Source: a virus. From it: a stretch of DNA of 64,000 nt. The translations under genes were made by a program, and so were the position numbers. Position 1 is the stretch's first letter. Every line of letters starts with the position of its first letter. The notes under the pieces are model-generated. The model had not been told where the DNA came from. It saw only the letters and a list, made by a program, of their open reading frames with translations, and did no database searches. Shown one piece after another: positions 1 to 64,000 of this stretch. The stretch spans positions 124,001-188,000 of the IMG/VR virus record IMGVR_UViG_3300032401_000001. The stretch is one strand, 5' to 3'.

Positions 1-346
1 TCTTCTCGGGATCGGTCAGGTTGATTGGTTGGCGCAGCAGGGTGCGCGCGGCGGTTAGCTGCGCTTCAGCCTCAGCGATAGCCTTACCGCCACCAGGTAC
101 GCGACGGAGTTCTGGGGCTTGACTGCGAATCAGCGCTTCGAGTTGATCGAAGCGGCGCAGGATGACCAGCCGCTGGGCACGCAACGCCAAGTTCGCCATC
201 CGTGCAGCTAGTGGTGGTTTGCCCTGTGGGGATTGCCAGGCGCCGATCACAACGCGAATCGTAGCACGGTCGCCGGTATAAGAGATAGAGACCTCACTAC
301 GACGAAAGGAGCTGACGATGTGGGTAATTGGGATTGTCGTCTTCAC
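1..346 (-). CDS. Hypothetical protein, C-terminus beyond window edge
   Basis: The minus strand is open from about 346 down to position 1 with no stop, while plus frames here are closed. The readable part starts with a probable beta-rich stretch (EVSISYTGDRATIRVVIGA) and continues into a helical, Arg/Ala/Glu-rich segment. Two starts are possible: GTG at 346, preceded by GAGGG, which would overlap the start of the plus-strand gene at 318, or ATG at 199, which has no clear ribosome site. No family is recognised. Given its place at the end of the tail block it may be another tail protein, but that is only position. The start is uncertain. Confidence 0.5.
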   Translation of the reverse strand, partial: MKTTIPITHIVSSFRRSEVSISYTGDRATIRVVIGAWQSPQGKPPLAARMANLALRAQRLVILRRFDQLEALIRSQAPELRRVPGGGKAIAEAEAQLTAARTLLRQPINLTDPEK

Positions 347-692
347 GGTAGTGGCCCTCGCCATCATCGGCGGGGGTAAAGAGGCGAAGCCGGTCACGGA
401 TCGGCTCGCGCAGATGGTGGCGTCACACGCACCAGTGCTGTTGGACTACGGGAAGGCTCTCTACGCAGTGCGCCTGGTGGGGCTCGAGGAGAAGATGGTG
501 GGCGTGGTCGATGGCGCAGGTCGTTATGCGACTTTCGTGCTCGACAAGATCGTGCTCACGGAAGCGCCAGAAAGCGCCCTGGCGGAGGTTGGACTCCGTT
601 TGCCGAATCTGGACAACGGAGTTCCGTCGACGTCGGCGGCGGCGGAGGGTGCAGTGGGCGCGACAGCTGCTGACGACATGGCGCCGGTGTAG
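318..692 (+). CDS. Small membrane-anchored protein
   Basis: This 124-residue protein has one strongly hydrophobic N-terminal helix (residues 2-20, WVIGIVVFTVVALAIIGGG) followed by a soluble, Ala/Val-rich domain and a disordered acidic tail. The topology suggests an inner-membrane anchor or uncleaved signal with a C-terminal domain of about 100 residues. A good ribosome site (AAAGGAG) precedes the ATG. It belongs to a short plus-strand island facing the leftward tail genes and is followed by an intrinsic terminator. No family is recognised; a lysis accessory or superinfection-exclusion role is possible but not shown by sequence. Confidence 0.7.
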   Translation: MWVIGIVVFTVVALAIIGGGKEAKPVTDRLAQMVASHAPVLLDYGKALYAVRLVGLEEKMVGVVDGAGRYATFVLDKIVLTEAPESALAEVGLRLPNLDNGVPSTSAAAEGAVGATAADDMAPV

Positions 693-706
693 TCGATAAG
701 CCGGTG

Positions 707-739
707 GCGGCGGGGCATCACTGCCCGCCGCTTTTCTTT
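707..739 (+). terminator. Intrinsic terminator after the 318-692 gene
   Basis: A GC-rich hairpin (GCGGCGGG paired with CCCGCCGC, extended by GCA/TGC around a short loop) is followed on the plus strand by TTTTCTTT. It lies 15 bases after the stop codon and is a classical rho-independent terminator. Confidence 0.85.
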
Positions 740-759
740 AGCTGTGATACCGTAAGGCC

Positions 760-1194
760 ATGACGGCCGAGATGGTGGTTGATCTACGTCCCCTCGCGGT
801 GGATAAGTTGGTGACGCTGTCCGCTGAAGCCGTGGTGCAGCGTCGACAACGGGCTGAAGAGTTGGTGCTGCACTTCGAGCAGCGGTGCAGTGATCTCCGT
901 ACTCGACTCGAAGATGCTCAGACCATGTACCGGTTCCTGGTTCAGGAGCGCGACAACGCGGTGCTGGCGTTGCGGCTGCAGGCGAACGAAGTTGTGCGGG
1001 TCATCTGTCCGACGTGCAAGGGCAGTGGGCTGAAACCCACCGATGTACTGGCAGGACAGATACACCGCAAGTCGGCCTTTGAGAGCGTGGGTGAACCGGT
1101 ACGGCGCATCGAGCCGAGTGAAGTGCCCGAGACAGAGCGCTGCAGTGCGTGCGGGGGGAAGCGTTGGGTGCTGATGGATCGGTTCTGCGGCTAG
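760..1194 (+). CDS. Zinc-ribbon protein with coiled coil
   Basis: A 144-residue protein. Residues 20-80 form a charged helical, probably coiled-coil region. Residues 83-131 carry paired Cys motifs: CPTCKGSG (C83, C86) and CSACGG (C128, C131), the CxxCxG pattern of DnaJ-type zinc ribbons, here separated by 41 residues. It probably binds one zinc ion and may contact protein or nucleic acid. The start follows TAAGG. Its TAG stop overlaps the stop of the convergent gene at 1191. No specific family is identified. Confidence 0.75.
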   Translation: MTAEMVVDLRPLAVDKLVTLSAEAVVQRRQRAEELVLHFEQRCSDLRTRLEDAQTMYRFLVQERDNAVLALRLQANEVVRVICPTCKGSGLKPTDVLAGQIHRKSAFESVGEPVRRIEPSEVPETERCSACGGKRWVLMDRFCG

Positions 1195-2024
1195 GTGACG
1201 ACGGGGACGGAGAGCCGGGAGACGTGCGGGCCACAACGGTACTCGAGCGGCACGATGCGGCCGTTGGCGGAGACGCTGCCCGGGGGGTCGAAGGTGACCG
1301 AACCGGTGACCAGCTCGGTGATGGCACAGGCGGTGCCGCCGAGGGTGAGACTCACGCCCGGGCCGATTCCGCCGGTCAGGAAGGTCTCGGCGGCTGCGGC
1401 GTTGATGGTGCCGCCCACGCCCGTGGTGGCCTGCACCAGCAGCTTGGCGCCGGCGTAAGCGTTGATGGCGCTGACGATGTCGGCGACGGTTGAGCCACCG
1501 ACGGCGGGACGCACGATGACCTTGCTGCCAGAGATGCTCACGTCCAGTGTGCTGGACGGCGTGATGATCTGGCAGGAGATTCCGTTGCCAGGTGCGCCCG
1601 GGACGACGGCTTCGAGATCGAGACGCGCTGCGCCGATCAGGATCTGAGTGGTGGCCTTCACCTGGTTGCCGAGCAGGTTGGTACCGGTGACGACCTTGCC
1701 GGTGCCCGGGGTGCCGGTGCTGTAGTTCGCGGCCTGGAACTCGTTCAGCGTGGGCAGGCCCTGCACGCCTTCCGGCTGGGCACGGTCGTCGGCGCCATCG
1801 GCGATGACGGACCAGCGCAGGCCGATGAGGACGTTCCCGAGGGCGTCCTTGACGGGCTGCTGTTCCAGCGCGCGCAGTTGGGGCGCCAGGCGTTGCATGA
1901 GGTCGACGGAGACATCGAAGTCGCTGGTGTGGCCACCTTCCACCTCGGCGACGAAGTAGGTGTAGCCCTGGGGGTCCTTGACGACGACGCGGGCCAGGCC
2001 AACGTTCTGCAGGCGGAGTTTCAT
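1191..2024 (-). CDS. Virion protein, paralogue of the 3131-3523 product
   Basis: A 277-residue protein. Its first ~60 residues (MKLRLQNVGLARVVVKDPQG) align clearly with the N-terminus of the protein encoded at 3131-3523 (MQLSVQNLGIAPFVFKDPQG), so the two share a small domain. The remainder is Gly/Ala/Thr/Val-rich and beta-predicted, typical of phage fibre or baseplate decoration. It begins after GAGAGGAGCG and a TTGTGA/TATAAT promoter, and is the last leftward gene before the convergent plus-strand pair. A structural role is inferred from composition and position next to spike and tube. Confidence 0.75.
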   Translation of the reverse strand: MKLRLQNVGLARVVVKDPQGYTYFVAEVEGGHTSDFDVSVDLMQRLAPQLRALEQQPVKDALGNVLIGLRWSVIADGADDRAQPEGVQGLPTLNEFQAANYSTGTPGTGKVVTGTNLLGNQVKATTQILIGAARLDLEAVVPGAPGNGISCQIITPSSTLDVSISGSKVIVRPAVGGSTVADIVSAINAYAGAKLLVQATTGVGGTINAAAAETFLTGGIGPGVSLTLGGTACAITELVTGSVTFDPPGSVSANGRIVPLEYRCGPHVSRLSVPVVT

Positions 2025-2053
2025 CGCGCGCTCCTCTCGAAGGAATCGTCGGA

Positions 2054-2082
2054 ATTATAGGGTGATAGGAGACGGCTCACAA
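2054..2082 (-). promoter_or_regulatory. Leftward promoter upstream of the 2024 gene
   Basis: Read on the minus strand: TTGTGA at 2082-2077, a 17-base spacer, and TATAAT at 2059-2054, about 30 bases before the start codon. It is one of the best matches to the promoter family found across the window. Confidence 0.75.
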
Positions 2083-2086
2083 GCGG

Positions 2087-3115
2087 CTAGGTGACGTTGT
2101 GAGCGTGGCTGCCGCTGCTGACGCTGTGGGTGTGGGTAGCTTCGCCACCGGTGGCAGCGCCGTGGTCGTGCGCGGCTTGTGCAGCCGTGGGCAGCACCCG
2201 GTACTGCACGTTGTAGACGTGCGTGCCGTTGGGGGTGGTGCCCGGGATCACGGTGCCGGAGGCAGTGTGGATCGAGCTGTAGCCCTCCGCGCCGCCGTTC
2301 AGACCGACCCTGTCGACGTCGGAAACGGCGACCCCCAGGCCGAAGCCGTTGCCGGTCTGGACGTCGGTGGTGCCCACCGGGTCTACGTTGCTGCGGACCC
2401 GCGTGATTGAGGCGAACGCCTTGATGCCCTGGAACGTACCAGCGCCCGAAGCGTTGATGATGTCCTGCAGTGCGACGCCGTCCTGGTCGAGCCCGTCGAT
2501 GGTGTAGACCGTGGCTACGCCACCGACACCGACGACGATCCGTACTGTACGGCTGGGGCTGTACACGTAGAAGGGACCGACGGCGTCGTCGATGATGGCG
2601 CCACCGGCGTAGGGGCTGGCGATGTAGGCCTCGCCGGGAGCTTCGACTGCTCCCATGAACTGCTGCATCCGAATCTTGTCGGCGGTGATCCCCGGTGTGG
2701 CCGAGGCCACTGAGTGGGCGTGAGAGGCTCCGGCACCGGTGGCGGTGACGCCCGTGCCGGCACTGGCTACGGCCAGCACGTCGGTGCCGCCGGCGGTCTT
2801 GTGCGTCGTGGCGTGTGCACCGGGCGCCGGGCCAGTGACGACGAGCGTACCAAGACTGAACTCCGGCTGGTGCGTCCAGGCGTACTCGACAGTGCCGGCG
2901 GCGACCTGAACTTGCAGCGCGGTGAAAGCACTCGCGGCGAGTCCGCCGGTTCGACCATGGGCCGGATCGACCGTCAGGTTGGGCCACAGTTCGGCGGTGA
3001 CGTCGAAAGCCTTGCCGCGGGCGCCGGGGATGAGACTGGCGGGCAGCGTGACTACGGGGGATCCAGCGGCGAGCGCCACTGGCGAAGTCGTCTTGTTGTA
3101 CGCGAGCAGTGGCAT
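2087..3115 (-). CDS. Virion fibre-like protein with HxH clusters
   Basis: A 342-residue beta-rich protein. It has a His-rich segment mid-chain (SHAHS, about residue 130) and a His-rich C-terminus (HDH, THTHS, SHAHN within the last 35 residues). Repeated H-x-H steps are known from trimeric phage tail-fibre collars and tips, where they bind iron or zinc along the trimer axis (for example T4 gp37). The start follows AAGGAG. It sits between two paralogous virion proteins. A trimeric tail or baseplate fibre is the best guess; no full-length family is recognised. Confidence 0.7.
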   Translation of the reverse strand: MPLLAYNKTTSPVALAAGSPVVTLPASLIPGARGKAFDVTAELWPNLTVDPAHGRTGGLAASAFTALQVQVAAGTVEYAWTHQPEFSLGTLVVTGPAPGAHATTHKTAGGTDVLAVASAGTGVTATGAGASHAHSVASATPGITADKIRMQQFMGAVEAPGEAYIASPYAGGAIIDDAVGPFYVYSPSRTVRIVVGVGGVATVYTIDGLDQDGVALQDIINASGAGTFQGIKAFASITRVRSNVDPVGTTDVQTGNGFGLGVAVSDVDRVGLNGGAEGYSSIHTASGTVIPGTTPNGTHVYNVQYRVLPTAAQAAHDHGAATGGEATHTHSVSSGSHAHNVT

Positions 3116-3130
3116 TGTCGTCTCCTTCGT

Positions 3131-3523
3131 CTACGAAAGGTTGCCGTCAGCGTCGACCCAGGCAGTGCCGTTCGACCACTGCGGCGCGCCGTTCGCACCT
3201 TCGTCGGTGACGAAGACAGCCGTGCCGGCTGGTACGGTGTTGGCCAGCGGCCGGTTGATGGTGGTGCAGGCGAACTCGAACATGTCCTGCGCGCTGGTGA
3301 TCGCTTTGTAGGCGATCTTGAGGTAGTAGTCGCTGAGATTGGGCGCCAGCACTGGATGCGCCACCGCGTCTTGCAGGGCGGGTCCGAGGCGGTACACGAC
3401 ATCGGGAGAGATCTCGAAGACCTTGGTCGAGAGCGGGGCGACCTCGCCGACGAAGGGCGAGTAGCCCTGGGGATCCTTGAAGACGAAGGGCGCGATGCCC
3501 AGGTTCTGAACGGACAGTTGCAT
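3131..3523 (-). CDS. Small virion protein sharing a domain with the 1191-2024 product
   Basis: A 130-residue protein. Residues 1-60 match the N-terminus of the 1191-2024 protein; the C-terminus contains a small beta-hairpin-like segment ending in a WVDADGN pattern common in phage structural proteins. The ATG at 3523 was chosen over an in-frame start 33 bases upstream because AAGGAG lies directly before it. A TATACT -10 box is 22 bases upstream. A structural tail or baseplate role is inferred from the neighbours. Confidence 0.75.
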   Translation of the reverse strand: MQLSVQNLGIAPFVFKDPQGYSPFVGEVAPLSTKVFEISPDVVYRLGPALQDAVAHPVLAPNLSDYYLKIAYKAITSAQDMFEFACTTINRPLANTVPAGTAVFVTDEGANGAPQWSNGTAWVDADGNLS

Positions 3524-3544
3524 GCGCGTTCTCCTTGCCCCGCA

Positions 3545-3573
3545 AGTATAGGGCATTGCGTCAGAGCGCGAAA
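3545..3573 (-). promoter_or_regulatory. Leftward promoter upstream of the 3523 gene
   Basis: Minus strand: TTTCGC (3573-3568), 17-base spacer, TATACT (3550-3545) within CCTATACTTGC. The -35 box departs from TTGTGA but is identical to that of the 25658 promoter. It overlaps a probable divergent plus-strand promoter. Confidence 0.6.
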
Positions 3574-3584
3574 GACGCTAGTCT
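3556..3584 (+). promoter_or_regulatory. Candidate plus-strand promoter for the structured RNA
   Basis: TTGCGT (3556-3561), 17-base spacer and TAGTCT (3579-3584) precede the first hairpin of the structured region by 7 bases. The spacing equals that of the leftward promoters. The boxes are only moderate matches. Confidence 0.45.
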
Positions 3585-3590
3585 AAAGGC

Positions 3591-3845
3591 AGTCGGAACT
3601 ACCGGGTCCGACGGTGCGGGCTGAGGGTGTTACACTCCAGCGTTGGCGTACGAAAGCCGTGGGGATGTCCTGAGACGCTCGTCGTCAACGGCTCCTGCAG
3701 CTGCCCGGCCCCGAAGGACGGCGTAAGCCGTTCGACCCAGGTTCGGTTGCGTGGTTCGGGGACGTGAGAACCTGGTCAAGCCCCTCGAGGGCAGGGCGCA
3801 AGCCCGACGAGCCTCGCCGCACTTCGGTGCTCGCGGGGCTCGTCA
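3591..3845 (+). ncRNA. Candidate structured non-coding RNA with pseudoknot
   Basis: There is no convincing reading frame in the 337-base gap 3524-3860. On the plus strand it folds into many helices: GTCGG/CCGAC (3592-3596 with 3608-3612); GCTG/CAGC (3620-3623 with 3638-3641); ACGGC-GTAA-GCCGT (3718-3731); CCCCGAA/TTCGGGG (3709-3715 with 3755-3761), crossed by CCAGGTTC/GAACCTGG (3737-3744 with 3768-3775), an H-type pseudoknot; CCC-TCGA-GGG (3782-3791); GGGC-GCAA-GCCC (3794-3805); and GACGAGCC/GGCTCGTC (3806-3813 with 3837-3844) capped by GCAC-TTCG-GTGC. The stable tetraloops (GUAA, GCAA, UUCG) appear only on the plus strand, which sets the sense. No tmRNA, RNase P, tRNA or intron signature was recognised. 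The ends are approximate. Confidence 0.6.
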
Positions 3846-3860
3846 CTTTACGGGGTAAAG
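3846..3860. repeat. Palindrome CTTTAC-GGG-GTAAAG (copy 1 of 8)
   Basis: A perfect 6+3+6 inverted repeat that directly abuts the stop codon of the spike gene and the 3' end of the structured RNA. It belongs to a family of eight in the window. Confidence 0.8.
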
Positions 3861-5498
3861 TCAGGCAGTGAACACCTTCGCGGAGAGGGTGGTGGGCAGC
3901 GCCGCTTGCAGCGTCGAGAGCGCCGAGCTGAGCGTCGAGAAAGCTCCCATCAAGGTACTGACGAAGGCGAGCAGGACGCTGCCATCGACGGGGATTCCCG
4001 GCATGGCGGCGGCCGTGGCGGCAGTGCAGGCCATCATGGCGGTGGTGCAGGCGCCGATGGCGGTGGCGCAGTAGGTGCTGAAGACCGTCGAATAGATGGT
4101 GCCTTTCACGACGGGGTTGGCGAGCGCTGCGGCACTGGGACCCAGTGTCACCTGGGTGCCATCGACGTTGGCGATGCCGAGCAACGTCTTCAGAGTGGCG
4201 AGTCCGGCCGTGGTTTGCAACGTGGCATTGCCGAGGATCGTGCTGAAGAGAACGTTGCCGCGGATCTTCGCGGCCATCGTGATGTCGCCGGTGAATGTGC
4301 TCAGGTTGTAGCCGGCGAGCAGAAGGGGGTTGAGGGCACCGTCGAGCGGGTTGCCGATCGCAATCTCCCAGGTGCCGTTGACGACCTTGGTCTTGCGGAT
4401 GACCTGCTTGGGGATGCCGGTTGCAGGGTTGCCACCGGTGGTGGTTTCGAGGATGTTGCCGCCAACGCTGTCGGTACGGTGACGGACGACCGTTTCGGTG
4501 AGGTCGTTGCCGACCATGCGCGTTTCGCTGCTGGAGACGGTGGCCAGTCGATTGCCTTCCACGCGACAGGTTTCGCGGCCGCCCACGGATTCGTTGTTGT
4601 CGCCGCTGGTGATCGTCGCGCGATTGCTGTGGGTCATGTCGCGATGGTCTTTGTAGCTGGTGACGTCGATGGCGTCGGCGCTGTAGATCTCGAGTTTGCC
4701 TTCACCGTCGACCTTGAACGTGAAGAGCGGCGTGCCGTCGGGCATCGTCAGTGCGAAACGAAACATGTCGCCTTCGGCACCAAGGTCGACGCGAATCGAC
4801 CAGTTCTCCTGGTCGGCACCGGCTTCAGTGGCTTGATGGGCACCACCACGGAAACGCCAGTTTGTTCTTCCGTTCTCGCTCGTGATTTCGCTGATGCCCA
4901 TGTCTGAGATTTGGCGAAAGTTGCGGCAGATGACTTCGACGAGGTCTTTGACCTGGTGAGTGCGTACCTCGGCGAACCCCGACTTCATCGTGTTCAAGCC
5001 GCCGGACAAGGCGCCGATCATGTTGCCGTCAGGACCAAGGATGGCCTTGTCGCCTGGTAGCAGGTTGGTGGGCATGTGGGGCAGGCGGTAGACGCCGGCA
5101 CTACCTGCAACAGCGGGCTCGGTGGTTTCGTCAGAGCTGGTGGCGGTGGGCGGTGGCAGCGTACCGCGGCCGGCAGTGAAAGGGACGACGCCGATGATCA
5201 GGGGCAGGTCGTAGTCATGGGTGAGCGCGACGTGGGTACCTACGGGTAGCAGCGTTGCGTCACCAGGGTCTTGCAGCATACGTCCCGCAGTGATCGGGCG
5301 AGTCGCGTTGCTTTCTTGCACTTGGTAGCTGTGGTCTTGGCTATTGACGCCGATGATGACTCCGCGCGCCGGTTTCTTGGTGGGGATCTTCCCCGAGAAC
5401 AACGAGGTGTGCTTGCGCTCCTGTGCGCGCTGGTAGCCGTCGGCGTCTGAGATGCGGATGGGGTCGAGATTGGGCGGGAAACTACCGGGGCGGTTCAT
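3861..5498 (-). CDS. Tail/baseplate central spike (gp5/gpV-like)
   Basis: A 545-residue protein. Residues ~45-110 read like the OB-fold of tail spikes (ARGVIIGVNSQDHSYQVQES, then VGTHVALTHDYDLPLIIGVV). Residues ~260-400 are Thr/Ser/Asn-rich, regularly alternating beta sequence consistent with a triple-stranded beta-helix. The last ~120 residues are Ala/Thr-rich and probably helical. This layout matches the membrane-piercing spike at the tip of contractile tails. It follows the tail tube gene, as expected for tail order. A -10-like TATCCT lies 6 bases before the ATG and the ribosome site is poor, so the mRNA may be leaderless. Confidence 0.7.
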   Translation of the reverse strand: MNRPGSFPPNLDPIRISDADGYQRAQERKHTSLFSGKIPTKKPARGVIIGVNSQDHSYQVQESNATRPITAGRMLQDPGDATLLPVGTHVALTHDYDLPLIIGVVPFTAGRGTLPPPTATSSDETTEPAVAGSAGVYRLPHMPTNLLPGDKAILGPDGNMIGALSGGLNTMKSGFAEVRTHQVKDLVEVICRNFRQISDMGISEITSENGRTNWRFRGGAHQATEAGADQENWSIRVDLGAEGDMFRFALTMPDGTPLFTFKVDGEGKLEIYSADAIDVTSYKDHRDMTHSNRATITSGDNNESVGGRETCRVEGNRLATVSSSETRMVGNDLTETVVRHRTDSVGGNILETTTGGNPATGIPKQVIRKTKVVNGTWEIAIGNPLDGALNPLLLAGYNLSTFTGDITMAAKIRGNVLFSTILGNATLQTTAGLATLKTLLGIANVDGTQVTLGPSAAALANPVVKGTIYSTVFSTYCATAIGACTTAMMACTAATAAAMPGIPVDGSVLLAFVSTLMGAFSTLSSALSTLQAALPTTLSAKVFTA

Positions 5499-5504
5499 GC
5501 CCCT

Positions 5505-5510
5505 AGGATA
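5505..5510 (-). promoter_or_regulatory. Possible -10 box abutting the spike start
   Basis: TATCCT on the minus strand ends 6 bases before the ATG at 5498, the same hexamer and spacing as at the portal gene. No matching -35 box is visible. Confidence 0.3.
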
Positions 5511-6284
5511 CTACGAGCTGGAGACGGGGGGCATCGCGTTCGGCAGCAGGTCGTTCGTGTTGGTCATCTCGAGGGCCGTCTGGTCGACCCAGCCCATGAC
5601 CTTGTTGAGCGAGGTGGCGCCGACTTTGGCCCAGGGGGCCATGACGCTGGATTCGAAGAAGGGCAGGAGTCGGTCGAAGACGCAGTTGACCTGCTCCATG
5701 ACCATGTTCTGGCCGGCGGTGACACCGATGGCGTAGGTGGTGATCATCATCAGCTCGGCGTAGACGCCGCCGATGTTGTGGTGAACCTTGTCGCGGAACA
5801 GCGCGCCGAGGCCGAACGGGATCAGGTAGAGCTCGGAGTCCAGGTTGACGTAGTACTGGTTGGCAGCATCACGGGCGGGCTTGTCATCGAAGTCGCCGAC
5901 CTTCAGACCGGATCGGCGCACGTTGTGCGCCAGCACGCGCAGCAGGTTGCGGCCGTTGAGGAACAGGCGGCTGAGCGTCACCTGACCCTGGGCCTTGCCG
6001 CTGACGAAGAAGGCGCGGCCGGAGCCGATGGCCATGACTGGCTGGGTGGGCTTCTGCTGGGTCACCTGGAACTGCTGCAGGTGGCCGATGGCCAGCATCT
6101 TGCTGTCGATGGTCTTGTCCGAGGCAGGACCGGACAGCGTGTCGGGAGACCGTGGCGTACCCGCCATCACCAGCGTGTCATCCGGATGCGCGGCGGTGTA
6201 GGCCGAGTTGTCCATGACGCGCTCGACGTAGTGGTCCTGGAATTCCCAGGTGGTCAGTCCGCGAGTGATCCCGATCTGGGGCAT
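5511..6284 (-). CDS. Probable tail tube protein
   Basis: A 257-residue protein immediately downstream of the sheath block and upstream of the spike, where contractile-tailed phages keep the tube gene. It has a mixed beta composition, a central segment (SGRAFFVSGKAQGQVTLSRL) like the tube beta-sandwich, and a conserved-looking helix. It polymerises in hexameric rings inside the sheath if the call is right. The start follows TAGGAG. The assignment rests mainly on gene order and size (tube proteins are usually 140-300 residues), not on a recognised motif. Confidence 0.6.
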   Translation of the reverse strand: MPQIGITRGLTTWEFQDHYVERVMDNSAYTAAHPDDTLVMAGTPRSPDTLSGPASDKTIDSKMLAIGHLQQFQVTQQKPTQPVMAIGSGRAFFVSGKAQGQVTLSRLFLNGRNLLRVLAHNVRRSGLKVGDFDDKPARDAANQYYVNLDSELYLIPFGLGALFRDKVHHNIGGVYAELMMITTYAIGVTAGQNMVMEQVNCVFDRLLPFFESSVMAPWAKVGATSLNKVMGWVDQTALEMTNTNDLLPNAMPPVSSS

Positions 6285-6294
6285 CGTCCTACTC

Positions 6295-7068
6295 CTATCC
6301 GTAACCCTGATTGTACTCCCACTGTGAAGCCGGGGGGAGACTTGTTGGGTTGCCGTAGTACTGCTGCGGGTCGAGCGGTAGGCCCTGCATCATCGGGCCG
6401 TAGACTTGCGGCATGGCGTAGCTGGGCTTGTTCGCAGTTCCGCGCACGAGGTCGATCATGCCTGGTTGGCCGATCGCCTTCATGGCGAGATCGGAACCGA
6501 CCATACCGCCGGCGAACGGCACGGCCTTGGCTCCAAGAATCTTGGCGCGTTCACCGAGGGTGCCGCTGCGAGTGAAGATCGCGCGTCCTTTGGTGAGTTC
6601 TTCGAGTCGATTGGCGCCGCCCGGTAGCACGCGACCCAGACCACGGGTGGCTAGACGTTCACCGGCCCCCCAACCCATACCGCTCAAGGCACCCAGACCG
6701 AAGCCGCGACCGAAGCCTTTGAGGCGGTCTCCAGGTTCAGAGAGCGCGGCTTCGATGCCACCGCCCAAGAGACCCCAGCTGCCCATCTGCCCGGCAAGAC
6801 CCTTGCCGAGTTCTTGGGCCTTCGGTGCGAGGCCAGCGATCCACGGAGTCTTGGCGCGACCCAGCAGGCCAACCAGCTTGTTGCCAGCCCAGGCGAAGGG
6901 TGCACCGGTGACGCTGCCGATGATTCCTGCTGTCTTAGAAGTGGTGGGTTTGGCTGCGAGACCGAGTTCTGCGAGGGCACCGTGGATGCCCTCTTTGCGC
7001 GCAGTGTTGGCCAGCTGGGCCAATGCAACTGTACCCAGGAGCGCTGCGGCGATGTCGTGCCCCGCCAT
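6295..7068 (-). CDS. Gly/Ala-rich hydrophobic protein between sheath and tube
   Basis: A 257-residue protein rich in Gly, Ala and Leu with several moderately hydrophobic helices (for example GIIGSVTGAPFAWAGNKLVG and GFGRGFGLGALSGMGWGAG). It contains one lysine-Thr-Ala motif (SKTAG) like those concentrated in the head-region proteins. Its C-terminus is Pro/Tyr/Gln-rich. No family is recognised. It could be an internal virion protein or a tail chaperone. The ribosome site is weak (AAGG 11 bases upstream). Confidence 0.6.
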   Translation of the reverse strand: MAGHDIAAALLGTVALAQLANTARKEGIHGALAELGLAAKPTTSKTAGIIGSVTGAPFAWAGNKLVGLLGRAKTPWIAGLAPKAQELGKGLAGQMGSWGLLGGGIEAALSEPGDRLKGFGRGFGLGALSGMGWGAGERLATRGLGRVLPGGANRLEELTKGRAIFTRSGTLGERAKILGAKAVPFAGGMVGSDLAMKAIGQPGMIDLVRGTANKPSYAMPQVYGPMMQGLPLDPQQYYGNPTSLPPASQWEYNQGYG

Positions 7069-7087
7069 CGTGTGCTGCAGCCTTGGG

Positions 7088-9793
7088 CTAGGAGCTGATG
7101 AGGTGCAGGCCGATGCGGTTGAGGGGCTTCGGCATCTGCACTTCCATGTAGAGCTCGGCGCGATCCGCCGCGGCGGTGCTCTGGACCACGGAGGTGACGC
7201 TGGCTGAGAGCAGGGGGGCGCCGATCTTGGCGTACTTGCGCAGCTTCAGCAGGTCGATGCCGGTGTCCAGCGATTGGTTGAGCAGCCCGAGCGTCTCCTC
7301 GCTGATGTTGTACTGGCCGAGGAAGTCCTCGAGGATGTCCTGGAAGAACACTGAGATGAAGTCGAAGTTCTTGACGATGCTGTACTCACCGGTCTCGAGC
7401 GTGCTCGGGTCGGTGGTGAGCTGGTGGAGGCAGTAGGGCAGCGCCGAGGGCGTGTCTTGTACGAAGAGGAACCAGCCACCGTCCGACAGCGTGGTCAGCT
7501 GCGTGTCGCTGAAGTAGCGCGTCGAGTTGTAGATCTGGTCGACGCCCGCGATGCCGAGGTTGGTGAAGCCCTGATGCGACGGCAGGCCCGAGGTCAGGCC
7601 GCCGACGACGGCGGCCAGGTAGTAGCCCGGCTGGGCGTCGGCGGCTTCGGGGGTCGAGGGCACCGTACGGGACTTCGAACCGTCGACGAGCCCGTTGACC
7701 ATCACCGAGTCTGGCCACACCAGCACGGTACGCCGGCTCTTGAAGCTCTGCGCGATCGTGACCAGTTCGGTGACCTGGTCATCCTTGGTCAGCGCGCGGT
7801 TGACGCGGAAGCGCAGGGTGCTGTCGCCGACATCTGGCGCAGTGGCTTCGGCATCCTCATCGGCCGCCAGCACGATTGCGTTCTCGTTGGGGATGTAGGC
7901 GACGGGGTGGCTGAAGACCGTCGTGAACACCGTGGCGCTGATGGGGTTCGGGATCTCCAGTGCGTCACCAGCGATCACCATGTCGGTGAGGAAGGTCGCC
8001 GTGGGGCTCTGGATCATGCGGAAGACGCGCCGCGTGACGATGGCGGTGCCCGCCGGCACGGAGACGAGCGGCGCGTAGAGGCTGCCGATCAGAGCGGTCG
8101 TTGCGGTCCAGGCGCCGACCGGGGGGTTCTGCGTGGAGGCGATGGGCGTCCACTGGGCGGGCGTGACTACGGGCGACGTCGTGACCAGCCAGTCACCGTT
8201 GTCGGCGGCGCTGAGACCACCAGTGATGCGCAGGACCTTGCCGACGTGGGCGGCGAGTCCGACGATGCCGGCGTCGGCGGTGAAGAGGTTCGGTCCGGTG
8301 GTGGCGACACCGGCGATACAGGTGGTGCCGGAGACCGGCGTGCCGGTGCCGCGGATGATGTAGTACTTCGTCGTGCCGGACTGCTTGTTGGTGCTGGCGA
8401 ACGCGGTCGTGGTGCGCAGGCGCTTGTTGTCGTACACCTGAGCGACGGTGTAGGTGCCCTTCCGGGTGGCGACCGTGTCATCGACGATGACCAGCGTGTC
8501 GCCGGCGCGTACGCCGGCGGTGACGAAGGTGCCGGTGGCGTCGTAGAAGACGTTGATGGCGTCGGCAGCGACGATCGGCGTACCGGTGATGGCACCGTCC
8601 ACGGTGGCGTGGGCACCGTTGGCGAAGCTGGCGGCGTTGCTGGGACTGACGACCTTCGTGGTCGGCAGGGTCTGGGCGCCGAGAACGACGCGGAACTTCT
8701 GTGGGATGCCGGTGGTCTCGGAGTAGCTGACGCTGGCCAGCTGTTCGTACTGCGCCTTGTAGGTGGCGAGGATGCTCTTGTCCACGGTGAGGGGCACCGT
8801 GGCGTAGACGTCCTTGCGACCTTCGATGACTTCGAGGCACTCGCCGTGGCCGGTGGCGTCGTCCGACTTGACGCCGAAGAACTGGATGGGCGTAGTCGTG
8901 TTCTTGAGTGCGGCGATACAGCACCCGGCGAGCGGGTTGCGCGCGTCGTTCTTGCCGATCTTGGTGGTGACATCCGTCTCCGAGGAGACCGTGTCGAGTG
9001 CACGCAGATCCTGTCGCAGGGATCGGTACTCGACGTAGACCTCGGCGTAGCACACCGTGCGGACACTGGTCTCACTGGGGAGGACAATCACCGGGACGCC
9101 GGTTTCGGTGCTGATCAGGGCGGGCGTGGTGACGACGGTGGTCACGCCGCCCTGGACGATGATCTGGTTGTTGGTGATGACCACGAAGTTCGAGTCGACG
9201 GCGACGTCGTGGATTTCGCGTTCGACGCGGATCTTCAGCTTGCTGGCGCTACCCGCGGCGAAGTTGGTCGTCGTGTAGATGAAGTAGTTGGTGGCGTCGA
9301 CCGACAGCACCTGCTTGACGAGTCCCGTGCCCCCGGCGGGGTTCTCGATGATGACGTAGTCCCCGGCCCGCATGTTGGTCACTTGGGCCTTGAAGACGGT
9401 GCTGCAGCTACTGCAGTCGATCTTGTTGTGCGGGATGAAAGGTGAAGCCGTGGCTACCACGGCGCCGGTGGTGGGCGTGTTGTTGTCCTCGGCCATACGC
9501 ACGCGGCAGGCGTCGAAGTAGATCTGGACGCTGCTGGCATCGAGCAGCGCGCCGATCTTGTTGCCCGGTGGTTCCGCGATGGTGATGGCGTCGGTGGCCG
9601 CGGCCGGCGGCACGTACGGGTTGGCGGTGTCCTTCGTCCCGTAGTTGGAGGCGGCTTGGATGTCGCCCTTGTCGTCGAGGTAGTCCTTGACCCAGTACGC
9701 GGGGCCAGCGACCAGGCAGTTCAGATCGGGCGTGGCCGGCGTGACGGTGACGGACGCGTATTCTTGATAGACGAGAACAACTGGTCGTGCCAT
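7088..9793 (-). CDS. Contractile tail sheath protein
   Basis: A 901-residue protein, long for the family (usually 350-700 residues). The N-terminus (MARPVVLVYQEYASVTVTPA) resembles the start of sheath proteins. The C-terminal ~200 residues hold the typical sheath core: a segment starting RRTVLVWPDS, then repeated Gly-rich turns, FLFVQDT, and the helix around FISVFFQDILEDFLGQYN, ending in a basic strand. The central ~400 residues are Thr/Val-rich beta domains likely exposed on the surface of the sheath. Upstream is a TTGTGG/TATAAT promoter. Confidence 0.85.
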   Translation of the reverse strand: MARPVVLVYQEYASVTVTPATPDLNCLVAGPAYWVKDYLDDKGDIQAASNYGTKDTANPYVPPAAATDAITIAEPPGNKIGALLDASSVQIYFDACRVRMAEDNNTPTTGAVVATASPFIPHNKIDCSSCSTVFKAQVTNMRAGDYVIIENPAGGTGLVKQVLSVDATNYFIYTTTNFAAGSASKLKIRVEREIHDVAVDSNFVVITNNQIIVQGGVTTVVTTPALISTETGVPVIVLPSETSVRTVCYAEVYVEYRSLRQDLRALDTVSSETDVTTKIGKNDARNPLAGCCIAALKNTTTPIQFFGVKSDDATGHGECLEVIEGRKDVYATVPLTVDKSILATYKAQYEQLASVSYSETTGIPQKFRVVLGAQTLPTTKVVSPSNAASFANGAHATVDGAITGTPIVAADAINVFYDATGTFVTAGVRAGDTLVIVDDTVATRKGTYTVAQVYDNKRLRTTTAFASTNKQSGTTKYYIIRGTGTPVSGTTCIAGVATTGPNLFTADAGIVGLAAHVGKVLRITGGLSAADNGDWLVTTSPVVTPAQWTPIASTQNPPVGAWTATTALIGSLYAPLVSVPAGTAIVTRRVFRMIQSPTATFLTDMVIAGDALEIPNPISATVFTTVFSHPVAYIPNENAIVLAADEDAEATAPDVGDSTLRFRVNRALTKDDQVTELVTIAQSFKSRRTVLVWPDSVMVNGLVDGSKSRTVPSTPEAADAQPGYYLAAVVGGLTSGLPSHQGFTNLGIAGVDQIYNSTRYFSDTQLTTLSDGGWFLFVQDTPSALPYCLHQLTTDPSTLETGEYSIVKNFDFISVFFQDILEDFLGQYNISEETLGLLNQSLDTGIDLLKLRKYAKIGAPLLSASVTSVVQSTAAADRAELYMEVQMPKPLNRIGLHLISS

Positions 9794-9852
9794 CTCGGTT
9801 TTCTCCTGCGTCAGTGTCCGCGCCGACGCGGCGCAGCGCCTGGTCCGGTCGA

Positions 9853-9881
9853 ATTATAGGTCGCGGCTGGGGGTTCCACAA
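9853..9881 (-). promoter_or_regulatory. Leftward promoter of the sheath gene
   Basis: Minus strand: TTGTGG (9881-9876), 17-base spacer, TATAAT (9858-9853). It gives a leader of about 55 bases before the sheath ATG. Confidence 0.75.
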
Positions 9882-9890
9882 CGTGACCGG

Positions 9891-10574
9891 TCAGGGCTTG
9901 CGCCGCATGACGACTTCGGTGAAGTAGTCGTTCGCGGTGGTGCCGGCAGCTTTGATGCGAACGGCGATCTGCTGGAGCAGGGGCTTGATGGGGACATAGG
10001 TCCAGACGACGTTGTACTGGACCTGGAAGTTGATCGGCGTGTTCCAGCACTCGGAGTCCATCTCGTAGGGAATGGTGCGGCCCAGGGTCGGGGGGCTCAT
10101 ATCATGCAGCCCGAAGGTCTTCTGGATGATGTCTGACGAGGCGTGCAGAGTCCACTGTACGATGTCGCCGAGGATGGCACTTTCGCCGCGCCGGGTGGCG
10201 ACGCATTCGATGATCACGGGCACTGTGGACAAGGCCCACTGCACGTCTTGACTGTTGCGCATCTGGTGGTGCGCGCGATCTCCGACGACCGACTTGCCGT
10301 AGACGCTCTGGTCCTTGTCGACGAAGATGGCGGGTTGCTTGTTGCGCAGCGTGGAGTTGTCGTCGAGCGCGGATTCGATCGTGATGGTGCTGGCCGTCGG
10401 ATCTTCTTGCCAGATCCAAGTGTCACGGCGGGGGCTGTCAGTTTCCGAGAACCGTTCGCGCAACACGCTGACGTACATGCCAATGATGGCCAGCGGCGAG
10501 CCGTCAACGATGTACTGTTGCTGTCCGCTGACGCGGACTGGCGGATACCCGGGGGGAGCGACGGCGCGTCTCAT
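9891..10574 (-). CDS. Probable neck/tail-completion protein
   Basis: A 227-residue mixed alpha/beta protein just upstream of the sheath gene. Tail terminator, joining or neck proteins usually lie here. It shows long beta strands (PINFQVQYNVVWTYVPI) and no zinc or enzymatic motif. Its stop is next to the sheath promoter and its start is 2 bases from the preceding stop, implying translational coupling. The assignment is from position and size; no motif proves it. Confidence 0.5.
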   Translation of the reverse strand: MRRAVAPPGYPPVRVSGQQQYIVDGSPLAIIGMYVSVLRERFSETDSPRRDTWIWQEDPTASTITIESALDDNSTLRNKQPAIFVDKDQSVYGKSVVGDRAHHQMRNSQDVQWALSTVPVIIECVATRRGESAILGDIVQWTLHASSDIIQKTFGLHDMSPPTLGRTIPYEMDSECWNTPINFQVQYNVVWTYVPIKPLLQQIAVRIKAAGTTANDYFTEVVMRRKP

Positions 10575-10575
10575 G

Positions 10576-11424
10576 TCAGAACAGCGGCGGAATCGTCCGC
10601 GGGTCTACAGGGATAGTGTACTCGACGGCGCCCCGGGCGAGCAACGATGTCGTGACCACTTGGTGTACAGGTTTACGTACGATTTCCGTCTGGGTTTGGC
10701 GCTCGACGGTGTAACGGTTGTCGGTAGCGATCTCGACCAGGAGATCGTCATCCTGCAACAGCGGTACGTCGAGCAACTGGATGTTGTGCTTGGTCGATTC
10801 AACTTTGCCGGGGGTTCCGGTGGCGGCGGTGACGGCCTGCGGCGGGTAAACCCGGCCCACGGTCAAGACGGGGTTCCAGTAACCGCCCTTGAAGCTGGTA
10901 CCGTAGCAGATGGGACAGGCTTCACGCGTGACGGCCCGTGTGAGTTTGTCGTAGCAGACATCGCAGCGTTCGCCCCAGCGGCGGCGTTTGAGGACAGCGA
11001 GCTGGACGCCGTTGATGCGGGTCAGCGTGATGCGTTCGTCATAGAGCAGGCGACGACGCAAACCGCGCTGGTGGGGAAGCAGGGTCGCGTCGGTGCGGTA
11101 AAGACCGTGGGGTTCGGTCTGCGCACTGTTGGCACATCCCGAAGGTGGGATGACCGTCACCTGGTAGTAGATCTGGCGCTGCAGGGAGTAGAGGTGAGCT
11201 TTACCGTCGCTGGGCAACGCGGGTTGCACAGTCAGGTCGTCGATGTAGTTGTAGCCGTTCTGCAGACTGGCGGTGAGGATTTCCCACGGTCCTGCGGATG
11301 ACCCCGAACGTTCGACTTTGAAGAGGTAACTGCCGCGTTCGGTCGGTTGCAGCAGGTCCCACTGCAGGTAGACGCGTCGTGGATGCAGGGGCACTAGCTG
11401 GGAGATGCAGATGCCGAGGGCCAC
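10576..11424 (-). CDS. Virion protein with Cys4 zinc ribbon
   Basis: A 282-residue protein starting at GTG 11424 after GGAG. Residues 15-95 look like a fibronectin-III-type beta sandwich (VYLQWDLLQP, then PWEIL, YYQVTVIP). Residues 154-173 hold a zinc ribbon, CDVC and CPIC, followed by YGTSFKGGYWNP, an aromatic Gly loop. The C-terminus is beta-rich. It probably bridges head and tail: it is flanked by a probable neck protein and small connector-like genes. A zinc ion likely stabilises the mid-domain. Confidence 0.65.
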   Translation of the reverse strand: MALGICISQLVPLHPRRVYLQWDLLQPTERGSYLFKVERSGSSAGPWEILTASLQNGYNYIDDLTVQPALPSDGKAHLYSLQRQIYYQVTVIPPSGCANSAQTEPHGLYRTDATLLPHQRGLRRRLLYDERITLTRINGVQLAVLKRRRWGERCDVCYDKLTRAVTREACPICYGTSFKGGYWNPVLTVGRVYPPQAVTAATGTPGKVESTKHNIQLLDVPLLQDDDLLVEIATDNRYTVERQTQTEIVRKPVHQVVTTSLLARGAVEYTIPVDPRTIPPLF

Positions 11425-11428
11425 CGGA

Positions 11429-12085
11429 TCACTCCGAGACGAAGCGGACGATGGAGTTCGTGGCGGGGTTCTGCAACCGGCGGTCGTAGTGCTCCCAGAT
11501 ATTGCCGACGTCGGAGCTGGGGACGTCGTAGAGGGTCATCGCTTGTCGTTGGGGAGTCTGGTCGGGTACCGAGACCTCGGCGCCAGCGTGCGACAGTGAG
11601 CCACCGCCACCACTGCCAGCGCCGACTTGAGGCTCGTTGTCGCCCGGAATCTGTTCGTGCCGGGTGACTTCGCCGTTCTCACTCGACTGCAGGTTCCCCT
11701 CGAGCAAGCCACGACGGCGGCGTGAAGAGTGCGGCGCCGGGGGTAGACGCCACTCCGGGGCTTCACGCTGGAGGTCCTCCGGGGGACCGCTCATGGCACT
11801 CTGCTTCGAGAGTACCGGGGTAGCGGGACCAACGGGCGGCGCGCCTTGTTCAGCCGTTGGCGTTGCTGGTAGTTGGTCACGGCGGACGAGGTCCGGAAAG
11901 TCAGCGAGTCCGAGATGTTTGAGCAGGGCTTGGCCAGGATCGACGGGCTGGCCAGTGAGATCGACGTACTTGTCGGCCAGATTCGTGGCGGAGTCACTTA
12001 CGGCTAGGCCGGCGATGCCGGCCTGTTTGAGGAGACCCACCGCATGCAGTGCACAGCGGTAGCCGATCGCGTGGAAGTTGCTCAC
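11429..12085 (-). CDS. Hypothetical virion protein with Pro-rich middle
   Basis: A 218-residue protein. GTG 12085 was chosen because GGGAGG precedes it and its GTGA overlaps the stop of the upstream gene; longer upstream extensions read as Arg-rich shadow sequence. Residues 1-25 contain the helix FHAIGYRCALHAVGLLKQAG, similar to N-terminal helices of several other proteins in the window. The middle is Pro/Ser/Arg-rich and disordered; the last 40 residues are ordered (YDVPSSDVGNIWEHYDRRL). No family is recognised. Confidence 0.7.
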   Translation of the reverse strand: MSNFHAIGYRCALHAVGLLKQAGIAGLAVSDSATNLADKYVDLTGQPVDPGQALLKHLGLADFPDLVRRDQLPATPTAEQGAPPVGPATPVLSKQSAMSGPPEDLQREAPEWRLPPAPHSSRRRRGLLEGNLQSSENGEVTRHEQIPGDNEPQVGAGSGGGGSLSHAGAEVSVPDQTPQRQAMTLYDVPSSDVGNIWEHYDRRLQNPATNSIVRFVSE

Positions 12086-12579
12086 AGGTACCTCCCGCGC
12101 CGGCCGATGTACGAGTAGCCGCTGCCGACGAAGCCGTACGCGCTCTCCATGTTCATCTGGTTCTTGATGGCGCGGGCCATCTGCTGCCACTCGTCACGCA
12201 GCGCCTGGGCCAGCGCGACATAGGCGTTGGCCTTCTCGTAGATGCCGCTCGGTGAGACGTCACCGTCCTGGGCGCTGATCTGGTTGCGCAGCTGATGGAA
12301 GCCTTCGCTCATCATCAGGAAGCGCGACGCACCGATGAGTAGCAGATATTCGTTGGGGAAGTTCTCACGGGTGTAGCTACCGATGGGCGTCATGCCATTG
12401 AAGGCGGAGACGGCCATTTCGATGGAGTTGTCCAGCTCTTCGTCGGTGAACTGGACGGTGTCGAGGATGATGTTGCCCTGCCCGCCGGGCAGTACGTCCA
12501 GCGCGTAGTCGCGCAGGAACATGCGGATCTTCTGTTCCGTGACGACGAACGGCGTAGCGGGAGTCAGGACGACGGGCAT
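12082..12579 (-). CDS. Head-tail connector/adaptor-like protein
   Basis: A 165-residue mostly helical protein. Residues 12-60 contain the sequence LDTVQFTDEELDNSIEMAV followed by FNGMTPIG, a pattern typical of small phage head-completion or adaptor proteins that form a ring below the portal. It overlaps the next gene by four bases. The start codon lies 2 bases after a CTTTAC-N3-GTAAAG palindrome that contains its ribosome site (GAGG), so its translation may be controlled by that stem. Confidence 0.65.
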   Translation of the reverse strand: MPVVLTPATPFVVTEQKIRMFLRDYALDVLPGGQGNIILDTVQFTDEELDNSIEMAVSAFNGMTPIGSYTRENFPNEYLLLIGASRFLMMSEGFHQLRNQISAQDGDVSPSGIYEKANAYVALAQALRDEWQQMARAIKNQMNMESAYGFVGSGYSYIGRRGRYL

Positions 12580-12581
12580 GA

Positions 12582-12596
12582 CTTTACCTCGTAAAG
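12582..12596. repeat. Palindrome CTTTAC-CTC-GTAAAG (copy 2 of 8)
   Basis: A perfect 6+3+6 inverted repeat in the 19-base gap before the start codon at 12579. On the mRNA strand the GAGG ribosome site forms its loop and the base of its 3' arm. Confidence 0.8.
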
Positions 12597-12598
12597 CG

Positions 12599-13066
12599 CT
12601 AGGTGATGCCCGAGTCGAGGCTGAGAATGATGCGTGCTACCATGGCGAGAGTACCGCCGCTGGTGACGATCTTGAGCTTGTCGCCGCGGAACAGGTAGAA
12701 GCGTTCGTACTCCGTTCGCATGATGTACTGGCTGCTGCTGCCCGTGGCGACTTGAATTACATCGCCGGTACGGGTGACGATGGAGACGGTCCAGGTCACG
12801 GCGCTGCCGAAGTTGGCTGCGATGCCTTCGACGCAGACGGGGAAGGTCTGCTGCCACTCGAAGAGACCGCCCTTGTCGCCGGCGATCTTCGTGACGTCGT
12901 TCGCTTGTTTGTAGCGGGCGACGCAGTCTTCGGTATCGAAGTAGGGTGCGAATGCGACGCCAGCCAGTGACGGGGCTTCGCCGGTGAACTGGGAGCCCGC
13001 CTTGATGCGCTGTTCGAGGCAGGTGGCGACAGTCTGGATCTCGACAGCGTCTTTCTTGAACTCCAT
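12599..13066 (-). CDS. Hypothetical virion protein
   Basis: A 155-residue protein with a helical N-terminus (EFKKDAVEIQTVATCLEQRI) and a beta-rich C-terminal half (TWTVSIVTRTGDVIQVATG and later strands). GGAGAAG precedes the ATG. It sits among neck and connector genes. Its N-terminal helix plus beta-sandwich is compatible with a neck-ring or whisker-attachment protein, but no family is recognised. Confidence 0.65.
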   Translation of the reverse strand: MEFKKDAVEIQTVATCLEQRIKAGSQFTGEAPSLAGVAFAPYFDTEDCVARYKQANDVTKIAGDKGGLFEWQQTFPVCVEGIAANFGSAVTWTVSIVTRTGDVIQVATGSSSQYIMRTEYERFYLFRGDKLKIVTSGGTLAMVARIILSLDSGIT

Positions 13067-13080
13067 GAGTCTTCTCCGTC

Positions 13081-13647
13081 CTAGGGGACGATCACCTGCT
13101 GCGTGTTGGGACCGAAGGCCCCCGGTTTGAAAAACTGGATCACGTAGGTGAAGCCCGCTTCGACTGTGATGGGTTGATTCCAGCGTCCGTCAGTACCGGT
13201 CGACGTGGTACCGACGGCGGCTGCGTAGTTGCCGAGGTCGAAGTCGATTTTCTTCCAGATGCGGATCTGAACTCCGACCAGTGGGTGATTGTCGGGGTCG
13301 ATCGGCTGCAGTTCGTTTACCCCGCCGTAGTCCTGGTTGAGGACGACGGTGTTGGGAAATGGCGGTGGCGTGGTCGACTCGGAAGGTTGAAACGGATCTG
13401 ACCAGCCGCTCGGATTGCCGTCGGTGTCGACGGCGCGTTCGCGATACCACAGCGTGGTGCTGCCGGTGGCATCGACGTAGAAGAAGCGGTTCGAGGTTGG
13501 GTCGTAGTCCGGTCCTGGAATGACGTGCGCAATGCTGACCAGGTCGGTCCAGGTGCCGGGTACACCAGCAACGTCCGGTGCCCGCTGCCAGTCGTAGCGG
13601 GAGATGTCCGACTCGGTGTTCGGCAGCCAGGTCAGTCGGATGCTCAC
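13081..13647 (-). CDS. Fibronectin-III-like virion surface protein
   Basis: A 188-residue protein. Residues 1-75 show a fibronectin-type-III pattern (IRLTWLPNTESDISRYDWQR, then WYRERAVDTDGNPS and WSDPF). Residues 95-185 resemble a carboxypeptidase-regulatory or Ig-like domain (VGVQIRIWKK, TDGRWNQP, TYVIQFFKPG). Such domains decorate phage heads and tails and help weak adhesion. Its start overlaps the stop of the upstream gene by four bases. Confidence 0.65.
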   Translation of the reverse strand: MSIRLTWLPNTESDISRYDWQRAPDVAGVPGTWTDLVSIAHVIPGPDYDPTSNRFFYVDATGSTTLWYRERAVDTDGNPSGWSDPFQPSESTTPPPFPNTVVLNQDYGGVNELQPIDPDNHPLVGVQIRIWKKIDFDLGNYAAAVGTTSTGTDGRWNQPITVEAGFTYVIQFFKPGAFGPNTQQVIVP

Positions 13648-13964
13648 GACGCATCACCTCGAGGATCACGCGGGGTTGCCGGCGGTTCGGTGCCGACGAC
13701 TTCGCTTCCTTCTGTACCATGCGGCACAGTCGGCGGTTCAATTGTAGTGTCGATCCCCGTCGGACCACAAGGTACGTGCGGAGGTCCGGCGCCGCTGGCT
13801 TCCATGCCAATGGGGACGTGCGGCGGCACCGGTTCGGCGATGCCTTCTGGGGCGCAGGGGCGGTGCGGCAGAGGTCCGTAGTGCCCTTCAGGGTCGTCTG
13901 GGGCGCGGATTTCTTGGAGGTTGATGTACCCCAGCATGCCATCGGTGATGAGGGAGATGGTCAT
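13644..13964 (-). CDS. Short proline-rich protein
   Basis: A 106-residue protein. The first ~20 residues are ordered; the rest is Pro/Gly/Glu-rich with repeated PPHVP-x-G and PxGTEG-like units, probably extended or polyproline helix. It overlaps both neighbours by four bases (ATGA type), so it is translationally coupled in a virion-gene operon. The frame is open with phage-like composition. A structural linker or decoration role is a guess. Confidence 0.6.
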   Translation of the reverse strand: MTISLITDGMLGYINLQEIRAPDDPEGHYGPLPHRPCAPEGIAEPVPPHVPIGMEASGAGPPHVPCGPTGIDTTIEPPTVPHGTEGSEVVGTEPPATPRDPRGDAS

Positions 13965-14686
13965 GCGTCACGTACCGAACGCGCGGTGGCTGCACGTTCG
14001 ATGTGACCGGGGATCTCAGTGGTCATGAATGCGTAGACGGCTAGTTCGCCTTCACCGGTACCGCCGGCTGTGGCGGCCAACGCGGTGGCTTTGTCGGGGA
14101 AGATGCGGACGCGGCCGCTGATCATGAGGCCGCGGGTGTTGTAGGTCATCTCGTCGATGAAGTAGTTCTCTTTCTGCAAGGCCAGAATGCGCCGCACCGC
14201 ATCACCAAAAGATCCGGCGATGACGTGCGCGAGTTGCGTTTCATCCCAGACAGCGGCGGCGACGCTACCGGGCAAGGCCTTGATCTTGTCGGCGAGCCAG
14301 CCGAGGCGAATTTCAAAGCCGACGGGCAAACCGGGAGCGTCGCTCTCGACGTCTTGCAGAACCACGACTTCGTAGATGTCGGTGGCGACGGCGTTGACGA
14401 TGGCGCCGGTGTTGAGCCCCTTCACGTGAGGTGCTGTGTTGAGCTCATAGATGCCGGGGCTGTAGATCGGGTCGACTTCGATCAGCGGCAGTAGCAACTG
14501 GCCGACGGCGCCACCCGCCTTGAAGCTGTTGTCAGCCCAGTCGAGATAGAGGTCGTCATTGATGCGGCGAACACGGAGCTTGATACTGGTCTTGCCGATC
14601 AGGGGTAGTCCATCGAGGCCGAAGATCTGTACCTCGACGGGTTCGGTCTCGCCAAACGGCAGATTGACGGACTCACCGCCGTACAT
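13961..14686 (-). CDS. Hypothetical virion protein, Ig-like N-terminus
   Basis: A 241-residue protein. Residues 1-110 are beta-rich and resemble BppU-like or Ig-like domains of tail proteins (a strand region near VEVQIFGLDGLPL, then SPGIYELNT). Residues 120-180 are helical (AAAVWDETQLAHVIAGSFGD), a pattern that in other phages follows the Ig-like part. The C-terminus is beta/alpha. No strong ribosome site is present; a TAGAAT box lies 6 bases before the ATG. Confidence 0.65.
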   Translation of the reverse strand: MYGGESVNLPFGETEPVEVQIFGLDGLPLIGKTSIKLRVRRINDDLYLDWADNSFKAGGAVGQLLLPLIEVDPIYSPGIYELNTAPHVKGLNTGAIVNAVATDIYEVVVLQDVESDAPGLPVGFEIRLGWLADKIKALPGSVAAAVWDETQLAHVIAGSFGDAVRRILALQKENYFIDEMTYNTRGLMISGRVRIFPDKATALAATAGGTGEGELAVYAFMTTEIPGHIERAATARSVRDA

Positions 14687-14692
14687 GCGCCC

Positions 14693-14698
14693 ATTCTA
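14693..14698 (-). promoter_or_regulatory. Possible -10 box abutting the 14686 start
   Basis: TAGAAT on the minus strand ends 6 bases before ATG 14686. It has no convincing -35 box. The same hexamer serves the 25658 promoter, and the spacing equals that at the spike and portal genes. Confidence 0.3.
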
Positions 14699-15046
14699 CT
14701 ACTTCCCGGCAGTGTTCGCGCCGTTGTTGCCGTGACGATGACGGATCCGGTCGTAGACGCGGGCGGCAGCGGCCGTAGCCGTCTTGACGGCGGCGCTGGC
14801 GATTTCAGCTTGGGCCAGTGCGCGGGCGGTCTTGCCGTTGCCCCGCAACTGCTTCTGTGTCAACAGGGCTTGCTTCAGGACTTCAGGATCGAGGATTTGC
14901 TTGCCCACCATGAAGAGGCCCAGTAGTTCGTCAGGTGAGACTTGTTGACGTTCCTGGATGGCGGCCTTGAGTTGTTGCGCGGTGATCACACCAGTGGTGA
15001 CGAGGATGCAACCGATCGAAGTGGGGTCGTCTGCTGGGTCTATCAC
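14699..15046 (-). CDS. Small protein with MshEN-like domain
   Basis: A 115-residue protein. GTG 15046 follows AGGAGGT; longer starts would extend into the upstream gene. Residues 9-60 (IGCILVTTGVITAQQLKAAI, then ILDPEVLKQALLTQ) match the MshEN / type II secretion ATPase N-terminal pattern, a two-helix module that in bacteria binds cyclic-di-GMP in its full form. Here the usual RLG and long nucleotide motif are not obvious, so binding is doubtful. The C-terminus is an Ala-rich helix and a basic tail. Confidence 0.6.
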   Translation of the reverse strand: MIDPADDPTSIGCILVTTGVITAQQLKAAIQERQQVSPDELLGLFMVGKQILDPEVLKQALLTQKQLRGNGKTARALAQAEIASAAVKTATAAAARVYDRIRHRHGNNGANTAGK

Positions 15047-15056
15047 GCAGCACCTC

Positions 15057-15314
15057 CTACCCCTCTTTTCGTTTGATGCCAGCCAGGTCGCGTTCGACAT
15101 CGTCGAGGTTGTGTTCGATGCCTTCGAGGGTACGGTTGAACTCGGTCATCGCCTTGGTCATGTCGGTGAAGAGATCGAAAGCTCGATCCGTGAGTTTCTC
15201 GCGGGCCTTGCGTTCGAAGTAGTAGAGCACCAGGAGGAGCGCCGCGATGAGTCCACCGACGGGACCAATCTTGTCGGCGAACTGCTTTACCAGGTAAAGG
15301 AAGAAGGATTCCAT
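15057..15314 (-). CDS. Small membrane protein with coiled coil, holin-like
   Basis: An 85-residue protein. One transmembrane helix (residues 18-33, IGPVGGLIAALLLVLYYF) is followed by a charged coiled coil to the end. This topology is seen in small phage membrane proteins such as Rz-like or haemolysin-XhlA-like proteins and minor holins. A palindrome copy lies in codons 6-10. A leftward -10 box is 53 bases upstream. A role in lysis is possible; it could also anchor a tail protein. Confidence 0.6.
   Translation of the reverse strand: MESFFLYLVKQFADKIGPVGGLIAALLLVLYYFERKAREKLTDRAFDLFTDMTKAMTEFNRTLEGIEHNLDDVERDLAGIKRKEG
15285..15299. repeat. Palindrome CTTTAC-CAG-GTAAAG (copy 3 of 8)
   Basis: A perfect inverted repeat inside the coding sequence, 15-29 bases after the start codon of the 15314 gene, encoding LYLVK. 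Confidence 0.75.
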
Positions 15315-15366
15315 AGCGCAGCACTCGCACGTGGGTAGGGGTGGTGCAGCACATGCCTCTCCCTTC

Positions 15367-15395
15367 AGTATAGGCTGCGCGGGTGCATCTATGGA
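15367..15395 (-). promoter_or_regulatory. Possible leftward promoter of the 15314 gene
   Basis: CCTATACT (-10 TATACT at 15372-15367) matches the promoter family. The -35 position holds TCCATA, a weak match. Confidence 0.4.
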
Positions 15396-15410
15396 AGGTG
15401 GAAGCTGGAA

Positions 15411-15788
15411 CTACGTGGTGGGTGGTGTAGGTTCCTTGTCGCTGGCTTCCATGATGGCGTCGAGGAACGGCAGCAGCTGGGGCATGACCGCGGCGTGGTA
15501 GCCATACTGGCCGCTGGGGTTCTCGACCAGGTCGTGCAGCCGCTTCCAGTCTTCTTCGGCGAGCTGGACCACGGCTCCGGGTTGCGTCTTCTCGAAGGCC
15601 CGGTCGATGGCCTTGGCCGCTTTGATGGCCTTGTAGTTCTCGGCCCACTTCGGGTTGAAGAGGAGCTTGCCGATGAAGTCGTAGAAGACGACGGGCTTGA
15701 CGATGCCCTTCTCGTCTTTCAGCGGGTCCTTGGTGGTGGGCTCGAGCAGGGTGATGGCGGCGGGGATGGTGATGTACTTGAGCGGCAT
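15411..15788 (-). CDS. Hypothetical protein at the end of the fibre block
   Basis: A 125-residue protein. ATG 15788 is preceded by GAGGAGG, better than an in-frame start 51 bases upstream. Most of the chain is helical and charged (FDFIGKLLFN-like and AKAIDRAFEKTQPGA segments), not fibre-like. It resembles small regulatory or chaperone proteins seen next to tail fibre genes; a fibre-assembly role is only suggested by position. Confidence 0.65.
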   Translation of the reverse strand: MPLKYITIPAAITLLEPTTKDPLKDEKGIVKPVVFYDFIGKLLFNPKWAENYKAIKAAKAIDRAFEKTQPGAVVQLAEEDWKRLHDLVENPSGQYGYHAAVMPQLLPFLDAIMEASDKEPTPPTT

Positions 15789-15878
15789 GAGTCGGCCTCC
15801 TCTGTGCATGTGATTGCTAAGTCGTTTGGTGAACGTCACGGAAGGAGTTTATCTGACCGACAACGTGGAATGCAAGCG

Positions 15879-16571
15879 TTACGACGCGAGGCCGTAGCCC
15901 TGCTCGTCGTCGATGAGGGCGTTGACGACTTGCTTCACGTTCTCGAGGTCAGCCCGCAGCGCGTTGACCTGGGCGCCGAGGGATGCCACGGCGTCCTTGG
16001 TCGCGTTCTCGCAGCCGGACCCGCCACCCGTGATCGCCGCCAGCGTGGTTCCCGGCGTGCCCCCGGAGCTGTCCGTGAGTGTGGCCGAGGTCAGGTTGCT
16101 CTGCGTCCGGGCCGCCGTGGAGTAGGTCTGGGTGTAGGCACCCGCCTGCACGACAGCGGTGGCTCCCAAGAAGCCGAGCTTGCCGCCCGACTTGCCCAGG
16201 TTCACCTCGGCCGCCGCTGCCCCGATGTTGACCTTGCCGTAGACCCCGGCTCCATCTTTGGCGCCGACGTCGAGGTTGAGATCCCCTGAACCCAGCCCCG
16301 AAGATCCCGAGGCGTCTCCGGTCTTGATGGTCAGGCTCCGGAGGCTGTCGTTGTTCTCGATCTTGAGAACCCGATTGGCGCCCGAGACCAGTGTGACGTC
16401 GGCTACGTCGATGAGCTTCTGATCATTGACGGAGATGTCCCCCGACGCCGCAGCCAGGATGTCCTTGGGGAGCACCTGCTCCCAGTCGGTGTTCCCGCTG
16501 TTGCGCTTGAGCACCCCGTTGCCGATGTCGGTCCCGAGCTCGGTGATGACTCCAAGAAGGACGGTCTTCAT
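15879..16571 (-). CDS. Tail fibre protein (short)
   Basis: A 230-residue protein. Its N-terminal ~100 residues are Gly/Asp/Ser-rich repeats like fibre shafts (GDISVNDQKLIDVADVTLV). Residues 140-185 contain the TYSTAARTQSNLTSATLTD pattern common at the end of phage fibres, and the last 40 residues form a heptad-like helix, probably a trimerisation coiled coil (VASLGAQVNALRADLENVKQ). GAGGAG precedes the ATG. It is the last of the contiguous fibre genes. Confidence 0.75.
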   Translation of the reverse strand: MKTVLLGVITELGTDIGNGVLKRNSGNTDWEQVLPKDILAAASGDISVNDQKLIDVADVTLVSGANRVLKIENNDSLRSLTIKTGDASGSSGLGSGDLNLDVGAKDGAGVYGKVNIGAAAAEVNLGKSGGKLGFLGATAVVQAGAYTQTYSTAARTQSNLTSATLTDSSGGTPGTTLAAITGGGSGCENATKDAVASLGAQVNALRADLENVKQVVNALIDDEQGYGLAS

Positions 16572-16582
16572 GGTGATCTCCT

Positions 16583-19219
16583 CTAGGCGTTGCCTGAGAC
16601 GGCCTGCATCGTGACGGTGCCGGCCCAGTTGATGGTGACGCTGCTCTTGCCGGTGACCTTGACCTCGACGTCGTTGGTGTTGACGTTGACGCCCACGTCC
16701 CAGTCGGCGTCGGTCTCTTCCGAGAACAGCTCGATGACGTTGCCGAGTACGGCACCACCCGGATTCTGCCGGTAGACGTAGAACGTCCGTCCGTAGTAGG
16801 CCCGCTCGACGCCGGCGGTGTCACGGCCGATGACGCGGACCTCGACCCAGTACAGGGTATCGTCGGCCAGGGTCTTGGACCAGAGCACCGCCGGAGTGAC
16901 CGTCGTGGTCTGGATGGCCCGAGTCTCGGGGATGAAGCCGCTGCCGGCGAAGGCCGAGTGGTTCTTGAAGGTGACGCCGCCGGTGAAGGTGTGGGCGCCG
17001 GTCCAGGTCGGGATGACGGCCTGGTCGAGCGTGAGGGTGCGATTGGCCGAGAGATCACCGCCACCCGAGAGCCCGGTGCCGGTCGAGACCGAGCGCGTCT
17101 CGAAGACGAAGGCGCTGCGGACGGTGCCCGTGGTGATGGTCCCGTAGAACTTGTCGGAGAGGAACTCGATGGCTCCCGCTTCGGGCGCGGTCATCAGGTC
17201 GCCGGAGGTGAGCTTCAGCGGCGCGGTGCTGGCAGCGGTGGTGCCGGCCTTGAGGTGCAGGACGGCAGTGGGGCTGGTGAGGCCGATGCCGACCTTGCCC
17301 GCGTTGTCGATGGTCACCAGCGGATCTACGCTAGACCCGTTCCACTTCGAGAACACCGCCACGTTGGGGCCAGAAGGCCAGGCCGCTGGGGTGTCCATCG
17401 TACCGCCGTGGGCGCGATACTCGAAGGCCGAGGAGCCACTAGAGGGATTGTAGCTGCTGAACTGAGTGCCGTTCCCACCCGAGCCGGTGCGCGTACCCGA
17501 GAACAACAGTCCGCCGGCTCCTGCGGTACTTGGCTCGGAGATACGAGCTACCTCGATCCGCGTGCCCCCCGAGGCGTAGTTGAAGCCCTGGAAGAAGATG
17601 TTGTCGGTATTCGAGATGGCGGAAGAGCGAATGGTGCCAAGAACCTCAAGCTCCTGGTTGGGACTATTCGTGCCGATGCCGACCAAGCCCGTAGACTTGA
17701 TCCACATCTTCGTAATTTCACTCCCTGCCGTGCAGGTGGAGAAGGTCAAGTCGCCGGTGTTGTCTGCTCCGGCACGGAGAGCCTGGATACTCGCGATGAG
17801 GTTCAGGTCTCCGGCCGAGTCTCGGATTGCGAACCCGAGGCCCGCGCCGAATCCATCCACCATGTCGGCGGTGGTTCGGTGCACCGCGTGGAGCCCGGTG
17901 AGGCAGAGATTGGTCGAAGAACTGGTCCGTGTCCCTTGGATCACAGGGACGCCAGAGCTACGAACTTCCAGCGCGGCTCCTGGGTCGATACAGCCGATGC
18001 CGACCTTGCCATCGGAGGTGACCCGCATCTTCTCCGTGCCGACACCCGCAGCAATCGTGTGGACTGCGAAGTCGCCGGTGTCGTCAGTACTGGTACGAAT
18101 ACCCTGGAGTGAGACCACTGCGTTGGACACTCCGGCGCTGTCCCGGACGAGGAACGTCAGGCTGGAGCCGAATCCGCTGACCATGTCCCCGGAGGTGCGG
18201 TGTTCAATCCCGATGCCAGTGGCTACTGAGTTCGTCACGGCACTGGTGCGGGTGCCTTGGATGGCGGGGTAGCTGTCGTTGCGCACTTCCAGGGTGCGGA
18301 CGGGGTCGATGCAGCCGATGCCGACCTTGCTCGTCGTGAGGATAGTCATGGCAGGCACAGCATCGGCCGGTATTCCATCGCTCACGAGGAAGTACAACGG
18401 GAGTGCCGTAGCTGATCCGTTCTTCACGGAGCCGATGAACGCCCCCGGCAGCGTGTTGTGAACCCAACCTATCGTCGGGGCTATGCCGCAGGAGAACATC
18501 GGGCTGTTGCCACTATCGTTGTTGGCGAAGAAGTCGAAGATCCGGTTCTTGTTGGAACCAGTCAACGGCTTCATTGCAAACGACACGTTGGCGATGTCGC
18601 TACGGAAAGAGAACACGCCGGTTGACGACACCAGCGCAAGGAGGTTTCCGCTGGCGTCGATCCACTGCTGCACATCATCGGTGCTGACACCTTTGACTGA
18701 CAACCGGGCTGCGGGGCTGGCCGTGCCGATGCCGACCTTGCCGTCAGAGGTGATCCGCATCCTCTCAGTGAGCACCGTCGGTGCCGCATCGGTCCCCGTC
18801 CAGAAGGTGAGGCGCCCTGGTACGCGGGTCGTGGCCACAGTGCCTTCTGAGGTCGCCTTGATGGCCGCGCCCACCACGTAGCCACCCGCCCCCGAGTAGC
18901 CGGCGAAGCTGATCATGCCCAGGTCATCAGCGGTCGTGATGACGGTCGGCGCGGCGAGGGTGCCCCGAGCCTTCTTGATGGTCAGGTCGGGCGCATCGGT
19001 GTCACCGTACGCTTGCTCCAGCGTCAGGATGGTGCCGCCCGTGGCTCCCGAGGCGAAGTGGCCCAGCGTAGCTGGCGTGAGCGTCCCTACCCCCAGCTTG
19101 CCGCCGACGTAGGCGTCGCCGACCGTCTGGAGGATGCCGACCTTGCAGGTGTCGGCGTCGAGGAACTGCGCCAGGCCCGGAGCCGAAGCGGGGGAGTAGA
19201 CTGGATATGCGGTCGCCAT
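16583..19219 (-). CDS. Large tail fibre with GIG-repeat shaft
   Basis: An 878-residue protein built from repeats containing the GKVGIGxxxP motif, which occurs at least six times; two consecutive ~105-residue units (about 17670-18310) are nearly identical. Such units form beta-structured shafts of trimeric fibres. The C-terminal ~150 residues (from FKNHSAFAGSG) form a separate beta-rich tip. AGAGAGGTG precedes the ATG. The protein probably binds the host surface or extends an adsorption apparatus. Confidence 0.8.
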   Translation of the reverse strand: MATAYPVYSPASAPGLAQFLDADTCKVGILQTVGDAYVGGKLGVGTLTPATLGHFASGATGGTILTLEQAYGDTDAPDLTIKKARGTLAAPTVITTADDLGMISFAGYSGAGGYVVGAAIKATSEGTVATTRVPGRLTFWTGTDAAPTVLTERMRITSDGKVGIGTASPAARLSVKGVSTDDVQQWIDASGNLLALVSSTGVFSFRSDIANVSFAMKPLTGSNKNRIFDFFANNDSGNSPMFSCGIAPTIGWVHNTLPGAFIGSVKNGSATALPLYFLVSDGIPADAVPAMTILTTSKVGIGCIDPVRTLEVRNDSYPAIQGTRTSAVTNSVATGIGIEHRTSGDMVSGFGSSLTFLVRDSAGVSNAVVSLQGIRTSTDDTGDFAVHTIAAGVGTEKMRVTSDGKVGIGCIDPGAALEVRSSGVPVIQGTRTSSSTNLCLTGLHAVHRTTADMVDGFGAGLGFAIRDSAGDLNLIASIQALRAGADNTGDLTFSTCTAGSEITKMWIKSTGLVGIGTNSPNQELEVLGTIRSSAISNTDNIFFQGFNYASGGTRIEVARISEPSTAGAGGLLFSGTRTGSGGNGTQFSSYNPSSGSSAFEYRAHGGTMDTPAAWPSGPNVAVFSKWNGSSVDPLVTIDNAGKVGIGLTSPTAVLHLKAGTTAASTAPLKLTSGDLMTAPEAGAIEFLSDKFYGTITTGTVRSAFVFETRSVSTGTGLSGGGDLSANRTLTLDQAVIPTWTGAHTFTGGVTFKNHSAFAGSGFIPETRAIQTTTVTPAVLWSKTLADDTLYWVEVRVIGRDTAGVERAYYGRTFYVYRQNPGGAVLGNVIELFSEETDADWDVGVNVNTNDVEVKVTGKSSVTINWAGTVTMQAVSGNA
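17670..18750 (-). repeat. Tandem fibre-shaft repeats in the 16583-19219 gene
   Basis: The sequence encoding VGIG (GCCGATGCCGACC on the plus strand) recurs near 17670, 17993, 18308 and 18725. The 17993 and 18308 copies are 315 bases apart, matching repeat units of about 105 residues that differ mainly in the intervening variable loop. Confidence 0.65.
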
Positions 19220-19263
19220 CAGTTCACCTCTCTGGAAGCACGCCGGTTCGCCATGTCAGTGTC

Positions 19264-20643
19264 CTACCAATCGCCTGGCATCACGATGTTGGTGAAGGCA
19301 GGCAACCACGCACCTCCGCCACTCTGATCCGCACCAGGGTAGTCCCCAATAGTGGCACCTCCGGTGGTCATCTTGCGAAAGCGAGTACTCCACTTGAGCC
19401 ACAGGTTAGTGCCGTCAAAGAACACACCAGACGAACTGTCTGGCACGGTGTATCGGTCTACACGAACCATGTCGGAGAGTCGGATCTTGTCGAGCCGAAC
19501 CCAACCAGAGTGGTCTGTGTCCATATTAGCAGTGAGCCACAGGTACGTCCCATCCCAGGCGGCTTGTCCTTGTTGGGGTCCGCCTTGGTAGGAACCATAC
19601 GTGGTGACGGCGAAGTCGGAGATGCGTACCTTGCGAACGTAGTAGCTGACGTTGACCCCGCCCCCATTCCAGTTGTACTTGACGACCCAGATGTTGGTCT
19701 TGTCGGACACCAGGGGGTAGGAGCCATAGCTATAATCAGGTTCAACACTACCCAAAACGGCGCCATCAGAAACGCGAACCTTGACCAAGTATGTGTACGA
19801 GCTAACCCAGATGTTTCCTACGCCGTCGTAGATTATGTTTGAGGCCCCGTGGGGCAATGAGACACTCCGCACTGGACTCAGGTTGATGTCGATGCAACGT
19901 AGTTGAGAATCGGTGACGTTTGTCGAGTACCAGTAGTTGATTCCGTCGAAAGCGATTTGACCTGCTTGACCGCCAGCAGAAGCGCCTCGATCCATTCCCC
20001 CGAGGCGGGCTCCAGTAACGGCATCGAGCTTGATGATGGTGTCCGTACCCTGAGCGTAGTAGGATCCCCAGACGTTGCCCTTGCCGTCGTTGAGGAGACT
20101 ACACCCGTAGTCGTTGTAGTTCAGTCCCGGCTGTACTTGGCGAGTGAGCGCACCACTGCTCACCAAGAGTTGAGAGAAACCGTGGTTGCTGGTGGGGCTG
20201 TTCGTCATCCACAAGTACGGAGGCGGTGTCGCCGGCAACGCGATGACTGGCTTCTGCTGCAACAGCACCTTCCGGTTGGCGAAGTCCACTACCACACCGA
20301 CCTCGTGCACCATGTCCATCGTCGGCTTCGTAGTCGTGAGTTGGCCGGCGGTGCTGGAGAGATAGACGGCATCACCGTTCGCCGTCGGCGCAATCTTGAA
20401 CGTTGCAACGACCACGCCTTCGCGCACCACAGATCCGGTCTCCGCGAAGACCCCCACGATGGGGCTGGTGCTGGTGTTCACCGCCTTGGAGAGGGTCAGG
20501 TTCGCCGTGACCTGAACCACATCGCCAGCGGCCAGGCCCGTGGTCGTCAGGCCGGCATGGGCGATCACATCGGCCCGGAGCGTGTCGGTGCCGAGGACTC
20601 CCGCGAGGCCGGACTTGATGACGAGTGGGTCGTACTGAGCCAT
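19264..20643 (-). CDS. Receptor-binding-like protein, propeller C-terminus (1 of 3)
   Basis: A 459-residue protein. The ATG at 20643 (MAQYDPLVIKSG) was chosen because it overlaps the preceding stop (TAATG) and matches the starts of its two paralogues. Residues 1-135 are a conserved module with VAT-F-x-x-G and AVYLSSTAGQLT strands, similar to DUF2190-like decoration domains. Residues 150-459 carry repeated FDGTxxW / DGxxNIWV / VRVSDGxV units, the blade pattern of beta-propellers. The C-terminal part is visibly richer in A+T than flanking genes. Confidence 0.75.
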   Translation of the reverse strand: MAQYDPLVIKSGLAGVLGTDTLRADVIAHAGLTTTGLAAGDVVQVTANLTLSKAVNTSTSPIVGVFAETGSVVREGVVVATFKIAPTANGDAVYLSSTAGQLTTTKPTMDMVHEVGVVVDFANRKVLLQQKPVIALPATPPPYLWMTNSPTSNHGFSQLLVSSGALTRQVQPGLNYNDYGCSLLNDGKGNVWGSYYAQGTDTIIKLDAVTGARLGGMDRGASAGGQAGQIAFDGINYWYSTNVTDSQLRCIDINLSPVRSVSLPHGASNIIYDGVGNIWVSSYTYLVKVRVSDGAVLGSVEPDYSYGSYPLVSDKTNIWVVKYNWNGGGVNVSYYVRKVRISDFAVTTYGSYQGGPQQGQAAWDGTYLWLTANMDTDHSGWVRLDKIRLSDMVRVDRYTVPDSSSGVFFDGTNLWLKWSTRFRKMTTGGATIGDYPGADQSGGGAWLPAFTNIVMPGDW

Positions 20644-22001
20644 TAGGTCCCTGGTAGATTGGGCAAGATGTTGGCCGTGGAGCAACCGTGCTTGTGGCCG
20701 TTGGCGGAAGCGTCCTGAATGTACGTGCCAATGTAGCTACGATCAGACGCGAGCCACTTGTGCCAGCCGTAGTTTGGCCCCAGACTGAATGCGTGTTGCA
20801 TCCAGAGCCAGGTGCCATCGAACACGACTGATACGTTGCCGCTAGTGGCACTGCCAGCCTCTACATCAGCGACGAAAGAACCATCAGCTTCATTCCAGAC
20901 GCGCATGTAGTCGACGCCCACAGCTTGGTAGATGCGGGTGCCGTCATAGGCTGGCGTACCTCCCCAGGTCCAACCGTTGGTGTACGTCCCCACTACCGCA
21001 GCGGTGGACAAGAGAATCTTCTTGACGCCGCCATCGTAGCCTCCCCAGAGATGGGTCTTGGTGGAGCACATGCCGGTAAGCTCTACGCCAAGGCCAACAC
21101 TGGCCGTGATTACACCGTCTGAGATGCGCATCTTGTAGAGGGTGTAGGAGTAGGTGGATTGCATCCACACGCTGCCGACACCGTCGTAGCAGAGGATGCC
21201 GCCAACGTAGTGGTCACCACCGTAGGAGTACGTGGCTGCGACGGTACCGTCGGCGATGTTGACCTTGTAGACGTTGTGGTTGTTGACGAAACTGCTCGCC
21301 GTCCAGATGTACGTGCCGTCGAAGGTACAGCCGCCGTACCTGAAGTTGCCGTAGTAGGGGCCGGAGTACGCCAACGTGGTGGCGTTGATCTTCCATAGGA
21401 AGCCCGGGTCAGAGGTCGATGAGAGCCAGATGGAGGTGCCGTCGTACGTCGGCCACACGAGGGACTCGCCAAAACCTTGACTGGGAAGAGTGACCTGATC
21501 GATGTAGACGGCGTCGATGACACGCCGCTTGTGCAGCGTTCGACCAGAACCTGCCGTAAAGAGGTAGACCGGAGGTGTTACGGGTAGCGCTAGGACTGGC
21601 TTCTGCTGGAGCAGAATCTTGGCCGATGCTGCATCAACCACCACGCCCACCTCGTGGAGCATGTCCATGGTCGGCTTGACGTTCGTCAGGGCACCGGCCG
21701 TTGAAGACAGCCACACCGTGTCCCCATTGGCGAGGGTCACGCCGGCCTTCATGGTGGCGACGACGACCCCCTTCCGCACCACCGAGTTCGTCTCCCCGTC
21801 GAAGATGCCGACGATGGGCGAGGTCGAGGTGTTCACCGCCTTGCCTAGCGTCAGCGCTCCCGACACCTGGCAGGCATCACCGGAGGCCGGGCCGGTGATG
21901 GTCAAGCCAGCGGCGGCCAGACGGTCGGCCCGTAGGGAGTCGGTGCCGAGGACCGTCAAGATGCCGGACTTGATCGCGATGGGGTCGTACTGGTTCGCCA
22001 T
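20643..22001 (-). CDS. Receptor-binding-like protein, propeller C-terminus (2 of 3)
   Basis: A 452-residue paralogue of the genes on both sides. ATG 22001 starts the conserved N-terminal module (MANQYDPIAIKSG) and overlaps the upstream stop by one base. The module (residues 1-138) is very similar among the three; the C-terminal propeller-like region (blades with FDGTYIWTAS, CYDGVGSVWM, AYDGTRIY) has diverged. A shared anchor with variable tips suggests three alternative or combined adhesins. Confidence 0.75.
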   Translation of the reverse strand: MANQYDPIAIKSGILTVLGTDSLRADRLAAAGLTITGPASGDACQVSGALTLGKAVNTSTSPIVGIFDGETNSVVRKGVVVATMKAGVTLANGDTVWLSSTAGALTNVKPTMDMLHEVGVVVDAASAKILLQQKPVLALPVTPPVYLFTAGSGRTLHKRRVIDAVYIDQVTLPSQGFGESLVWPTYDGTSIWLSSTSDPGFLWKINATTLAYSGPYYGNFRYGGCTFDGTYIWTASSFVNNHNVYKVNIADGTVAATYSYGGDHYVGGILCYDGVGSVWMQSTYSYTLYKMRISDGVITASVGLGVELTGMCSTKTHLWGGYDGGVKKILLSTAAVVGTYTNGWTWGGTPAYDGTRIYQAVGVDYMRVWNEADGSFVADVEAGSATSGNVSVVFDGTWLWMQHAFSLGPNYGWHKWLASDRSYIGTYIQDASANGHKHGCSTANILPNLPGT

Positions 22002-23326
22002 CAGATCACCAAAGGCTTGTTGGCACAGGTCCAGTAGGCTTGGCTGGACCCATTGTAGCCCCCGACGTAGGCACCGCCGAGCGTGTAGTACAGCGTCGCG
22101 TAGGGGTTGTGGGCGCTGTTGCCGACGTAGAACCAGAGGTACGGATCGACGTAGGCTACGCTCTTGGGGCCGTAGTCCCACGACGAGACCCCGATCTCGC
22201 CGAGGTCGGTGCCGTCTGCCTCGGTCCAGCGGTGCAGGAACCCACGGGTGCTGGGCTGCCAGATGCGCGTGCCGTCGAACGTAGGCCAGTAACCTCGGTT
22301 GCGACCATTCGACCAGTTGCCTAGCTGTGTTCCGTCGGAGACGCGCACCTTGTAGACGTGCGAGTCACACCCGATCCACAGGTTCGCTCCAGCCAAGCAG
22401 AACCCTGCGGGTGCCGAGAGCAGCGGCTCCCAGGTGCTCATCACTGCGTGATCGGAGATGCGGATGCGCTGCACCTTCTGGTAACCGTAGCTCGTGACCG
22501 CGACCCACAGGTAGCCGGTACGGTCGGAGAAGATCGCGGTCATGCCGGGGTGGCCCGAACCCCAGGAGTCCAGTACGTTGCCGTTGAGGTCCCACTTCTG
22601 AATCTCTCCAGCGTTCAACTCGTTGGCGACCCAGATGTACGTTCCGTCGAAGCTGATGGTGGGAAGGCCGAGCGAGGTGCTGTACTCGGTGATCGCTCCC
22701 GTTTCGCAGTTGATCTTGCAGACCTTACTACCCGTCGAAAAATCACCATAGGCGAACCAGATGTACGTGCCATCAAACCAACCCGGACTATAGTCGTTGC
22801 CACCGCTACCCGAGGCGGGGATGGTGTACCAAGTCGGGGTGCCATCGGAGAGCTTGGTCTTGAGTACTGTCCTTGAGAAACCGGACTGGTAGATTGACGC
22901 TGGCGGAGATGCCGGCAGCGCGATCACGGGCTTCTGTTGCAGCAGCACTTTCTTCGAAGGAACATCGACGACGACACCGACTTCGTGGATCATGTCCTTC
23001 GTCGGCTTCACGTTGGTCAACTGCCCTGCCGTGCTCGACAAGTAGACGGCCTCGCCAGCGGTGGTTGGGCCGCTCTTGAACGTCGCAACGACCACACCCT
23101 CTCGCACCACCGAGCCCGTCACCCCGTCGTAGATGCCGATGACCGGACTCGTGCTGGTGTTCACCGCCTTCTGGAGCGTGAGCGCCCCGGAGACCTGGCA
23201 GGCATCGCCCGAGGCCAGGCCGGTAGTCGTCAGCCCGGCCGGCGCCCCCCGATCAGCACGCAAGGTGTCCACCCCGATGATGGTCGGGATGCCGGACTTG
23301 ATGACGAGGCCGTCGTACTGACCCAT
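22001..23326 (-). CDS. Receptor-binding-like protein, propeller C-terminus (3 of 3)
   Basis: A 441-residue protein, first of the three in transcription order; GTAGGACGCC precedes its ATG. The N-terminal module (MGQYDGLVIKSG to KVLLQQKPVIALP) matches its paralogues. The C-terminal domain shows about six blades with FDGTYIWFAY, FDGTYIWVAN, TGYLWVAV, GANLWIG and FDGTRIWQ. Propellers of this type are known from bacterial surface-binding proteins; in a phage they would form an adhesin head. Confidence 0.75.
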   Translation of the reverse strand: MGQYDGLVIKSGIPTIIGVDTLRADRGAPAGLTTTGLASGDACQVSGALTLQKAVNTSTSPVIGIYDGVTGSVVREGVVVATFKSGPTTAGEAVYLSSTAGQLTNVKPTKDMIHEVGVVVDVPSKKVLLQQKPVIALPASPPASIYQSGFSRTVLKTKLSDGTPTWYTIPASGSGGNDYSPGWFDGTYIWFAYGDFSTGSKVCKINCETGAITEYSTSLGLPTISFDGTYIWVANELNAGEIQKWDLNGNVLDSWGSGHPGMTAIFSDRTGYLWVAVTSYGYQKVQRIRISDHAVMSTWEPLLSAPAGFCLAGANLWIGCDSHVYKVRVSDGTQLGNWSNGRNRGYWPTFDGTRIWQPSTRGFLHRWTEADGTDLGEIGVSSWDYGPKSVAYVDPYLWFYVGNSAHNPYATLYYTLGGAYVGGYNGSSQAYWTCANKPLVI

Positions 23327-23332
23327 GGCGTC

Positions 23333-25627
23333 CTACTGCTGGAACTCGTCGCCGACGTGGATGCTGACCTCGGCCGTGGCGCCGATGCCCACCAGATAGC
23401 CCACCCGCAGTAGGACCGTGCCGGCTCCTGGCGCCGTCAGGGTCACGGCTCCGGCCGTCGCACTCAGGTACACCGGCTTGCCGAAGTCGGCGATGGCCGG
23501 GGCGGTGCCGGTGAAGGTCATCTTGTAGACCCCCGCCATGACGATGGTGGCTGCATTGCCGGCGGTGTTGCCGGTGACGACGACGCCGACCACACGAGAC
23601 GTACTCTCGGCGGCGTTGGTGGCCTTCTTGAGCCGGCCCGAGGTGCCGCCCTCGCAGTAGGCGTAGACGACGTCGTACTGGGCCAGGGTCTCGCCAGCGG
23701 TGTAGGAGTAGTAGCCCAGTGCTCCTGTGATGTTAAGGTCACCGTTGAGGATGATCTTGCCATCGTGTTGAATGGTTAGACGGGACACTGGGCCGGTGAC
23801 GTCACGAATGGTGAATTTGTCGTTGCCGCTCAGATCGACATTGGTGCCAAAGTCCCAACCTACCTCTGTTCCAGAGTTACGGAGTAGCTGAAGCAAGGCA
23901 CGCCCGGTCGAGCCGTTCCCGGTAGAGGTGAGGACCATGTTGGAGATCGTGGTGGTCTTGATTTGGACATCGCCACGTACATCTAGCAAGGTATCCGGCG
24001 CATCAGTGCCCAGTCCGAATCTACTCGTACTGCCTTTGAAGATGCCGATCAGTGACGCCACACCAGCGGTGCTTTTCGCGATGACGAAGTCCTTGGTGTT
24101 TGTGGTGATGATGAACCCGCGATTCTGGAGCACAGTATCAGCCGAGTAGCCGCTGTTGCCGATCCCGAAAGAGCAGCCAGCAAGGCCATCATGCTGAAGG
24201 CAAACCACAGAAGAAGAACCGGTGGAGTTCGTATTCTTGGTAACAATGCCGTTGGTGGCTCCGGCGGTTGCGCTGACCACGTCAAGCTGGCAGCTGGGAG
24301 TCGCAGTGCCGATGCCCAACCGCTTGTTGCTGTTGTCCCAGAAGAAGTTGCTGGCATCGGTCGCCAGCACTCCCGTCGCGCTGGCGAAGGTCACCCCACC
24401 CGTGGCGATGTTGTGCAGCCCTACATGCTCTGCCGACGTCAGATGGTAGTACTGCCCGCTCGTCCCGCCATCCAGCCCGGTGAGCGCGTTGTGCATCGAG
24501 ATGGTGTTGGAGAAGACCTGGAAGTCGATGGCGTCGGTGCCGACGATGTCGAGGGGCTTGTCGGTGTAGCAGAACCAGGAAGTGTCCTGGTTGAGCGTGC
24601 CGAGGTCGACGAAGCAGGCAGTGGTGGCCGCGTCCGCGCCAGCCGGCAGGTCAATGGCGCGGGTCCAGGCGGCGCCGGTGTGCGCCACCCAGATGCCGTT
24701 CTCGACGTGGTTCGTCTGGTTCTTGAGGAGGACGCGGTCCAGCTCGGTGGTAGTGAAGCCGTCGATGGCCTGGTCCCCACTCAGCGTGACGTTGCCGCCG
24801 GCGACGGTGGAGGCGTACTTCACCATCGCCTTCCAGCTGAGGCCGGTGAGCAGCCCGTCGACGTAGCCCTTGGTGGTGAGGTGCGTCGAGAGCGTGGGCG
24901 TGGCGCCGATGACGACCCCCGTCACCGTGAGCGCGCCGGCCATGGTGACCGTGCCATCGCTGTTGACGGCGAAGTGGGACGTGATCCCGGTGCTGTTCTG
25001 CACCGCGAAGAGGGCCTCACCAAGGCCAGCCAGCGTGTCGCGGATCAGGATGCCCTTGCCCGAGGCACTGAGGGCGATGACCTGCGGGCCGGCACCACCA
25101 TCGGTGTAGGCGCCCTGCAGCGTCTTGACGGTAGTCGGGGGTGCAATCCACTCGAGGCCCGTAGTTGTGGAGAGGTTGACCGACAGCAACTGTCCGGCGG
25201 TGCCGACGGGGAAACGGGCGTCGACAGTGGCGGTGCGGGTGTAGAGGTCACCCTTGGCGGTCAGGGGGCTGATGCTGGCGTGCGTGTCGACGTAGTTGCG
25301 AGTGGCGAGGTGCGTGGAGAGCGTGGGTTCAGCCGCGGTGATGGTGCCGCCGAAGTGAAACGCGGTCGGTCCAACCAGGCGCATGACGCCGGTGTTCTGC
25401 AGCCACCAGTAGGCGTCAGCATCGCTGGGCGCCGGGTCACTAGCCTGTTCGGCGAGTCCTTGAAAGACGCCAGTGCGCAGCGCGGCACGTACGTCGTACG
25501 AGGCTTGGATGTGTTCGTTCCAGTGGGCCGCGGGGAGGTACTTGCTGAGGTCGGCGCCCGGCGGCGTTGGAACGAGGTCGGTCTTGCTGCCGGGAAGCGT
25601 CGTGAGATCGTAAACGAAGTTCGACAT
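23333..25627 (-). CDS. Large tail fibre protein
   Basis: A 764-residue protein. The N-terminus (~1-110) is attachment-like; the middle contains repeated STHLATRNYVD / STHLTTKGYVD units, typical of phage fibre shafts, and a GLxxK-x-MVKYAS segment found in many fibres. A GIG-motif region (KRLGIGTATP) resembles the 16583 fibre. The last ~110 residues are a DUF2190-like beta domain (ETLAQYDVVYAYCEGG, then FGKPVYLSATAGAVTL) shared with the propeller proteins. GAGGAG precedes the ATG. Confidence 0.8.
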   Translation of the reverse strand: MSNFVYDLTTLPGSKTDLVPTPPGADLSKYLPAAHWNEHIQASYDVRAALRTGVFQGLAEQASDPAPSDADAYWWLQNTGVMRLVGPTAFHFGGTITAAEPTLSTHLATRNYVDTHASISPLTAKGDLYTRTATVDARFPVGTAGQLLSVNLSTTTGLEWIAPPTTVKTLQGAYTDGGAGPQVIALSASGKGILIRDTLAGLGEALFAVQNSTGITSHFAVNSDGTVTMAGALTVTGVVIGATPTLSTHLTTKGYVDGLLTGLSWKAMVKYASTVAGGNVTLSGDQAIDGFTTTELDRVLLKNQTNHVENGIWVAHTGAAWTRAIDLPAGADAATTACFVDLGTLNQDTSWFCYTDKPLDIVGTDAIDFQVFSNTISMHNALTGLDGGTSGQYYHLTSAEHVGLHNIATGGVTFASATGVLATDASNFFWDNSNKRLGIGTATPSCQLDVVSATAGATNGIVTKNTNSTGSSSVVCLQHDGLAGCSFGIGNSGYSADTVLQNRGFIITTNTKDFVIAKSTAGVASLIGIFKGSTSRFGLGTDAPDTLLDVRGDVQIKTTTISNMVLTSTGNGSTGRALLQLLRNSGTEVGWDFGTNVDLSGNDKFTIRDVTGPVSRLTIQHDGKIILNGDLNITGALGYYSYTAGETLAQYDVVYAYCEGGTSGRLKKATNAAESTSRVVGVVVTGNTAGNAATIVMAGVYKMTFTGTAPAIADFGKPVYLSATAGAVTLTAPGAGTVLLRVGYLVGIGATAEVSIHVGDEFQQ

Positions 25628-25657
25628 CAGCGGCTCCTCGCGCGGCGACTGCCTACT

Positions 25658-25686
25658 ATTCTAGGCTTGTTGGGAGACGAGCGAAA
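25658..25686 (-). promoter_or_regulatory. Leftward promoter of the fibre cluster
   Basis: Minus strand: TTTCGC (25686-25681), 17-base spacer, TAGAAT (25663-25658), 31 bases before the 25627 start. The -35 box lies in a small hairpin (CGAGC-GAAA-GCTCG on the plus strand, 25678-25691). Confidence 0.5.
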
Positions 25687-25695
25687 GCTCGACGG

Positions 25696-25708
25696 TTTAC
25701 CGCGTAAA
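25696..25708. repeat. Palindrome TTTAC-CGC-GTAAA (copy 4 of 8)
   Basis: A 5+3+5 inverted repeat flanked by G on both sides, lying just upstream of the fibre-cluster promoter and just after the stop of the 25715 gene. Confidence 0.75.
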
Positions 25709-25714
25709 GATGCG

Positions 25715-26209
25715 TCACCGAGGGCGACTATCTTCGCGCAGCAGGAACGTGTACAGGTCGGCCGGCGTCATGTTCTCCGGCACCCAGTACTCCGTCCCCG
25801 GGTAGTAGGACCAGCGCAACACTTGGGCGACGAACTCGGAACAGAACATGGCCTGAGCCTTGTTCCACGGGTTCTTGAGCTTCTGCCGGCACCAGCGGCC
25901 GAGCAGGACCCACAACATGCCGAAGAGGCCCCCGAAGTCGTAGGTGGACCCGAGCGTCTCGCCGACCTTGGCGAAGCCTTGCTTGAGGCTGTGACTGGGG
26001 ATGAAGACGCGCACGACACTGTTGTGCTGCTTGAAGACCTCGTAGGGGACGATGCGGACACCTTCGAGCGTGGCCTCGAGCACCATCTCCTGGGCAAAGT
26101 CCAGGTCGTAGTACAAGATCCAGGCGTGGCTTACCGGAGCCTTCGTGAACCAGCGGATGATTCGCGAGAGCCAGGCCTTGGTAGTGGAGAAGCCAATGCG
26201 GTCGTTCAC
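25715..26209 (-). CDS. Permuted papain-like (YiiX/NlpC-P60-type) hydrolase
   Basis: A 164-residue protein. GTG 26209 overlaps the upstream stop as GTGA. The order of motifs fits the circularly permuted papain-like family (YaeF/YiiX, peptidase family C92): His in SHAWI (H28) precedes the catalytic Cys in MFCSEFV (C123). A conserved-looking YDFGGLFG segment separates them. Family members cleave amide or ester bonds in peptidoglycan peptides or lipids. Next to fibre and membrane-protein genes it may act on the host envelope during entry or lysis. Alternative longer starts would be Arg/Gly-rich shadow sequence. Confidence 0.7.
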   Translation of the reverse strand: MNDRIGFSTTKAWLSRIIRWFTKAPVSHAWILYYDLDFAQEMVLEATLEGVRIVPYEVFKQHNSVVRVFIPSHSLKQGFAKVGETLGSTYDFGGLFGMLWVLLGRWCRQKLKNPWNKAQAMFCSEFVAQVLRWSYYPGTEYWVPENMTPADLYTFLLREDSRPR

Positions 26210-26520
26210 TGCTGCCTCACCAACCACAGGCCAAGTGCCACACCGGCGAGACCGATGAGTGGGTCGCTGAGCCATCGATTGAACCAGACCTCTGGATGGC
26301 GGACCACCCCGAGCTTCTCTAGCACCTGCCATTCGAAGACCTCCCACAGTAGGGCGCCGGCGAGCACCACCACATAGGGCAGCCACCAGGAGTGCATGGC
26401 CTTGTTCTTTAGCGCCAGCGCGCCCCAGTTGAAGCCGATCACCACCCAGAAGCAGAGGTGGCAGAGCGTCCAGGTGTCGAAGAACGTCTGCCCGGTTTTG
26501 ATTGGCCAGAGCCAGCTCAT
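26206..26520 (-). CDS. Small integral membrane protein
   Basis: A 104-residue protein with three predicted transmembrane helices (about 16-36, 45-62 and 86-102), a cluster of aromatic residues and an HPEVWFNRWLSDPLIG loop before the last helix. It overlaps the hydrolase start by four bases and the upstream gene by four, so the three genes are coupled. It may be a holin-like or membrane-targeting partner of the downstream hydrolase, but no holin family is recognised. Confidence 0.7.
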   Translation of the reverse strand: MSWLWPIKTGQTFFDTWTLCHLCFWVVIGFNWGALALKNKAMHSWWLPYVVVLAGALLWEVFEWQVLEKLGVVRHPEVWFNRWLSDPLIGLAGVALGLWLVRQQ

Positions 26521-26786
26521 GGGTGTTCTCCGAAGTGGCCGTTGACGGCGACCGTGAGTTCACCTAACTGCTTGCCATGCTGCTGGTAGCCGGCCCGTAG
26601 CAGGCTCACGTCGGTCTTGATCTCTTGCAACTCGTCACGGATCTCCCGGTGCTCCTTCTCGTTCTTCTTGAGTAGATCGATGATCTGGTCCAACTTCTCA
26701 TCGAGAGTTGGACCGACCAGAATCTCCGGATCGGACTGCTCCTCCACGTCCGAGAACAGATCCTCGGGCTTCTCGTCTTTGGCCAT
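26517..26786 (-). CDS. Short coiled-coil protein
   Basis: An 89-residue acidic protein whose residues 25-75 form a strong heptad coiled coil (LDEKLDQIIDLLKKNEKEHR). Its ATG overlaps the membrane protein gene at the other end. It could be an antiholin, spanin-like partner or fibre chaperone; none is provable. The start follows GGTAGGAACGA. It overlaps the upstream gene by 89 bases. Confidence 0.65.
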   Translation of the reverse strand: MAKDEKPEDLFSDVEEQSDPEILVGPTLDEKLDQIIDLLKKNEKEHREIRDELQEIKTDVSLLRAGYQQHGKQLGELTVAVNGHFGEHP

Positions 26787-27039
26787 TCGTTCCTACCTTC
26801 TCTGGGGGTTGGATCTTGGTCTGCAAGACCACCTTTTGCTGCGGAAGGGGGGCGGGAGGCGCCGGTCGCACCAGCAGGCTCGGGGAGCAGTGAATCTCCC
26901 GGTCGGCCTCGGCTGCCCGCAGCTCAGTCAGCTCGTTCTCGGTGAGCAGCTTCTCGTCCAGCTCCAGGGAAGTCGAGCGGGGCAAGGACTTGCCCAGCAA
27001 GCGAACCGGACCTCGGGTGCGGTTGTAGACCTGCATCAT
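26698..27039 (-). CDS. Hypothetical protein overlapping the coiled-coil gene
   Basis: A 113-residue frame. The first ~50 residues look genuinely coding (YNRTRGPVRLLGKSLPRSTS, then LDEKLLTENELTEL); the C-terminal ~30 are Arg/Gly-rich and overlap the 26786 gene in another frame. GAGGA lies upstream of two consecutive ATGs (27039, 27036). Either the overlap is real or a frameshift or sequencing error has extended a shorter protein. No family is recognised. Confidence 0.5.
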   Translation of the reverse strand: MMQVYNRTRGPVRLLGKSLPRSTSLELDEKLLTENELTELRAAEADREIHCSPSLLVRPAPPAPLPQQKVVLQTKIQPPEKVGTNGQRREARGSVLGRGGAVRSGDSGRSNSR

Positions 27040-27043
27040 GTCC

Positions 27044-28027
27044 TCAGACCGTCTGCATCCGGGCGGTGGTCATGTACCACGCCCCGTGCAGGCCAGAGTG
27101 CCCGGAGTTGTGCAGGGTGACCTTGCCCTTCCAGTGGGGCATGATGGTCTTGGGCTCGACCGCCGGGATGTTGAAGTCGAGCACCCCATCTCCGAGGAGT
27201 GGGAGCTTGTTGGCGAACCGGATGAGCGGGATGTCGATGGCGAACAGGTTGAAGTGCGACGCCTGCGGTGTGCCGATTGAGATCGTGCCCTTCCCGGTGT
27301 TGGGCTTGTTCCACTCGAAGAAGCCTGAGCAGGCGCCGGTCACCGGGTTCCAGGCCGGCACGGGGATGGCTGTGGCCAGGTCCACATCGAAGGCGCCGTT
27401 GCCGGCGGCCGGGACGATGAGGATGGCCGCGCCGATGCCGGGGTCCACAAGGTTGCAGTTCCCGGTCCCGCCGGCGTTGGGGACCACCGGGGTGGCCGGA
27501 GCGTAGACCTCCATCGTGGCGTAGTCCCCCGCCTCGGCCCCCTTGCAGCTCATGCCGCCGCCGGCGATGAGCACCCAATCCAGGTAGGACCACTCCATCG
27601 TCGTGTCACCAGCGACGTCGCTGCTGAGTGCGAAGGGCGTCCCCGCACCACGCACCGTGGCGCTGTCTCCAGAGCCTGCCAGGTACAGGTAGACGCCGTT
27701 GGGGAACAAGCAGGGCAGCGAAGCGGGCGTCCCGTCTGTACCCTTGGGGGTCACCGACCAGTTGCAGAGGTCTTCGTAGTGGTCCTCGAAGTCGGCCTTG
27801 TCCGTGTCGTTCTGCTCCTGGGTATATCCTGCTGCAACGACGGTCCAGGGAACCTCGCCGGTCCAGAGGGTAGTCTCGTAGCACAGGTTGGGACCATCGA
27901 AGCCGAACACCTTGATGGCGTCAGCCTCCCGATCGCACTGCATGACCATGCGCTTGAGGTTCCAGACCGCCTTGAGGTCAGCCCAGCGGATCGAGACGAC
28001 CGTGGTGTTCGCGCCGAAGTTGATCAT
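27044..28027 (-). CDS. Fibre/adhesin-like virion protein
   Basis: A 327-residue beta-rich protein. ATG 28027 overlaps the upstream stop by one base (TGATG); an upstream extension would be Arg/Pro-rich. It has long Gly/Thr/Val beta segments and a C-terminal ~90-residue domain ending in a tip-like GKVTLHNSGHSGLHG region. No enzymatic motif is seen. Together with the next three genes it forms a translationally coupled set of fibre-associated proteins. Confidence 0.7.
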   Translation of the reverse strand: MINFGANTTVVSIRWADLKAVWNLKRMVMQCDREADAIKVFGFDGPNLCYETTLWTGEVPWTVVAAGYTQEQNDTDKADFEDHYEDLCNWSVTPKGTDGTPASLPCLFPNGVYLYLAGSGDSATVRGAGTPFALSSDVAGDTTMEWSYLDWVLIAGGGMSCKGAEAGDYATMEVYAPATPVVPNAGGTGNCNLVDPGIGAAILIVPAAGNGAFDVDLATAIPVPAWNPVTGACSGFFEWNKPNTGKGTISIGTPQASHFNLFAIDIPLIRFANKLPLLGDGVLDFNIPAVEPKTIMPHWKGKVTLHNSGHSGLHGAWYMTTARMQTV

Positions 28028-28767
28028 CAGAACTCCACGTACTCGAAGAAACCGTAGGCAGTTGAGGCGGTCGCCGCGAAGGGGCGCTCCACCAGCCACA
28101 CGAAGTCGGGACCAGGGAGCGCCAGCGGGATCTTGAACTCGTGGTCGCAGTAGTTGGCAGCGGAATGTACGAACGTCGCTCCCAAGCCCTTCTGTGGCGA
28201 GTGGGTATCCAGTGGGTCGCCCGAGTGGTTGAAGGTGGCGGCGCCGCCTACGACTGAGCCCCCCGAAGTGATGCACAGCAGGTAGCAGGTCTTGCCCGAC
28301 GGGACGTAGTGGTGTGCCCAATACGTCATGTTGTCGGAGGTGGCGATGCTACCCCACACCGAGCCCCCGCCACCGGTCTGGGTGTAGATGGAGATCGTAC
28401 CCGCGTTGCCACCACCCTGGTTGCCGGTGACGATGACCTCCATCTTCTCCAGGAAGGCGATGTCGGTGGCTACGGTGTTGACGGCCGTGGTGCCGTTGAG
28501 GGTGATGTCTTCGGTCTTCAGCTCGTAGCTGGTGTTGAGGTAGGTGATCCGTACCTGCCGCGCTCCAGTTCCAGCGGCCGTGTCGTTGACGTTGCTGGAC
28601 TTGATGGACCGCTGGGCGTTGGTCCCCTGGGGTGTGTAGGCAGTCGCTCTGATGGCGACGCCGCCTGTGCCAGAAGTACCGACGTAGCCGCCCCGCTGGT
28701 TGGCGATGTGATCCTGCATCATGCCCAGCGCTGCGGCCCACTCGAAGCTGTAGGTTGTGCCCGGCAT
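28027..28767 (-). CDS. Virion surface protein
   Basis: A 246-residue beta-rich protein with Gly/Thr-rich turns and a C-terminal lectin-like run (YCDHEFKIPLALPGPDFVWL). It overlaps its neighbours by one base at each end. Composition and context indicate a fibre-tip or baseplate accessory protein. No family is recognised. Confidence 0.65.
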   Translation of the reverse strand: MPGTTYSFEWAAALGMMQDHIANQRGGYVGTSGTGGVAIRATAYTPQGTNAQRSIKSSNVNDTAAGTGARQVRITYLNTSYELKTEDITLNGTTAVNTVATDIAFLEKMEVIVTGNQGGGNAGTISIYTQTGGGGSVWGSIATSDNMTYWAHHYVPSGKTCYLLCITSGGSVVGGAATFNHSGDPLDTHSPQKGLGATFVHSAANYCDHEFKIPLALPGPDFVWLVERPFAATASTAYGFFEYVEF

Positions 28768-30068
28768 CAGATCGCCTTGTCCCCGAAGAAGGTGGCGGCC
28801 AGATAGTTCACGCCCATCGCACCTAGTGTAAGGTCATCACGAATGGTGACCTTCACGAAGTCTGTGGTCCCAGTCTTGAGATAGAGCGAGCCCGGTGCGA
28901 AGCGGTATGAGGACACCATGACCACTGTGCTACCCGCCGAGTCTACGACCGGGACTTCACCAAACGTCCGCAGGAAGTCCTCGTTGATCTTGATGTTGTT
29001 CAGCGTGATGTTCGTACCGTTGTTGATCCGCATCTCGACCAAGATGCCCGTGGTAAGTCCGGCAGCGGCATTCTTGCCAAAGCCGATGCCCGACCAGTTG
29101 AAGCTGCCCGCCGAGAACACGAAGCGCAGCTCGTAGACCTCAATGTCCTTGGAAGCGTCGGCGTTGTAGGAGAAGACGACCGGCGTGACTGAGCCGTTCA
29201 CCTTCATGTTGTAGGAGCCTCCGGAGGTCTTCAGGTAGTCGGTGGCCAGGTTGGCGACGTCCGATGAACCAACGATGTTGACCGGGATGGCAGTCTGGTC
29301 GTTGGCCATGGTCACGGGGATGGACGAGGCCATCCCCTTCTGGCCCACCGTCGGAGCGGTGCTCCCGATCCACTGGGCGATGTTCTCCTGTGGCCGACCT
29401 GCCGTGTCCAGCAGGATGATCCGCTTGAGCCCGCCCCCATCAACGCCCGAGATCGAAACCGGGTTGGAGCTTGGCGCTACCCCGGTCGCTGACTTGCCCG
29501 CCACATACTGGTGGTTCTGTGCGTCCACTCCCGCAACGTTGGTGTCGTCAGTGATCTTGACCCGGCCGATGCGGTTGTCGCCCGTCGGCAGCGCGTCAGT
29601 GATCTTCTTGACGCCATCCGTGTTCTTGATGAGGGCGAGCGTGTCTTCGGTCGCCGGGTTGATGTAGCTCCCACTGGCGTTGATGAGCTTCGCCTGCTCC
29701 TGGAGCCGGTAGACCGAGCCGTCGAGGACTACGCTAACCGGGTTCCCACTAGCATCGTAGAGGACCGCCTTGACCTTCTGGTTGCCGTCGGCCTGGCGGG
29801 TGTAGATGGTGTCCAGTACCGAGTCGATGTCGGTGAGTTTGCCACTCTCCTTGGCCGGGTCGCTGGGGATGTTGTCCGTCTTGGTCTTGATGTCGGCCAG
29901 GTTGCCGCCGGTCTCCTTGGCCCCGGTGTAGAACGCCGAGCCGTCGTGGAGGCGGGTGGCAACCTTGAGCAGCTTGCTGCCCGCGTCGTCGATGACGCCT
30001 ATGATGTTGCCGCCCTCGTCGCAGAGGGCGAGCTGGCCACCTTGGACCTGTGTGATCGTCAGCGGCAT
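28767..30068 (-). CDS. Virion structural protein (fibre-like)
   Basis: A 433-residue protein. Residues 40-90 form a charged helix/strand region (DIKTKTDNIPSDPAKESGKL), often found in the stalks of phage fibres; residues 200-280 contain many short beta units; the last ~150 residues form a compact beta domain (VFSAGSFNWSGIGFGKNAA). GAGGGACG precedes the ATG. It probably forms part of the adsorption apparatus. Confidence 0.7.
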   Translation of the reverse strand: MPLTITQVQGGQLALCDEGGNIIGVIDDAGSKLLKVATRLHDGSAFYTGAKETGGNLADIKTKTDNIPSDPAKESGKLTDIDSVLDTIYTRQADGNQKVKAVLYDASGNPVSVVLDGSVYRLQEQAKLINASGSYINPATEDTLALIKNTDGVKKITDALPTGDNRIGRVKITDDTNVAGVDAQNHQYVAGKSATGVAPSSNPVSISGVDGGGLKRIILLDTAGRPQENIAQWIGSTAPTVGQKGMASSIPVTMANDQTAIPVNIVGSSDVANLATDYLKTSGGSYNMKVNGSVTPVVFSYNADASKDIEVYELRFVFSAGSFNWSGIGFGKNAAAGLTTGILVEMRINNGTNITLNNIKINEDFLRTFGEVPVVDSAGSTVVMVSSYRFAPGSLYLKTGTTDFVKVTIRDDLTLGAMGVNYLAATFFGDKAI

Positions 30069-30069
30069 G

Positions 30070-30591
30070 CTACACGTCCCTCGTGATGGCTTCGCCCGTC
30101 AGGTGCTGGCCGGTGTAGCTGTAGACGATGGTGATCTGCCCCAGCACCGTGACTCCGTTGGCCGCGAAGACCTTGCGGACTTCCTGCGTGACGCGAGCCC
30201 CAGTGTACGTGTAGTCCACTTGCTTGAGCAAGGAAGCGTCGCTGTGCCGCTTCCACTGTTCCTGGTCGACCCGGTTGCCGGTGTAGGTGTTGGTGTAGTC
30301 CGTCGAGGGTGTTGGCGGTTCGCACTCCAGGTACAGGTTGATGAGGTCGCCAACGGCCGCGAGCTGGGTGAGGGTGTAGCCGCTCGGGTTGTTGGCGTCC
30401 TTGAACATCATGTCGTTGATGTCGCGCCAGATGACCGTGGACTCGTCGATGAGCCCAGGGTCATCCAGCACGATACCAGCGCACTCGATGTGGTCTTCTT
30501 CGGGGTTGAGCCCGGTGGGGACCTCGTCGTCTTCATCGCCACCGGACTCGATGGATTCGAGCTTCAGCGGCTTGACTCGGTCGAGGGCCAC
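30070..30591 (-). CDS. Hypothetical protein with YTxTG/YTYTG repeats
   Basis: A 173-residue acidic protein starting at GTG 30591 after GGAGG. The C-terminal half contains three imperfect repeats of a beta-hairpin-like unit (NTYTGNRVDQEQ, YTYTGARVTQEV, YSYTGQHLTGEA). An N-terminal acidic segment (GGDEDDE) precedes a helical region. The repeats suggest a small beta-solenoid or binding module. It follows a terminator, so it may begin a new transcription unit or be read through. Confidence 0.65.
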   Translation of the reverse strand: MALDRVKPLKLESIESGGDEDDEVPTGLNPEEDHIECAGIVLDDPGLIDESTVIWRDINDMMFKDANNPSGYTLTQLAAVGDLINLYLECEPPTPSTDYTNTYTGNRVDQEQWKRHSDASLLKQVDYTYTGARVTQEVRKVFAANGVTVLGQITIVYSYTGQHLTGEAITRDV

Positions 30592-30603
30592 ACCAGCCTC
30601 CTA

Positions 30604-30643
30604 AGAAAACGGGCGAGGCGAGTGCGAACCCGCCCCGCCCGTT
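30604..30643 (-). terminator. Intrinsic terminator after the 30665-32614 fibre gene
   Basis: On the minus strand AACGGGCG pairs with CGCCCGTT around an inner GGCG/CGCC stem, followed by TTTTCTT. It lies 22 bases after the fibre stop codon. Confidence 0.85.
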
Positions 30644-30664
30644 GGGCTTCAGACTACTGCTGGA

Positions 30665-32614
30665 CTACGCGGCCTTCTTGCCGTAGTCCACGATGCGGAC
30701 GAAGAGATCGTCGGCGCTGAGGCAGATGCCGACCTGGATGATGCGCTTGCCGCCGTACCCTGTGGTGACGTCGGTGGTCAGGCCGCCACCGTTCTTGAGG
30801 TAGACCGGGACGCCAGGGCCGGCGCCGGTGACGCCCGTGACGGCGCCGATGATGACGCCGGTCACGACCACCGGGATGGCCGTGATCGTGGTCACACTGC
30901 GAGCCACGCCGATGACCCGGCTCTGGGCATCGGGCGTGGTGTTGGCCTTGTCGATCCGGTTGGCGGTGCTGGTGATGTAGACCGGATCGAAGGCGGCAAC
31001 GGTGCCGCCCGTGCCGTTCAGCGGCAGCTCGACCTTGGGCGCCGAGGTGGCGATCAGGCTGCTGTGGGTGTGGAGGGTGTCGCAGTTGCTGGCCGCACCG
31101 TTCGTCAGGAGGTTGAGGTTGGCTGCCGTGACGGCGCCGCCTCCGAGACCACCAGGGGTCTGGCTGGTGGCCGAACCACCGATCTCGAACAGGTTGGGCA
31201 CGCCCTTGACGCTGAGGCCCGCGCCGGTACCGTCGAGCTGAAGGGTCGTGCCCTGGAGCTTGATCTCCAGACCGAAGGTGCTGGACTGCTTGCGCTGGAG
31301 ACCGCCGTTGGGGGCCACCGCCACGCGGAGCTTGCCACCGGCGGCGTTGGCGTCGAACTCCAGGCCCGAGATGCGCGAAGCCGTCGGAGCGCCGGCGCCC
31401 TGGGCGTCTGCGCCGTCGTCCAGGTGGACCTGGATCGAGGTGACCAGCTTGATGAGGCCCTGGTCGTAGGTGTAGGACGGGCTGCCCGAGAACTGCGCCC
31501 AGGCGTTGGGCGTGGTGTCGGGGTTGATCGGGTCGGCCGTGATGCAGCTCCAGCCGGTGTCCTTGAACTTGGTGCCGTCCACGACGAAGACGTAGACGCC
31601 GGTGTGGAACTCGGTGGCGCTCTGGATGTCGCAGTCGGTGGCGCGGGTCAGCTTGAACTTCGCTCCGGCACCGTCACCCAGGGTGGTGACGGTGTAGATG
31701 CCGTTGTAGGGGGCGGGGGTGACCTCGTCACCGTACTCGGAGGCCACCAGCACGCGCTGGCCCACACCCGTCGCCGCGAAGGTGTGGCCGTCGATGGTGT
31801 TGTAGGCGACGCTGTCGGTCGGGGCTTCGAGGGTCGAGTTCGTCCCACCCGGACCGCCACCACTGGTGAAGGCGAAGCCGGTGCCCGTGGCCGGAGCCGC
31901 GACCGCGATGCCCGTCTTGCCCACGAGATCGCCGGGAGTGGTCTCGACGACGTTGGCCACGAGGACCCGCGACTTGGCGCCGGTCCACTTGTCGTAGAGG
32001 TCGATGTTGGTGCCGGCGAGGTTGACCCGGGCGTAGAGGAAGGTGTCGCCGGGACCGTATGCCGCCTGCATCGCGTTGTTGATGGTGGTCGCGACCGCCG
32101 CCAGGCTGGCCTCGGCGACGAACGTCACGGTGACGATGGTGGTGCTGTAGGGGTCGTGGACCTTGAAGTCGAACTTCTCACCAGCCATCGGCAGGGCGAC
32201 ACCACCGGCGCCCGCCCCAGCCAGCTTGGCGTTGGTGCCGAGGCCGCTGACGACCTTGGCGTAGACCCCGGCGTGGGGGTCGAGGCCCTGGGCGAGGGCA
32301 TCGACGTAGGACTTGGTGACCGCATCATCGGGCTCGGTCGGGGTCGCCAGGTTGTTGATCTGGTTGTGCCCCATGTCCACGTCGCCAGAGAACTCGGTCG
32401 TCCCCAGGAGCACGTTGTTCTGGCCATAGGCCAGTGCGTCCCCGGTGGTCGTACCGGGCGACAGCTCCGTGATCTTGTGGGAGTTCATGTCGATTCCGGT
32501 ACCGCCGACGGAATCGATCGAGAGCTTACCGAGAGTCATCTCGTCGGTATGCCCCATCTCCTCGTGGAAGCCTTCAGCTGAATCCATGAACAGGGGCTTG
32601 CGTGGTTGACCCAT
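30665..32614 (-). CDS. Tail fibre protein with repeat stem and DUF2190-like tip
   Basis: A 649-residue protein. Residues 30-120 carry the fibre-stalk pattern ATPTEPDDAVTKSYVDALAQ, very common in phage fibres. The middle is Gly/Ala/Thr-rich beta sequence; an HTHSS sequence marks a possible metal-binding collar. The C-terminal ~110 residues (FDPVYITSTANRIDKANTTP onward) form the same beta domain as in the 23333 and propeller genes. AGAGGAGATAG precedes the ATG. A terminator follows. Confidence 0.8.
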   Translation of the reverse strand: MGQPRKPLFMDSAEGFHEEMGHTDEMTLGKLSIDSVGGTGIDMNSHKITELSPGTTTGDALAYGQNNVLLGTTEFSGDVDMGHNQINNLATPTEPDDAVTKSYVDALAQGLDPHAGVYAKVVSGLGTNAKLAGAGAGGVALPMAGEKFDFKVHDPYSTTIVTVTFVAEASLAAVATTINNAMQAAYGPGDTFLYARVNLAGTNIDLYDKWTGAKSRVLVANVVETTPGDLVGKTGIAVAAPATGTGFAFTSGGGPGGTNSTLEAPTDSVAYNTIDGHTFAATGVGQRVLVASEYGDEVTPAPYNGIYTVTTLGDGAGAKFKLTRATDCDIQSATEFHTGVYVFVVDGTKFKDTGWSCITADPINPDTTPNAWAQFSGSPSYTYDQGLIKLVTSIQVHLDDGADAQGAGAPTASRISGLEFDANAAGGKLRVAVAPNGGLQRKQSSTFGLEIKLQGTTLQLDGTGAGLSVKGVPNLFEIGGSATSQTPGGLGGGAVTAANLNLLTNGAASNCDTLHTHSSLIATSAPKVELPLNGTGGTVAAFDPVYITSTANRIDKANTTPDAQSRVIGVARSVTTITAIPVVVTGVIIGAVTGVTGAGPGVPVYLKNGGGLTTDVTTGYGGKRIIQVGICLSADDLFVRIVDYGKKAA

Positions 32615-32669
32615 CTTCTATCTCCTCTCGTTGGTCATGAGCTTTGCCCCTGTCCTTGCTCGGGGGAGG

Positions 32670-33128
32670 CTAGCTCGGGGAATCCTTCCGAAGATCCCGG
32701 ATCGTCCGGGACTCAGGTTCGATGGACATCTGCGTCGGGTCGAGTCCGTACTTCTTGCCCAGGCTCTGCACGAAGTCCTGGTACTCGGCCTTCTTGACCG
32801 TGACCAGGTCCTGGTAGTACTTCCGCTGACCCGAGCGCTGCGTCTGCTCGTGCTGGAACTTGGTGACGTACTCCTTCATGTCCTGCTCGGCCTTGCCGAA
32901 CTCCAGCTCGATGATGCGGATGCTCTGGAGGTGGTTCCGCAGCTCGGCATCGAGGGCGGCGAAGCGAGCCGCCTCGAGCTCGTCTACCTTCAATACGCCA
33001 TCTTGAGGGTTGACCGGCCCGTCAGGGGTGGTGGTGGCCTCCTGTGCATGCTTTTCGCACCATCCGTCACGAATGGCGGGCTTGCGACACTTCGGAGCGC
33101 TGCACTTCGGGGTCTTCATTCTGGCCAT
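32670..33128 (-). CDS. Small protein with zinc-knuckle N-terminus and coiled coil
   Basis: A 152-residue protein. Residues 9-27 have Cys/His spacing CSAPKCRKPAIRDGWCEKH, a treble-clef/zinc-knuckle seen in many phage proteins. Residues 48-125 are helical and charged, a probable coiled coil. It follows AGAGGA and a CCTATACTT -10 box. It may bind DNA or a capsid partner; the role is unknown. Confidence 0.65.
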   Translation of the reverse strand: MARMKTPKCSAPKCRKPAIRDGWCEKHAQEATTTPDGPVNPQDGVLKVDELEAARFAALDAELRNHLQSIRIIELEFGKAEQDMKEYVTKFQHEQTQRSGQRKYYQDLVTVKKAEYQDFVQSLGKKYGLDPTQMSIEPESRTIRDLRKDSPS

Positions 33129-33185
33129 GGTGTCCTCTGTGGTGTTAGGTGGTCAGTGCTGGGTCTGTGATTTCTCTGCGCTTTA

Positions 33186-33191
33186 AGTATA
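33186..33191 (-). promoter_or_regulatory. -10 box TATACT upstream of the 33128 gene
   Basis: CCTATACTT on the minus strand, about 58 bases before the start. The 17-base -35 position (TACGAA) is a poor match. Confidence 0.4.
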
Positions 33192-33218
33192 GGAGATCCG
33201 CGTCGACTTTCGTAGTCG

Positions 33219-33632
33219 CTAGAACGTGCGTACGCCTATTTGTAGGCAGGGAAGCAGATCGAGTACTGTAGGGCTTAGCGGTGTGCCGATCTGCTGTACG
33301 TAGCGAATTTCACCCGGCGCACTTGGCGTAGGGATCGGATTCACGGGACGACCGTTGTCACCGACGGTATAGGTTCTCTGCGGCACCAGCCCGGTATAGA
33401 CGCCCAACACTGGACCCGAGAGCTGTACGATGCAGTCGGTGGTGCCCCACTTCTTGATGATGATGCCGATGGCGGGCATTCGACTACGTAGCGCGGGGTC
33501 AGCACGCCAGACACGGTAGACATCGCTGGAAGTGCTGCGGACTGCCACCAGGTCGCCGACTTGGTCAGTGAGCATGCAGAAGGCTCTGATTGCTGCGGAC
33601 GCTGTGTTTGACTTGGAGGCCTGCAGCCGCAT
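33219..33632 (-). CDS. Virion protein, small beta domain
   Basis: A 137-residue protein. Residues 22-75 (VGDLVAVRSTSSDVYRVWRA, then MPAIGIIIKKWGTTDCIVQ) and LVPQRTYTVGDNGRPVNP resemble the small DUF2190-like beta barrel that decorates capsids and fibres (GDxV...ViG...VYLG..G). It is next to the coat gene block. A capsid decoration or fibre component is plausible. Confidence 0.6.
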   Translation of the reverse strand: MRLQASKSNTASAAIRAFCMLTDQVGDLVAVRSTSSDVYRVWRADPALRSRMPAIGIIIKKWGTTDCIVQLSGPVLGVYTGLVPQRTYTVGDNGRPVNPIPTPSAPGEIRYVQQIGTPLSPTVLDLLPCLQIGVRTF

Positions 33633-33654
33633 CGTCCGTCTCCGTCACAGCGTA

Positions 33655-33873
33655 TCACTTCCCGCGCTTGAGCAGGCGGACGAGGTTCCGTTTCGTAGCG
33701 TCGTAGTCGGCGTACGTCGAGTTCATGTACTCGCGTTCGTACAGCTTCAGATTCTCGGCGTCGATTTCGAACTGGAGGCACAACTGGTGGCCGTTGAAGC
33801 GATGCCCGGCGAGCGGGATGCCTTTCACGACCTTGATGAAGGTGGCCAGGTTGATGTCCGTGATTTCTTGCAT
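33655..33873 (-). CDS. Small hypothetical protein
   Basis: A 72-residue protein starting at ATG 33873 (MQEITDINLATFIKVVKGIP). The longer open frame upstream crosses a terminator and palindrome and is His-rich noise. It ends in a basic segment (DATKRNLVRLLKRGK). No ribosome site is strong, and a CTTTAC-N3-GTAAAG palindrome lies 25 bases upstream. No family is recognised. Confidence 0.5.
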   Translation of the reverse strand: MQEITDINLATFIKVVKGIPLAGHRFNGHQLCLQFEIDAENLKLYEREYMNSTYADYDATKRNLVRLLKRGK

Positions 33874-33897
33874 GTCGTGTCCATGTTGATGGTCATG

Positions 33898-33912
33898 CTT
33901 TACGGCGTAAAG
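33898..33912. repeat. Palindrome CTTTAC-GGC-GTAAAG (copy 5 of 8)
   Basis: A perfect 6+3+6 inverted repeat in the gap before the 33873 gene, overlapping the T-rich end of a terminator. Confidence 0.8.
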
Positions 33913-33948
33913 AAAAAGGCGCGTGGAGCTCAATGGCCCGCACGCGCC
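33909..33948 (-). terminator. Intrinsic terminator after the 33974-34456 gene
   Basis: On the minus strand GGCGCGTG pairs with CACGCGCC, followed by TTTTTCTTT. It terminates the capsid transcript just before the palindrome at 33898. Confidence 0.85.
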
Positions 33949-33973
33949 CTCGGTGGCGACTGGCGACAAAGCC

Positions 33974-34456
33974 TCAGCGGGCGCGTCCACGTGGAACGCG
34001 GCCACCGCGTCCTCTCGTCGGTTCCTCACTGACTTCGGCGGATGGCACCGCGGCTTCGGACTCTGGCGCCGGTGCTTCGAGCTCTGGTGTCGAGACTTCG
34101 GACTCCGGTGTCGCGGCTTTGGGTTCCGGTGTTGGTACAGCGACCTCAGTCGGAGGAGCTGGGGGCGCGACCAGCAGCGGTTCCGGCGGTGGTGGCAGCG
34201 GTGGCGGCAGCGGTGGCGGAGGCGGCGGCGCGGTGACCATGGGGCTGACTGGGCTCGCGTCGACTACGGCTCCGAGACGTTCAGCACCGAGGCCATTGCC
34301 GATGTAGTTCTGCACCAAGGGGTGCTGGAACGTCCCGGCGGTGACGATGACGCTGTCGCCGGGCCGGGTGAAGAGCACCGGCATGCCGATCTCATCCGCG
34401 ACCTGGGATAGGTCGAGGGCACCAGTGCCCTGCCACGTCAGGCGGTACTTGACCAT
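33974..34456 (-). CDS. Small virion-associated protein with Pro-rich tail
   Basis: A 160-residue protein. Residues 1-65 are ordered (MVKYRLTWQGTGALDLSQVA onward, resembling phage head or adaptor proteins); residues 70-145 are a Pro-rich linker; the C-terminus is basic RG-rich (RGRGGRVPRGRAR), a nucleic-acid-binding look. The gene follows the major capsid protein and ends at a terminator. The order suggests a capsid accessory protein or one that contacts packaged DNA. Confidence 0.6.
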   Translation of the reverse strand: MVKYRLTWQGTGALDLSQVADEIGMPVLFTRPGDSVIVTAGTFQHPLVQNYIGNGLGAERLGAVVDASPVSPMVTAPPPPPPLPPPLPPPPEPLLVAPPAPPTEVAVPTPEPKAATPESEVSTPELEAPAPESEAAVPSAEVSEEPTRGRGGRVPRGRAR

Positions 34457-34531
34457 GTCGGCCTCCGGTACGCGACGACAGCCCGGTGCCGAGGCGCAGG
34501 GCTGCGTCGGGTACGTGATGCTCGCGCTGGT

Positions 34532-35449
34532 CTACGCGCCGGGGAGCGCGCCGACCTGGAACGCGATCGTGTTGCCGATGCCGATGCCCGGGGCCGCGTA
34601 CGACCAGAACTCGATGACGTCGGCTTCCTGCTTGATGTACAGCGTGGCGTCCTGCAGCAGGAAGAAGTTCCCCAGGAAGTTCTCCGGCGCGAAGACGTAG
34701 AACTTCTTCGGGTTGAGGATGTCCGACTTCATCGTCGAGACGACCGGCATGCCCCAGAGCTTCTCTTCGGCCTCGATGCCCTGGTCGTAGTGGCGCGACG
34801 CGATGTCGTCGCCGACCATGGTCGCCGGCAGGTCGAGGGACTCGTAGTAGAGCTGCTTGGTCATCAGGATCTTGCCGACCGGCTGCCGCCGCGCGAGCAT
34901 CGCCTGGAAGCAGGTGCGGAAGGCGGTGCTGTTGAAGGCGGGGGCCGCGGTCAGCTGGACCGCCGCGTTCAGCGCGACCAGGGCGTCGATCGTCTCGACG
35001 AACTTCTTGTCCTCCTGGTCCGCCATATCCTTCACCGAGTTGTCGGAGAGGATCTTGCGGATGTCGTTCTGGTACGTCATCAGCTCCCACTTGTTCTTGG
35101 TGAACCGCTGGCTCTCCGTCTTGCCGAACTTCACGGCGTAGCGGGGGCCGCGGAACCAGGTGCGGGGGCCGGCGCCCTGGAAGGTCACGAAGGTGGCCAC
35201 GGAATCGGGCTCCTTCTCGACGATCTTCTTGGGCTGGTCCGTGTTCTCGTCACGGTCGATCTCGTCGTCCGCGAGGAGAATCGGGTTGATGATCTCGCGG
35301 GCGAAGGACTCCTGACGGACCTTCGTGCGGATGAAGGCCGACCCCTCATCCTGTGCTTCCTTGACCCGGCCCTCTTCGAGCTTCCGGACGAAGTTCGAGT
35401 TGATGAGCTGGGCCGCGACCTCTTTGGTCTCGGTCATGTAAGCGGGCAT
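34532..35449 (-). CDS. Major capsid protein (HK97 fold)
   Basis: A 305-residue protein. The charged, probably helical N-terminal ~60 residues are followed by a core with strands and loops that match HK97-fold coat proteins, ending in a C-terminal A-domain-like run (FFLLQDATLYIKQEADVIEF, then GIGIGNTIAFQVGALPG). The size (300-350 residues) fits. The start follows GGAGGAAACC. It probably builds the head as hexamers and pentamers and may be trimmed by the protease at 38301. It lies between the decoration-like protein and small head genes. Confidence 0.85.
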   Translation of the reverse strand: MPAYMTETKEVAAQLINSNFVRKLEEGRVKEAQDEGSAFIRTKVRQESFAREIINPILLADDEIDRDENTDQPKKIVEKEPDSVATFVTFQGAGPRTWFRGPRYAVKFGKTESQRFTKNKWELMTYQNDIRKILSDNSVKDMADQEDKKFVETIDALVALNAAVQLTAAPAFNSTAFRTCFQAMLARRQPVGKILMTKQLYYESLDLPATMVGDDIASRHYDQGIEAEEKLWGMPVVSTMKSDILNPKKFYVFAPENFLGNFFLLQDATLYIKQEADVIEFWSYAAPGIGIGNTIAFQVGALPGA

Positions 35450-35534
35450 GGTTTCCTCCGAAGCCTTAGCACCGGTTCCCCGGCGCCTTCTTGTGGTTCA
35501 GCGTACAACACGAATTGGGTCGCCCTCGCGTCCG

Positions 35535-35999
35535 CTAGGCGGACACCACTACGGTGCCCTTGGTCGCCGTGCGGTCCTCGAGCACGAAGCCGATGATCTG
35601 CTTCGTGGCGTCGGGGGTGGCCAGCGAGGCGATCTTGCCAGCGTTCATCGTGACCGGCACGCCGGGCGTGTAGGTGCCCGTGTCGTACTGATCGGTCTCG
35701 AAGATGATGCCGGTGCCCAGCTTGGCGGCGGCGCACTTCCCGACGAACTGGCCGGAGAAGTCGTCGTTGCCCTCGACCACCAGCCACGGCTCCTTCGGGT
35801 TCGCCGAGGTGATGTTCGGGCTGGTGGCCTTGTCGACCACCGTCTGCCCGGCTTGCAGCTCCTGGGTGACGATGGTGCCCCCGGGCAGGGCCACCGGAAC
35901 GGGCGGCGAGCCGCCGGTCTTGATGGGGAACGGCCACGTCAGAGCACTGCCGTTCGGGTAGCCGCGGAGGATGTCGAACTTCGAGTTGAGCAGCGACAT
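35535..35999 (-). CDS. Probable head decoration or stabilising protein
   Basis: A 154-residue, beta-rich protein upstream of the major capsid gene. Its pattern (GGTIVTQELQAGQTVVDKAT, then GKCAAAKLGTGIIFETDQYD) matches small decoration or DUF2190-like head proteins. GGAG precedes the ATG by about 11 bases. Position directly before the coat gene supports a capsid role. Cementing at 3-fold sites is plausible but not shown. Confidence 0.65.
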   Translation of the reverse strand: MSLLNSKFDILRGYPNGSALTWPFPIKTGGSPPVPVALPGGTIVTQELQAGQTVVDKATSPNITSANPKEPWLVVEGNDDFSGQFVGKCAAAKLGTGIIFETDQYDTGTYTPGVPVTMNAGKIASLATPDATKQIIGFVLEDRTATKGTVVVSA

Positions 36000-36049
36000 G
36001 TCGATCTTTCTCCTTGTCGAACGAGGGGGCGACCCTCCGTTTCAGCTTG

Positions 36050-36460
36050 TCAGCTGTTGATCCAGTCGACGAAGCGCTCGTCGGCATCTTCGACCGCCGC
36101 GCGCTTCTCTTGACCATCGCGGTACTTGCCGGCCGTGGGCGCCGGGGTGCTGCGGTCGTTGCGGTCGTTGCGATCGCTCGGCGTGCCCATGTCATCGGGA
36201 GCGCCACCGGAAGTGCCGGTCGTCTTGGCAGCGATCTTCTCGAAGATGGCGAGCAGGTCCTTGTCGGACGCGGCGAGCTTCTCGACGCTGCCCGGCGGCA
36301 GTTCTTCACCGGTGGCAGCGGCGTACTTCTCGCTCAGGGTCTGGGCCACCTGGCGCCGTTCGCTGCGGATCGTGTCTTGCTGACGGCGATCCTCAGTGTC
36401 GAGGTAGTCGGCGGTCTTCTCGAGAACTGCGGCGGTTCGCCGCATCAGCTCGCTGGACAT
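36050..36460 (-). CDS. Probable scaffold-like helical protein
   Basis: A 136-residue acidic, helical protein. ATG 36460 (MSSELMRRTAAVLEKTADYL) follows GGGAGGAATGGC. It contains an LEKTA motif near its start, and a disordered Asp/Arg-rich C-terminal half (SDRNDRNDRS). Position between coat/decoration and protease genes suggests a scaffold or core protein removed by the protease. It overlaps the 54-residue gene upstream by one base. Confidence 0.6.
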   Translation of the reverse strand: MSSELMRRTAAVLEKTADYLDTEDRRQQDTIRSERRQVAQTLSEKYAAATGEELPPGSVEKLAASDKDLLAIFEKIAAKTTGTSGGAPDDMGTPSDRNDRNDRSTPAPTAGKYRDGQEKRAAVEDADERFVDWINS

Positions 36461-36624
36461 CAGCCATTCCTCCCGAGCTTCCGCTTCATCAGCGTCAGCC
36501 CGACGATGCTCCGCACCCACAGCGCGCTCTTGACGAGCTTGGCCTGGTCGTGCTCATCCGCCTTCTGGCGCAGTTCGGCGGCCAGCTTGCGGAGGTCCGC
36601 CTGGGGGGTGGTCAGCTGTGGCAT
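36460..36624 (-). CDS. Small 54-residue basic helical protein
   Basis: A short frame, MPQLTTPQADLRKLAAELRQ continuing to LKRKLGRNG-like basic residues at the C-terminus. It overlaps the stop of the 36848 gene by 13 bases and ends one base into the next start, a chain of overlaps typical of a coupled operon. Its sequence LRKLAAELR resembles the neighbouring gene product (LRKLATELR), suggesting a small paralogous helical module. Too short for confident family assignment. Confidence 0.55.
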   Translation of the reverse strand: MPQLTTPQADLRKLAAELRQKADEHDQAKLVKSALWVRSIVGLTLMKRKLGRNG

Positions 36625-36848
36625 CGCGTCACGAAGGCGTGGAGATCAGCGTAGGTGATCTCCGGGTCGTCGTCCACGTTCCGAAGTTCGGTCGCCAGTT
36701 TGCGGAGACCGTCGGTAACGTCACTGCTGGGCTGAATGGCGGCCTGCAACAGCTGCCGTTCGGCGTGCTTGATCATGCCCTCGGCGGCGACGGTACGGAG
36801 CACTTCCGCCGCCGCGTCCTTGATCGAGGGGTATTCGATGCGTGCCAT
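36612..36848 (-). CDS. Small helical protein
   Basis: A 78-residue protein. The ordered helical sequence has GLRKLATELRNVDDDP near its middle, similar to its downstream neighbour. AGAGGA precedes the ATG. Likely part of the head-assembly operon; no family recognised. Confidence 0.6.
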   Translation of the reverse strand: MARIEYPSIKDAAAEVLRTVAAEGMIKHAERQLLQAAIQPSSDVTDGLRKLATELRNVDDDPEITYADLHAFVTRCHS

Positions 36849-36863
36849 CCCGTTGGTCCTCTG

Positions 36864-37571
36864 TTAGTAGCCCTGCCCGGGAACGAGGGACGGGTACATG
36901 CCGGGCATGAGACCGGGGCCACCGCTGCCGGCCAGTTGTCCCAGACCACGGATGACGTACGGTGCTGCTAGTCCAGTCGCGGCCCCGGCGCCGAAGGCGA
37001 CGTTGCGGTTCTTGGTCTGGGCCGCGTGGAGTTCTTCTTCTGAAGGTCGGCCCATCAGGTAGCCGCCGCCGGCCGCCGCGGGGACGCCGATGGCGGCGGC
37101 GGTACCGAGGGTGCGCAGGCGACGGCCACCTTCGCGTTCGGCCATGCCACGACCGGCGGCGACGCCACGTTCAGCGGCGCGACGCTTAGCAGCACGTACC
37201 AGTTCGTTGGCCGCAGAACTTTCCATCGTTTCTACCGGTGGCGCGGCCGGTGGGGCGTAGCCTTTGCCACTGACACGAGCGGCGGCCGATTCTGCTGCGG
37301 GTGTGGCTGAACTTGTCGGCACGGCGGACCACGCACCGCGGGTTGCGGCGGCTGGTCGCGCGGCGGCTGCGGCCGCGGGAGCGGCGGCGGCTGCACCACG
37401 CCCCCCGGCTTGTTCCGCGGCTTGGGCCAGCGGGCTCTTCGTGAAGAAGTTCCCGACGGCGCGTGCGGCGCGGCCCATGAACGCCGGGAGTGCGCCTTGC
37501 TTTTCGAGCGTCGCTTGCGCGTCGCGGAAGAGGTCGCCGTAAAGGGCGAGTATGTCAGGGCGGTACGTCAC
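36864..37571 (-). CDS. Ala/Gly-rich internal virion-like protein
   Basis: A 235-residue protein starting at GTG 37571 after TAGGAA. Residues 45-80 are long Ala runs; residues 150-210 form two hydrophobic helices (AAAIGVPAAAGGGYLMG and VAFGAGAATGLAAPYVI) separated by a charged segment, the same hairpin seen in the 40213 gene. It has an N-terminal helix around LFRDAQATLEKQG. Such proteins may sit inside the capsid and insert into the host membrane during ejection; this is inference. Confidence 0.6.
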   Translation of the reverse strand: MTYRPDILALYGDLFRDAQATLEKQGALPAFMGRAARAVGNFFTKSPLAQAAEQAGGRGAAAAAPAAAAAARPAAATRGAWSAVPTSSATPAAESAAARVSGKGYAPPAAPPVETMESSAANELVRAAKRRAAERGVAAGRGMAEREGGRRLRTLGTAAAIGVPAAAGGGYLMGRPSEEELHAAQTKNRNVAFGAGAATGLAAPYVIRGLGQLAGSGGPGLMPGMYPSLVPGQGY

Positions 37572-37577
37572 GCGTTC

Positions 37578-38237
37578 CTAGCGCCGCCCCTGCGCGGCTT
37601 GCTGCCGCAGGACGTCGTTGATGGTCACCGCGCCGGCCTTGTAGCAGTCGGCGGCCAGCTTGTGGACCTCGGTCATGGTCTCGTTGTAGCCGCGCGCGAA
37701 GTCGTCCTGCGCTTGCTTCTCGAGCCCTTCCCACTGACGCTGGTAGCCGAGGGAGTAGGCCTCCTTCACCAGCTCGGGGTTCGCCTCGGCGAACTTGACG
37801 AACGCGGGGTCTTCCGCGGCGGTCTTGATCTGCTCGACGGCCTGGTCGACGTACTGAGGCTGCGCAGCGGCGGCGGCGTGCGCGGCGGCGGTCTTCACCT
37901 GGGGCGGCGCGACCTGGAGCGCGGCGGCTTCGTACTCCGCGAACTTCGCCATGAAGCCGTCGCAGATGGCCGCGCCGTAGACCTCCGACAGCTTGATGAG
38001 GCGCTCGTGCTCGGCGTTGCTGAGGTCTTCGGCGATCTTCAGCAGGTCACCGACCGGCGCGTTGGCGGGCGCCACGGCGGACGCCGTCTTCTCTTGGGTC
38101 ATGACCGTGCGCAACACGTCGCGCAGAGCTTCGGGTGCCGTGCCCGTACCGTTCGTGCCGGCGGCGGCGGTCTTCACGCCGGACGACGACGTCTGCGTGC
38201 TCTGGTCGAGACGGTGCATGATCTGTGCGAGTTCCAT
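37578..38237 (-). CDS. Probable internal/scaffold protein with KTA motifs
   Basis: A 219-residue helical protein. ATG 38237 follows GGAGAGG. It contains five lysine-[TQ]-Ala motifs (VKTA twice, EKTA, IKTA, EKQA), the highest density in the window. The charged helical content and Ala-rich spacers fit a scaffold or core protein next to the prohead protease gene. A TTGTTT/TATCAT promoter is 29 bases upstream. Confidence 0.65.
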   Translation of the reverse strand: MELAQIMHRLDQSTQTSSSGVKTAAAGTNGTGTAPEALRDVLRTVMTQEKTASAVAPANAPVGDLLKIAEDLSNAEHERLIKLSEVYGAAICDGFMAKFAEYEAAALQVAPPQVKTAAAHAAAAAQPQYVDQAVEQIKTAAEDPAFVKFAEANPELVKEAYSLGYQRQWEGLEKQAQDDFARGYNETMTEVHKLAADCYKAGAVTINDVLRQQAAQGRR

Positions 38238-38265
38238 CGTGGCCCTCTCCGTTCGCGGCATCCCA

Positions 38266-38294
38266 ATGATAGGACGCCTGTTCCCGTAAAACAA
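38266..38294 (-). promoter_or_regulatory. Leftward promoter of the head-assembly genes
   Basis: Minus strand: TTGTTT (38294-38289), 17-base spacer, TATCAT (38271-38266), about 28 bases before the 38237 start. Confidence 0.65.
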
Positions 38295-38300
38295 GCCGTG

Positions 38301-40223
38301 CTATGGCGTCGGCCACAGCAACGCTCCCATGAGCGCTGCGGCCTTGTCCAGATCGATTTTCTCTTCGGTGATGCCGTCCGACGCGAGCTTGTCTTGTGCC
38401 GCCAAGACGTCGGCCAACGTCAGATGGGTGTACTGCAGCCCGAGTTGCGCCTGCTTCTGCAGGAAGAGGTGCGCCGGATGTTCCATGCTCGTGTCGCGGA
38501 GGGCACGCCGCACGCGTTGTGATCCCTGCTTCGTGAGTTGATGTTCGATACCGAGGGTATCCACGAGCGCCATGACGCTGCTTTGCTTCTCGGCGAACTC
38601 GGTGATGACGGGAACGCGTCGCCCACTGGTGGTCGTGTAGCTCGCCGGTTCCTGTAGGCCAGTCTGTCCCAGGTACAAGCCGGCACCAGCGAGGGGCAAC
38701 GCCAGGGCCTTGCTGGGACCGGGAACGGACGTGAGTACCTTGCCCGCACCGGCCATGAGGGCACCGGCTCCGAGTAGCCGTTTCAAATGCGCCTCATCGA
38801 GTGCATTCTGCGCGTGGAACGCGGCACCACCGGTCGTCTGGTAAGTGACGCCGGTGGTAGGGTCCTCCACGTCGAGCAAGTCGGTCGTCGGTGGTGCGTC
38901 GTGGGGGATGAGTGCGCGCGGCCGGATGCGCCGCCACAGGTAATCGCCGACCGTGGCGCGTTTCTCGAGGATGGGCGCGAGCTGGGCGCTGATCTTTGCG
39001 ACTGCTTCGGGCTGGGCGTCCGTCAATGCCGGCGCCATGTCATCGACGAGCGAAGGGTGCTGTCCCAGGAGCTCGAAGACTTCGGCTTGCAATGCGGCGG
39101 CGCGGTCAAGTACTCCGGTCGGGATCTGCACGCCGGGCGCGGCCTTGGCGAGGAACAGGCGCAGGAACTCGGGCGTCGTCAGCATGACGCCGCTGCGCGC
39201 CAGGGCGGCGAGAGCATCTGGTAGCCGATGCTGGGCCAGCGTGCTGATGTCGGCTGATCCCAGTTCGGGAGTACGATCGACGACGTCCGGCAGCGAGGTG
39301 TCGCGGTACTGCTGGATCAGTGAGGCTTCGGGCAGGGTACCCGTGCTGACGACGCTCGCCGGATAACCGCGCACGACCTTGTCGATGACGGCGAGTTTCT
39401 TCGCAGCGGCACTCTTGGCTTCCAACGAATCGACCAGCTCACCTAGTTCGCTCGAGGAGCGCAGTTCGTAGGTGCGTTCGGCGACCTTCTGCAGCAAGTA
39501 ACCGGTACGATCCGCGGGACGAGTGACCCAGGAGCTGTCGAAGAAACGGGGGCTCGGATTGAGGGCACCGTAGCGGACCCCGGTCTGGGGGTTGAGCCAG
39601 TTCAGCTGGAACTTGAGGTGGTCGCAGTAGTGCTTCCGTGTGGGCGCCATGTTGCCGCACTCAGTGCAGACGTCGAACTGGATTCGGCAGCCCATGCTCT
39701 TCGCCGGGAACTCGTTGTCGGCGATCTGTTCGACGAGGTCGGGCGCCTTGGCGTTGTCGATGTCTTCGAGGACTTCGACCCGGTGCATGAACGGGTTCCA
39801 GAAAGCCTTGAGGACGTTGCCGACGGCGCGGACCGGGTCACGATTGACGTGGTGGCGAAAGACGTGACCCTGCTCGTAGCTGTGGAAGTGGTGCTGGATG
39901 CACTCTGGTTCCATCACCCAGGAGTCACGACCGGGGCCGTTCGATCGACCGGGCTTGTAGGGGACTTCGTTGAAGCCGTCGGCGTTACGGTTCAGGCCGT
40001 AGAACTCGTAGCTGCCGAGTCCGATGACGAGCACCACGGTACGCCCGGGCGTGGGTTTGATGCTCTTGATGTACTCCAGCGCAGGGCTGGCACAGGCTTC
40101 CTTGGTGAGCCGTTCCCAGGACGGTTTACCGCGTAAAGGGGACCACAGCAGGACGGTCTGGACCGTCGGTTCGCCGGTCTTCTCGAAGCGATCATCGAGG
40201 AGGATGATCTTGCTACGCGACAC
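38301..40223 (-). CDS. Prohead maturation protease
   Basis: A 640-residue protein. The N-terminal ~240 residues match phage capsid proteases: NRNADGF (78-84), a His-rich segment HHFHSY to RHHVNRDP (111-129) holding the likely catalytic His, and the nucleophile Ser in AKSMG (S176). A zinc site CTEC/C200 follows, as in related phage proteases. The remaining ~400 residues are helical with an LEKRA motif, possibly a fused scaffold or self-cleaved tail. GTG 40223 overlaps the upstream stop by 11 bases. Confidence 0.8.
   Translation of the reverse strand: MSRSKIILLDDRFEKTGEPTVQTVLLWSPLRGKPSWERLTKEACASPALEYIKSIKPTPGRTVVLVIGLGSYEFYGLNRNADGFNEVPYKPGRSNGPGRDSWVMEPECIQHHFHSYEQGHVFRHHVNRDPVRAVGNVLKAFWNPFMHRVEVLEDIDNAKAPDLVEQIADNEFPAKSMGCRIQFDVCTECGNMAPTRKHYCDHLKFQLNWLNPQTGVRYGALNPSPRFFDSSWVTRPADRTGYLLQKVAERTYELRSSSELGELVDSLEAKSAAAKKLAVIDKVVRGYPASVVSTGTLPEASLIQQYRDTSLPDVVDRTPELGSADISTLAQHRLPDALAALARSGVMLTTPEFLRLFLAKAAPGVQIPTGVLDRAAALQAEVFELLGQHPSLVDDMAPALTDAQPEAVAKISAQLAPILEKRATVGDYLWRRIRPRALIPHDAPPTTDLLDVEDPTTGVTYQTTGGAAFHAQNALDEAHLKRLLGAGALMAGAGKVLTSVPGPSKALALPLAGAGLYLGQTGLQEPASYTTTSGRRVPVITEFAEKQSSVMALVDTLGIEHQLTKQGSQRVRRALRDTSMEHPAHLFLQKQAQLGLQYTHLTLADVLAAQDKLASDGITEEKIDLDKAAALMGALLWPTP
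40125..40137. repeat. Palindrome TTTAC-CGC-GTAAA (copy 6 of 8)
   Basis: A 5+3+5 inverted repeat inside the protease gene, 86-98 bases after its start codon, encoding part of PLRGK. Confidence 0.7.
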
Positions 40224-40977
40224 CGAGCAGCTCCCGCAGCAACTGCGCGCCGTGTTCGGCGTTGAGCAGTCGGAGGGCGTGCATGTCGCGCTGCACGCTG
40301 GCCGTCTTCTCGTGCTGCTCCGTGCCTTCGAGCAGTACGTCGAGGTAGGCGACCGTGGCCAGCTTCTTCAGCGTCGGGCCAGCGTCGACGCTGCTCTGCT
40401 TGAAGAGCATCTGCAGTTCTTCGGGCGAGAGCGACTGCAGCGCGTACATGTCCTCGGGTGACAGTGCTTGCATCTGCAACCCGTCCATCTCTTCGGGCGT
40501 CAGTTGGCTAGGCGCGCCGCTCGGGGCTGGCTTCAGTCCCGCCATGGCACCGTTCGTGGGCGTGGCCGGCGCAGCGGCTGGGGGTGGGGCACCGGCGTTT
40601 GCTTGGCCACGACTCCCCAAGGCGTGGTGCAGACCCATCAGCCCGGCGCCGATGCCCCCGACGCCCAACGCGACCTGCAGGGCCTTGTTGCGGATGTCTT
40701 CGACGGTCTGCTCGCGTTCCTTGTGCGCCTTGTGGAGCAGATAGCTGCCTCCGGCGACCGCCGGGATGGTGGCGGCGCCGCCGAACATGAGACCGCGCTT
40801 CGCGGCGCTCATGAGCGGGGCGACGTCGACCGCTTCTTTGAGTCGACCCAGCAGGTCGAGATCGTGAATGGCCTTGGTTTGCAGCGCCGTCAGATCACCG
40901 GCCGCGGCGCGCTTCTCGAACTGCGCGGAACGGTGCAGGGCGCCGACGATGTCGCGGTAGAACGCCTCGTCGTGCAT
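40213..40977 (-). CDS. Hydrophobic internal virion-like protein
   Basis: A 254-residue protein. Residues 65-115 form a two-helix hydrophobic hairpin (GGAATIPAVAGGSYLLHKAH and ALQVALGVGGIGAGLMGLHH), matching the 36864 protein. It holds FEKRA (residue ~20) and EKTAS motifs. The C-terminal half is helical with a Pro-rich linker. Position next to the protease and the glycine-zipper hairpins suggest a virion internal protein able to insert into a membrane. GGTGA precedes the ATG. Confidence 0.65.
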   Translation of the reverse strand: MHDEAFYRDIVGALHRSAQFEKRAAAGDLTALQTKAIHDLDLLGRLKEAVDVAPLMSAAKRGLMFGGAATIPAVAGGSYLLHKAHKEREQTVEDIRNKALQVALGVGGIGAGLMGLHHALGSRGQANAGAPPPAAAPATPTNGAMAGLKPAPSGAPSQLTPEEMDGLQMQALSPEDMYALQSLSPEELQMLFKQSSVDAGPTLKKLATVAYLDVLLEGTEQHEKTASVQRDMHALRLLNAEHGAQLLRELLGVA

Positions 40978-40980
40978 GGA

Positions 40981-41217
40981 TCACCCGACTCGCTTGGTGA
41001 CGAGCCGCCGCAGGCTCAAAGCGCCGTCGAGCATGGCGCGCTTCTCGAGCCAGTTGCGCCAGAAGTTGACGCCGACGAGATAGGCCGCGTCCTTGATGGT
41101 GAGCGCGTCGTTGACCAGGGCGTGACCTTCCTGGCGGGCCATGACGGTGGCGACCTTGTGGAGGTTGCTGCGCAGGTTCGTGCGCGCCTGCTCCGACATG
41201 TTGCGGATGATGTTCAT
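40981..41217 (-). CDS. Small helical protein with LEKRA motif
   Basis: A 78-residue, fully helical basic protein (MNIIRNMSEQARTNLRSNL, later NWLEKRAMLDGAL). ATG 41217 follows AGGAG; a GTG just before it is also in frame. It resembles small internal head proteins of other phages by composition only. Confidence 0.6.
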   Translation of the reverse strand: MNIIRNMSEQARTNLRSNLHKVATVMARQEGHALVNDALTIKDAAYLVGVNFWRNWLEKRAMLDGALSLRRLVTKRVG

Positions 41218-41227
41218 CACGATCTCC

Positions 41228-42121
41228 TTACTTCTTCGGCGGCGGGTTCACGGCCGTCTCGGCTTCCGCCAGTTGCTTGATGGCCATGGGATTTGGCCCG
41301 GTGCCGTAGAGCACGCTCTCCCGCAGGAAGGCTTTCACCGCGTTCTTGTCGGTGGCCAGCGTCGGGGCGAAGCGCGCCATCGTGTGGTACGCCTCAGTCA
41401 ATTGCTCGGGGTCGGCGCGCGACAGGACGTCGTCTTCGGCTTTCAGCAGATCGAAGACGTTCTGGCTCCGCTTCCCGGCTACCAACGCGGCCGGTGCTGC
41501 TACGGCCTTGGAGAGCATGTCGCCAAGCAGCCCGACCATGCCAATGCCGGTCTGCTTGCCGACGGACTTGGCGAACTCTTCGGCGGCCAGTTCGTCCATG
41601 CGGAGACGTTCCGGCATGCCCTTGACGCCAGGAAACGCTGATTCACGCGCCTTGTAGCCGATGCGTTCGATGAGTGGTTTGCCGAGCAAGTCGAGGCCGA
41701 TGAGACCGCCACCGATGAGCGCCGCTTTTCCAGGGTTGGCTTCGAGGCTCTTGAAGAGGCGCAATGGCAGCCCCTTTAAGACGCCCATGATGGATGACGT
41801 AACCGGTGCTTGTGCGGTCTTCTGCATCGCCGCGCCGGGCATCGGGGTGCGTTGCAACGCCGCGCGCTTCTCGAGGAAGTTGGTGACGCCGTCGTGGGCG
41901 CTGGCAGTGGCGATCATGGCGGCTCCTGGCTCCTTGTAGCGGGCGCCCTGGACGGCGGCGTGGTAGCGATCGAAGCGCGCCTTCTCGACGCGGTCCATCA
42001 TCGGCAGGTAGGGGTACGGTTTGCCGGCGGCGAGTGAACCCAGGAACACGAGATCTCGCACCGGGGGTATCAACCCCAGCGGGTTCATCGTCGGCACCGG
42101 GTATTGGCGGACGTCGGTCAT
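41228..42121 (-). CDS. Internal virion-like protein with hydrophobic hairpin
   Basis: A 297-residue protein starting at ATG 42121 (ATGA overlap with the upstream gene). Residues 60-115 include LEKRA and QKTAQ motifs; residues 125-150 form a hydrophobic helix (AALIGGGLIGLDLLG); residues 190-240 another (GIGMVGLLGDMLSKAVAAPA). The protein belongs to the group with lysine-Arg/Thr-Ala motifs and membrane hairpins. Its function is unknown. Confidence 0.65.
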   Translation of the reverse strand: MTDVRQYPVPTMNPLGLIPPVRDLVFLGSLAAGKPYPYLPMMDRVEKARFDRYHAAVQGARYKEPGAAMIATASAHDGVTNFLEKRAALQRTPMPGAAMQKTAQAPVTSSIMGVLKGLPLRLFKSLEANPGKAALIGGGLIGLDLLGKPLIERIGYKARESAFPGVKGMPERLRMDELAAEEFAKSVGKQTGIGMVGLLGDMLSKAVAAPAALVAGKRSQNVFDLLKAEDDVLSRADPEQLTEAYHTMARFAPTLATDKNAVKAFLRESVLYGTGPNPMAIKQLAEAETAVNPPPKK

Positions 42122-42951
42122 CGCAGCGTGGCCTCGGCGCACTTGAGGTATTCTTGGGTCTTGGCTTCGCCGGCCTGGGCTTGCTTGATGTCGTCGTAGC
42201 GCTCCAGCATCCGACTGAAGGTTTGCAGCTCCGGCGTGCGGGAGTCGATCACCCGAGCTACCTTGGTGCTGATGTCGACGTCGTACTCCGCCGGGGGCTT
42301 GCGCAGCGCTTGGCGCAGAGCACCGAGATGGGGCGCGGCGGCGCGGCCCCACTTGTAGAGGGCGTCGGCTTCGAAGTCCTCGAAGCGCGGACCGCTGACG
42401 TGCGTGAACACCGTGGCCAGCTTCTGGAACTCGTCGGTGAACGCGCTGCGGGCTTGGTAGCCCAGGTCCCGCAGCCGTTCGGCGGTCTTGCGTAGTCGCA
42501 TGACGGTGACGGCGCTGCTCACCTTCGGTTCCATCATCTGCTCGGGCGCCGCGGGTGGCAATGGAGCTGGTGCGCCGGGATGCGTGGCGGGCAGGGGTGC
42601 CGTGAGATCACCGCTGAGGCTCTGGGCAATGGCGTCACCACCGGCGGTGCCGCCGACGGGTTCCATGGTGTCCATGACGTCTTGCGCCGCGGCGACGAGG
42701 CGTTGCAGGGCGGCGTTGGCGTCGGCGGGTTCGAACTCGGAAGCGGCCACGCGATCCGGCGCGCCTTCGAAGCGCTGCTGGAAGGCCATGTTGTTGGTCG
42801 TTTCGACCAGTCGCCGGATCTGTTCGGGGCTCAGGTTGTTCTGCTGGGCCGCATCGGTCACGCCGTCCGTGAGCGCGATCTTCTCGCGCTGGAAACGCGT
42901 GACGACGTCAGCGGCCAACTTCTGCAGCAGGTTCTCGTCCATGAGTGGCAT
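42118..42951 (-). CDS. Helical virion-like protein
   Basis: A 277-residue protein. ATG 42951 follows GAGGGATGATC; an in-frame ATG six bases upstream is possible. It is largely helical with an Ala/Pro linker (residues ~110-140) and an RKTAERL motif after it. No signal peptide. Probably a head-assembly or internal protein by context. Confidence 0.6.
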   Translation of the reverse strand: MPLMDENLLQKLAADVVTRFQREKIALTDGVTDAAQQNNLSPEQIRRLVETTNNMAFQQRFEGAPDRVAASEFEPADANAALQRLVAAAQDVMDTMEPVGGTAGGDAIAQSLSGDLTAPLPATHPGAPAPLPPAAPEQMMEPKVSSAVTVMRLRKTAERLRDLGYQARSAFTDEFQKLATVFTHVSGPRFEDFEADALYKWGRAAAPHLGALRQALRKPPAEYDVDISTKVARVIDSRTPELQTFSRMLERYDDIKQAQAGEAKTQEYLKCAEATLR

Positions 42952-42974
42952 GATCATCCCTCACGCAGCAGAGG

Positions 42975-43670
42975 TCAATGCACGATGTCTTCCGGCAGCG
43001 GCGCACCGGCCATCTGCGGCGTCGTGACGTGGTTCTTGTGCATCAGGGCGATGCGCAGATGCTCCAGGGCGTCTTCGTCATCATGCGGGTCGAGCCGTAG
43101 CAGCGTGGTGGCGGCTTGGGTACCACTCTGCAGCCAGTGTTGTGCTTGCTTGGAACGCTCTGACGTGGGGTCGGTACCGCGGTGCGCGAGGCCCATGTAG
43201 AGACCCTCGGTCATGGCGGCTTCGAGCACTTTACGTGGCGGGACCGTCGACTGACGGTTGATCAGCCAGTTGATGTACTCCGTACCCTGCACCAGGGCGG
43301 CTTCGAGGTAGGCCTGCTGGTCGCGCGGCAGTAGGGCGCGGCAGCGGGCAACGTAGCTGATGCGTTCGAGTCGGTCACGGAAGACGCCGATGTCGAAGAT
43401 GTGGTCTCGGTAAGCGGCGAGAGCGGCGGTGCTGACGCCGGTGGCGCGACCCATCTCTTCGACGGTCGTATCGGCGATCAAGTAACTCTCGATGACGTTG
43501 CGTTCGAAGTGCACCTGGTACTTGTCCCAGGCGTACTTGAGTGCGTCGTTCTTCGAGACACCTTGGATCACTTCGGCGAGGGCGCGGGTGGCTAGATCGA
43601 TCGGCACCGCCCCGGCAGTGATGGCCTGCTGAGCCACGGTGACGCGGTGATGTGGGTCTTGGCGGGCCAT
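42975..43670 (-). CDS. Helical protein of unknown function, HTH-like segment
   Basis: A 231-residue helical protein. Residues 65-100 (SYLIADTTVEEMGRATGVST) have the rhythm of a helix-turn-helix, but other parts (LEAALVQGTEYINWLINRQS) do not suggest a known regulator. Context is structural. A weak ribosome site is present. It could be a neck or scaffold partner; I do not recognise a family. Confidence 0.55.
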   Translation of the reverse strand: MARQDPHHRVTVAQQAITAGAVPIDLATRALAEVIQGVSKNDALKYAWDKYQVHFERNVIESYLIADTTVEEMGRATGVSTAALAAYRDHIFDIGVFRDRLERISYVARCRALLPRDQQAYLEAALVQGTEYINWLINRQSTVPPRKVLEAAMTEGLYMGLAHRGTDPTSERSKQAQHWLQSGTQAATTLLRLDPHDDEDALEHLRIALMHKNHVTTPQMAGAPLPEDIVH

Positions 43671-43675
43671 GGTGG

Positions 43676-46333
43676 CTACGCGTTCGCGGACGTCGGCATC
43701 ACCGTGGCGTTGCGGTTCAGCTGCAGCACCAGTTCACCCAGACCTTCGTGCACGGCGCGGAGGTTGTCCTCGATCTTCGAGAACTCCTCCTCGCCGAATT
43801 GCTGCTTGAGCTCACCTTCCTGCAGCCACAGCGTCAGCATGGTACGGCCGAGGTTGTCGAGGGCACGTTCCATCGTGGGCACGTAGTCCACGACCGTGTC
43901 GCGGAAGCTGGGCGACTGGCCGATGGAGGCGATGGCCGCGGCATCGAAGACGCCTTGGTCCTGCAGCTGACCCGCCTGCTCGAGGAACTGCGGGTTGACC
44001 TGCTGTTGGATCTCGGTGGCCGAGGGACTCTCGGTCTGCATCACGGCGCCCATGCCCCCCGCTGGCAACTGCGGGGCGGGCTGGGGCATACCGCCTGTAG
44101 GTGCCGGGGCAGCGGCCGGCGGCGCGGTGGGGGGTGCCGCGGAGGCGCCGGCCGCGCCCGGCATGATCGGTGGGGCGCCTTGTTGGACAGCCTGGGCGCC
44201 GCCACTGGCGATTTCCTGTGCGCGCTGTTGCACCTGTTGCAACACGGCGGTGGTGTCCGTGATCTGCTGCTGCGCTTGCTGCAGCCCCGCCGACTGCTGC
44301 TGCAGCTGCGACTGGGCTTCGCCCATGGCGATGTCGAGTGGCGACGGCGGTGGGGGCGGTGGTGCTTGCTGGGCCTCCATGCCGGGCTGGGGTGGTGTAC
44401 CCGACTGCGGTGCGGACGACGACGGATCCATCATCGGCAGCTGCGCCAGCTTGATCAGCTGGGGGGCAGTGACGATCCAGGCGGTCGCCTGGCCGTTCGG
44501 CAGTGCTGCGGCTTGCTTCACCAGGTTCTCGGCGGCCGCGAAGGGGACACGGTACTTGCGGGCCAGGCGTTCCATCGCTGCCAACTTCGGCAGCGCGGGT
44601 TCACCGTCGATGGAGAACTGACCCGCCGCGGCGTTCTTCACACTGGCGCGCGCGGCACCGGTGGCTTCAACCTGCTGCGTGAACCACTTGAGGACGTCCT
44701 TGGGGTTGCTGAGGAGGCGGATGCCGTAGTTCGCGTCGTCGTCCTTCTTCTCCTTGTCGCCGACGTCGCTCTTCGACAGCAGGAATGGTCCCAGACGATC
44801 CTGATCTTCGCTGCGCAGCTTGAGGTAGCGCGCGTCCACCGGGATGTAGACGAGCGGCTGACCCTTGGGTTGATGGAGTCCGGCCTTGGCGGCTTTCGGG
44901 TCGGTCACCAGCACCGTCTGGTCGTAGTCGTCGCAGGTGATGCGACGAATCCCCTGGGCGTCCGTGGCGACACGGCGCACGTGGAACGGCTCAGTGGCGA
45001 CGAACGTCTGTCCGGTGCGCTTGATGAACACACCCATGTCGCCGGCCTTCGGCTGGGCGTCACCGTCCTGTCCGAGGACTTGCTTGAAGCGCGCGGCGTC
45101 GTCTTCACCGGGATCGTAGTGGGCGTAGCCCCAGGCCGGTTCGGCGATGAGCTGCTTGGTGCGCAGCCAACGCCCGTCCTTGAGCACGACCAGGAACTCG
45201 TCGTACTGGCCGCACTCACAGCCGGCGTGGTGCTTGCCCCGCGGCGGCCGTCCGCCGTGGCGTACGCCCTTGGGACCTTCGGGCGTGTCGGGATGTTCGT
45301 TCTTCGCGTTGAGGATGCCGCGGGGATCGACGGCGATGAACGCCGGCAGCGTCTTGCCGTCGGTCGTGAAGACCCGGTAGAAGCCGCTCTTGTCGGGACG
45401 AATGAGGTCCTTCGGTTCCTGCAGCTGGACGGCGTGGCTGAGCCCGCGGCGTGTGTCGCTGGCGGCGTAGCCCTTCGTCAACATGCCTTGGAAGGCTTCC
45501 GGGGCGCCGGCGCCGAACACCTGCTTGAATTTGCTGCTGGTCGTCGAACGATCAGCGACGTTGAGCTCGCCCTCTTCGGTGACGGTGGTCTCGCCCTCGG
45601 TAGCGGCGCGCTTTGCGAGCGCGGTGCAGAGCGGATCGAGTCCGTAGAGCTGGGTCACGGATGCGGCGAGCTTCGGGCGCGCCGTGAGGACGTTGGCGAA
45701 CGCCAGCTTGGCGGCGGTGGGCATGCGGCCGAGGAATTCCAGGAGCGCTGCGGGGCGCTGGTCAGCGCTCTTCTCGAAGTCGCGGGGTTCCAGCTTGAGC
45801 AGCATCTGGCGCAGATCTTCGTTGATGATGTCGGTCGTCAGTGGTTGCCGGGCGGCGGCGTAGGCGTAGCGGCCGGTGGTCGGTGGGATGAGGATGTTGC
45901 GCGTGTCGACGTCGCGACGCAGTGACTGCGGCTGCTTGACGGCTTCGCCCATCTCGTCGATGGTGAGCTTGTCGACTTCGTCAAGCCAGTCGCTGGTGAG
46001 CGGCAAGAAGACGTTGAGGCCCTTGTGGTAGAACAAGTCCAGCGGCTTGATCTGGTTGTCGGCCATGACGACGGGGATGTAGATGGCCTCGCCGCCACGT
46101 TGTACGACGAACGTGCCGATGCCGGCGCCGTCCTCGATGTTCGTGTCGAGGATGCGGAAGGTCACGACGTCCTGGATCAAGTCCGGGAACTTGCTCACCA
46201 GGATGTTGTAGGCCATCTGGCTCAGCCCCTCTTCGAAGAGGTGCTGTTCTTCATCGCCCGAGGGTGCGGCCGACTGGAAGGCCTGCGTCCGGGGGGACAT
46301 GGGCTGGGCGGTCTTGTTCATCTGCGGGTGCAT
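43676..46333 (-). CDS. Large multi-domain virion protein
   Basis: An 885-residue protein. ATG 46333 follows GAGGAG and begins MHPQMNKTAQP. Residues ~20-130 look globular; a GCECGQYDEFLV segment in the middle may bind metal; residues 600-800 are Gln/Ala/Pro-rich and coiled (QSQLQQQSAGLQQAQQQITD); the last 100 are helical. It contains four lysine-[TSRQ]-Ala motifs (NKTA, EKSA, AKRA, VKQA). Probably an internal head protein or large scaffold; not assigned to a family. Confidence 0.65.
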   Translation of the reverse strand: MHPQMNKTAQPMSPRTQAFQSAAPSGDEEQHLFEEGLSQMAYNILVSKFPDLIQDVVTFRILDTNIEDGAGIGTFVVQRGGEAIYIPVVMADNQIKPLDLFYHKGLNVFLPLTSDWLDEVDKLTIDEMGEAVKQPQSLRRDVDTRNILIPPTTGRYAYAAARQPLTTDIINEDLRQMLLKLEPRDFEKSADQRPAALLEFLGRMPTAAKLAFANVLTARPKLAASVTQLYGLDPLCTALAKRAATEGETTVTEEGELNVADRSTTSSKFKQVFGAGAPEAFQGMLTKGYAASDTRRGLSHAVQLQEPKDLIRPDKSGFYRVFTTDGKTLPAFIAVDPRGILNAKNEHPDTPEGPKGVRHGGRPPRGKHHAGCECGQYDEFLVVLKDGRWLRTKQLIAEPAWGYAHYDPGEDDAARFKQVLGQDGDAQPKAGDMGVFIKRTGQTFVATEPFHVRRVATDAQGIRRITCDDYDQTVLVTDPKAAKAGLHQPKGQPLVYIPVDARYLKLRSEDQDRLGPFLLSKSDVGDKEKKDDDANYGIRLLSNPKDVLKWFTQQVEATGAARASVKNAAAGQFSIDGEPALPKLAAMERLARKYRVPFAAAENLVKQAAALPNGQATAWIVTAPQLIKLAQLPMMDPSSSAPQSGTPPQPGMEAQQAPPPPPPSPLDIAMGEAQSQLQQQSAGLQQAQQQITDTTAVLQQVQQRAQEIASGGAQAVQQGAPPIMPGAAGASAAPPTAPPAAAPAPTGGMPQPAPQLPAGGMGAVMQTESPSATEIQQQVNPQFLEQAGQLQDQGVFDAAAIASIGQSPSFRDTVVDYVPTMERALDNLGRTMLTLWLQEGELKQQFGEEEFSKIEDNLRAVHEGLGELVLQLNRNATVMPTSANA

Positions 46334-46351
46334 CGTCGGGCTCCTCACGGG

Positions 46352-46951
46352 CTAGGGCCTCCCGGCCTGATAGATCGCGCTGGGCATCATGCTGGTCGCC
46401 ATGTGCGCCATGAAAGCTGGCCCCAGGGTGCCAACGGCGCGCAGCTTGTTGGGGGCGTGCTGGAATGCCGTGGTGCTGGCACTGAGTTCTTCGAGTAGCC
46501 CCGGGGCGGCAATGGCAGCGGAGACCGCCGACAGTGACTTGAGAATGTCGTCGCGGCGTTCCGGGTCCTGTACGAACATGCGCAACGCCAGCATGGCCGG
46601 CAACGCGACCACGTTGTTGATGCGCGCGACCCCGTTGGCGGCGTTGAGGATCTTGCGGTACAGCCCCTCTTGCCGCAGGTTGTTCGCGTGACCGAGTTCA
46701 TGGGCGAGCGCATCGGGGTTCACCACCCCTAGGATTATCTCACCTCGGTCGTAGTTGTAGAAGGCGTTCGGCAAGTTCGGCATGAGCCGCACCTTGACGT
46801 GCGCCAGGTTGGGGTTGGCGGTGATGGCCTGTTGCACGACGGTAGCGATGCCGTCAGCGCGCTCCGGGTGGTTGTAGTAACTCTGCGTGCCGCCGGTGAC
46901 CTGCACCAGTTTTTCGATACCGGCGGGCGTTGTGAGGTCCGCCAGGATCAT
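46352..46951 (-). CDS. Zinc metallopeptidase-like protein (HELGH)
   Basis: A 199-residue protein. Residues 84-88 are HELGH within NPDALAHELGHANNL, a classic zinc-metallopeptidase helix; the third ligand is not certain. A hydrophobic segment follows (VVALPAMLALRMFV), suggesting membrane association. ATG 46951 forms an ATGA overlap with the upstream gene. A virion-packaged peptidase, or one acting on host proteins after injection, is plausible. Confidence 0.65.
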   Translation of the reverse strand: MILADLTTPAGIEKLVQVTGGTQSYYNHPERADGIATVVQQAITANPNLAHVKVRLMPNLPNAFYNYDRGEIILGVVNPDALAHELGHANNLRQEGLYRKILNAANGVARINNVVALPAMLALRMFVQDPERRDDILKSLSAVSAAIAAPGLLEELSASTTAFQHAPNKLRAVGTLGPAFMAHMATSMMPSAIYQAGRP

Positions 46952-47181
46952 GATCCGGTCCACGCTTCTTGGCGGGGATGCGTGAGTACGCGGGAGGATT
47001 GTTCCGTGGCCGTGGCGCGATCGTCAGCGCCGTGGCTCTCCAGTAGACTCAACACGGAGCGCTGGAGAGGTTGACGCGCGGGAAGATCGGCGGGTTCAGC
47101 CGACGGACCTTGAGTGGGCTGGCCGAGCTGCTGCTCGATCAGCTGGGCGGCGATCTTGAACGCGTCGATGGGGAATCTCAC
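46948..47181 (-). CDS. Small hypothetical protein coupled to the metallopeptidase
   Basis: A 77-residue frame starting at GTG 47181 (RFPIDAFKIAAQLIEQQLGQ, then a Pro/Ala-rich tail). Its stop overlaps the metallopeptidase start (ATGA), which supports a real coupled gene. A GGGAAAGG is near the GTG. No family recognised. Confidence 0.5.
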   Translation of the reverse strand: MRFPIDAFKIAAQLIEQQLGQPTQGPSAEPADLPARQPLQRSVLSLLESHGADDRATATEQSSRVLTHPRQEAWTGS

Positions 47182-47265
47182 GGCGCCTTTCCCTTCCTGG
47201 CCGAGCCTGTGTCCGGCGCAGGCCGCGTACGGGGGGCTGCCGTGCCGGGCAGGATCCGTTCGCGG

Positions 47266-48639
47266 CTACGCCGTGTGCCGGATGGCGCGGATGCGGGAGA
47301 GCAGGTCGGAGCCTTCCTTCTTCTCCTCTTCCTTCTCCTTCTTCTCGTGCTCCTCGTGCTTCTCGTCCTTCTTGTCGCCGTTGTCGCCGTTCTTCTTGGC
47401 GTCGATCACGGCTTGAAGGGCGGGGGGCAGCTCGCCGGCCTGCTTCTGGTTGGACCGGGTACGATCCTGGCGGCCGGAGTTGCCCTGGTAGCGCCGCCGG
47501 CTGGAGACCGACGCGTGCTTCTCGGCGATCGCGAAGGCCTGGTCGTTCGTGGCCCCGGCTTCCTTGGCGATCACGCCAAGGTACTCGGTCCGCTCCACGT
47601 CGTTCATGCCGATCATGCGCCGCACATGGGCGATCTTGTCCTCGTCGGCGAGGGTCTTGGGCAGGAAGGCTGCGACCTCTTCGGCGGTCTTCTTGAAGAG
47701 CGTCAGGAAGGGGTCGGTCTCGCTGGTCTTGGAGTTCTCGACGATCGAGTTGGCGCTGCTGGGCGGCAGGGCGCCGGGCGGCGACTCGGCGGGCGCGTTC
47801 GGATGGGCTTGCTCGACGCCGACGTTGGCGCCGGTCGGCACCGTCAGGTCGGTCTCGCCCATGCCGGGACGGCCGAGGTGCGCGTAGCCCTCGGGCCGAT
47901 TCCGCGCTTCCATCTGGGTCTCGGCGGCCGGCGCTTCGGCCATCGTGTTGCCCTTGTCGCCACCTTCGATGGTCGAGCCTTCGGCCTGCTTCTGCAGGGC
48001 GACGCGCTGGATGATCTCGCGCAGGCTGCCCATCTTCGATTGCTGGATGACGCTGTTGGAGCCGCTCGGGCTCTCCTTCGGGGCGGCGGGCTGGGGCTGC
48101 TCGTTGCCGATGATGCCCGTGCCGCGCCCGGCACCCGAGGCGGTGCCGCCGACGCCGGAGACGCCCATGTTGGCGTACTGCTCGGGCCGGTTCTTGTTCT
48201 CCATCTGGGCTTCGGCCTGGGCGGTGCCCGTCGGCGAGTTGCCCTTGTCGCCACCTTCGATGGTCGAACCCTCGGCGTGCTTGACCTCTTCCGCGGCCTT
48301 CATCATGCAGGCGTAGGCCTGGGTGCCGGCGCGTGTGTCGAGGTCCTGTGCCGCGGAGGTCTTGAGGGCGGCTTCCTCGGGCATCGGTGGGGCACCCTCG
48401 GGGGCCAGACCTTCGCCCTGCGTCTCGGACACCAGCTTGGTGGCCGCGTCGACGAGCGTGGCTGCGACGTCGGCGGCGGTCTCCGGGGACACCGGTTCAC
48501 CGGCGGGTTCGGCGGGCAGCTGGTCACCGACGGCATCGGCGATCTCGTCAGCGGCCTCCTTGACGGGGTAGCGGATGAGCCCCAGACGCACGAGCTCGTC
48601 GTTGACTCCTCGGACGTATGCGCGCTTGAACAGTGACAT
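47266..48639 (-). CDS. Acidic repeat-containing virion or scaffold protein
   Basis: A 457-residue protein. ATG 48639 follows GGAGGAGAGAACG. The N-terminal helix (LFKRAYVRGVNDELVRLGLI) matches the shared motif of other virion proteins. An imperfect duplication of ~97 residues contains AEGSTIEGGDKGN and an MEN-NRPE-YA segment twice. The C-terminal ~60 residues are highly charged Lys/Glu coiled coil. It has two lysine-[TQ]-Ala motifs. A scaffold or core role is the best guess. Confidence 0.65.
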   Translation of the reverse strand: MSLFKRAYVRGVNDELVRLGLIRYPVKEAADEIADAVGDQLPAEPAGEPVSPETAADVAATLVDAATKLVSETQGEGLAPEGAPPMPEEAALKTSAAQDLDTRAGTQAYACMMKAAEEVKHAEGSTIEGGDKGNSPTGTAQAEAQMENKNRPEQYANMGVSGVGGTASGAGRGTGIIGNEQPQPAAPKESPSGSNSVIQQSKMGSLREIIQRVALQKQAEGSTIEGGDKGNTMAEAPAAETQMEARNRPEGYAHLGRPGMGETDLTVPTGANVGVEQAHPNAPAESPPGALPPSSANSIVENSKTSETDPFLTLFKKTAEEVAAFLPKTLADEDKIAHVRRMIGMNDVERTEYLGVIAKEAGATNDQAFAIAEKHASVSSRRRYQGNSGRQDRTRSNQKQAGELPPALQAVIDAKKNGDNGDKKDEKHEEHEKKEKEEEKKEGSDLLSRIRAIRHTA

Positions 48640-48691
48640 CGTTCTCTCCTCCACGGCGGGCCGCAGCGGTTGCTTGGCGAAAGGCTGTCCA

Positions 48692-48720
48692 ATGATAGGA
48701 CGTACTCTCGGCTTTCACAA
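48692..48720 (-). promoter_or_regulatory. Leftward promoter of the 48639 gene
   Basis: Minus strand: TTGTGA (48720-48715), 17-base spacer, TATCAT (48697-48692), 53 bases before the start. It is among the best matches to the promoter family. Confidence 0.75.
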
Positions 48721-48744
48721 GGTTTACCACCGGCTTCGGATACC

Positions 48745-50559
48745 TCAGTAGCGTTCGGGAGGCCCGGTGCCGAACGACTCGCCCATGACGAGCGCGGGAA
48801 CGGGGTGCGTACCGTGCAGCTCAGCCGTTTCACCGAAGGCGGCACCCTCGAGAATGGAGTCTTTGAGGTTGCGATGGGCCAGCCGGGCTAGCCAGTCTGG
48901 CCGCAGCAACGGGGCGCGGCTGATGGGCTTCATGAGGGGTTCGTGCAACGGAATGCGCGGGGCGATGGGCACCGTTTTGATGCCGACGCGGCGCAGGTCC
49001 AAGGCTACCGCGGGGGTCACACGCGTGCCGGCGGTGTAGTGGAGCACGTTGTTGCCAAGGGTCTCGCCCAGGGCGTCGGTCACCGACATCACCTTGGTGT
49101 GCTCAGCGACCAGGTTGCGGAACCGGTTGTAGTCGATGACGTCGCCGCGCAGGAGCCCGAGTTGTTCCGCGTCTCGGTCCATGATCTTGACGTAGTTCAG
49201 ATCGGTCTTCGCCAGCAGCTCGAGGTGGCGGCGGTCCAGGTCGAGACCGTGTCGTTTGTAGATGCCTTGCAGCTGATCGACGAGGTACTGGCGGCCTACC
49301 CCTAGTCCTTTATGACGTACGACATCGTCGGGACGGGGGATGCCATCGGAGAGCGCGTCGCCGGCTTCGATCTTGTCACCTCGACGCACGGTCACATCTA
49401 GGATCGGCGGTACGTAGTGCTGTTCTTGATCGACCGTGACGTAGTGACCACCCTGTGGTGCTGCGGCGACTGCCGTCACGGTGCCAGGCTGTTCTGAGAG
49501 CACGGCGCGGTTGAAGAAGCTCTGCGGAATCTCAGTGAGCTGCTTGAGGCCCGACAGGCCACTCAGCACAACTTTCCGTGAGGCGGTGGTACGGGCGGCG
49601 TGTTTCGCGTTGAGTGCCATCTGGGTGAGGGGTTCACCCATGGCGTGCGCCGCGATCATGCCGACGTTGTCGCCGATGCGTGCGTTCTGGCCGCGGTTGT
49701 TCAAGCCGTAGCAGCGCTGGCAGACACCGTGCGGGGCTTCACAGGTCATCGGTGAACGCAGCACTACCGTCTTACTATGGAGTCGACTCGCCAGTTGACC
49801 CGTGAGCAACGTGCCGGCGGGGATACCTTCACTGGACTTGGCGAGATAACGGTCTCGGGCTTGCGGGTCATCGGCGAGCATCGCCAGGCCGTTGGTGGTG
49901 CCGCAGTCCGGCACCGTGATGAGCTGGTCACCCATGTTGCCGATGAGCAGCTTGCTGATTTCGCCCGGTGCGGAAACGGAGGTATTCGATTCAACGGCGT
50001 TGCGGCGAGCTTCACCCAAGGCGATCCAGGCGTCGATGGGTTTGAGCCCCTCGGCGTAGCTCTTGCTGATGATCCACGGTACGGTGCGCCCGCGGTCATC
50101 GGTAACTGCCACCGGTGACGTCACGGTGCGCATGACCTGGGGCATGCTGCCGCGAGCACCACTGCGGACCATCATCGCGGCCTGGCCGGGGTGATGCTTG
50201 GTGATTTCGATGATCTTGGGTTGCAGGTCTTCGATGAGCTTGATGCGGGCCTGGAGATCGTGGGTGCGCTTCACCTGCGCCAGCACAGGTTCGAGCAGCG
50301 GGTCACGCACGGCGTATTCGGGTTCGATGTCGTCTAACCCGACGGTGACGCCTTCGTCGGTAGCGACGGCATCCCCGATACGCTTGATGTCGGAGATGGC
50401 CTGCACATAGCGTGGGGCGTCGTTACGCGCCAGATCTGACATCAACGCATTGAGCTCGTGCCGCGCCAGTGGTTGAGTGACGTGATGCGACGCGGGCAGG
50501 GCTTCGTTCAACAGCAGTCGACCGATGGTGGTCGTCGCTGGTTTGCGCTTGGTCGGCAT
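48745..50559 (-). CDS. RNA polymerase beta-prime, C-terminal part
   Basis: A 604-residue homologue of the C-terminal half of bacterial beta-prime. It begins at the TIGRLLLNEALP region (bacterial TVGRxxL) where the fused gene at 55694 ends. It keeps SGARGS (133-138), the DCGT Cys (219) with C273, C280 and C283 of the second zinc site, and the trigger-loop segment GEPLTQMALNAKH with His 320. No large insert is seen. It would have to associate in trans with the beta/beta-prime-N fusion to give an active centre. The ribosome site is weak, and the gene is separated from the fusion by eight genes (5.1 kb). Confidence 0.9.
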   Translation of the reverse strand: MPTKRKPATTTIGRLLLNEALPASHHVTQPLARHELNALMSDLARNDAPRYVQAISDIKRIGDAVATDEGVTVGLDDIEPEYAVRDPLLEPVLAQVKRTHDLQARIKLIEDLQPKIIEITKHHPGQAAMMVRSGARGSMPQVMRTVTSPVAVTDDRGRTVPWIISKSYAEGLKPIDAWIALGEARRNAVESNTSVSAPGEISKLLIGNMGDQLITVPDCGTTNGLAMLADDPQARDRYLAKSSEGIPAGTLLTGQLASRLHSKTVVLRSPMTCEAPHGVCQRCYGLNNRGQNARIGDNVGMIAAHAMGEPLTQMALNAKHAARTTASRKVVLSGLSGLKQLTEIPQSFFNRAVLSEQPGTVTAVAAAPQGGHYVTVDQEQHYVPPILDVTVRRGDKIEAGDALSDGIPRPDDVVRHKGLGVGRQYLVDQLQGIYKRHGLDLDRRHLELLAKTDLNYVKIMDRDAEQLGLLRGDVIDYNRFRNLVAEHTKVMSVTDALGETLGNNVLHYTAGTRVTPAVALDLRRVGIKTVPIAPRIPLHEPLMKPISRAPLLRPDWLARLAHRNLKDSILEGAAFGETAELHGTHPVPALVMGESFGTGPPERY

Positions 50560-50568
50560 CGGAGAAGA

Positions 50569-50940
50569 TCAACCGCGAGGATTGGCAGGTACCATCAGGC
50601 CACCCGAGGAACGCCCCTCTTCGACGTGCGTCGATCCACCCCAGGTCGTGAGTCGGTCGAGGTTGTTGGTGTAGGCGTAGTTGGCGTTGTCGGGGTTACT
50701 CCTCCCCTTGATCCCTTCGTCATCCATGTCGCGCAGCAGGCGCGCAAAGCGTTCGGCGCCGATGTTCATGCTCTTCTCGGGAAAGGGCGTGCCGTGCTGA
50801 TCACCACCTTCGTTTGGCGGCATCGGGGCGGCGGTCTTGCGCGCCTGGCGCCGTGCCAGCGCGTAGGCGATGTCGTCGCTCATGAGCCCCAAAGCTTTCA
50901 GGGCTTCACCGGCACCGCGACTGAAGAACTCGTCACCCAT
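50569..50940 (-). CDS. Small virion-like protein with shared N-terminal motif
   Basis: A 123-residue protein with the N-terminal helix FFSRGAGEALKALGLMSDDI and an RKTAAPM motif at ~35, then a disordered acidic tail. GGAGC precedes the ATG. It lies between the holin-like gene and the beta-prime C-terminal gene. The motif pair connects it to the proteins at 52298, 47266 and 11429. A role in virion assembly is inferred. Confidence 0.6.
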   Translation of the reverse strand: MGDEFFSRGAGEALKALGLMSDDIAYALARRQARKTAAPMPPNEGGDQHGTPFPEKSMNIGAERFARLLRDMDDEGIKGRSNPDNANYAYTNNLDRLTTWGGSTHVEEGRSSGGLMVPANPRG

Positions 50941-50951
50941 GGTAGCTCCGT

Positions 50952-51623
50952 TCAGCGGCCGCTGGTGCCTTCACGCTGGGCACGCGCCAGCAGCTTGGCG
51001 CGCTCCCCGTTGCTGCCGATGACGTCTTCGCTGCCGACGCGACTGAGATGGAGCACCGCGTCGGCGAGGCGCTTCGCCTGTTCTTCCTGGTACTGCTTGC
51101 CGTAGCCGAGTGAATCGGCGAACTCCATCAATCCCTTGACGACCTGCTTGCTCTTCTCGGCACCAGGTGTGGCTTGACCGTCACCGTGCAGGATGCGACG
51201 TTCGGCTTCTTCTTCGGCGGCGGCGACAAGTTGCTTGGCCTTGTCGGTGAGCAGCTTCTCGACTTCGGCGGGGACGTCGAGATTGTACTTCGCTTCGAGC
51301 AGCTTGATGAGCTTGCCGAGAAGCACGGTGACGAACGCGGCCAGAAGGGTGCCGATGGCCGTGAGTACCGGCGAGAGCAGCGGCATCCACCACTGCTGCA
51401 CGTTCGCAGCGGCCTTCACGACGGGGGTCGCGGGTTGCGTGGCGGCGATGATCGGCTGCGTGGCGGGCGCCGCTACGGCGATCAGCGGCGGTACGACCAT
51501 GAGCAGGAGCGCCAGGACGAGGAATGCCCCCAGCACGCGGATGCGCCAGGTCAGATGGTGAATCTCGTCATTCCGCATCTGGTCGAGGACGTTGCGCATC
51601 TTGAGCCACGGACGAATCGACAT
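50952..51623 (-). CDS. Holin-like membrane protein (LLH-type pattern)
   Basis: A 223-residue protein with two transmembrane segments (about 30-50 and 81-105) and an amphipathic helix, KLIKLLEAKYNLDVPAEVEK, leading into a helical domain with AAAEEEAERRI. The TM-plus-YNLDVP/AAEE pattern is typical of LLH-family phage holins, though this protein is longer than usual (~100-150 residues). It would form membrane lesions to trigger lysis if the call is right. It has its own promoter (51677) and AGGAG site. A structural membrane role is an alternative. Confidence 0.6.
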   Translation of the reverse strand: MSIRPWLKMRNVLDQMRNDEIHHLTWRIRVLGAFLVLALLLMVVPPLIAVAAPATQPIIAATQPATPVVKAAANVQQWWMPLLSPVLTAIGTLLAAFVTVLLGKLIKLLEAKYNLDVPAEVEKLLTDKAKQLVAAAEEEAERRILHGDGQATPGAEKSKQVVKGLMEFADSLGYGKQYQEEQAKRLADAVLHLSRVGSEDVIGSNGERAKLLARAQREGTSGR

Positions 51624-51634
51624 GAGGGCTCCTG

Positions 51635-52084
51635 TCAGCGAAGGTTTACCGCGTAAAGCGCGGTGACGATACCCCTAGTATAAGGTATGGACGCCTGCTT
51701 CACGATGTTGAGATCGGGGTCGGTCTGGTACATCACGGGCTGGTCATGTGGCTGTGGCTGGTCGTCGTACGGCAGCTTCGCGTAGCGCTGCGCGGAGATT
51801 GGCGGCAGCGCATCGCCGCGGAGCTTGGTGCGGATGAAGTCGTCAGCCGCGGCGCTGGCCTTTTCTTGCTTCGCTTCTGCTTCCATCGCCTTGAGGCGGC
51901 GATAGTAGTCGGGAATCTCGGTCAGGTGATCGATGGCGATGTCCGTCTGCTTCGCTGGATCGTCCGTGTGCTCATGTTCGATCTTCTGACCGGCGGCAAC
52001 TTCGGCGGCAGAGAAGTCGGACGGCTTCTTGCCCTCTTTTTCGGCGTTGCCGCCGGGGATGCCGCCGGGGAGTGCGTAGGCCAT
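51635..52084 (-). CDS. DUF5661-like phage protein
   Basis: A 149-residue protein starting at ATG 52084 (GAGG upstream). Residues ~30-65 match the DUF5661 pattern (HTDDPAKQTDIAIDHLTEIP, then YYRRLKAMEAE), a small helical domain frequent in phage genomes. The rest is Pro/Asp-rich; a VKQA motif lies near the end. The last codons contain a palindrome copy and the holin-like promoter is inside the gene. The function is unknown. Confidence 0.7.
   Translation of the reverse strand: MAYALPGGIPGGNAEKEGKKPSDFSAAEVAAGQKIEHEHTDDPAKQTDIAIDHLTEIPDYYRRLKAMEAEAKQEKASAAADDFIRTKLRGDALPPISAQRYAKLPYDDQPQPHDQPVMYQTDPDLNIVKQASIPYTRGIVTALYAVNLR
51645..51657. repeat. Palindrome TTTAC-CGC-GTAAA (copy 7 of 8)
   Basis: A 5+3+5 inverted repeat within the last codons of the 51635 gene, 22 bases upstream of the holin-like start. 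Confidence 0.75.
51677..51705 (-). promoter_or_regulatory. Leftward promoter of the holin-like gene
   Basis: Minus strand: TCGTGA (51705-51700), 17-base spacer, TATACT (51682-51677), inside the 51635 gene and about 54 bases before the holin-like start. Confidence 0.6.
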
Positions 52085-52086
52085 GA

Positions 52087-52296
52087 TCAACCTCGAGGCA
52101 CAAGCCCAGTGTCGAGTAGCGCTTGCGCCACGCCGTGCCCGAAGAACCGGCTCTCCTTCTTGCGACCGACGCGCTCGGGGAGCTTCTTGCCCTTGGGCGT
52201 GGTGTCCTCCCAGTGCTTGACGGTGGTCTTCGAGATCTCACCACGGTCAGCCATGGCGTAGAACTTGCCGCGTTGCGCTTGGCTCTTGAAGGGCAT
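52087..52296 (-). CDS. Small phage protein (MPFKSQAQR family)
   Basis: A 69-residue protein. The start MPFKSQAQRGKFYA and the middle HWEDTTPKGKKLPERV are characteristic of a small protein family widespread in phages, usually annotated as hypothetical. It is basic and may bind nucleic acid. An AAGGAG-like site is upstream. It sits between the ligase-fusion gene and the DUF5661 gene. The role is unknown. Confidence 0.75.
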   Translation of the reverse strand: MPFKSQAQRGKFYAMADRGEISKTTVKHWEDTTPKGKKLPERVGRKKESRFFGHGVAQALLDTGLVPRG

Positions 52297-52297
52297 G

Positions 52298-54193
52298 TCA
52301 CTGCTCCTTACGCGTCGGCTGCTTTCGTTCCATCACGCTGACTTTGCCGACACGTGGATCATTGAGAAGGGCGGCGTCATGAAAGCCGAGGCTTTCGTAG
52401 AATCGTTTCGCACCGCGGTTCTTCGAGATACGTTGAAGGGACGTCGCGGGTGTTGGGAGACTCTTCAGCAGCTGTGTGGCAACACCTTGACGCCGGTGTG
52501 GTGGCGACACATAAAGGCCAGTTAAGCGCCCGGTTCCAGGTTCGGCTGCGACGAGTCCACGAAACTTCCCTTCTGGCGTGACATCAAGTTTGACCTGATG
52601 TGGTGTTCCGAACTCTGACGTACGTAGATCGATGTCGCGGATGTGGAATCGCGCAAGATCTTCTGCGGTGGCGTCGCGGATGTGTTGCGACGTTTTCTCT
52701 TCTGACGGCAGCAGGCCCAGATTCTTGTCGAGGTGCCAGTCCTTGAAGGCCGGCGCACGCAGTGCTCCGGGCTTCTTCGGATGCTCCTTGTCGTGGTAGA
52801 GCCCAAGGGCCTGCACCTTGGCGACGCGGCCGATGTACTTCGCCGGGTTCGACAGCATGTCGCGCTTGAGCGCATGGTCGAGTCCGGTGCCGACGTTGCC
52901 GACGATCTTGCCCTCGGGGGTCCAGGAGTAGCGGAAGCCGCCGGCCAACTCGGTACGCGCCCCCGTCTCTGGGTAGACCTCACGCACGTAAACGTCGTGG
53001 TCTGGTCGGAACTTGGCCTTGGTGGGCGGGCCACCGGCGAGGGGCCAGAGCACGACGCCTTCGCTGGTGATGGGTTCCTGCCCGGTGCGAATCCGGTTCA
53101 GCAGGTCGATCTTCTCTTTCGGCGTCCGCGCCATCGGCGGGAGTTCGAGGAACGGTAGCGACTTGTGGACCTCCCCAAGGATGGACAGTTTCTTCTCGTA
53201 GGGGAGTGACTCCAGGTCTTTCCCGTGGCGCCGCGCGACATCGAAGATGATCGCTCGCAGCGGCGTGTGAGTTTGCAGATCGCGGCTCTTCCATACGCCG
53301 GAGTTGAGGACGGCGCCCGTATCTTGAGTTCCGCGAGCTCTTCCGGTGTGAGGGTCGGCGGCGACGAGTTCCCCCCGGAGCACCAGTTGGTCGAGATGAT
53401 CAGGCACGCGGGTCGTGTATCCCGGCAGGAATCGGTGGCTGTGCTCGATGACCCCGGTGTCGCGTTCGGTAGGACGGTAACTGAAAACCCGTACGGGATG
53501 ACCCGCATCAAGAACGAATGTGTTGTGTGCGCCGTCGACCTTTGCGGCCATGAGTTGCTGATCATTGGTGACGTCGACCTTGTCGGGGGTCGTCTCCTTG
53601 TAGTCGGGCTTGCTCTGGGGAATGTCGGGGCGCTTCTCTTTGGTGATGGTCACGTTCTGCAGCAGCCACTTGTCACCGTGGGTGCGGTGCAGGACGTACT
53701 CGTTGATGTCCTTCCCCTGATAAACGTTGAAGCGTACCTTGTCGCGGTTCGCTTCGACTACGTCGACCGGTTCCTTGAGTGCCATACGGACCTTGCCGGC
53801 GCCGTATCCTGAACCGATCGTCTGCTCACCCTTCTCGCCGAAGTGGAGTGCGTAGTCGGGGGTGTGCGTGAACGTTTGGACGGCGAGCAGGCGCTCGCCG
53901 GGTTCTGGTAGACGAGCTTTCGGGATCGCCCACGAGTGAGCTTTCCCCGCGTCAGGATCAACCAGACGCAGGTCGAAGTGCGCGCGGCCGCCTGAGCGCG
54001 CAGTTTCGTGGTGCTGTACGGCGAGCGTCCAGCGGTTGAGCGTATCGGCGTTGATCGTCGGGAGTGGGGAGACCGGCTTACCCTTGGGGATGCCCGGGGC
54101 GAACTCACCGGGCAGGGCTGCCTGGGCGGTCTTCAGTAGACCGAGGTCCGCCAGCGCGGCGAGGCGACCTCCGATGGTGTAGACCGCGGCCAC
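52298..54193 (-). CDS. LigD-type phosphoesterase / ATP-dependent DNA ligase / GNAT fusion
   Basis: A 631-residue protein. Residues 1-25 hold a helical motif plus LLKTA. Residues 53-145 match the LigD 3'-phosphoesterase domain, with likely metal and catalytic residues H62, H72-x-D74-x-R76, H110 and Y114. Residues 214-400 match an ATP-dependent ligase nucleotidyltransferase: motif I KVDG (K218), RGELVA (E275), FDVARRHG (317-324), SEGVVLW (377-383) and TKAKFRP (391-397). An OB-like region follows. Residues 540-605 look like a GNAT acetyltransferase (GLYVSPPHRRQGVATQLL and NRGAKRFYESLGF). GTG 54193 follows GAGG. It could repair ends and nicks in injected DNA. The fusion is unusual. Confidence 0.8.
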   Translation of the reverse strand: MAAVYTIGGRLAALADLGLLKTAQAALPGEFAPGIPKGKPVSPLPTINADTLNRWTLAVQHHETARSGGRAHFDLRLVDPDAGKAHSWAIPKARLPEPGERLLAVQTFTHTPDYALHFGEKGEQTIGSGYGAGKVRMALKEPVDVVEANRDKVRFNVYQGKDINEYVLHRTHGDKWLLQNVTITKEKRPDIPQSKPDYKETTPDKVDVTNDQQLMAAKVDGAHNTFVLDAGHPVRVFSYRPTERDTGVIEHSHRFLPGYTTRVPDHLDQLVLRGELVAADPHTGRARGTQDTGAVLNSGVWKSRDLQTHTPLRAIIFDVARRHGKDLESLPYEKKLSILGEVHKSLPFLELPPMARTPKEKIDLLNRIRTGQEPITSEGVVLWPLAGGPPTKAKFRPDHDVYVREVYPETGARTELAGGFRYSWTPEGKIVGNVGTGLDHALKRDMLSNPAKYIGRVAKVQALGLYHDKEHPKKPGALRAPAFKDWHLDKNLGLLPSEEKTSQHIRDATAEDLARFHIRDIDLRTSEFGTPHQVKLDVTPEGKFRGLVAAEPGTGRLTGLYVSPPHRRQGVATQLLKSLPTPATSLQRISKNRGAKRFYESLGFHDAALLNDPRVGKVSVMERKQPTRKEQ

Positions 54194-54205
54194 ACAGTGC
54201 CTCGC

Positions 54206-54730
54206 CTATCCCTTGCGACCCTTCGCGGTAGTGTGGCCGATGCGCTTGGCGGTGGTCATTTTCTTCTTGTGGGACATCTTGCGCTTCAGCGCCTGGAAGC
54301 GGCCACCGACACCTACTGGAGTACGTGACGCGGATTCACGTGCGCTGCTGGGCCGTCCGTTTCGACCACGAGGGCCACCCAGCTTTTCGAGGGTGCGCCG
54401 TACGATGCCATCGGTGTCGACTTCGAAACCGGCGAACTTCGGTGGTGGCGCCGTGGGGTTGTCGTACTCGGCGTCCTGCATGTCGCGGGCAAAGTCCGCC
54501 GCGGCGCGGGTACGTGCGCCGAGCTTCGTGCTCGAGACGGGGGCCATCGGTGAACCCATCGGGGGCGCAGGGGCGGCCGTGTTCGTCGGGGGCTGGGCGG
54601 CTATGGCCGAAGGCGTCGGTCCGCCCGTCGTGATCGCGGGCGTGGCGCTCGTCTTGACCTGTACGCCGAAGTGCTGCAGTGCCGCCTCAGCACCGATGCG
54701 AAAGGCCAAGTCGAGATGCCGGTTGCTCAT
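54206..54730 (-). CDS. Virion-like protein with HLDxAFxxGA motif
   Basis: A 174-residue protein. Residues 5-25 (HLDLAFRIGAEAALQHFGVQ) match the N-termini of the two downstream-encoded paralogues at 54817 and 55075. It has VKTSA, a Pro/Ala linker and a basic C-terminus (KRKMSHKKKMTTAKRIGHTT) with nucleic-acid-binding character. GAGGAG precedes the ATG. Probably an internal virion protein. Confidence 0.65.
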   Translation of the reverse strand: MSNRHLDLAFRIGAEAALQHFGVQVKTSATPAITTGGPTPSAIAAQPPTNTAAPAPPMGSPMAPVSSTKLGARTRAAADFARDMQDAEYDNPTAPPPKFAGFEVDTDGIVRRTLEKLGGPRGRNGRPSSARESASRTPVGVGGRFQALKRKMSHKKKMTTAKRIGHTTAKGRKG

Positions 54731-54816
54731 GCTGACTCCTCAGACGACACGCGCCGCGCCAGGATCCCGGAGGAACGCCAAATTGTCCGGCATGTTGGTG
54801 CCGGGTTCGGGCGGAA

Positions 54817-55047
54817 CTACGGCGGTCCGCCCGGGGAACGCCCGGGGAGGCGGGTACCCGGGAGATCGGTGGGTAGCTTCGGCGGCGTTGGCCGCGGCAC
54901 GATTCCGGGTCCTGGGCGACCGGGCTTAACGTCGGGCGTGGGGATGGGCGGTCGATCTTCCCCCACGGCCACCTTGTTGAGCTCCGTCTCGAAGTCGTAC
55001 TGCGCCTGTGCGGCGCCGATCTTGAATGCGGTATCCAGGTGCGACAT
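54817..55047 (-). CDS. Short protein with HLDxAFxxGA motif
   Basis: A 76-residue protein. Residues 3-25 (HLDTAFKIGAAQAQYDFETE) are nearly identical to those of the 55075 gene; the rest is Pro/Gly/Arg-rich. AAGGAGAG precedes the ATG. The region after the stop (54731-54816) reads in another frame as PPEPGTNMPDNLAFLRDPGA, so a frameshift could have shortened the protein. Confidence 0.6.
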   Translation of the reverse strand: MSHLDTAFKIGAAQAQYDFETELNKVAVGEDRPPIPTPDVKPGRPGPGIVPRPTPPKLPTDLPGTRLPGRSPGGPP

Positions 55048-55074
55048 GGTCTCTCCTTGTAGTTGGGTGAAACG

Positions 55075-55644
55075 CTACGCCCAACTGGGTCTCTTGAGTC
55101 CGGCGGGTGCCGCGGTGCCAGCGGCGGGACGTAGCCCGGCGGGCGCGGCCGGCTTGGCCCCACTGAAGAACTGCGACATGCCCGAGAAGTTCGGGGTGCC
55201 ACCAGCAGCGGGAGCTGCGGCGGGAGCCCGCGCAACGGCCGTACCACCACCGCCACCACCAGCGCCGGGGTAGTTGATGGGACCAGCGGCGACGGCGGGA
55301 CTGGCCTGCGGTGCACCACGTCCGGTGGGCGTGTTCGCGACTTGGCCACGCTGACCCATGCCCATGCTGGCGAGAGCGTTGGACGGTTGCGTGGTGCCGG
55401 GACGCTGGACGCCGGCGACGGCCGTTGAGGTTGGGGGAGTTCCGGCGCTTCTGCCACCGAGGCCACCGCCCATGGGCGAAGGACCACTCCGCGTCAGTGC
55501 GGGTTGGCCGATGGTCTGCCCCGGGTCTTGCCCGCGCGATGACGGCACCAGGTCGCCGAACTGGCCGGACTTGTGCAGCTCGGCCTGGAAGTCGTGTTGC
55601 GCCTGGGCAGCGCCCAGCTTGAACGCGGTATCGAGATGGCTCAC
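55075..55644 (-). CDS. Ala/Gly/Pro-rich protein with HLDxAFxxGA motif
   Basis: A 189-residue protein from GTG 55644 (GGGAGG upstream). The N-terminus HLDTAFKLGAAQAQHDFQAE defines the paralogue group; the remainder is low-complexity Gly/Ala/Pro sequence, probably unfolded. It is the first gene after the fused polymerase and has its own promoter overlapping the polymerase stop. An internal or decoration role is possible. Confidence 0.6.
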   Translation of the reverse strand: MSHLDTAFKLGAAQAQHDFQAELHKSGQFGDLVPSSRGQDPGQTIGQPALTRSGPSPMGGGLGGRSAGTPPTSTAVAGVQRPGTTQPSNALASMGMGQRGQVANTPTGRGAPQASPAVAAGPINYPGAGGGGGGTAVARAPAAAPAAGGTPNFSGMSQFFSGAKPAAPAGLRPAAGTAAPAGLKRPSWA

Positions 55645-55667
55645 GGAGACCTCCCTGTGCAACCGCA

Positions 55668-55697
55668 AGTATAGGTCATCGATGGACGATTGCTCAA
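55668..55697 (-). promoter_or_regulatory. Leftward promoter of the 55644 gene
   Basis: Minus strand: TTGAGC (55697-55692), 18-base spacer, TATACT (55673-55668). The -35 box overlaps the stop codon of the polymerase gene. Confidence 0.65.
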
Positions 55698-58600
55698 CCG
55701 ATCTCTATCTCGGCGTTGAGCGCGATCTCACCACGACGATACGCGGCGAGCGCTTCGGCCTTGGTCTTGAAGCGGTACTTCTTGCCGTCCTTGGCGTTGC
55801 TGGCCAGATGCACGCCGACGATGGCTTCGTGCTGCGGGAAGACCAGCAGGTCGCTCTTGGTCTTGTCGCCGAAGAGCAGGTTGGACAGCAGCATCGCTTT
55901 CACGTCTTTGACGGCGCCGGGCATGACCGGGACGTGGACGGTCAGCGTGTCGCCGTCGTAGTCGAGGTTGAGGCCCTTCTCGATGAACGGGTTGACGCGT
56001 AGCGTCTTGCCGGGCACGGGTACCGGGTAGGCGCCGATCATGCCGTAGCGGTGCAGCGTGGGGGCACGATTGACGATGAGGGGACGCTCCTGGGCTTCAC
56101 GCAGCAGCGCTTCACGGGCCACCGGCATGTGGTCTTCGAGCGCCTTCTGTGCATCGACCGCGTGGTAGCCGTTCTGCACCAAGCGCCGGATGACGTGTGG
56201 ACCGTACATCGTCCACATCATGTCTTCGGGAATGCCGACCTCGTCCATGTTGAGGTTGAGGTCGGGGACCGCGGTACCGCGACCACTGACGTCCTGCGGG
56301 CGGTAAAGGACCTTGCCGTGGAAGAAGCCGCCTTTGGGGCTGCCTTGGCCGGCGATCGTCGTGATGAATCCCTTGGCGCCGCGACCCTGCAGCTGTGGGC
56401 TCATCGGGTCACCGAGACCGAAGACCGCCTTGGTGGCGTCGTAGAGATGCAGCCGCGCCTTGGCCACTTCTTCGGGTGGCAGCGAGTGCTTGGCTGCGGC
56501 CAGGTTCTCGTTGGCGAGCATCGCGTCGCGGTACAGGTAATTCGCGTCGGAGACTAGCAGGTCCTTGCGTCCGTGTGACGCCGGTAGGATCGGGCGCACC
56601 ACCGGGGGCACGACGCCCAGCTTCGAGATGATGTAGGCCTGGTCCGGTGAGAGCTTCTCCCGTTGCAGCGCCAGGACGTTCTTCAGCTGTTTCAGGGCAC
56701 CATCGAGGCGGGCGCCAGTGGCATCACGCACTTCACCACGCAGTTCGCGCTCGCGCTGATCGAGGTTGATGGTTGCCAGACGGCGGCGGACACCGGCGCC
56801 GCCTTCACGCTCCAGCAAGTCGCGGAACTGTGCGACGGTGAGTCCCAGCAGGCGGCGTACCGGTTCTTCGAACGTCGGGTTCACCAACGGTTCATGCAGG
56901 TCGACGTGTGACCAGCGGGTGCCGTTGGTGCCGCCGGTGACCACCGGATCGAAGAGTCCGCCCTTCTCCGGGGAGAGGTCTTTCTCCTTCACCATGAGCG
57001 GTCGGGCGATGGCGCCGGCGGAGAGCTTCTTCACGTCGGCATCGGTCAACGGACCGAGCGTCATCTGTTCGTTGCCCTTGTCGACCTTGATGCCGGCGCC
57101 GCGCAGCATCTCCAGGAACTTTTCACTGGTGAACGAAGTGCGGGCCGGCGGCAACGGCAGGCCCAGCTGGTAGGCGCGCCAGAACTCGTCGTTGCGTGAC
57201 GACTTGAGGGTCATGGATTCGCGCAGCACGTTGCGGGCGTTGTGCGCCAGCAGGGCGTTGATCTCCATGCGTCCGAGGGCTTTCGCGCCGGTCGCACCGC
57301 CTTTGGCGGGCTGCAGGTTGGCGTCATAATCTTCGACGCCGCGCGCGCTGTAGTTCGTCTCGGTGCTCTTGAAGAGCTTGTAGATGTACTGCGGTCCGAC
57401 CATCACACCCTTGCCATCGGGTCCTTTGATGGTCTTCCCGGTCATCGGGTTGTCGAGGATTTCCTTGTCGGTGAGGCCGTGTTCTTTGAGGAGTCCACGT
57501 GCCCACTTCACGTTGTTCTTGCCGCTGAACGACTCGATGACGATGGGCTTGCCAGTCTTCTCGGCGACTTTGGCGACTGCAGTTTCCAGGATCTGTGCGG
57601 GATTGATGCGGCCATGCACTCCGGTGGGCGGCATGAGCAAGTCCAACGGACGCCCATCCAGGGTGTGCGGCATCTGGGCGATTGGCAGTACCTGAGAGAC
57701 GACGCCTTTGCCGCCGTAGCGGTTCGAGATCTTGTCGCCAATCGCCGCGGGTTCACTGGTGCGGACCGTGAGCAGGATGCGCGACGGGGTCGCGACGACG
57801 TCGACGATTTCACCGGGACAGCGGTGTTCCCACGTCAACGCGATTTCACGGAAGGGCGTGTTCAACGTGCGGTGGAGCTTGCCGAGCATGCGCTGTTCGG
57901 CGGTGGGCAGCGCCTTGTGCAACCCGAGGATGAGTGGGTCGCCGGGCTGCAGCGTCTCCCCGGAACGAGCGACGCCGCGGCTGTCGAGGTGAGCGTACTG
58001 GACGGCGGTCCAGCGGCTGCCGAACATGGCGCGGTGCTTGTCGCGCTCGAGCACCGTGTCCAGGTCGAGCTGGAGCACTTCCTTGTACATATGCTCGCTG
58101 GTCAACTTCTCGGCGGCTGCTTGTGAGATGACCACGGCGTCGTTGGTGTTGGCGCCGTAGTGGGGCAAATAGCCCACGCGGAGATTCGTGCCCAACGCTA
58201 GCCGGCCGTCCATGGTGACGTTCGAGTCGGTGAGGAGTTGTTCGGCGTCAACTTCGTCGCCGGCCTTCACCGTGACGTTGTTGTGCAGGAAGGTCTTGGA
58301 CGACAGCGGGAAGTGGTCGTCGTAAGGGATCTTGATGATCGGCGCGGCGGCGGTCTTCTCACCGTCTTCGGCGAGATAGACATGCTCGACGGGCGCCATC
58401 TGCGGCCACTCGCTCGCCGCTTCGGCCTTCTTCTTGCTCTCGGGTCGCAGGTAGATGTAGTCCTGATCGACCTTGGTGATGGTGCCGGCCACCGGGGCGT
58501 GCGGCACAATGAAGCGCGCGATCTCCTGCTCCATCGTACGGCGGGGATTGAACGACGCGACCTGCACCAACGGAGCTTCACGGTGCACCAGCGGAAGGGC

Positions 58601-60139
58601 CTGGCCGACGTGCTTGGCGCCCATCAGTAGACGGAAACCTTCGACGCTCTCCGGCATCGGGATGGTGTTGCTCGACAGCGAGAACATAAAGGATGGATGG
58701 GGCAGATCGTAGTCGATCTCGCCGCGGCCGACCGAAACCGGCTGCCCGGCGCGCAGGGCCGAGACTCCGCGTTGCTGGTCACGTTGCCACGGCAACGCTA
58801 CCGTGGCGTTCTCGACGTCCTGAACGGCGATGTCTTGGAGTTTGCCGGTTTTGGCGTTGCGCAACAACGTGTGCATCCGGCCCTGCTCGTCACGCTTGAG
58901 CCAGAGCGCGGCGCGCAGGTCGACGCCGGCATGGAAGCTCTCGGGGGTACGCGCCGGGTCGATGAAACCGAAGTGCGTGTGGTGGAGGCTGCGCGCCTCG
59001 TTGGGGATAGCACGTTCGGATTCGATGCCGCCTTCGCCTAGCGTCGTGACCTTGGCTGCACTGTCGAGAATCTCGACGGGATTGATCTGCGTCGGGATCG
59101 AAGACAACGTGCTGTTGGTGATGAAGCTGCGGAGGGTTCGCGTAAACGGTGAGGGCGGGACGATGCGATCGAGGTCGAGGTTGCCCGAAGACGCCTTCAT
59201 ACGCGCCTTCTTGGCCAGGTTGCGCCCCTCCAGCATGATGCGTTCCCGCACGAAGTCGTCGGCGCTCAGCAGTTGTTGGAAGGCGAGGCTGTCGCGGTCG
59301 TCGGTGTCGACGCCTTCACGGTGAACGTCGAGCAGCTTCTTCGAAGCTTTAACTAGGGCCGCCGGGGTCACGTGGGTGAAAGGTGTCCCCAGGGTTCGTG
59401 ACGTGACATCGGGGTCCAGCACGGTGTTGTTGTAGCTCTCGTGGATGGCGTCGGCCTTGGCTTCCTGGGTATGGTGGGTGCGGCGGTACTCCGGCACCAG
59501 GCGCTCGTAGAGCTTATCCATCGCTTTGTCGGCCTTCGCCGGCGTACCAGAGAACATGCTGCGATTCTGGGCGACGACCCCGCTGCCCCAGGCGCGGTTG
59601 AGCTCGGTTTCGGGGACGCCGAGCTTGCGCAGGATGGGGTAGAGCGGGATGTTGGTCGTCCCGTATTGCATGTAGAGGTGACCCTTGGCGGGGTCCATGC
59701 TGAGACGGAAGTTGTCACCGCGGCCCAGGTTGAAGGCGGCTTCGAGTTCTTCGTTGCCCCGCACGCGGGTGTACACGCCGGGGCGGACCCGGCGTTGGTT
59801 CGCTACCGAGTACTCGTTGCCATCCACGATGAACGTGTGTCGGGGCGTGAACCACGGCAGCTGGGCCAACGTGATGTCGTCCTTGCGCTGGACGGTCTTT
59901 CCCGCAGCGTCTTTGAGGACCAGGGATCCCTTGAGGGGTTCCTGCAGCGTGTGTCCCTGCAGCAGCGCGTCTTTCTGTTCGCGGGAGGAGTATTCCTTCG
60001 AGACTACGTGTAGGTCTTCGACTTCGATGCGGTGATCCCGGAGAGCGAGCGGAAAGACGCGACGGACACCGTCGGTCGCTTTTTCGTGGATCTGGGTGCG
60101 ACGTGTGGCGGCATCGATGAGAATTGGGGTCAGAGCCAT
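55694..60139 (-). CDS. RNA polymerase beta / beta-prime N-terminal fusion
   Basis: A 1481-residue protein. Residues ~1-1000 align with bacterial beta: the fork region (SLSSNTIPMPESVEGFRLLM), the segment LRVGYLPHYGANTNDAVVIS, and GDKISNRYGGKGV (801-813), equivalent to the active-site-lining GDK motif. After a short junction, residues ~1040-1481 are beta-prime N-terminal: RPQDVSGRGTAVPDLNLNM, VNRAPTLHRYGM and the catalytic NLDYDGD (1391-1397; D1393, D1395, D1397) that binds Mg. The N-terminal zinc site of beta-prime is absent. The protein ends at ALNAEIEIG, where the 48745-50559 gene takes over. An EKTA motif at ~594-597 lies in a surface insert. No strong ribosome site; a TATACT box ends 9 bases before the ATG. 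Confidence 0.92.
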   Translation of the reverse strand: MALTPILIDAATRRTQIHEKATDGVRRVFPLALRDHRIEVEDLHVVSKEYSSREQKDALLQGHTLQEPLKGSLVLKDAAGKTVQRKDDITLAQLPWFTPRHTFIVDGNEYSVANQRRVRPGVYTRVRGNEELEAAFNLGRGDNFRLSMDPAKGHLYMQYGTTNIPLYPILRKLGVPETELNRAWGSGVVAQNRSMFSGTPAKADKAMDKLYERLVPEYRRTHHTQEAKADAIHESYNNTVLDPDVTSRTLGTPFTHVTPAALVKASKKLLDVHREGVDTDDRDSLAFQQLLSADDFVRERIMLEGRNLAKKARMKASSGNLDLDRIVPPSPFTRTLRSFITNSTLSSIPTQINPVEILDSAAKVTTLGEGGIESERAIPNEARSLHHTHFGFIDPARTPESFHAGVDLRAALWLKRDEQGRMHTLLRNAKTGKLQDIAVQDVENATVALPWQRDQQRGVSALRAGQPVSVGRGEIDYDLPHPSFMFSLSSNTIPMPESVEGFRLLMGAKHVGQALPLVHREAPLVQVASFNPRRTMEQEIARFIVPHAPVAGTITKVDQDYIYLRPESKKKAEAASEWPQMAPVEHVYLAEDGEKTAAAPIIKIPYDDHFPLSSKTFLHNNVTVKAGDEVDAEQLLTDSNVTMDGRLALGTNLRVGYLPHYGANTNDAVVISQAAAEKLTSEHMYKEVLQLDLDTVLERDKHRAMFGSRWTAVQYAHLDSRGVARSGETLQPGDPLILGLHKALPTAEQRMLGKLHRTLNTPFREIALTWEHRCPGEIVDVVATPSRILLTVRTSEPAAIGDKISNRYGGKGVVSQVLPIAQMPHTLDGRPLDLLMPPTGVHGRINPAQILETAVAKVAEKTGKPIVIESFSGKNNVKWARGLLKEHGLTDKEILDNPMTGKTIKGPDGKGVMVGPQYIYKLFKSTETNYSARGVEDYDANLQPAKGGATGAKALGRMEINALLAHNARNVLRESMTLKSSRNDEFWRAYQLGLPLPPARTSFTSEKFLEMLRGAGIKVDKGNEQMTLGPLTDADVKKLSAGAIARPLMVKEKDLSPEKGGLFDPVVTGGTNGTRWSHVDLHEPLVNPTFEEPVRRLLGLTVAQFRDLLEREGGAGVRRRLATINLDQRERELRGEVRDATGARLDGALKQLKNVLALQREKLSPDQAYIISKLGVVPPVVRPILPASHGRKDLLVSDANYLYRDAMLANENLAAAKHSLPPEEVAKARLHLYDATKAVFGLGDPMSPQLQGRGAKGFITTIAGQGSPKGGFFHGKVLYRPQDVSGRGTAVPDLNLNMDEVGIPEDMMWTMYGPHVIRRLVQNGYHAVDAQKALEDHMPVAREALLREAQERPLIVNRAPTLHRYGMIGAYPVPVPGKTLRVNPFIEKGLNLDYDGDTLTVHVPVMPGAVKDVKAMLLSNLLFGDKTKSDLLVFPQHEAIVGVHLASNAKDGKKYRFKTKAEALAAYRRGEIALNAEIEIG

Positions 60140-60148
60140 CGCGCAGCA

Positions 60149-60177
60149 AGTATAGACCAGCGGCTTCCCGAAAAGAA
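60149..60177 (-). promoter_or_regulatory. Promoter at the polymerase gene, nearly leaderless
   Basis: Minus strand: -35 TTCTTT (60177-60172, weak), 17-base spacer, TATACT (60154-60149), only 9 bases from ATG 60139. Transcription would begin at or just before the start codon. Confidence 0.55.
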
Positions 60178-60220
60178 CTCAGAGCCCGGTATAAGAAGGT
60201 GTTGAACCCCTCCCTTTTGA

Positions 60221-60242
60221 CCTCCCCGATCATTCGGGGAGG
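60221..60242. repeat. Inverted repeat between divergent genes
   Basis: CCTCCCCG-ATCATT-CGGGGAGG, perfect 8-base arms and a 6-base loop, midway between the polymerase and the 60305 gene. Neither strand has a good T-run beside it, so it is more likely an operator or RNA stem than a terminator. Confidence 0.6.
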
Positions 60243-60304
60243 CTCGCGACGGTCGTCAATCCTGTCTCATTTTTCCTAGCGCTACGCAACGAAAGGGGAC
60301 CCAC

Positions 60305-61189
60305 ATGTTCGAGAAGAGAGACCTCGTCACCATGGGCTTGCTGTCGGCGGACAATGTCTTCCTGCAGACCAACGCACGGGACGCGAATGGCAAGATGCTC
60401 TCCGTCAACCAGTGCCTGCGCGCCTACGGGGCGCGCGCCCACACCGAGATCCCCGAGTTCGTCACCGAGCTGGCGCGCGAAGGCGTCAGCATCTCCACGG
60501 ACACGGTGCTCGCGGTGGCCACGGCGATGGAGCACCAGTGGTCCGAGTCCGCGGCTTTCCCGTTCGACCCCGAGCTGAGGACGGAGGCATACGACCCGCA
60601 CCGCGTGCCGATGGTGGTGCGCAACGCGCTGATCAAGGTGTTCATCCCCTACCAGACGCTGTGTGACTTGCGCAACCTCATGCGCATCTACCGGGGCGAG
60701 GTGCTGCAGGAGCAGCTCCAGGCCGCGGGCAAGCTCGACTACACGCGCGAGCAGGTCTACGCAGACCTGCTCCGGGCCGAGCGGCAGCAGCCGGTGTGCA
60801 GCCGCATCTGCATCAATCCGGCGTGTGGTCGCGCGGCGCGCACCAACGTCGAGCAGGCGGCGACGTCGATCCTCAAGTACGAGTTGCTGCCGATCGCCGG
60901 GCAGCTCTGGTCCGGCAAGACGTTCACGCCGCACCAGCGCTGCGTGAACTGCCGCACGCTGGGCCGGACGGCGCCGGCGATGACCGACCAGCCACACACG
61001 AACAGCCACGGACGTGGCAGCGCGCGTCGGCCCTTCCGGGGCGGCAGCATGCGCGAGAAGTTGCAGGCGGCGCTGGCGAAGCCGCCGGTGACGCCGGCGC
61101 CGACGCCGGAGCCGGTCATGGAACCGACCTCCGTGCCGACGCCGACGCAGCAGGTGGTCACCGTTCCCGCCGAGACGCTCGAGGCGTGA
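60305..61189 (+). CDS. Plus-strand zinc-binding protein
   Basis: A 294-residue protein. Residues 1-160 are helical; residues 165-174 (C165, C169, C174) and 213-216 (CVNC) could form a zinc site; residues 225-294 are disordered Pro/Thr-rich. AAAGGGG precedes the ATG. It is divergent from the polymerase gene, so both may share a control region with the inverted repeat at 60221. No family is recognised. Regulation or modification of the polymerase is only a hypothesis from position. Confidence 0.7.
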   Translation: MFEKRDLVTMGLLSADNVFLQTNARDANGKMLSVNQCLRAYGARAHTEIPEFVTELAREGVSISTDTVLAVATAMEHQWSESAAFPFDPELRTEAYDPHRVPMVVRNALIKVFIPYQTLCDLRNLMRIYRGEVLQEQLQAAGKLDYTREQVYADLLRAERQQPVCSRICINPACGRAARTNVEQAATSILKYELLPIAGQLWSGKTFTPHQRCVNCRTLGRTAPAMTDQPHTNSHGRGSARRPFRGGSMREKLQAALAKPPVTPAPTPEPVMEPTSVPTPTQQVVTVPAETLEA

Positions 61190-61209
61190 ACCCGGGCGAG
61201 AAAGGACAT

Positions 61210-61245
61210 ATGGCGATCGTGATGTTGCTGTTGCTCCTCGTCTGA
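61210..61245 (+). CDS. Possible 11-residue hydrophobic peptide
   Basis: AAAGGACAT precedes ATG, then codons for MAIVMLLLLLV and a TGA. A ribosome site plus an all-hydrophobic reading frame resembles membrane micropeptides or leader peptides. It is too short to test by composition; it may be chance. Confidence 0.25.
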   Translation: MAIVMLLLLLV

Positions 61246-61260
61246 GCGGACGGGAGCTAC

Positions 61261-61749
61261 TTAGGTCGCCGAGACGCCGGCCAGCGGCGGCTCATCGTCA
61301 GACGGCGCGGGTGCTGGTGGGTTCTGCTGCGTGAAGTAGCAGACTGAGATGACCAGCGTGCCGTCCTTCAAGTGCTGTTTCTCCTCCCAGCGCAACGCGG
61401 CCTTGGCTTGCAGGATGTCGTCCATCAAGGTCTCGTAGGCCTGGGAATCGTCCTGGTCGACGTAGTTGGGTCGGCCGCGTTCATCGTCGCCCACCAGGCG
61501 CTGCCCGATGATGAAGCGGCGCAGGTGGGTACGCATCTTGTCGTACTTCGGCAGCCCCGGGAGCAGGTCTTCGGTCTGACCTCGGGGCTGCCGCGTTGGT
61601 GTATCACCCACCGTCGGTTCGTCCGGCGGCACCGGGAAGTTCTGGAACAATCCGGTGAGGGGGACGCTGGCGCCGCCAGTGTCGTCTGGCAGCTCCTGCG
61701 CGCGCCGCATTGTGGAGGCGACGCTTTCGTTGTCGCTGCTACGTGCCAT
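61261..61749 (-). CDS. Small protein following the portal
   Basis: A 162-residue protein downstream of the portal in the same direction. Residues 1-60 are disordered and acidic/polar; residues 65-145 are ordered (LPKYDKMRTHLRRFIIGQRL, then TLMDDILQAKAALRWEEKQH). The C-terminus is Pro/acidic. Gene order suggests a portal-associated or head-assembly factor. The start is 20 bases after a palindrome copy and no ribosome site is strong. Confidence 0.6.
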   Translation of the reverse strand: MARSSDNESVASTMRRAQELPDDTGGASVPLTGLFQNFPVPPDEPTVGDTPTRQPRGQTEDLLPGLPKYDKMRTHLRRFIIGQRLVGDDERGRPNYVDQDDSQAYETLMDDILQAKAALRWEEKQHLKDGTLVISVCYFTQQNPPAPAPSDDEPPLAGVSAT

Positions 61750-61768
61750 GATGATGTTCCTCCGCCTT

Positions 61769-61783
61769 CTTTACGCGGTAAAG
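61769..61783. repeat. Palindrome CTTTAC-GCG-GTAAAG (copy 8 of 8)
   Basis: A perfect 6+3+6 inverted repeat in the 36-base gap between the portal stop and the 61749 start. Confidence 0.8.
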
Positions 61784-61785
61784 CG

Positions 61786-63513
61786 TCAGCCGCCGCGTGC
61801 TTGAGTCTTGCCCTGCTGGGCGGCGGCCAATTGCCGTTCTTCCAACCGCTGGACCACGACGGAGTAGAGGACGAAGTCTTCGACCTGGAGAGCATGCAGC
61901 TGGCTCTTGCGGGTACCCGGATCGAGTCCCAGGAGTTGTTCCACCAGCTGGTCGGCCTGGGCGATGACTTGCTGCTGATCGTAGTTCATGCCGGGACCAC
62001 TGCGCAGCGCTTCTTGCTGGGTCTTCTGTGCCAGGGATTGCTGCAGCTTCTGCACCTTGAGTTGCAGCGTCTGCTGGAAGCGCACCTCGTCGAGGGCTTC
62101 CTCCATGCGCCGTTCGCGTTCCTTGTCGAGGTCGAAGTCGTTCATCTCGGCGATGGTGGTGTTCGAGATGATCTGCTGGCCGCCCTGGTTGAGCTGCATG
62201 ATGAGCTGCTTCTGCTGCACGTCGTCGATGAGCTTGAACTCCTGCAGCTCGAGGTCGACCTTGCCCCAGCCGAGGATGCGACAGCAGCGGTCGGTGATCC
62301 ACTGCGCCAGTTCGTCCAGCGCACCGGTATAGGTGAGGAGCTGGTTCTCGAGCATGCGCAGCGTGATGGCCGAGCCCGTGAAGCTCATGCCGCCGTAGAT
62401 GAACTCGCGCGGGATGCCCATGGCGGCGATGATGTTGTCTTCGACCTGCTGCACTTCGCCAAGCGTGAGCAAGGCACGGCCATCACCACCCATCTGGGTG
62501 AGCTGAACGGGCACTGGCGCGAACATGATGGTGAGCGGGTCACGGCGCCAACGACGGATGCCGCCCTTGAACTGCTCGAACATGTTGGCCAGCGAGATGG
62601 TCATGATGGGGTCGGCGCCGCTGGTCGCCTGGGCCGGGGACACGACGCGGAACGGCACCAGGTGATCGAGGGCGATGGCTTCGTTGGCCTTGCGCAGCAC
62701 CGCGGCGTAGAAGAAGAGCTTGATGGCGCTGGTGAGGGGCGGGAAACCCCACTGCTGGGTGATGCCGGCCGGCGGCGGCACCTTCATGTGGAAGATGTAG
62801 TCGTCGGCGAAGCGGAACATCTTATTGTCGCGGGCGGCCTTGATGTAGGCCAACGGCAGCGAGTTGAGCAGCAGCTTGTTGCCCTTGCGGATGCGGTCCT
62901 TGATCTCGGCGGGAACCGAGTGGTAGTAGACGGCCTCGCCGCTGACTGGGTTGAAGTCGACGTCCATCTGCTTCGGGTCCCAGCGCACCAGGTTGATGCG
63001 GTTGGGATCGGTCAGGCGGCGGTCGATGACGCGGCCCTCGACGGTGTTCTTGCACTGACGGCAGGTGTACTCGAAGCCGAGCTTCATGAAGCGGAAGCGG
63101 TAGTTGACGTGCTCGATGCCCACCATCTTGCCGCACTCGGGGCACTTGAGGAACCGCGCGAAGGGCTGGTACACGGAAACGAAGGCGTTGCCGTAGATCC
63201 AGTAGTCGCGCCCGACGACCATCAGGAATTCCTTCAGGCGCAGCGTCTGTTCGACGAGGTGCTTGACGCGGTCCTTCAGGTTCTCGTTGGTGGTGTCGTA
63301 GGTGAAGTCGGTGATGGGGTACTCGCAGAACTTCTTGAGGCCGGCGAAGATCTGAGCGGAGTTGTAGTAGAGGTACTCCATCCAGATGAAGAGGTCGCGC
63401 AACCGTCGGGGCACGAAGCCCGTCAGGAAGTCGAACATTGGGTTGGGATGAGTTGTATTGTGCCTGAAGAGCGCTTCGACGTCACTCGAGTAGGGATCGC
63501 CAGCGAAGCTCAT
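61786..63513 (-). CDS. Portal protein with zinc-ribbon insertion
   Basis: A 575-residue protein. The core shows portal-type features: an N-terminal helical region, a WIYGNAFVSVYQPFARF segment, a wing with long strands, a stem/clip region ending in RLTDPNRINLVRWDPKQMDV, and a C-terminal crown helix rich in Gln. Residues 124-154 (C124, C127, C151, C154) insert a zinc ribbon, seen in some large-phage portals. ATG 63513 is used because a TATCCT -10 lies 6 bases upstream; alternative starts are weak. It forms the dodecameric DNA gate at one capsid vertex. Confidence 0.85.
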   Translation of the reverse strand: MSFAGDPYSSDVEALFRHNTTHPNPMFDFLTGFVPRRLRDLFIWMEYLYYNSAQIFAGLKKFCEYPITDFTYDTTNENLKDRVKHLVEQTLRLKEFLMVVGRDYWIYGNAFVSVYQPFARFLKCPECGKMVGIEHVNYRFRFMKLGFEYTCRQCKNTVEGRVIDRRLTDPNRINLVRWDPKQMDVDFNPVSGEAVYYHSVPAEIKDRIRKGNKLLLNSLPLAYIKAARDNKMFRFADDYIFHMKVPPPAGITQQWGFPPLTSAIKLFFYAAVLRKANEAIALDHLVPFRVVSPAQATSGADPIMTISLANMFEQFKGGIRRWRRDPLTIMFAPVPVQLTQMGGDGRALLTLGEVQQVEDNIIAAMGIPREFIYGGMSFTGSAITLRMLENQLLTYTGALDELAQWITDRCCRILGWGKVDLELQEFKLIDDVQQKQLIMQLNQGGQQIISNTTIAEMNDFDLDKERERRMEEALDEVRFQQTLQLKVQKLQQSLAQKTQQEALRSGPGMNYDQQQVIAQADQLVEQLLGLDPGTRKSQLHALQVEDFVLYSVVVQRLEERQLAAAQQGKTQARGG

Positions 63514-63519
63514 GCTCGG

Positions 63520-63548
63520 AGGATAAGCCACGTGACCCAAGAGTACAA
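63520..63548 (-). promoter_or_regulatory. Portal promoter, leaderless
   Basis: Minus strand: TTGTAC (63548-63543), 17-base spacer, TATCCT (63525-63520), 6 bases from ATG 63513. Confidence 0.6.
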
Positions 63549-63972
63549 CCGTGATGTCTGTTTGCTGTGCAGCGTCGCCGACGAATGTCTACGACTACGT
63601 ACGGTCGTCGACTGTATGCACTGCCCGGAGAGTTTGACTTGCGCGGGAACGCCGGTGTTCAACACCCCCAAGTGTGAAGCCCGGGCACGGGAGTGGCACA
63701 CGGCGCCGCCGATGAGTACGTTGTGCATGTTGGCGTGGCAGCTGCTCGAGCATCACGACGACTTCATCCCGGTGGAACCGATCTCGATCGACGACGGTGA
63801 CAAGAGCATGATGGTGCGGTGTCCCCGCTGCAACAACATCACCGGGGGTTTCGCGCGTAACTACGACCTCCACGTCGAGAGCATCTTCCACGCCAAGCAG
63901 CACATCATGAACCAGGAGTACCGCATCTGGTGCAACTTCTGCGGGCTTGATCTCAAGCGTATCATCTCGTAG
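63532..63972 (+). CDS. Cys-rich plus-strand protein, multiple zinc motifs
   Basis: A 146-residue protein starting at GTG 63532 (GGAGG 10 bases upstream). Cys pairs: C10-x2-C13, C28-x2-C31, C97-x2-C100 (CPRC), C134-x2-C137 (CNFC), plus C19, C37 and C48. It probably binds two or more zinc ions. It is divergent from the portal; the portal -35 box lies inside its first codons. It has no recognised family; a transcription or DNA-binding role is possible. Confidence 0.65.
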   Translation: MTQEYNRDVCLLCSVADECLRLRTVVDCMHCPESLTCAGTPVFNTPKCEARAREWHTAPPMSTLCMLAWQLLEHHDDFIPVEPISIDDGDKSMMVRCPRCNNITGGFARNYDLHVESIFHAKQHIMNQEYRIWCNFCGLDLKRIIS

Positions 63973-63993
63973 GCTGTCGGGGAGATAAACACG

Positions 63994-64000
63994 ATGCCGG
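63994..64000 (+). CDS. Start of another plus-strand gene, cut at the edge
   Basis: ATG at 63994 is preceded by GGGGAG with 9-base spacing and lies 21 bases after the previous stop, so it likely begins a gene that continues beyond the window. Confidence 0.3.

What the first reader, a model, noticed from the sequence alone, without database searches (positions are those of the whole stretch)
48745..60139. Multisubunit RNA polymerase with a beta/beta-prime-N fusion and a separate beta-prime-C gene
The window encodes a nearly complete bacterial-type polymerase active centre split in an unusual way. The 1481-residue product joins beta to the N-terminal half of beta-prime (NLDYDGD catalytic site at 1391-1397), while the rest of beta-prime (bridge-helix region, trigger-loop segment with His 320, second zinc site) is a separate 604-residue gene 5.1 kb away. 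The break falls at a place reminiscent of the rpoC1/rpoC2 split, while the fusion resembles rpoB-rpoC fusions; both together are odd. The known phiKZ- and AR9-type phage polymerases use other splits. No alpha, omega or sigma gene is seen here. Lying in the virion gene block, it could be a packaged (injected) polymerase.
Basis: partly seen in the sequence, partly recalled or inferred. Interest (0 to 1): 0.85.

Follow-up and report, generated by a model that had tools for sequence, protein, structure and literature searches.

The report
Fused, sigma-partnered phage RNA polymerase
This phage carries its own bacterial-type RNA polymerase as two odd pieces (beta joined to half of beta-prime, plus the other half), and in its cultured relative Arash the same two pieces and a sigma factor are found in purified virus particles, which suggests that these viruses inject a ready-made polymerase-sigma complex to start transcription.

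Summary
Window 55694-60139(-) encodes beta fused to the N-half of beta-prime (1481 aa). Window 48745-50559(-) encodes the C-half (604 aa). The core catalytic residues are present; the first beta-prime zinc domain is missing. The split is not an error: the named phages Arash (Salmonella) and D69/D181/D148 (Vibrio) and dozens of IMG/VR contigs share it. Related contigs carry the whole polymerase as one ~2,000-2,200-aa chain, others as three pieces. The portal gene lies upstream in most loci, in all forms.

Packaging is supported for Arash by published virion mass spectrometry: the fusion gives the most spectra of any protein, and fusion, beta-prime-C and sigma Gp10 give about equal spectra per residue. 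For the window phage it is inferred from conserved gene order. Its genome has a Gp10-like sigma outside the window, in the same gene order as in Arash; 30 of 33 related records have one. A strand-biased promoter-like motif, GGTATAAG-N4/5-TG, is shared with Arash and many two- and three-piece relatives.

Best reading: a sigma-dependent, alpha-less virion polymerase, a new variant of the known phage multisubunit polymerases, which are described as lacking sigma homologues. Activity, injection and sigma pairing are untested.

The parts
57074..60139 (-). beta part of the fusion gene (residues 1-~1022; catalytic beta DPBB; K1065/K1073/R1106/E565/R678 equivalents kept)
55694..57073 (-). beta-prime N part of the same gene (residues ~1023-1481), no Zn1 domain, clamp-helix region present, ends at E. 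coli beta-prime ~551
55949..55969 (-). catalytic motif NLDYDGD, residues 1391-1397 (D460/D462/D464 equivalents)
48745..50559 (-). beta-prime C gene, 604 aa: bridge helix, Zn2 cysteines C219/C273/C280/C283, trigger loop with H320, C-terminal region; starts at E. coli beta-prime ~571
50569..55668 (-). block of other genes between the two polymerase genes, including a LigD-N/ATP-ligase/GNAT-like protein (52298-54193) and a DUF5661 protein (51635-52090)
61786..63540 (-). portal gene, homologue of Arash gp204 (31% over 561 aa); lies upstream of the polymerase gene in most relatives
34532..35449 (-). major capsid protein, homologue of Arash gp226 (39%)
60188..60201 (+). promoter-like motif GGTATAAG-N4-TG upstream of the + strand ORF at 60305, divergent from the polymerase gene
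275..282 (+). GGTATAAG core upstream of the + strand ORF at 318 (lacks the TG at the exact spacing)

Best explanation
The two genes encode the catalytic core of one phage RNA polymerase of bacterial type: a beta-beta-prime-N fusion chain that pairs with beta-prime-C to form the active centre without alpha. Shown by sequence and model: both catalytic barrels on one chain, the core catalytic residues, intact Zn2, loss of Zn1, and a split at E. coli beta-prime ~551-571. Inferred: the core pairs with the Gp10-type sigma encoded at 37837-38547 of the record, is made late with the head proteins, is packaged, enters the cell with the DNA, and starts early transcription, most likely at the phage's own GGTATAAG-N4/5-TG promoters, independently of host RNA polymerase and probably resistant to rifampicin.
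For: Domain and active-site tests. An AlphaFold2 model of residues 560-1481 (pLDDT 84.6, pTM 0.75) matches both beta and beta-prime chains of solved polymerases, E down to 2e-27. Arash virion mass spectrometry (PMC10585845): fusion Gp206 3516 spectra (rank 1), Gp216 1210, sigma Gp10 467; per residue 2.3, 2.0 and 2.0, while the other sigma, Gp196, is not listed. A Gp10-like sigma is in 30 of 33 records and in this genome in the order gp4-gp6-gp8-sigma-gp13-gp14-gp15; its model matches sigma-factor structures. Portal upstream of the polymerase across one-, two- and three-chain forms. Motif strongly strand-biased in many records (25:1, 23:1, 21:1, 16:0; own 3:0) with few matches to the reversed pattern.
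Against: No activity, injection or sigma binding has been measured for any member. The Arash preparation listed 116 proteins, including a primase and a ribonucleotide reductase, so carry-over is possible; its authors say so. Spectra per residue are a rough measure of stoichiometry. The sigma-contact residues of the clamp helices (R275, E295) are not conserved. The promoter motif is absent or rare in one-chain genomes, D69-like phages and some others that still have the sigma. Which polymerase reads the motif is unknown. E813 is N in the window protein, E in the five relatives compared.
Confidence: 0.6

Rival explanations
1. It is a non-virion polymerase made during infection to transcribe middle or late genes; its presence in Arash particles is carry-over of an abundant enzyme.
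For: The Arash particle list includes clearly non-structural enzymes. A late-type motif (CTAAAAT) differs from the early-strand motif, so two promoter classes may exist.
Against: The fusion outranks even the capsid protein in total spectra. The genes sit between portal and capsid genes. Only one of the two sigmas is listed in the particles, with a per-residue count like the core's.
Confidence: 0.2
2. The phage sigma factors work with host RNA polymerase, and the phage polymerase recognises promoters by another route, as in phiKZ and AR9.
For: Many phages encode sigmas that redirect host polymerase (PMC7824862). The motif resembles an extended -10 element, which host sigma factors can also use. 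Sigma-contact residues in the clamp helices are changed.
Against: The sigma co-occurs with the polymerase in 30 of 33 records and lies in a virion-gene cassette. In Arash it is listed in the virion; the paper's table names phage proteins only, so host core polymerase was neither shown nor excluded there.
Confidence: 0.19
3. A recently acquired or decaying host polymerase fragment, or a split created by sequencing or assembly error.
For: Strong similarity to bacterial beta and beta-prime.
Against: Same layout in independent contigs and cultured phages at 34-98% identity. Catalytic residues conserved. All phage forms are one clade against five bacterial rows.
Confidence: 0.01

Closest known systems
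Salmonella phage Arash Gp206 + Gp216 (OQ632216; PMC10585845)
   Same: Same fusion and same split (35% and 30% identity), portal upstream, capsid module downstream, Gp10-type sigma in the same gene order, same promoter-like motif.
   Different: Annotated simply as 'beta' and 'beta-prime'; the passages read do not mention fusion or split. Motif spacer mostly 5 instead of 4. Different genes lie between the two polymerase genes.
phiKZ/AR9-type jumbo phage polymerases (PMC7598289)
   Same: Bacterial-type catalytic core without alpha; beta-prime split after the DPBB domain; one of the two enzymes is in the virion.
   Different: Those split beta and keep beta and beta-prime apart, in at least 4-5 chains, with two polymerases per phage and no recognisable sigma homologue. 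Here beta is joined to beta-prime-N, only one polymerase was found, and a sigma70-family protein is encoded.
Cyanobacterial/plastid rpoC1-rpoC2 split
   Same: The model of the fusion aligns over most of the rpoC1-type chain (TM-score 0.57-0.58 by target), so the break is in the same region.
   Different: There rpoC1 is not fused to beta; exact break residues were not compared.
Helicobacter/Wolbachia rpoB-rpoC fusions (from general knowledge)
   Same: Beta C-terminus joined to beta-prime N-terminus; the one-chain phage relatives are the same idea.
   Different: Bacterial fusions keep the full beta-prime and alpha; the window phage cuts beta-prime and lacks Zn1.
Yersinia phage YerA41 and Cobetia phage Carin-5 polymerases
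   Same: Phage-encoded bacterial-type beta and beta-prime; YerA41 also splits beta-prime; Carin-5 has a sigma gene beside the polymerase.
   Different: No beta-beta-prime fusion; far more distant in sequence.

Membership tests
Bacterial-type multisubunit RNA polymerase | Two DPBB domains with the beta-prime D-x-D-x-D triad and beta K1065/K1073 | tested here: met
   model matches both chains
Bacterial-type multisubunit RNA polymerase | Bridge helix, trigger-loop His936, Zn2 cysteines | tested here: met
   H936 and C814/C888/C895/C898 kept; trigger-loop R933 is N
Bacterial-type multisubunit RNA polymerase | Beta-prime Zn1 domain (C70/C72/C85/C88) | tested here: not met
   deleted in the window protein and all five relatives compared
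Bacterial-type multisubunit RNA polymerase | Alpha subunit encoded with the core | tested here: not met
   no PF01000 match in the record, which may be incomplete
phiKZ/AR9-type jumbo phage polymerase | Beta split into two or more chains | tested here: not met
   beta intact and fused to beta-prime-N (one relative, L138, splits beta)
phiKZ/AR9-type jumbo phage polymerase | Two polymerases, virion and non-virion | tested here: not met
   one beta and one beta-prime in the record, which may be incomplete
phiKZ/AR9-type jumbo phage polymerase | Beta-prime split after the DPBB domain | tested here: met
   for this split; the phiKZ/AR9 position is taken from PMC7598289
Arash-type phage polymerase | Beta-beta-prime-N fusion + beta-prime-C, portal upstream, Gp10-type sigma in a conserved cassette | tested here: met
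Virion (injected) RNA polymerase | Present in purified virions | not testable with these tools
   Reported for the Arash orthologues; no data for this phage
Virion (injected) RNA polymerase | Enters the cell and transcribes early genes | not testable with these tools
   No experiment available
Sigma70 family (Gp10-like protein) | Sigma regions 2 and 3 and a sigma fold | tested here: met
   (region 3, 28.9 bits, over cut-off, own copy); region 2 weak (Arash Gp10 17.5 bits, under cut-off); fold matches sigma chains, E ~1e-6, low global TM

The most novel reading that the evidence does not exclude
A widespread group of ~140-210 kb phages packages a complete sigma-dependent polymerase holoenzyme. 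Its catalytic core was once a single ~2,100-residue beta-beta-prime chain and was later cut into two and then three genes in different lineages, with a dedicated phage promoter code.
Probability: 0.4. Interest if true: 0.85.

Novelty: new variant of a known kind. Interest (0 to 1): 0.72.

Why it matters
Reviews state that phage multisubunit polymerases lack sigma homologues and are split into four or more chains (PMC7598289, PMC13282480). Here a phage polymerase co-occurs with, and in Arash is found in particles with, a sigma70-family protein. The same enzyme occurs as one, two or three chains in related phages, so RNA polymerase gene fusion and fission can be followed within one family, and a one-chain, alpha-free, possibly sigma-dependent polymerase becomes a concrete thing to purify. 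A cultured relative (Arash on a Salmonella host) makes the tests feasible.

Tried and rejected
Sequencing error or second copy: rejected. Host-genome relatives: a scan of genome contigs found none. Direction of evolution: the tree puts one-chain forms next to the bacterial root and the split forms in one clade (SH-aLRT 99), but a tree with the one-chain forms as a clade is not rejected (p-AU 0.275), and the branch to bacteria is long, so 'one chain first' is only favoured. Exact split position in AR9 and YerA41: the added-fragment alignments were unreliable at their ends, so not claimed. The Arash late motif CTAAAAT is absent from the ~155 kb of own sequence examined; TATACTTG upstream of the own fusion gene is only a weak candidate.
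Full report
OBSERVATION. The window is bases 124001-188000 of a 197,792-base IMG/VR record, possibly a fragment. ORFs at 55694-60139(-) and 48745-50559(-) give 1481 and 604 aa. Pfam and PDB sequence searches show beta plus beta-prime-N in the first and beta-prime-C in the second. Only one beta and one beta-prime were found in the record, and no alpha. The gap between the genes holds several ORFs, including a LigD-N/ATP-ligase/GNAT-like protein.

ACTIVE CENTRE. Aligned with Salmonella, Acinetobacter and two further bacterial polymerases and with five phage relatives, the window protein keeps: beta E565, R678, D814, K1065, K1073, R1106; beta-prime R352, R425, P427, D460, D462, D464, R731, R780, the four Zn2 cysteines, E925, Q929 and H936. 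Changed are beta E813 (N), H1237 and K1242, and beta-prime R339, R738, M932 and R933. The Zn1 domain is deleted in all phage members compared. Rifampicin-contact residues D516, H526 and S531 are changed in the window protein, which predicts resistance. The fusion ends at E. coli beta-prime ~551 and beta-prime-C begins at ~571. An AlphaFold2 model of residues 560-1481 (pLDDT 84.6, pTM 0.75) matches solved beta and beta-prime chains, including cyanobacterial and plastid rpoC1-type chains over most of their length. The C-terminal strip of beta-prime-C aligns with the family and, by eye, with bacterial beta-prime; no separate fold was run for it.

RELATIVES. tblastn finds the same pair in Salmonella phage Arash and Vibrio phages D69, D181 and D148. 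In D181 the fusion gene is interrupted by a stretch with a homing endonuclease. IMG/VR scans gave 114 stretches that encode a relative of the fusion (80 kept) and 57 for beta-prime-C. HMMs built from the three founding sequences show four layouts: beta-beta-prime-N + beta-prime-C (window type); everything in one chain of ~1,990-2,200 aa, with Pfam domains of both subunits in single ORFs (L053, L124); three pieces, with the extra cut inside beta-prime-N; and one case with beta itself cut (L138). Some copies carry inserts: LAGLIDADG alone in L028, LAGLIDADG with Hint or intein domains in L104 and L115.

PHYLOGENY. In trees of concatenated beta, beta-prime-N and beta-prime-C (92 and 55 rows), all phage forms stand apart from five bacterial rows. 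Split forms are one clade (99). Three-piece forms arise twice inside it. One-chain forms lie next to the root, but their being a clade of their own is not rejected. The direction 'one chain, then two, then three' is therefore favoured, not proven. L162, used as bacterial, comes from an unannotated 'Bacteriophage sp.' clone, and L152 and L160 from unverified phage-labelled contigs; they were taken as bacterial from their sequence and position only.

VIRION CONTEXT. The window shares with Arash the portal (31%), capsid protein (39%) and other head genes in the same order. A portal homologue lies upstream of the polymerase in most loci, including one-chain ones (31-34%); in several one-chain loci other sequence lies in between. 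In the Arash virion proteome (PMC10585845) Gp206 has the most spectra (3516, 128 unique peptides), Gp216 has 1210 and sigma Gp10 has 467; dividing by length gives 2.3, 2.0 and 2.0. Gp196, the second sigma, is not listed. The authors caution that abundant enzymes may be carry-over.

SIGMA. Sigma region 3 was found in 30 of 33 related records, own genome included. All 30 ORFs match Arash Gp10 by phmmer (own copy E 1.6e-25). The own gene, 37837-38547(-) of the record, sits in the order gp4-gp6-gp8-sigma-gp13-gp14-gp15 as in Arash (the gp4 and gp15 matches are weak). Its model (pLDDT 85.9, pTM 0.47) matches sigma factors at E ~1e-6, though global TM-scores are low (0.2-0.36), as can be expected for loosely linked domains. 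A second sigma with a strong region 4, related to Arash Gp196, lies at 195059-195952(-).

PROMOTER-LIKE MOTIF. In Arash, GGTATAA occurs 41 times, nearly all on the minus strand near starts of minus-strand genes, with consensus tGGTATAAGtAArgTGtaa. The extended form is found 12 times against 0-1 in ten shuffled genomes. The pattern GGTATAAG-N3-6-TG is strongly strand-biased in many split-form genomes (25:1, 23:1, 21:1, 20:1, 16:0, 15:1), with 3:0 in the own genome, and rare in one-chain and D69-like genomes; the reversed pattern gives few matches, at most 5:1 in one record. The counts include some overlapping matches of the same site. The spacer is mostly 5 in the Arash group and 4 in the window's group. 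In Arash and several close relatives a lone site on the other strand lies just upstream of the Gp10 sigma gene. The enrichment was noticed during an exploratory search; the own-genome and 33-record counts followed it.

MECHANISM. Shown: a two-chain core with an intact active site and no alpha found, conserved in the head-gene block, with a conserved sigma and, in many split-form genomes, a conserved promoter-like motif. Supported in a relative: presence of core and sigma in particles. Inferred: that they form a holoenzyme, enter the cell and start early transcription at this motif. Tethering beta to beta-prime may stand in for alpha in assembly; this is only a suggestion.

KNOWN VERSUS NEW. 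The layout already sits in the Arash record, annotated as ordinary beta and beta-prime; neither the passages read nor eight literature searches showed a description of the fusion, the split, the one-chain relatives or the sigma pairing. The library lacks most subscription journals and preprints, so absence of a report is weak evidence. Two reviews say known phage multisubunit polymerases lack sigma homologues, although the later one notes a sigma-like structure in phiKZ gp68. I rate it a new variant of a known kind.

Noticed in passing
IMG/VR loci L043-L063 (most), L124, L128, L129, L132, L133, L144: One-chain beta-beta-prime polymerases of ~1,990-2,200 aa in related phage contigs, with a portal homologue upstream in many of them.
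   Followed up: partly
L028, L104, L115 and other enlarged polymerase genes: Insertions inside beta, beta-prime-N or beta-prime-C; LAGLIDADG in all three tested, Hint or intein-splicing domains in two.
   Followed up: partly
Vibrio phage D181, L157 3980-9494: The fusion gene is interrupted by a stretch carrying a homing endonuclease, probably an intron.
   Followed up: no
window 52298-54193 (-): Protein joining LigD 3'-phosphoesterase-like, ATP-dependent ligase-like and GNAT domains, between the two polymerase genes; similar genes occur near the polymerase in several relatives.
   Followed up: partly
Arash gp217, L003 31148-32566: SNF2-type ATPase directly after beta-prime-C, with 1148 spectra in virions; no homologue found at that place in the window.
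   Followed up: partly
window 60154, 55673, 33191 and 3550 (-): TATACTT(G) shortly upstream of late-strand genes, a weak candidate for a late promoter in this phage.
   Followed up: partly
window 13614-13705 (+): tRNA-Arg (acg) predicted on the strand opposite to the late genes.
   Followed up: no
outside the window: G000 195059-195952 (-): Second sigma factor with a zinc-ribbon-like insert, related to Arash Gp196.
   Followed up: partly

Follow-up and report, generated by a model that had tools for sequence, protein, structure and literature searches.

A LigD-like phosphoesterase-ligase with an acetyltransferase C-terminus, encoded between the RNA polymerase genes of a large phage

LigD modules in bacteria and phages

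The bacterial NHEJ protein LigD combines polymerase (POL), 3'-phosphoesterase (PE) and ligase (LIG) modules in varying order, and the POL domain is not universal among LigD proteins. The occurrence of NHEJ components in actinobacteriophages has been surveyed by Sharda (2020). No matches are reported there among ~3,000 actinobacteriophages (PMC7719229), and mycobacteriophages Omega and Corndog are described as encoding a Ku that uses the host LigD to circularise the phage genome (Pitcher 2006, via PMC7719229). A second point of reference is provided by the polyvalent proteins, in which several unrelated enzymatic domains share one polypeptide encoded near virion genes, with GNAT, NTase and peptidase domains among the partners (Iyer 2017, PMC5512222); the term LigD does not occur in the main text of that paper. 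A search of titles and abstracts found no report of phage-encoded LigD-type proteins in virions, and a phage-related mention of LigD is a table row concerning Sinorhizobium prophages (PMC12429752).

The protein considered here is encoded on the minus strand at 52298..54193 of the window, the 64,000-nucleotide stretch that was analysed, which corresponds to bases 124001-188000 of a 197,792-base virus record (G000) that may be incomplete. Its open reading frame starts with GTG and specifies 631 amino acids. Profile searches, alignment, a structural model and structure matches divide these into an N-terminal motif, a LigD-type PE, an ATP-dependent ligase (nucleotidyltransferase plus OB) and a GNAT. 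A preliminary description had given the domain order as PE, ligase and GNAT, which Pfam, TIGR02777 and PDB matches show to be correct. It had also named domain searches and structure prediction as ways of checking this. In the AF2 model pLDDT is mostly above 80 across the PE and ligase, so that both are confidently modelled; residues 1-30 are unusable, as is everything from residue 491 onward (the GNAT stretch, mostly below 60), where Pfam supplies the support. The GNAT passes its Pfam cut-off, and neither the fold nor the motifs of the ligase are degenerate. A tblastn search with the protein against phage and plasmid collections gave no match at 1e-5.

The protein shares with LigD its PE and LIG modules and their catalytic residues, and relatives of it at the same genomic position have a LigD-type POL joined to the PE. 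It differs in lacking a POL, which is also absent from the record, and in being phage-encoded among RNA polymerase and head genes with an additional N-terminal motif and GNAT. No match to Ku (PF02735) was found in any of 39 virus records, fragments included, although a host may carry Ku. The cut-offs for full-length LigD and the PRK09632 family are not reached (59.2 versus 989 bits and 12.5 versus 373.2 bits, respectively). We therefore consider that the protein probably works like LigD, but do not class it as LigD, given these full-length scores and the lack of POL and Ku. With Omega and Corndog it shares the presence of an NHEJ toolkit in a phage, possibly acting on incoming ends; the phage studied here is their mirror image, having LigD-type parts without Ku. 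In common with polyvalent proteins it has at least two disparate enzymatic domains and lies among virion genes, as seen from its RNA polymerase flanks, the head genes and synteny with Salmonella phage Arash; Pfam matched none of the polyvalent hallmark domains in it. Arash and Vibrio phage D69 have the same RNA polymerase beta-beta' / beta' layout and the same neighbours, but no PE or ligase lies between their polymerase genes and their ligases are elsewhere.

We propose that this is a Ku-less LigD-like enzyme for end healing and nick sealing, made from a late RNA polymerase operon and probably packaged and injected with the polymerase. Our confidence in this reading is middling. It is the explanation best suited to the domains, the intact catalytic residues, the purifying selection and the conserved place between polymerase genes that are set out below.

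The phosphoesterase and ligase domains

Residues 54-181 (53651..54034, minus strand) form a LigD-type 3'-phosphoesterase according to profiles, alignment and structure match, with H62, H72, D74, R76, H110 and Y114 in the active site. The Pfam LigD_N profile matches at 5.7e-7 (30.1 bits), slightly below the 31.1 cut-off that the PE domains of several relatives exceed, and TIGR02777, which represents the LigD PE domain, matches at 6.1e-9, under its equivalog cut-off. The sequence also matches the archaeal LigD-type PE in PDB entry 3p4h (3.2e-7), and the modelled domain superimposes on that structure with Z 16.2, rmsd 1.5 and 35% identity over 113 aligned residues; the protein thus has the PE fold. 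In the Pseudomonas aeruginosa PE the metal residues are reported to be His42, His48 and Asp50 (PMC8656161). Through chain 3n9b, these align with His62, His72 and Asp74 of the window protein. Together with their partners, these make up the metal and phosphate residues of the LigD 3'-phosphoesterase superfamily, and alignment places the set in the window protein. His62, His72, Asp74, Arg76 and Tyr114 are invariant in all 42 aligned PE rows, a set that includes several near-identical proteins, and His110 is present in 41, the remaining row having X there. The patterns used to search for PE loci, AHSWA[IV]PK and [DN]KWLL[QM]N, exclude all six active-site residues. The His/Asp/Arg/Tyr set expected of such a domain, which the preliminary description had listed, is accordingly both present and conserved.

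The ATP-dependent DNA ligase core occupies residues 187-492 (52718..53635, minus strand), as identified by Pfam, alignment and structure match, with K218 in motif I and E275, E378, K392/K394 and R479 as further key positions. Pfam DNA_ligase_A_M matches at 3.6e-7 (30.5 bits, above the 26.2 cut-off), and the model aligns with the phage T4 ligase (6dt1_A) over 280 residues with Z 19.0 and rmsd 3.9. Among 11 PE-ligase proteins, ranging down to 32% identity with the window protein, K218, D220, G221, E275, E378 and K394 are invariant and K392 and R479 nearly so. Motifs I, III, IV, V and VI and the nucleotidyltransferase-OB fold of ATP-dependent DNA ligases are all found, which bears out the earlier claim of a ligase nucleotidyltransferase with all core motifs. 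Motif IV carries Trp at a position where many ligases have Lys. Together with the small, structural-like proteins encoded nearby, that substitution might be read as the mark of a degenerate enzyme kept in the virion for structure or DNA binding. Every catalytic residue tested is kept, however, and we find this reading scarcely credible; the more general notion of a degenerate ligase was rejected on the retained catalytic residues and the match to the T4 fold.

A comparison with the nearest sibling phage (L001, ~90% DNA identity) points in the same direction. Residues 1-490 of the two proteins are 97.3% identical, with dN 0.014 and dS 0.278 (dN/dS ~0.05), and 87 of the 101 nucleotide differences fall at third codon positions. 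The PE-ligase part, judged by these substitutions, is under purifying selection.

Exchangeable ends: acetyltransferase and N-terminal motif

The linker and GNAT make up residues 500-631 (52301..52696, minus strand; Pfam stretches within 541-606). Pfam Acetyltransf_7 matches at 8.1e-9 (36.2 bits, cut-off 27) and Acetyltransf_1 at 9.2e-8 (32.8 bits, cut-off 20.7); PF13508, PF00583 and PF13673 all exceed their curated cut-offs, and an acetyl-CoA loop, RRQGVA, can be recognised by eye. The GNAT-like C-terminus suspected at the outset is therefore real. In the sibling the gene encodes 501 residues ending in ...DLPKEK and has no GNAT. The next gene downstream (52087..52296, minus strand) lies immediately behind the PE-ligase stop codon in both phages, so the GNAT represents a clean C-terminal gain or loss. 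GC3 is 0.557 in the GNAT stretch versus 0.788 in the rest of the gene, which disfavours an ancestral GNAT. The domain is thus probably a recent add-on at an exchangeable C-terminus; less probably it was lost in the sibling, as the resemblance of its EEKTS linker to that of another relative (L018) would allow.

Among the scanned viral contigs, a GNAT on a PE-ligase was seen in the window protein only, which comes from one metagenomic contig. Other PE-ligase proteins end differently: L001, L019 and L020 have no C-terminal addition, that of L018 (7989-10808, 939 aa) is fused with a DUF4269 and a peptidase C39-like domain, and those of L061, L069 and L078 have long unrelated tails. The tail of the 1080-aa L069 protein (6389-9631) is partly glycosyltransferase 28-like (weak, 0.004, under cut-off). 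An ART-like domain noticed by eye in L023, L078, L040 and L070 received no Pfam support over cut-off and was dropped. The only relatives of the GNAT itself were found in two distant phages (L160 and L161, 40% identity); in L160 the GNAT is joined to a small Gly-rich protein, and its gene overlaps the end of an RNA polymerase gene. This type of GNAT is thus twice linked to an RNA polymerase gene.

These C-termini bear on the idea that the protein is a counter-defence effector of the polyvalent kind, in which the PE-ligase would mend DNA that host nucleases have broken, and the GNAT would inactivate a host protein. GNAT, ART, NTase and peptidase domains are all found in polyvalent proteins (PMC5512222), the L018 relative has DUF4269 and C39 domains, and a protein with an InPase domain (PF18823) is encoded in this record. 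Against this, the nearest sibling does without the GNAT, and we think such a role very unlikely; it would differ from our preferred reading mainly in purpose.

At the other end of the protein, residues 1-24 (YTIGGRLAALADLGLLKTA; 54122..54193, minus strand) form a helical motif, found by regex and modelled at low confidence, that we propose to be a packaging tag. The same motif begins small proteins encoded on the minus strand at 50569..50940 (MGDEFFSRGAGEALKALGL) and 54206..54730 (LAFRIGAEAALQHFGV), identified by reading of ORFs and by regex, and ORF reading alone gave a looser form at 54817..55047 (MSHLDTAFKIGAAQAQYDF) and in a second, copy-like protein at 55075..55668 (SHLDTAFKLGAAQAQHDF), also on the minus strand. 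The last two have nearly identical N-termini (SHLDTAFK.GAAQAQ.DF) and the look of a tandem duplication. A motif regex applied to the six frames of the record, written post hoc after six examples had been seen, gave 11 matches against a mean of 2.9 in shuffles (maximum 6, 20 shuffles). Eight of the 11 are found close to where minus-strand ORFs could start, in two clusters at 115-121 kb and 174-179 kb. A regex derived from three window proteins had 3 matches outside the window, two of them already seen before it was made; all fell 6-9 residues after a possible start, the shuffle mean was 0.225 and none of 200 shuffles reached 3. An InPase-domain protein (PF18823, 9.2e-37; G000 116934-118262, equivalent to L080 3935-5263, minus strand) adjoins several motif-bearing proteins; the InPase domain has been described in polyvalent proteins.

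A profile of 18 tag-like segments from the PE proteins of other phages failed to distinguish this genome's tagged late proteins: an unrelated ORF scored best (8.4 bits, E 0.3), and scores of up to 6.2 bits were reached by shuffled ORFs. We therefore claim the tag within this genome only. There, the motif shared with neighbouring proteins stands, as reported in the preliminary description, whereas the shared LKTA sequence reported with it does not: LKTA occurs once in 31 late proteins, in the window protein itself, and 302 of 1000 shuffles had as many. The shorter KT[AS] is enriched in the same 31 proteins (17 versus 6.7 expected; none of 1000 shuffles had as many), and the motif could serve as a tag for packaging that a protease cuts near KT[AS].

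The slot between the RNA polymerase genes

The gene lies in a slot flanked upstream by a fusion of RNA polymerase beta with the N-terminal part of beta' (55694..60139, minus strand) and downstream by the C-terminal part of beta' (48745..50559, minus strand), both identified by profile match and locus comparison. The same slot holds a DUF5661 protein (5.8e-10; 51635-52090). Elsewhere in the window, ARAGORN called a plus-strand tRNA-Arg at 13614-13705, where ORFs run on the minus strand; the call is probably spurious. The same two polymerase genes flank a variable slot in Arash, for which mass spectrometry of purified particles has been reported. Both Arash polymerase proteins are among the five with most spectra (Gp206, which ranks first with 3516, and Gp216 with 1210), and the slot proteins Gp210 and Gp213 were also present with fewer spectra. 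Helicase Gp217 and DNA ligase Gp177 were detected as well, and the Arash authors caution that enzymes of this kind are plentiful during infection and may have been carried over. No PE was found in the Arash slot. In the block around the gene, matches to a head maturation protease-like protein (6.8e-6) and a head decoration protein (7e-15) support the view that this is a structural region. The synteny supports the earlier placing of the gene in a virion block, since it sits between polymerase genes whose Arash counterparts, Gp206 and Gp216, occur in particles.

When viral contigs were scanned with alignments of PE or PE-ligase and the PE proteins met in a scan for the polymerase were added, 70 protein rows were obtained, counting the window protein, and these form 39 clusters at 95% identity: 25 in which a LigD-type primase-polymerase is joined to the PE (PrimPol-PE), 11 PE-ligases and 3 PE proteins with other partners. 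A scan of genome contigs with the PE alignment gave 16 pattern matches and no relatives. PF21686 (LigD_Prim-Pol) was over cut-off in five of ten proteins chosen as examples of different architectures, and three aspartates are kept throughout the aligned PrimPol set (n=18). The best PDB matches of the PrimPol-PE model are POL structures of Mycobacterium tuberculosis LigD, with 3pky first (2.7e-12). A 1031-aa protein of this type (L070 5193-8288) has the LigD-type PrimPol at its N-terminus, a weak P-loop match and the PE at its C-terminus. PE-ligase and PrimPol-PE were never found together in one record, many of the records being fragments. The PrimPol (PF21686) was matched in none of the 13 records without PrimPol-PE, G000 included, and PF01068 ligase was matched in 10 of 39 records, 9 of them over cut-off.

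A scan with the polymerase beta-beta' alignment, from which the best 80 of 340 relatives were kept, yielded 60 loci with both polymerase genes. The slot holds a PE protein in 25 of these (17 PrimPol-PE, 5 PE-ligase, 3 PE), a ferritin-like protein in 8, both in none and neither in 27; since the 60 loci are mutually related, we attach no probability to these counts. In one of the 27 (L148), a PE-ligase lies upstream of the polymerase gene, outside the slot. Four further PE-ligase loci (L061, L069, L078 and L079) have no polymerase gene visible nearby. The ferritin-like (Dps-like) call rests on PF00210 matches in two proteins (2.5e-11 and 6.9e-14) and then on a profile made from those two; the proteins are those of L118, L124, L125, L126, L127, L130, L131 and L151. 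In three loci the beta-beta' ORF has an in-frame insert of ~1 kb (L022 3457-4467, L050 4123-5043, L060 4050-5105), directly after a conserved IGDK/VGDK site, which starts with Cys, contains a ...DTxVLT... stretch and looks like an intein; a homing endonuclease is annotated in the same polymerase gene region of Vibrio phages D181 and D148. LigD-type modules, primase-polymerase included, thus recur in the polymerase slot, their usual place, across a phage lineage, a pattern more general than the GNAT fusion.

These comparisons bear on two further explanations. The gene might encode the sole DNA ligase of the phage, serving replication and repair inside the cell, transcribed with the late operon and not packaged, with the PE as a proofreading extra. 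PF01068 indeed matches nothing in the 197,792-base record apart from the window protein, an NAD-dependent ligase was matched in none of 15 records, G000 included, and Vibrio phage D69, with the same polymerase layout, has a ligase in a replication-like gene block. Many relatives, however, have PrimPol-PE in the slot and no PF01068 match in their records, so what is conserved in the slot is a function other than ligation as such, and a position between polymerase genes and among head genes would be unusual for a replication ligase. We regard this alternative as somewhat unlikely. The other would make the protein a partner of the polymerase, packaged or not, that acts on RNA or DNA 3' ends during transcription, in template nick repair or RNA 3' processing. 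PE-type genes in the slot often abut or overlap the polymerase genes at this conserved position, and the PE of LigD is reported to resect 3'-ribonucleotides (PMC8656161). The ligase fold is closest to DNA ligases, though, and the 27 of 60 loci (from the best 80 of 340) with neither a PE nor a ferritin-like protein indicate that the polymerase does not need the PE protein, which makes such a partnership distinctly unlikely.

Under our preferred reading, that of a packaged end-healing and nick-sealing enzyme, the protein would be a product of the late operon that encodes the multisubunit RNA polymerase of the phage itself, would be packaged with that polymerase by means of its N-terminal helix and would enter the cell with the DNA. 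There the PE may convert blocked 3' ends of the incoming DNA (3'-phosphate, ribonucleotide) to 3'-OH, and the ligase may seal nicks and perhaps join ends in the newly infected cell; since Ku was matched in none of 39 records, genuine end joining would depend on some other factor for synapsis. In relatives, the LigD-type primase-polymerase paired with a PE would fill gaps and leave ligation to other enzymes. The GNAT may acetylate a protein, possibly the polymerase or a host defence protein, as has been proposed for the GNATs of injected polyvalent proteins.

The presence of LigD-type parts at the same place in related phages suggests, without proving it, that the genome enters the cell together with a DNA repair kit from the particle. 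More tentatively, large phages of one lineage may package, along with their virion RNA polymerase, a split, Ku-independent LigD toolkit (PrimPol-PE or PE-ligase), which would repair the injected DNA and heal its ends at a stage when the functions of the host cannot yet be drawn on. As a ferritin-like protein alternates with the LigD parts, one may think of a DNA-caretaker slot, in which repair by LigD parts and ferritin/Dps-like protection would alternate and C-terminal effectors such as the GNAT would be exchangeable. We know of no earlier case of a phage particle carrying its own LigD-type break-repair enzymes; if the protein is packaged, this would be the first known to us, the need of virion DNA for repair on entry would become testable and the uses of the NHEJ toolkit would extend beyond bacteria. 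The slot and the sibling pair with and without the GNAT also lend themselves naturally to the study of how effectors become attached to a core enzyme in phages.
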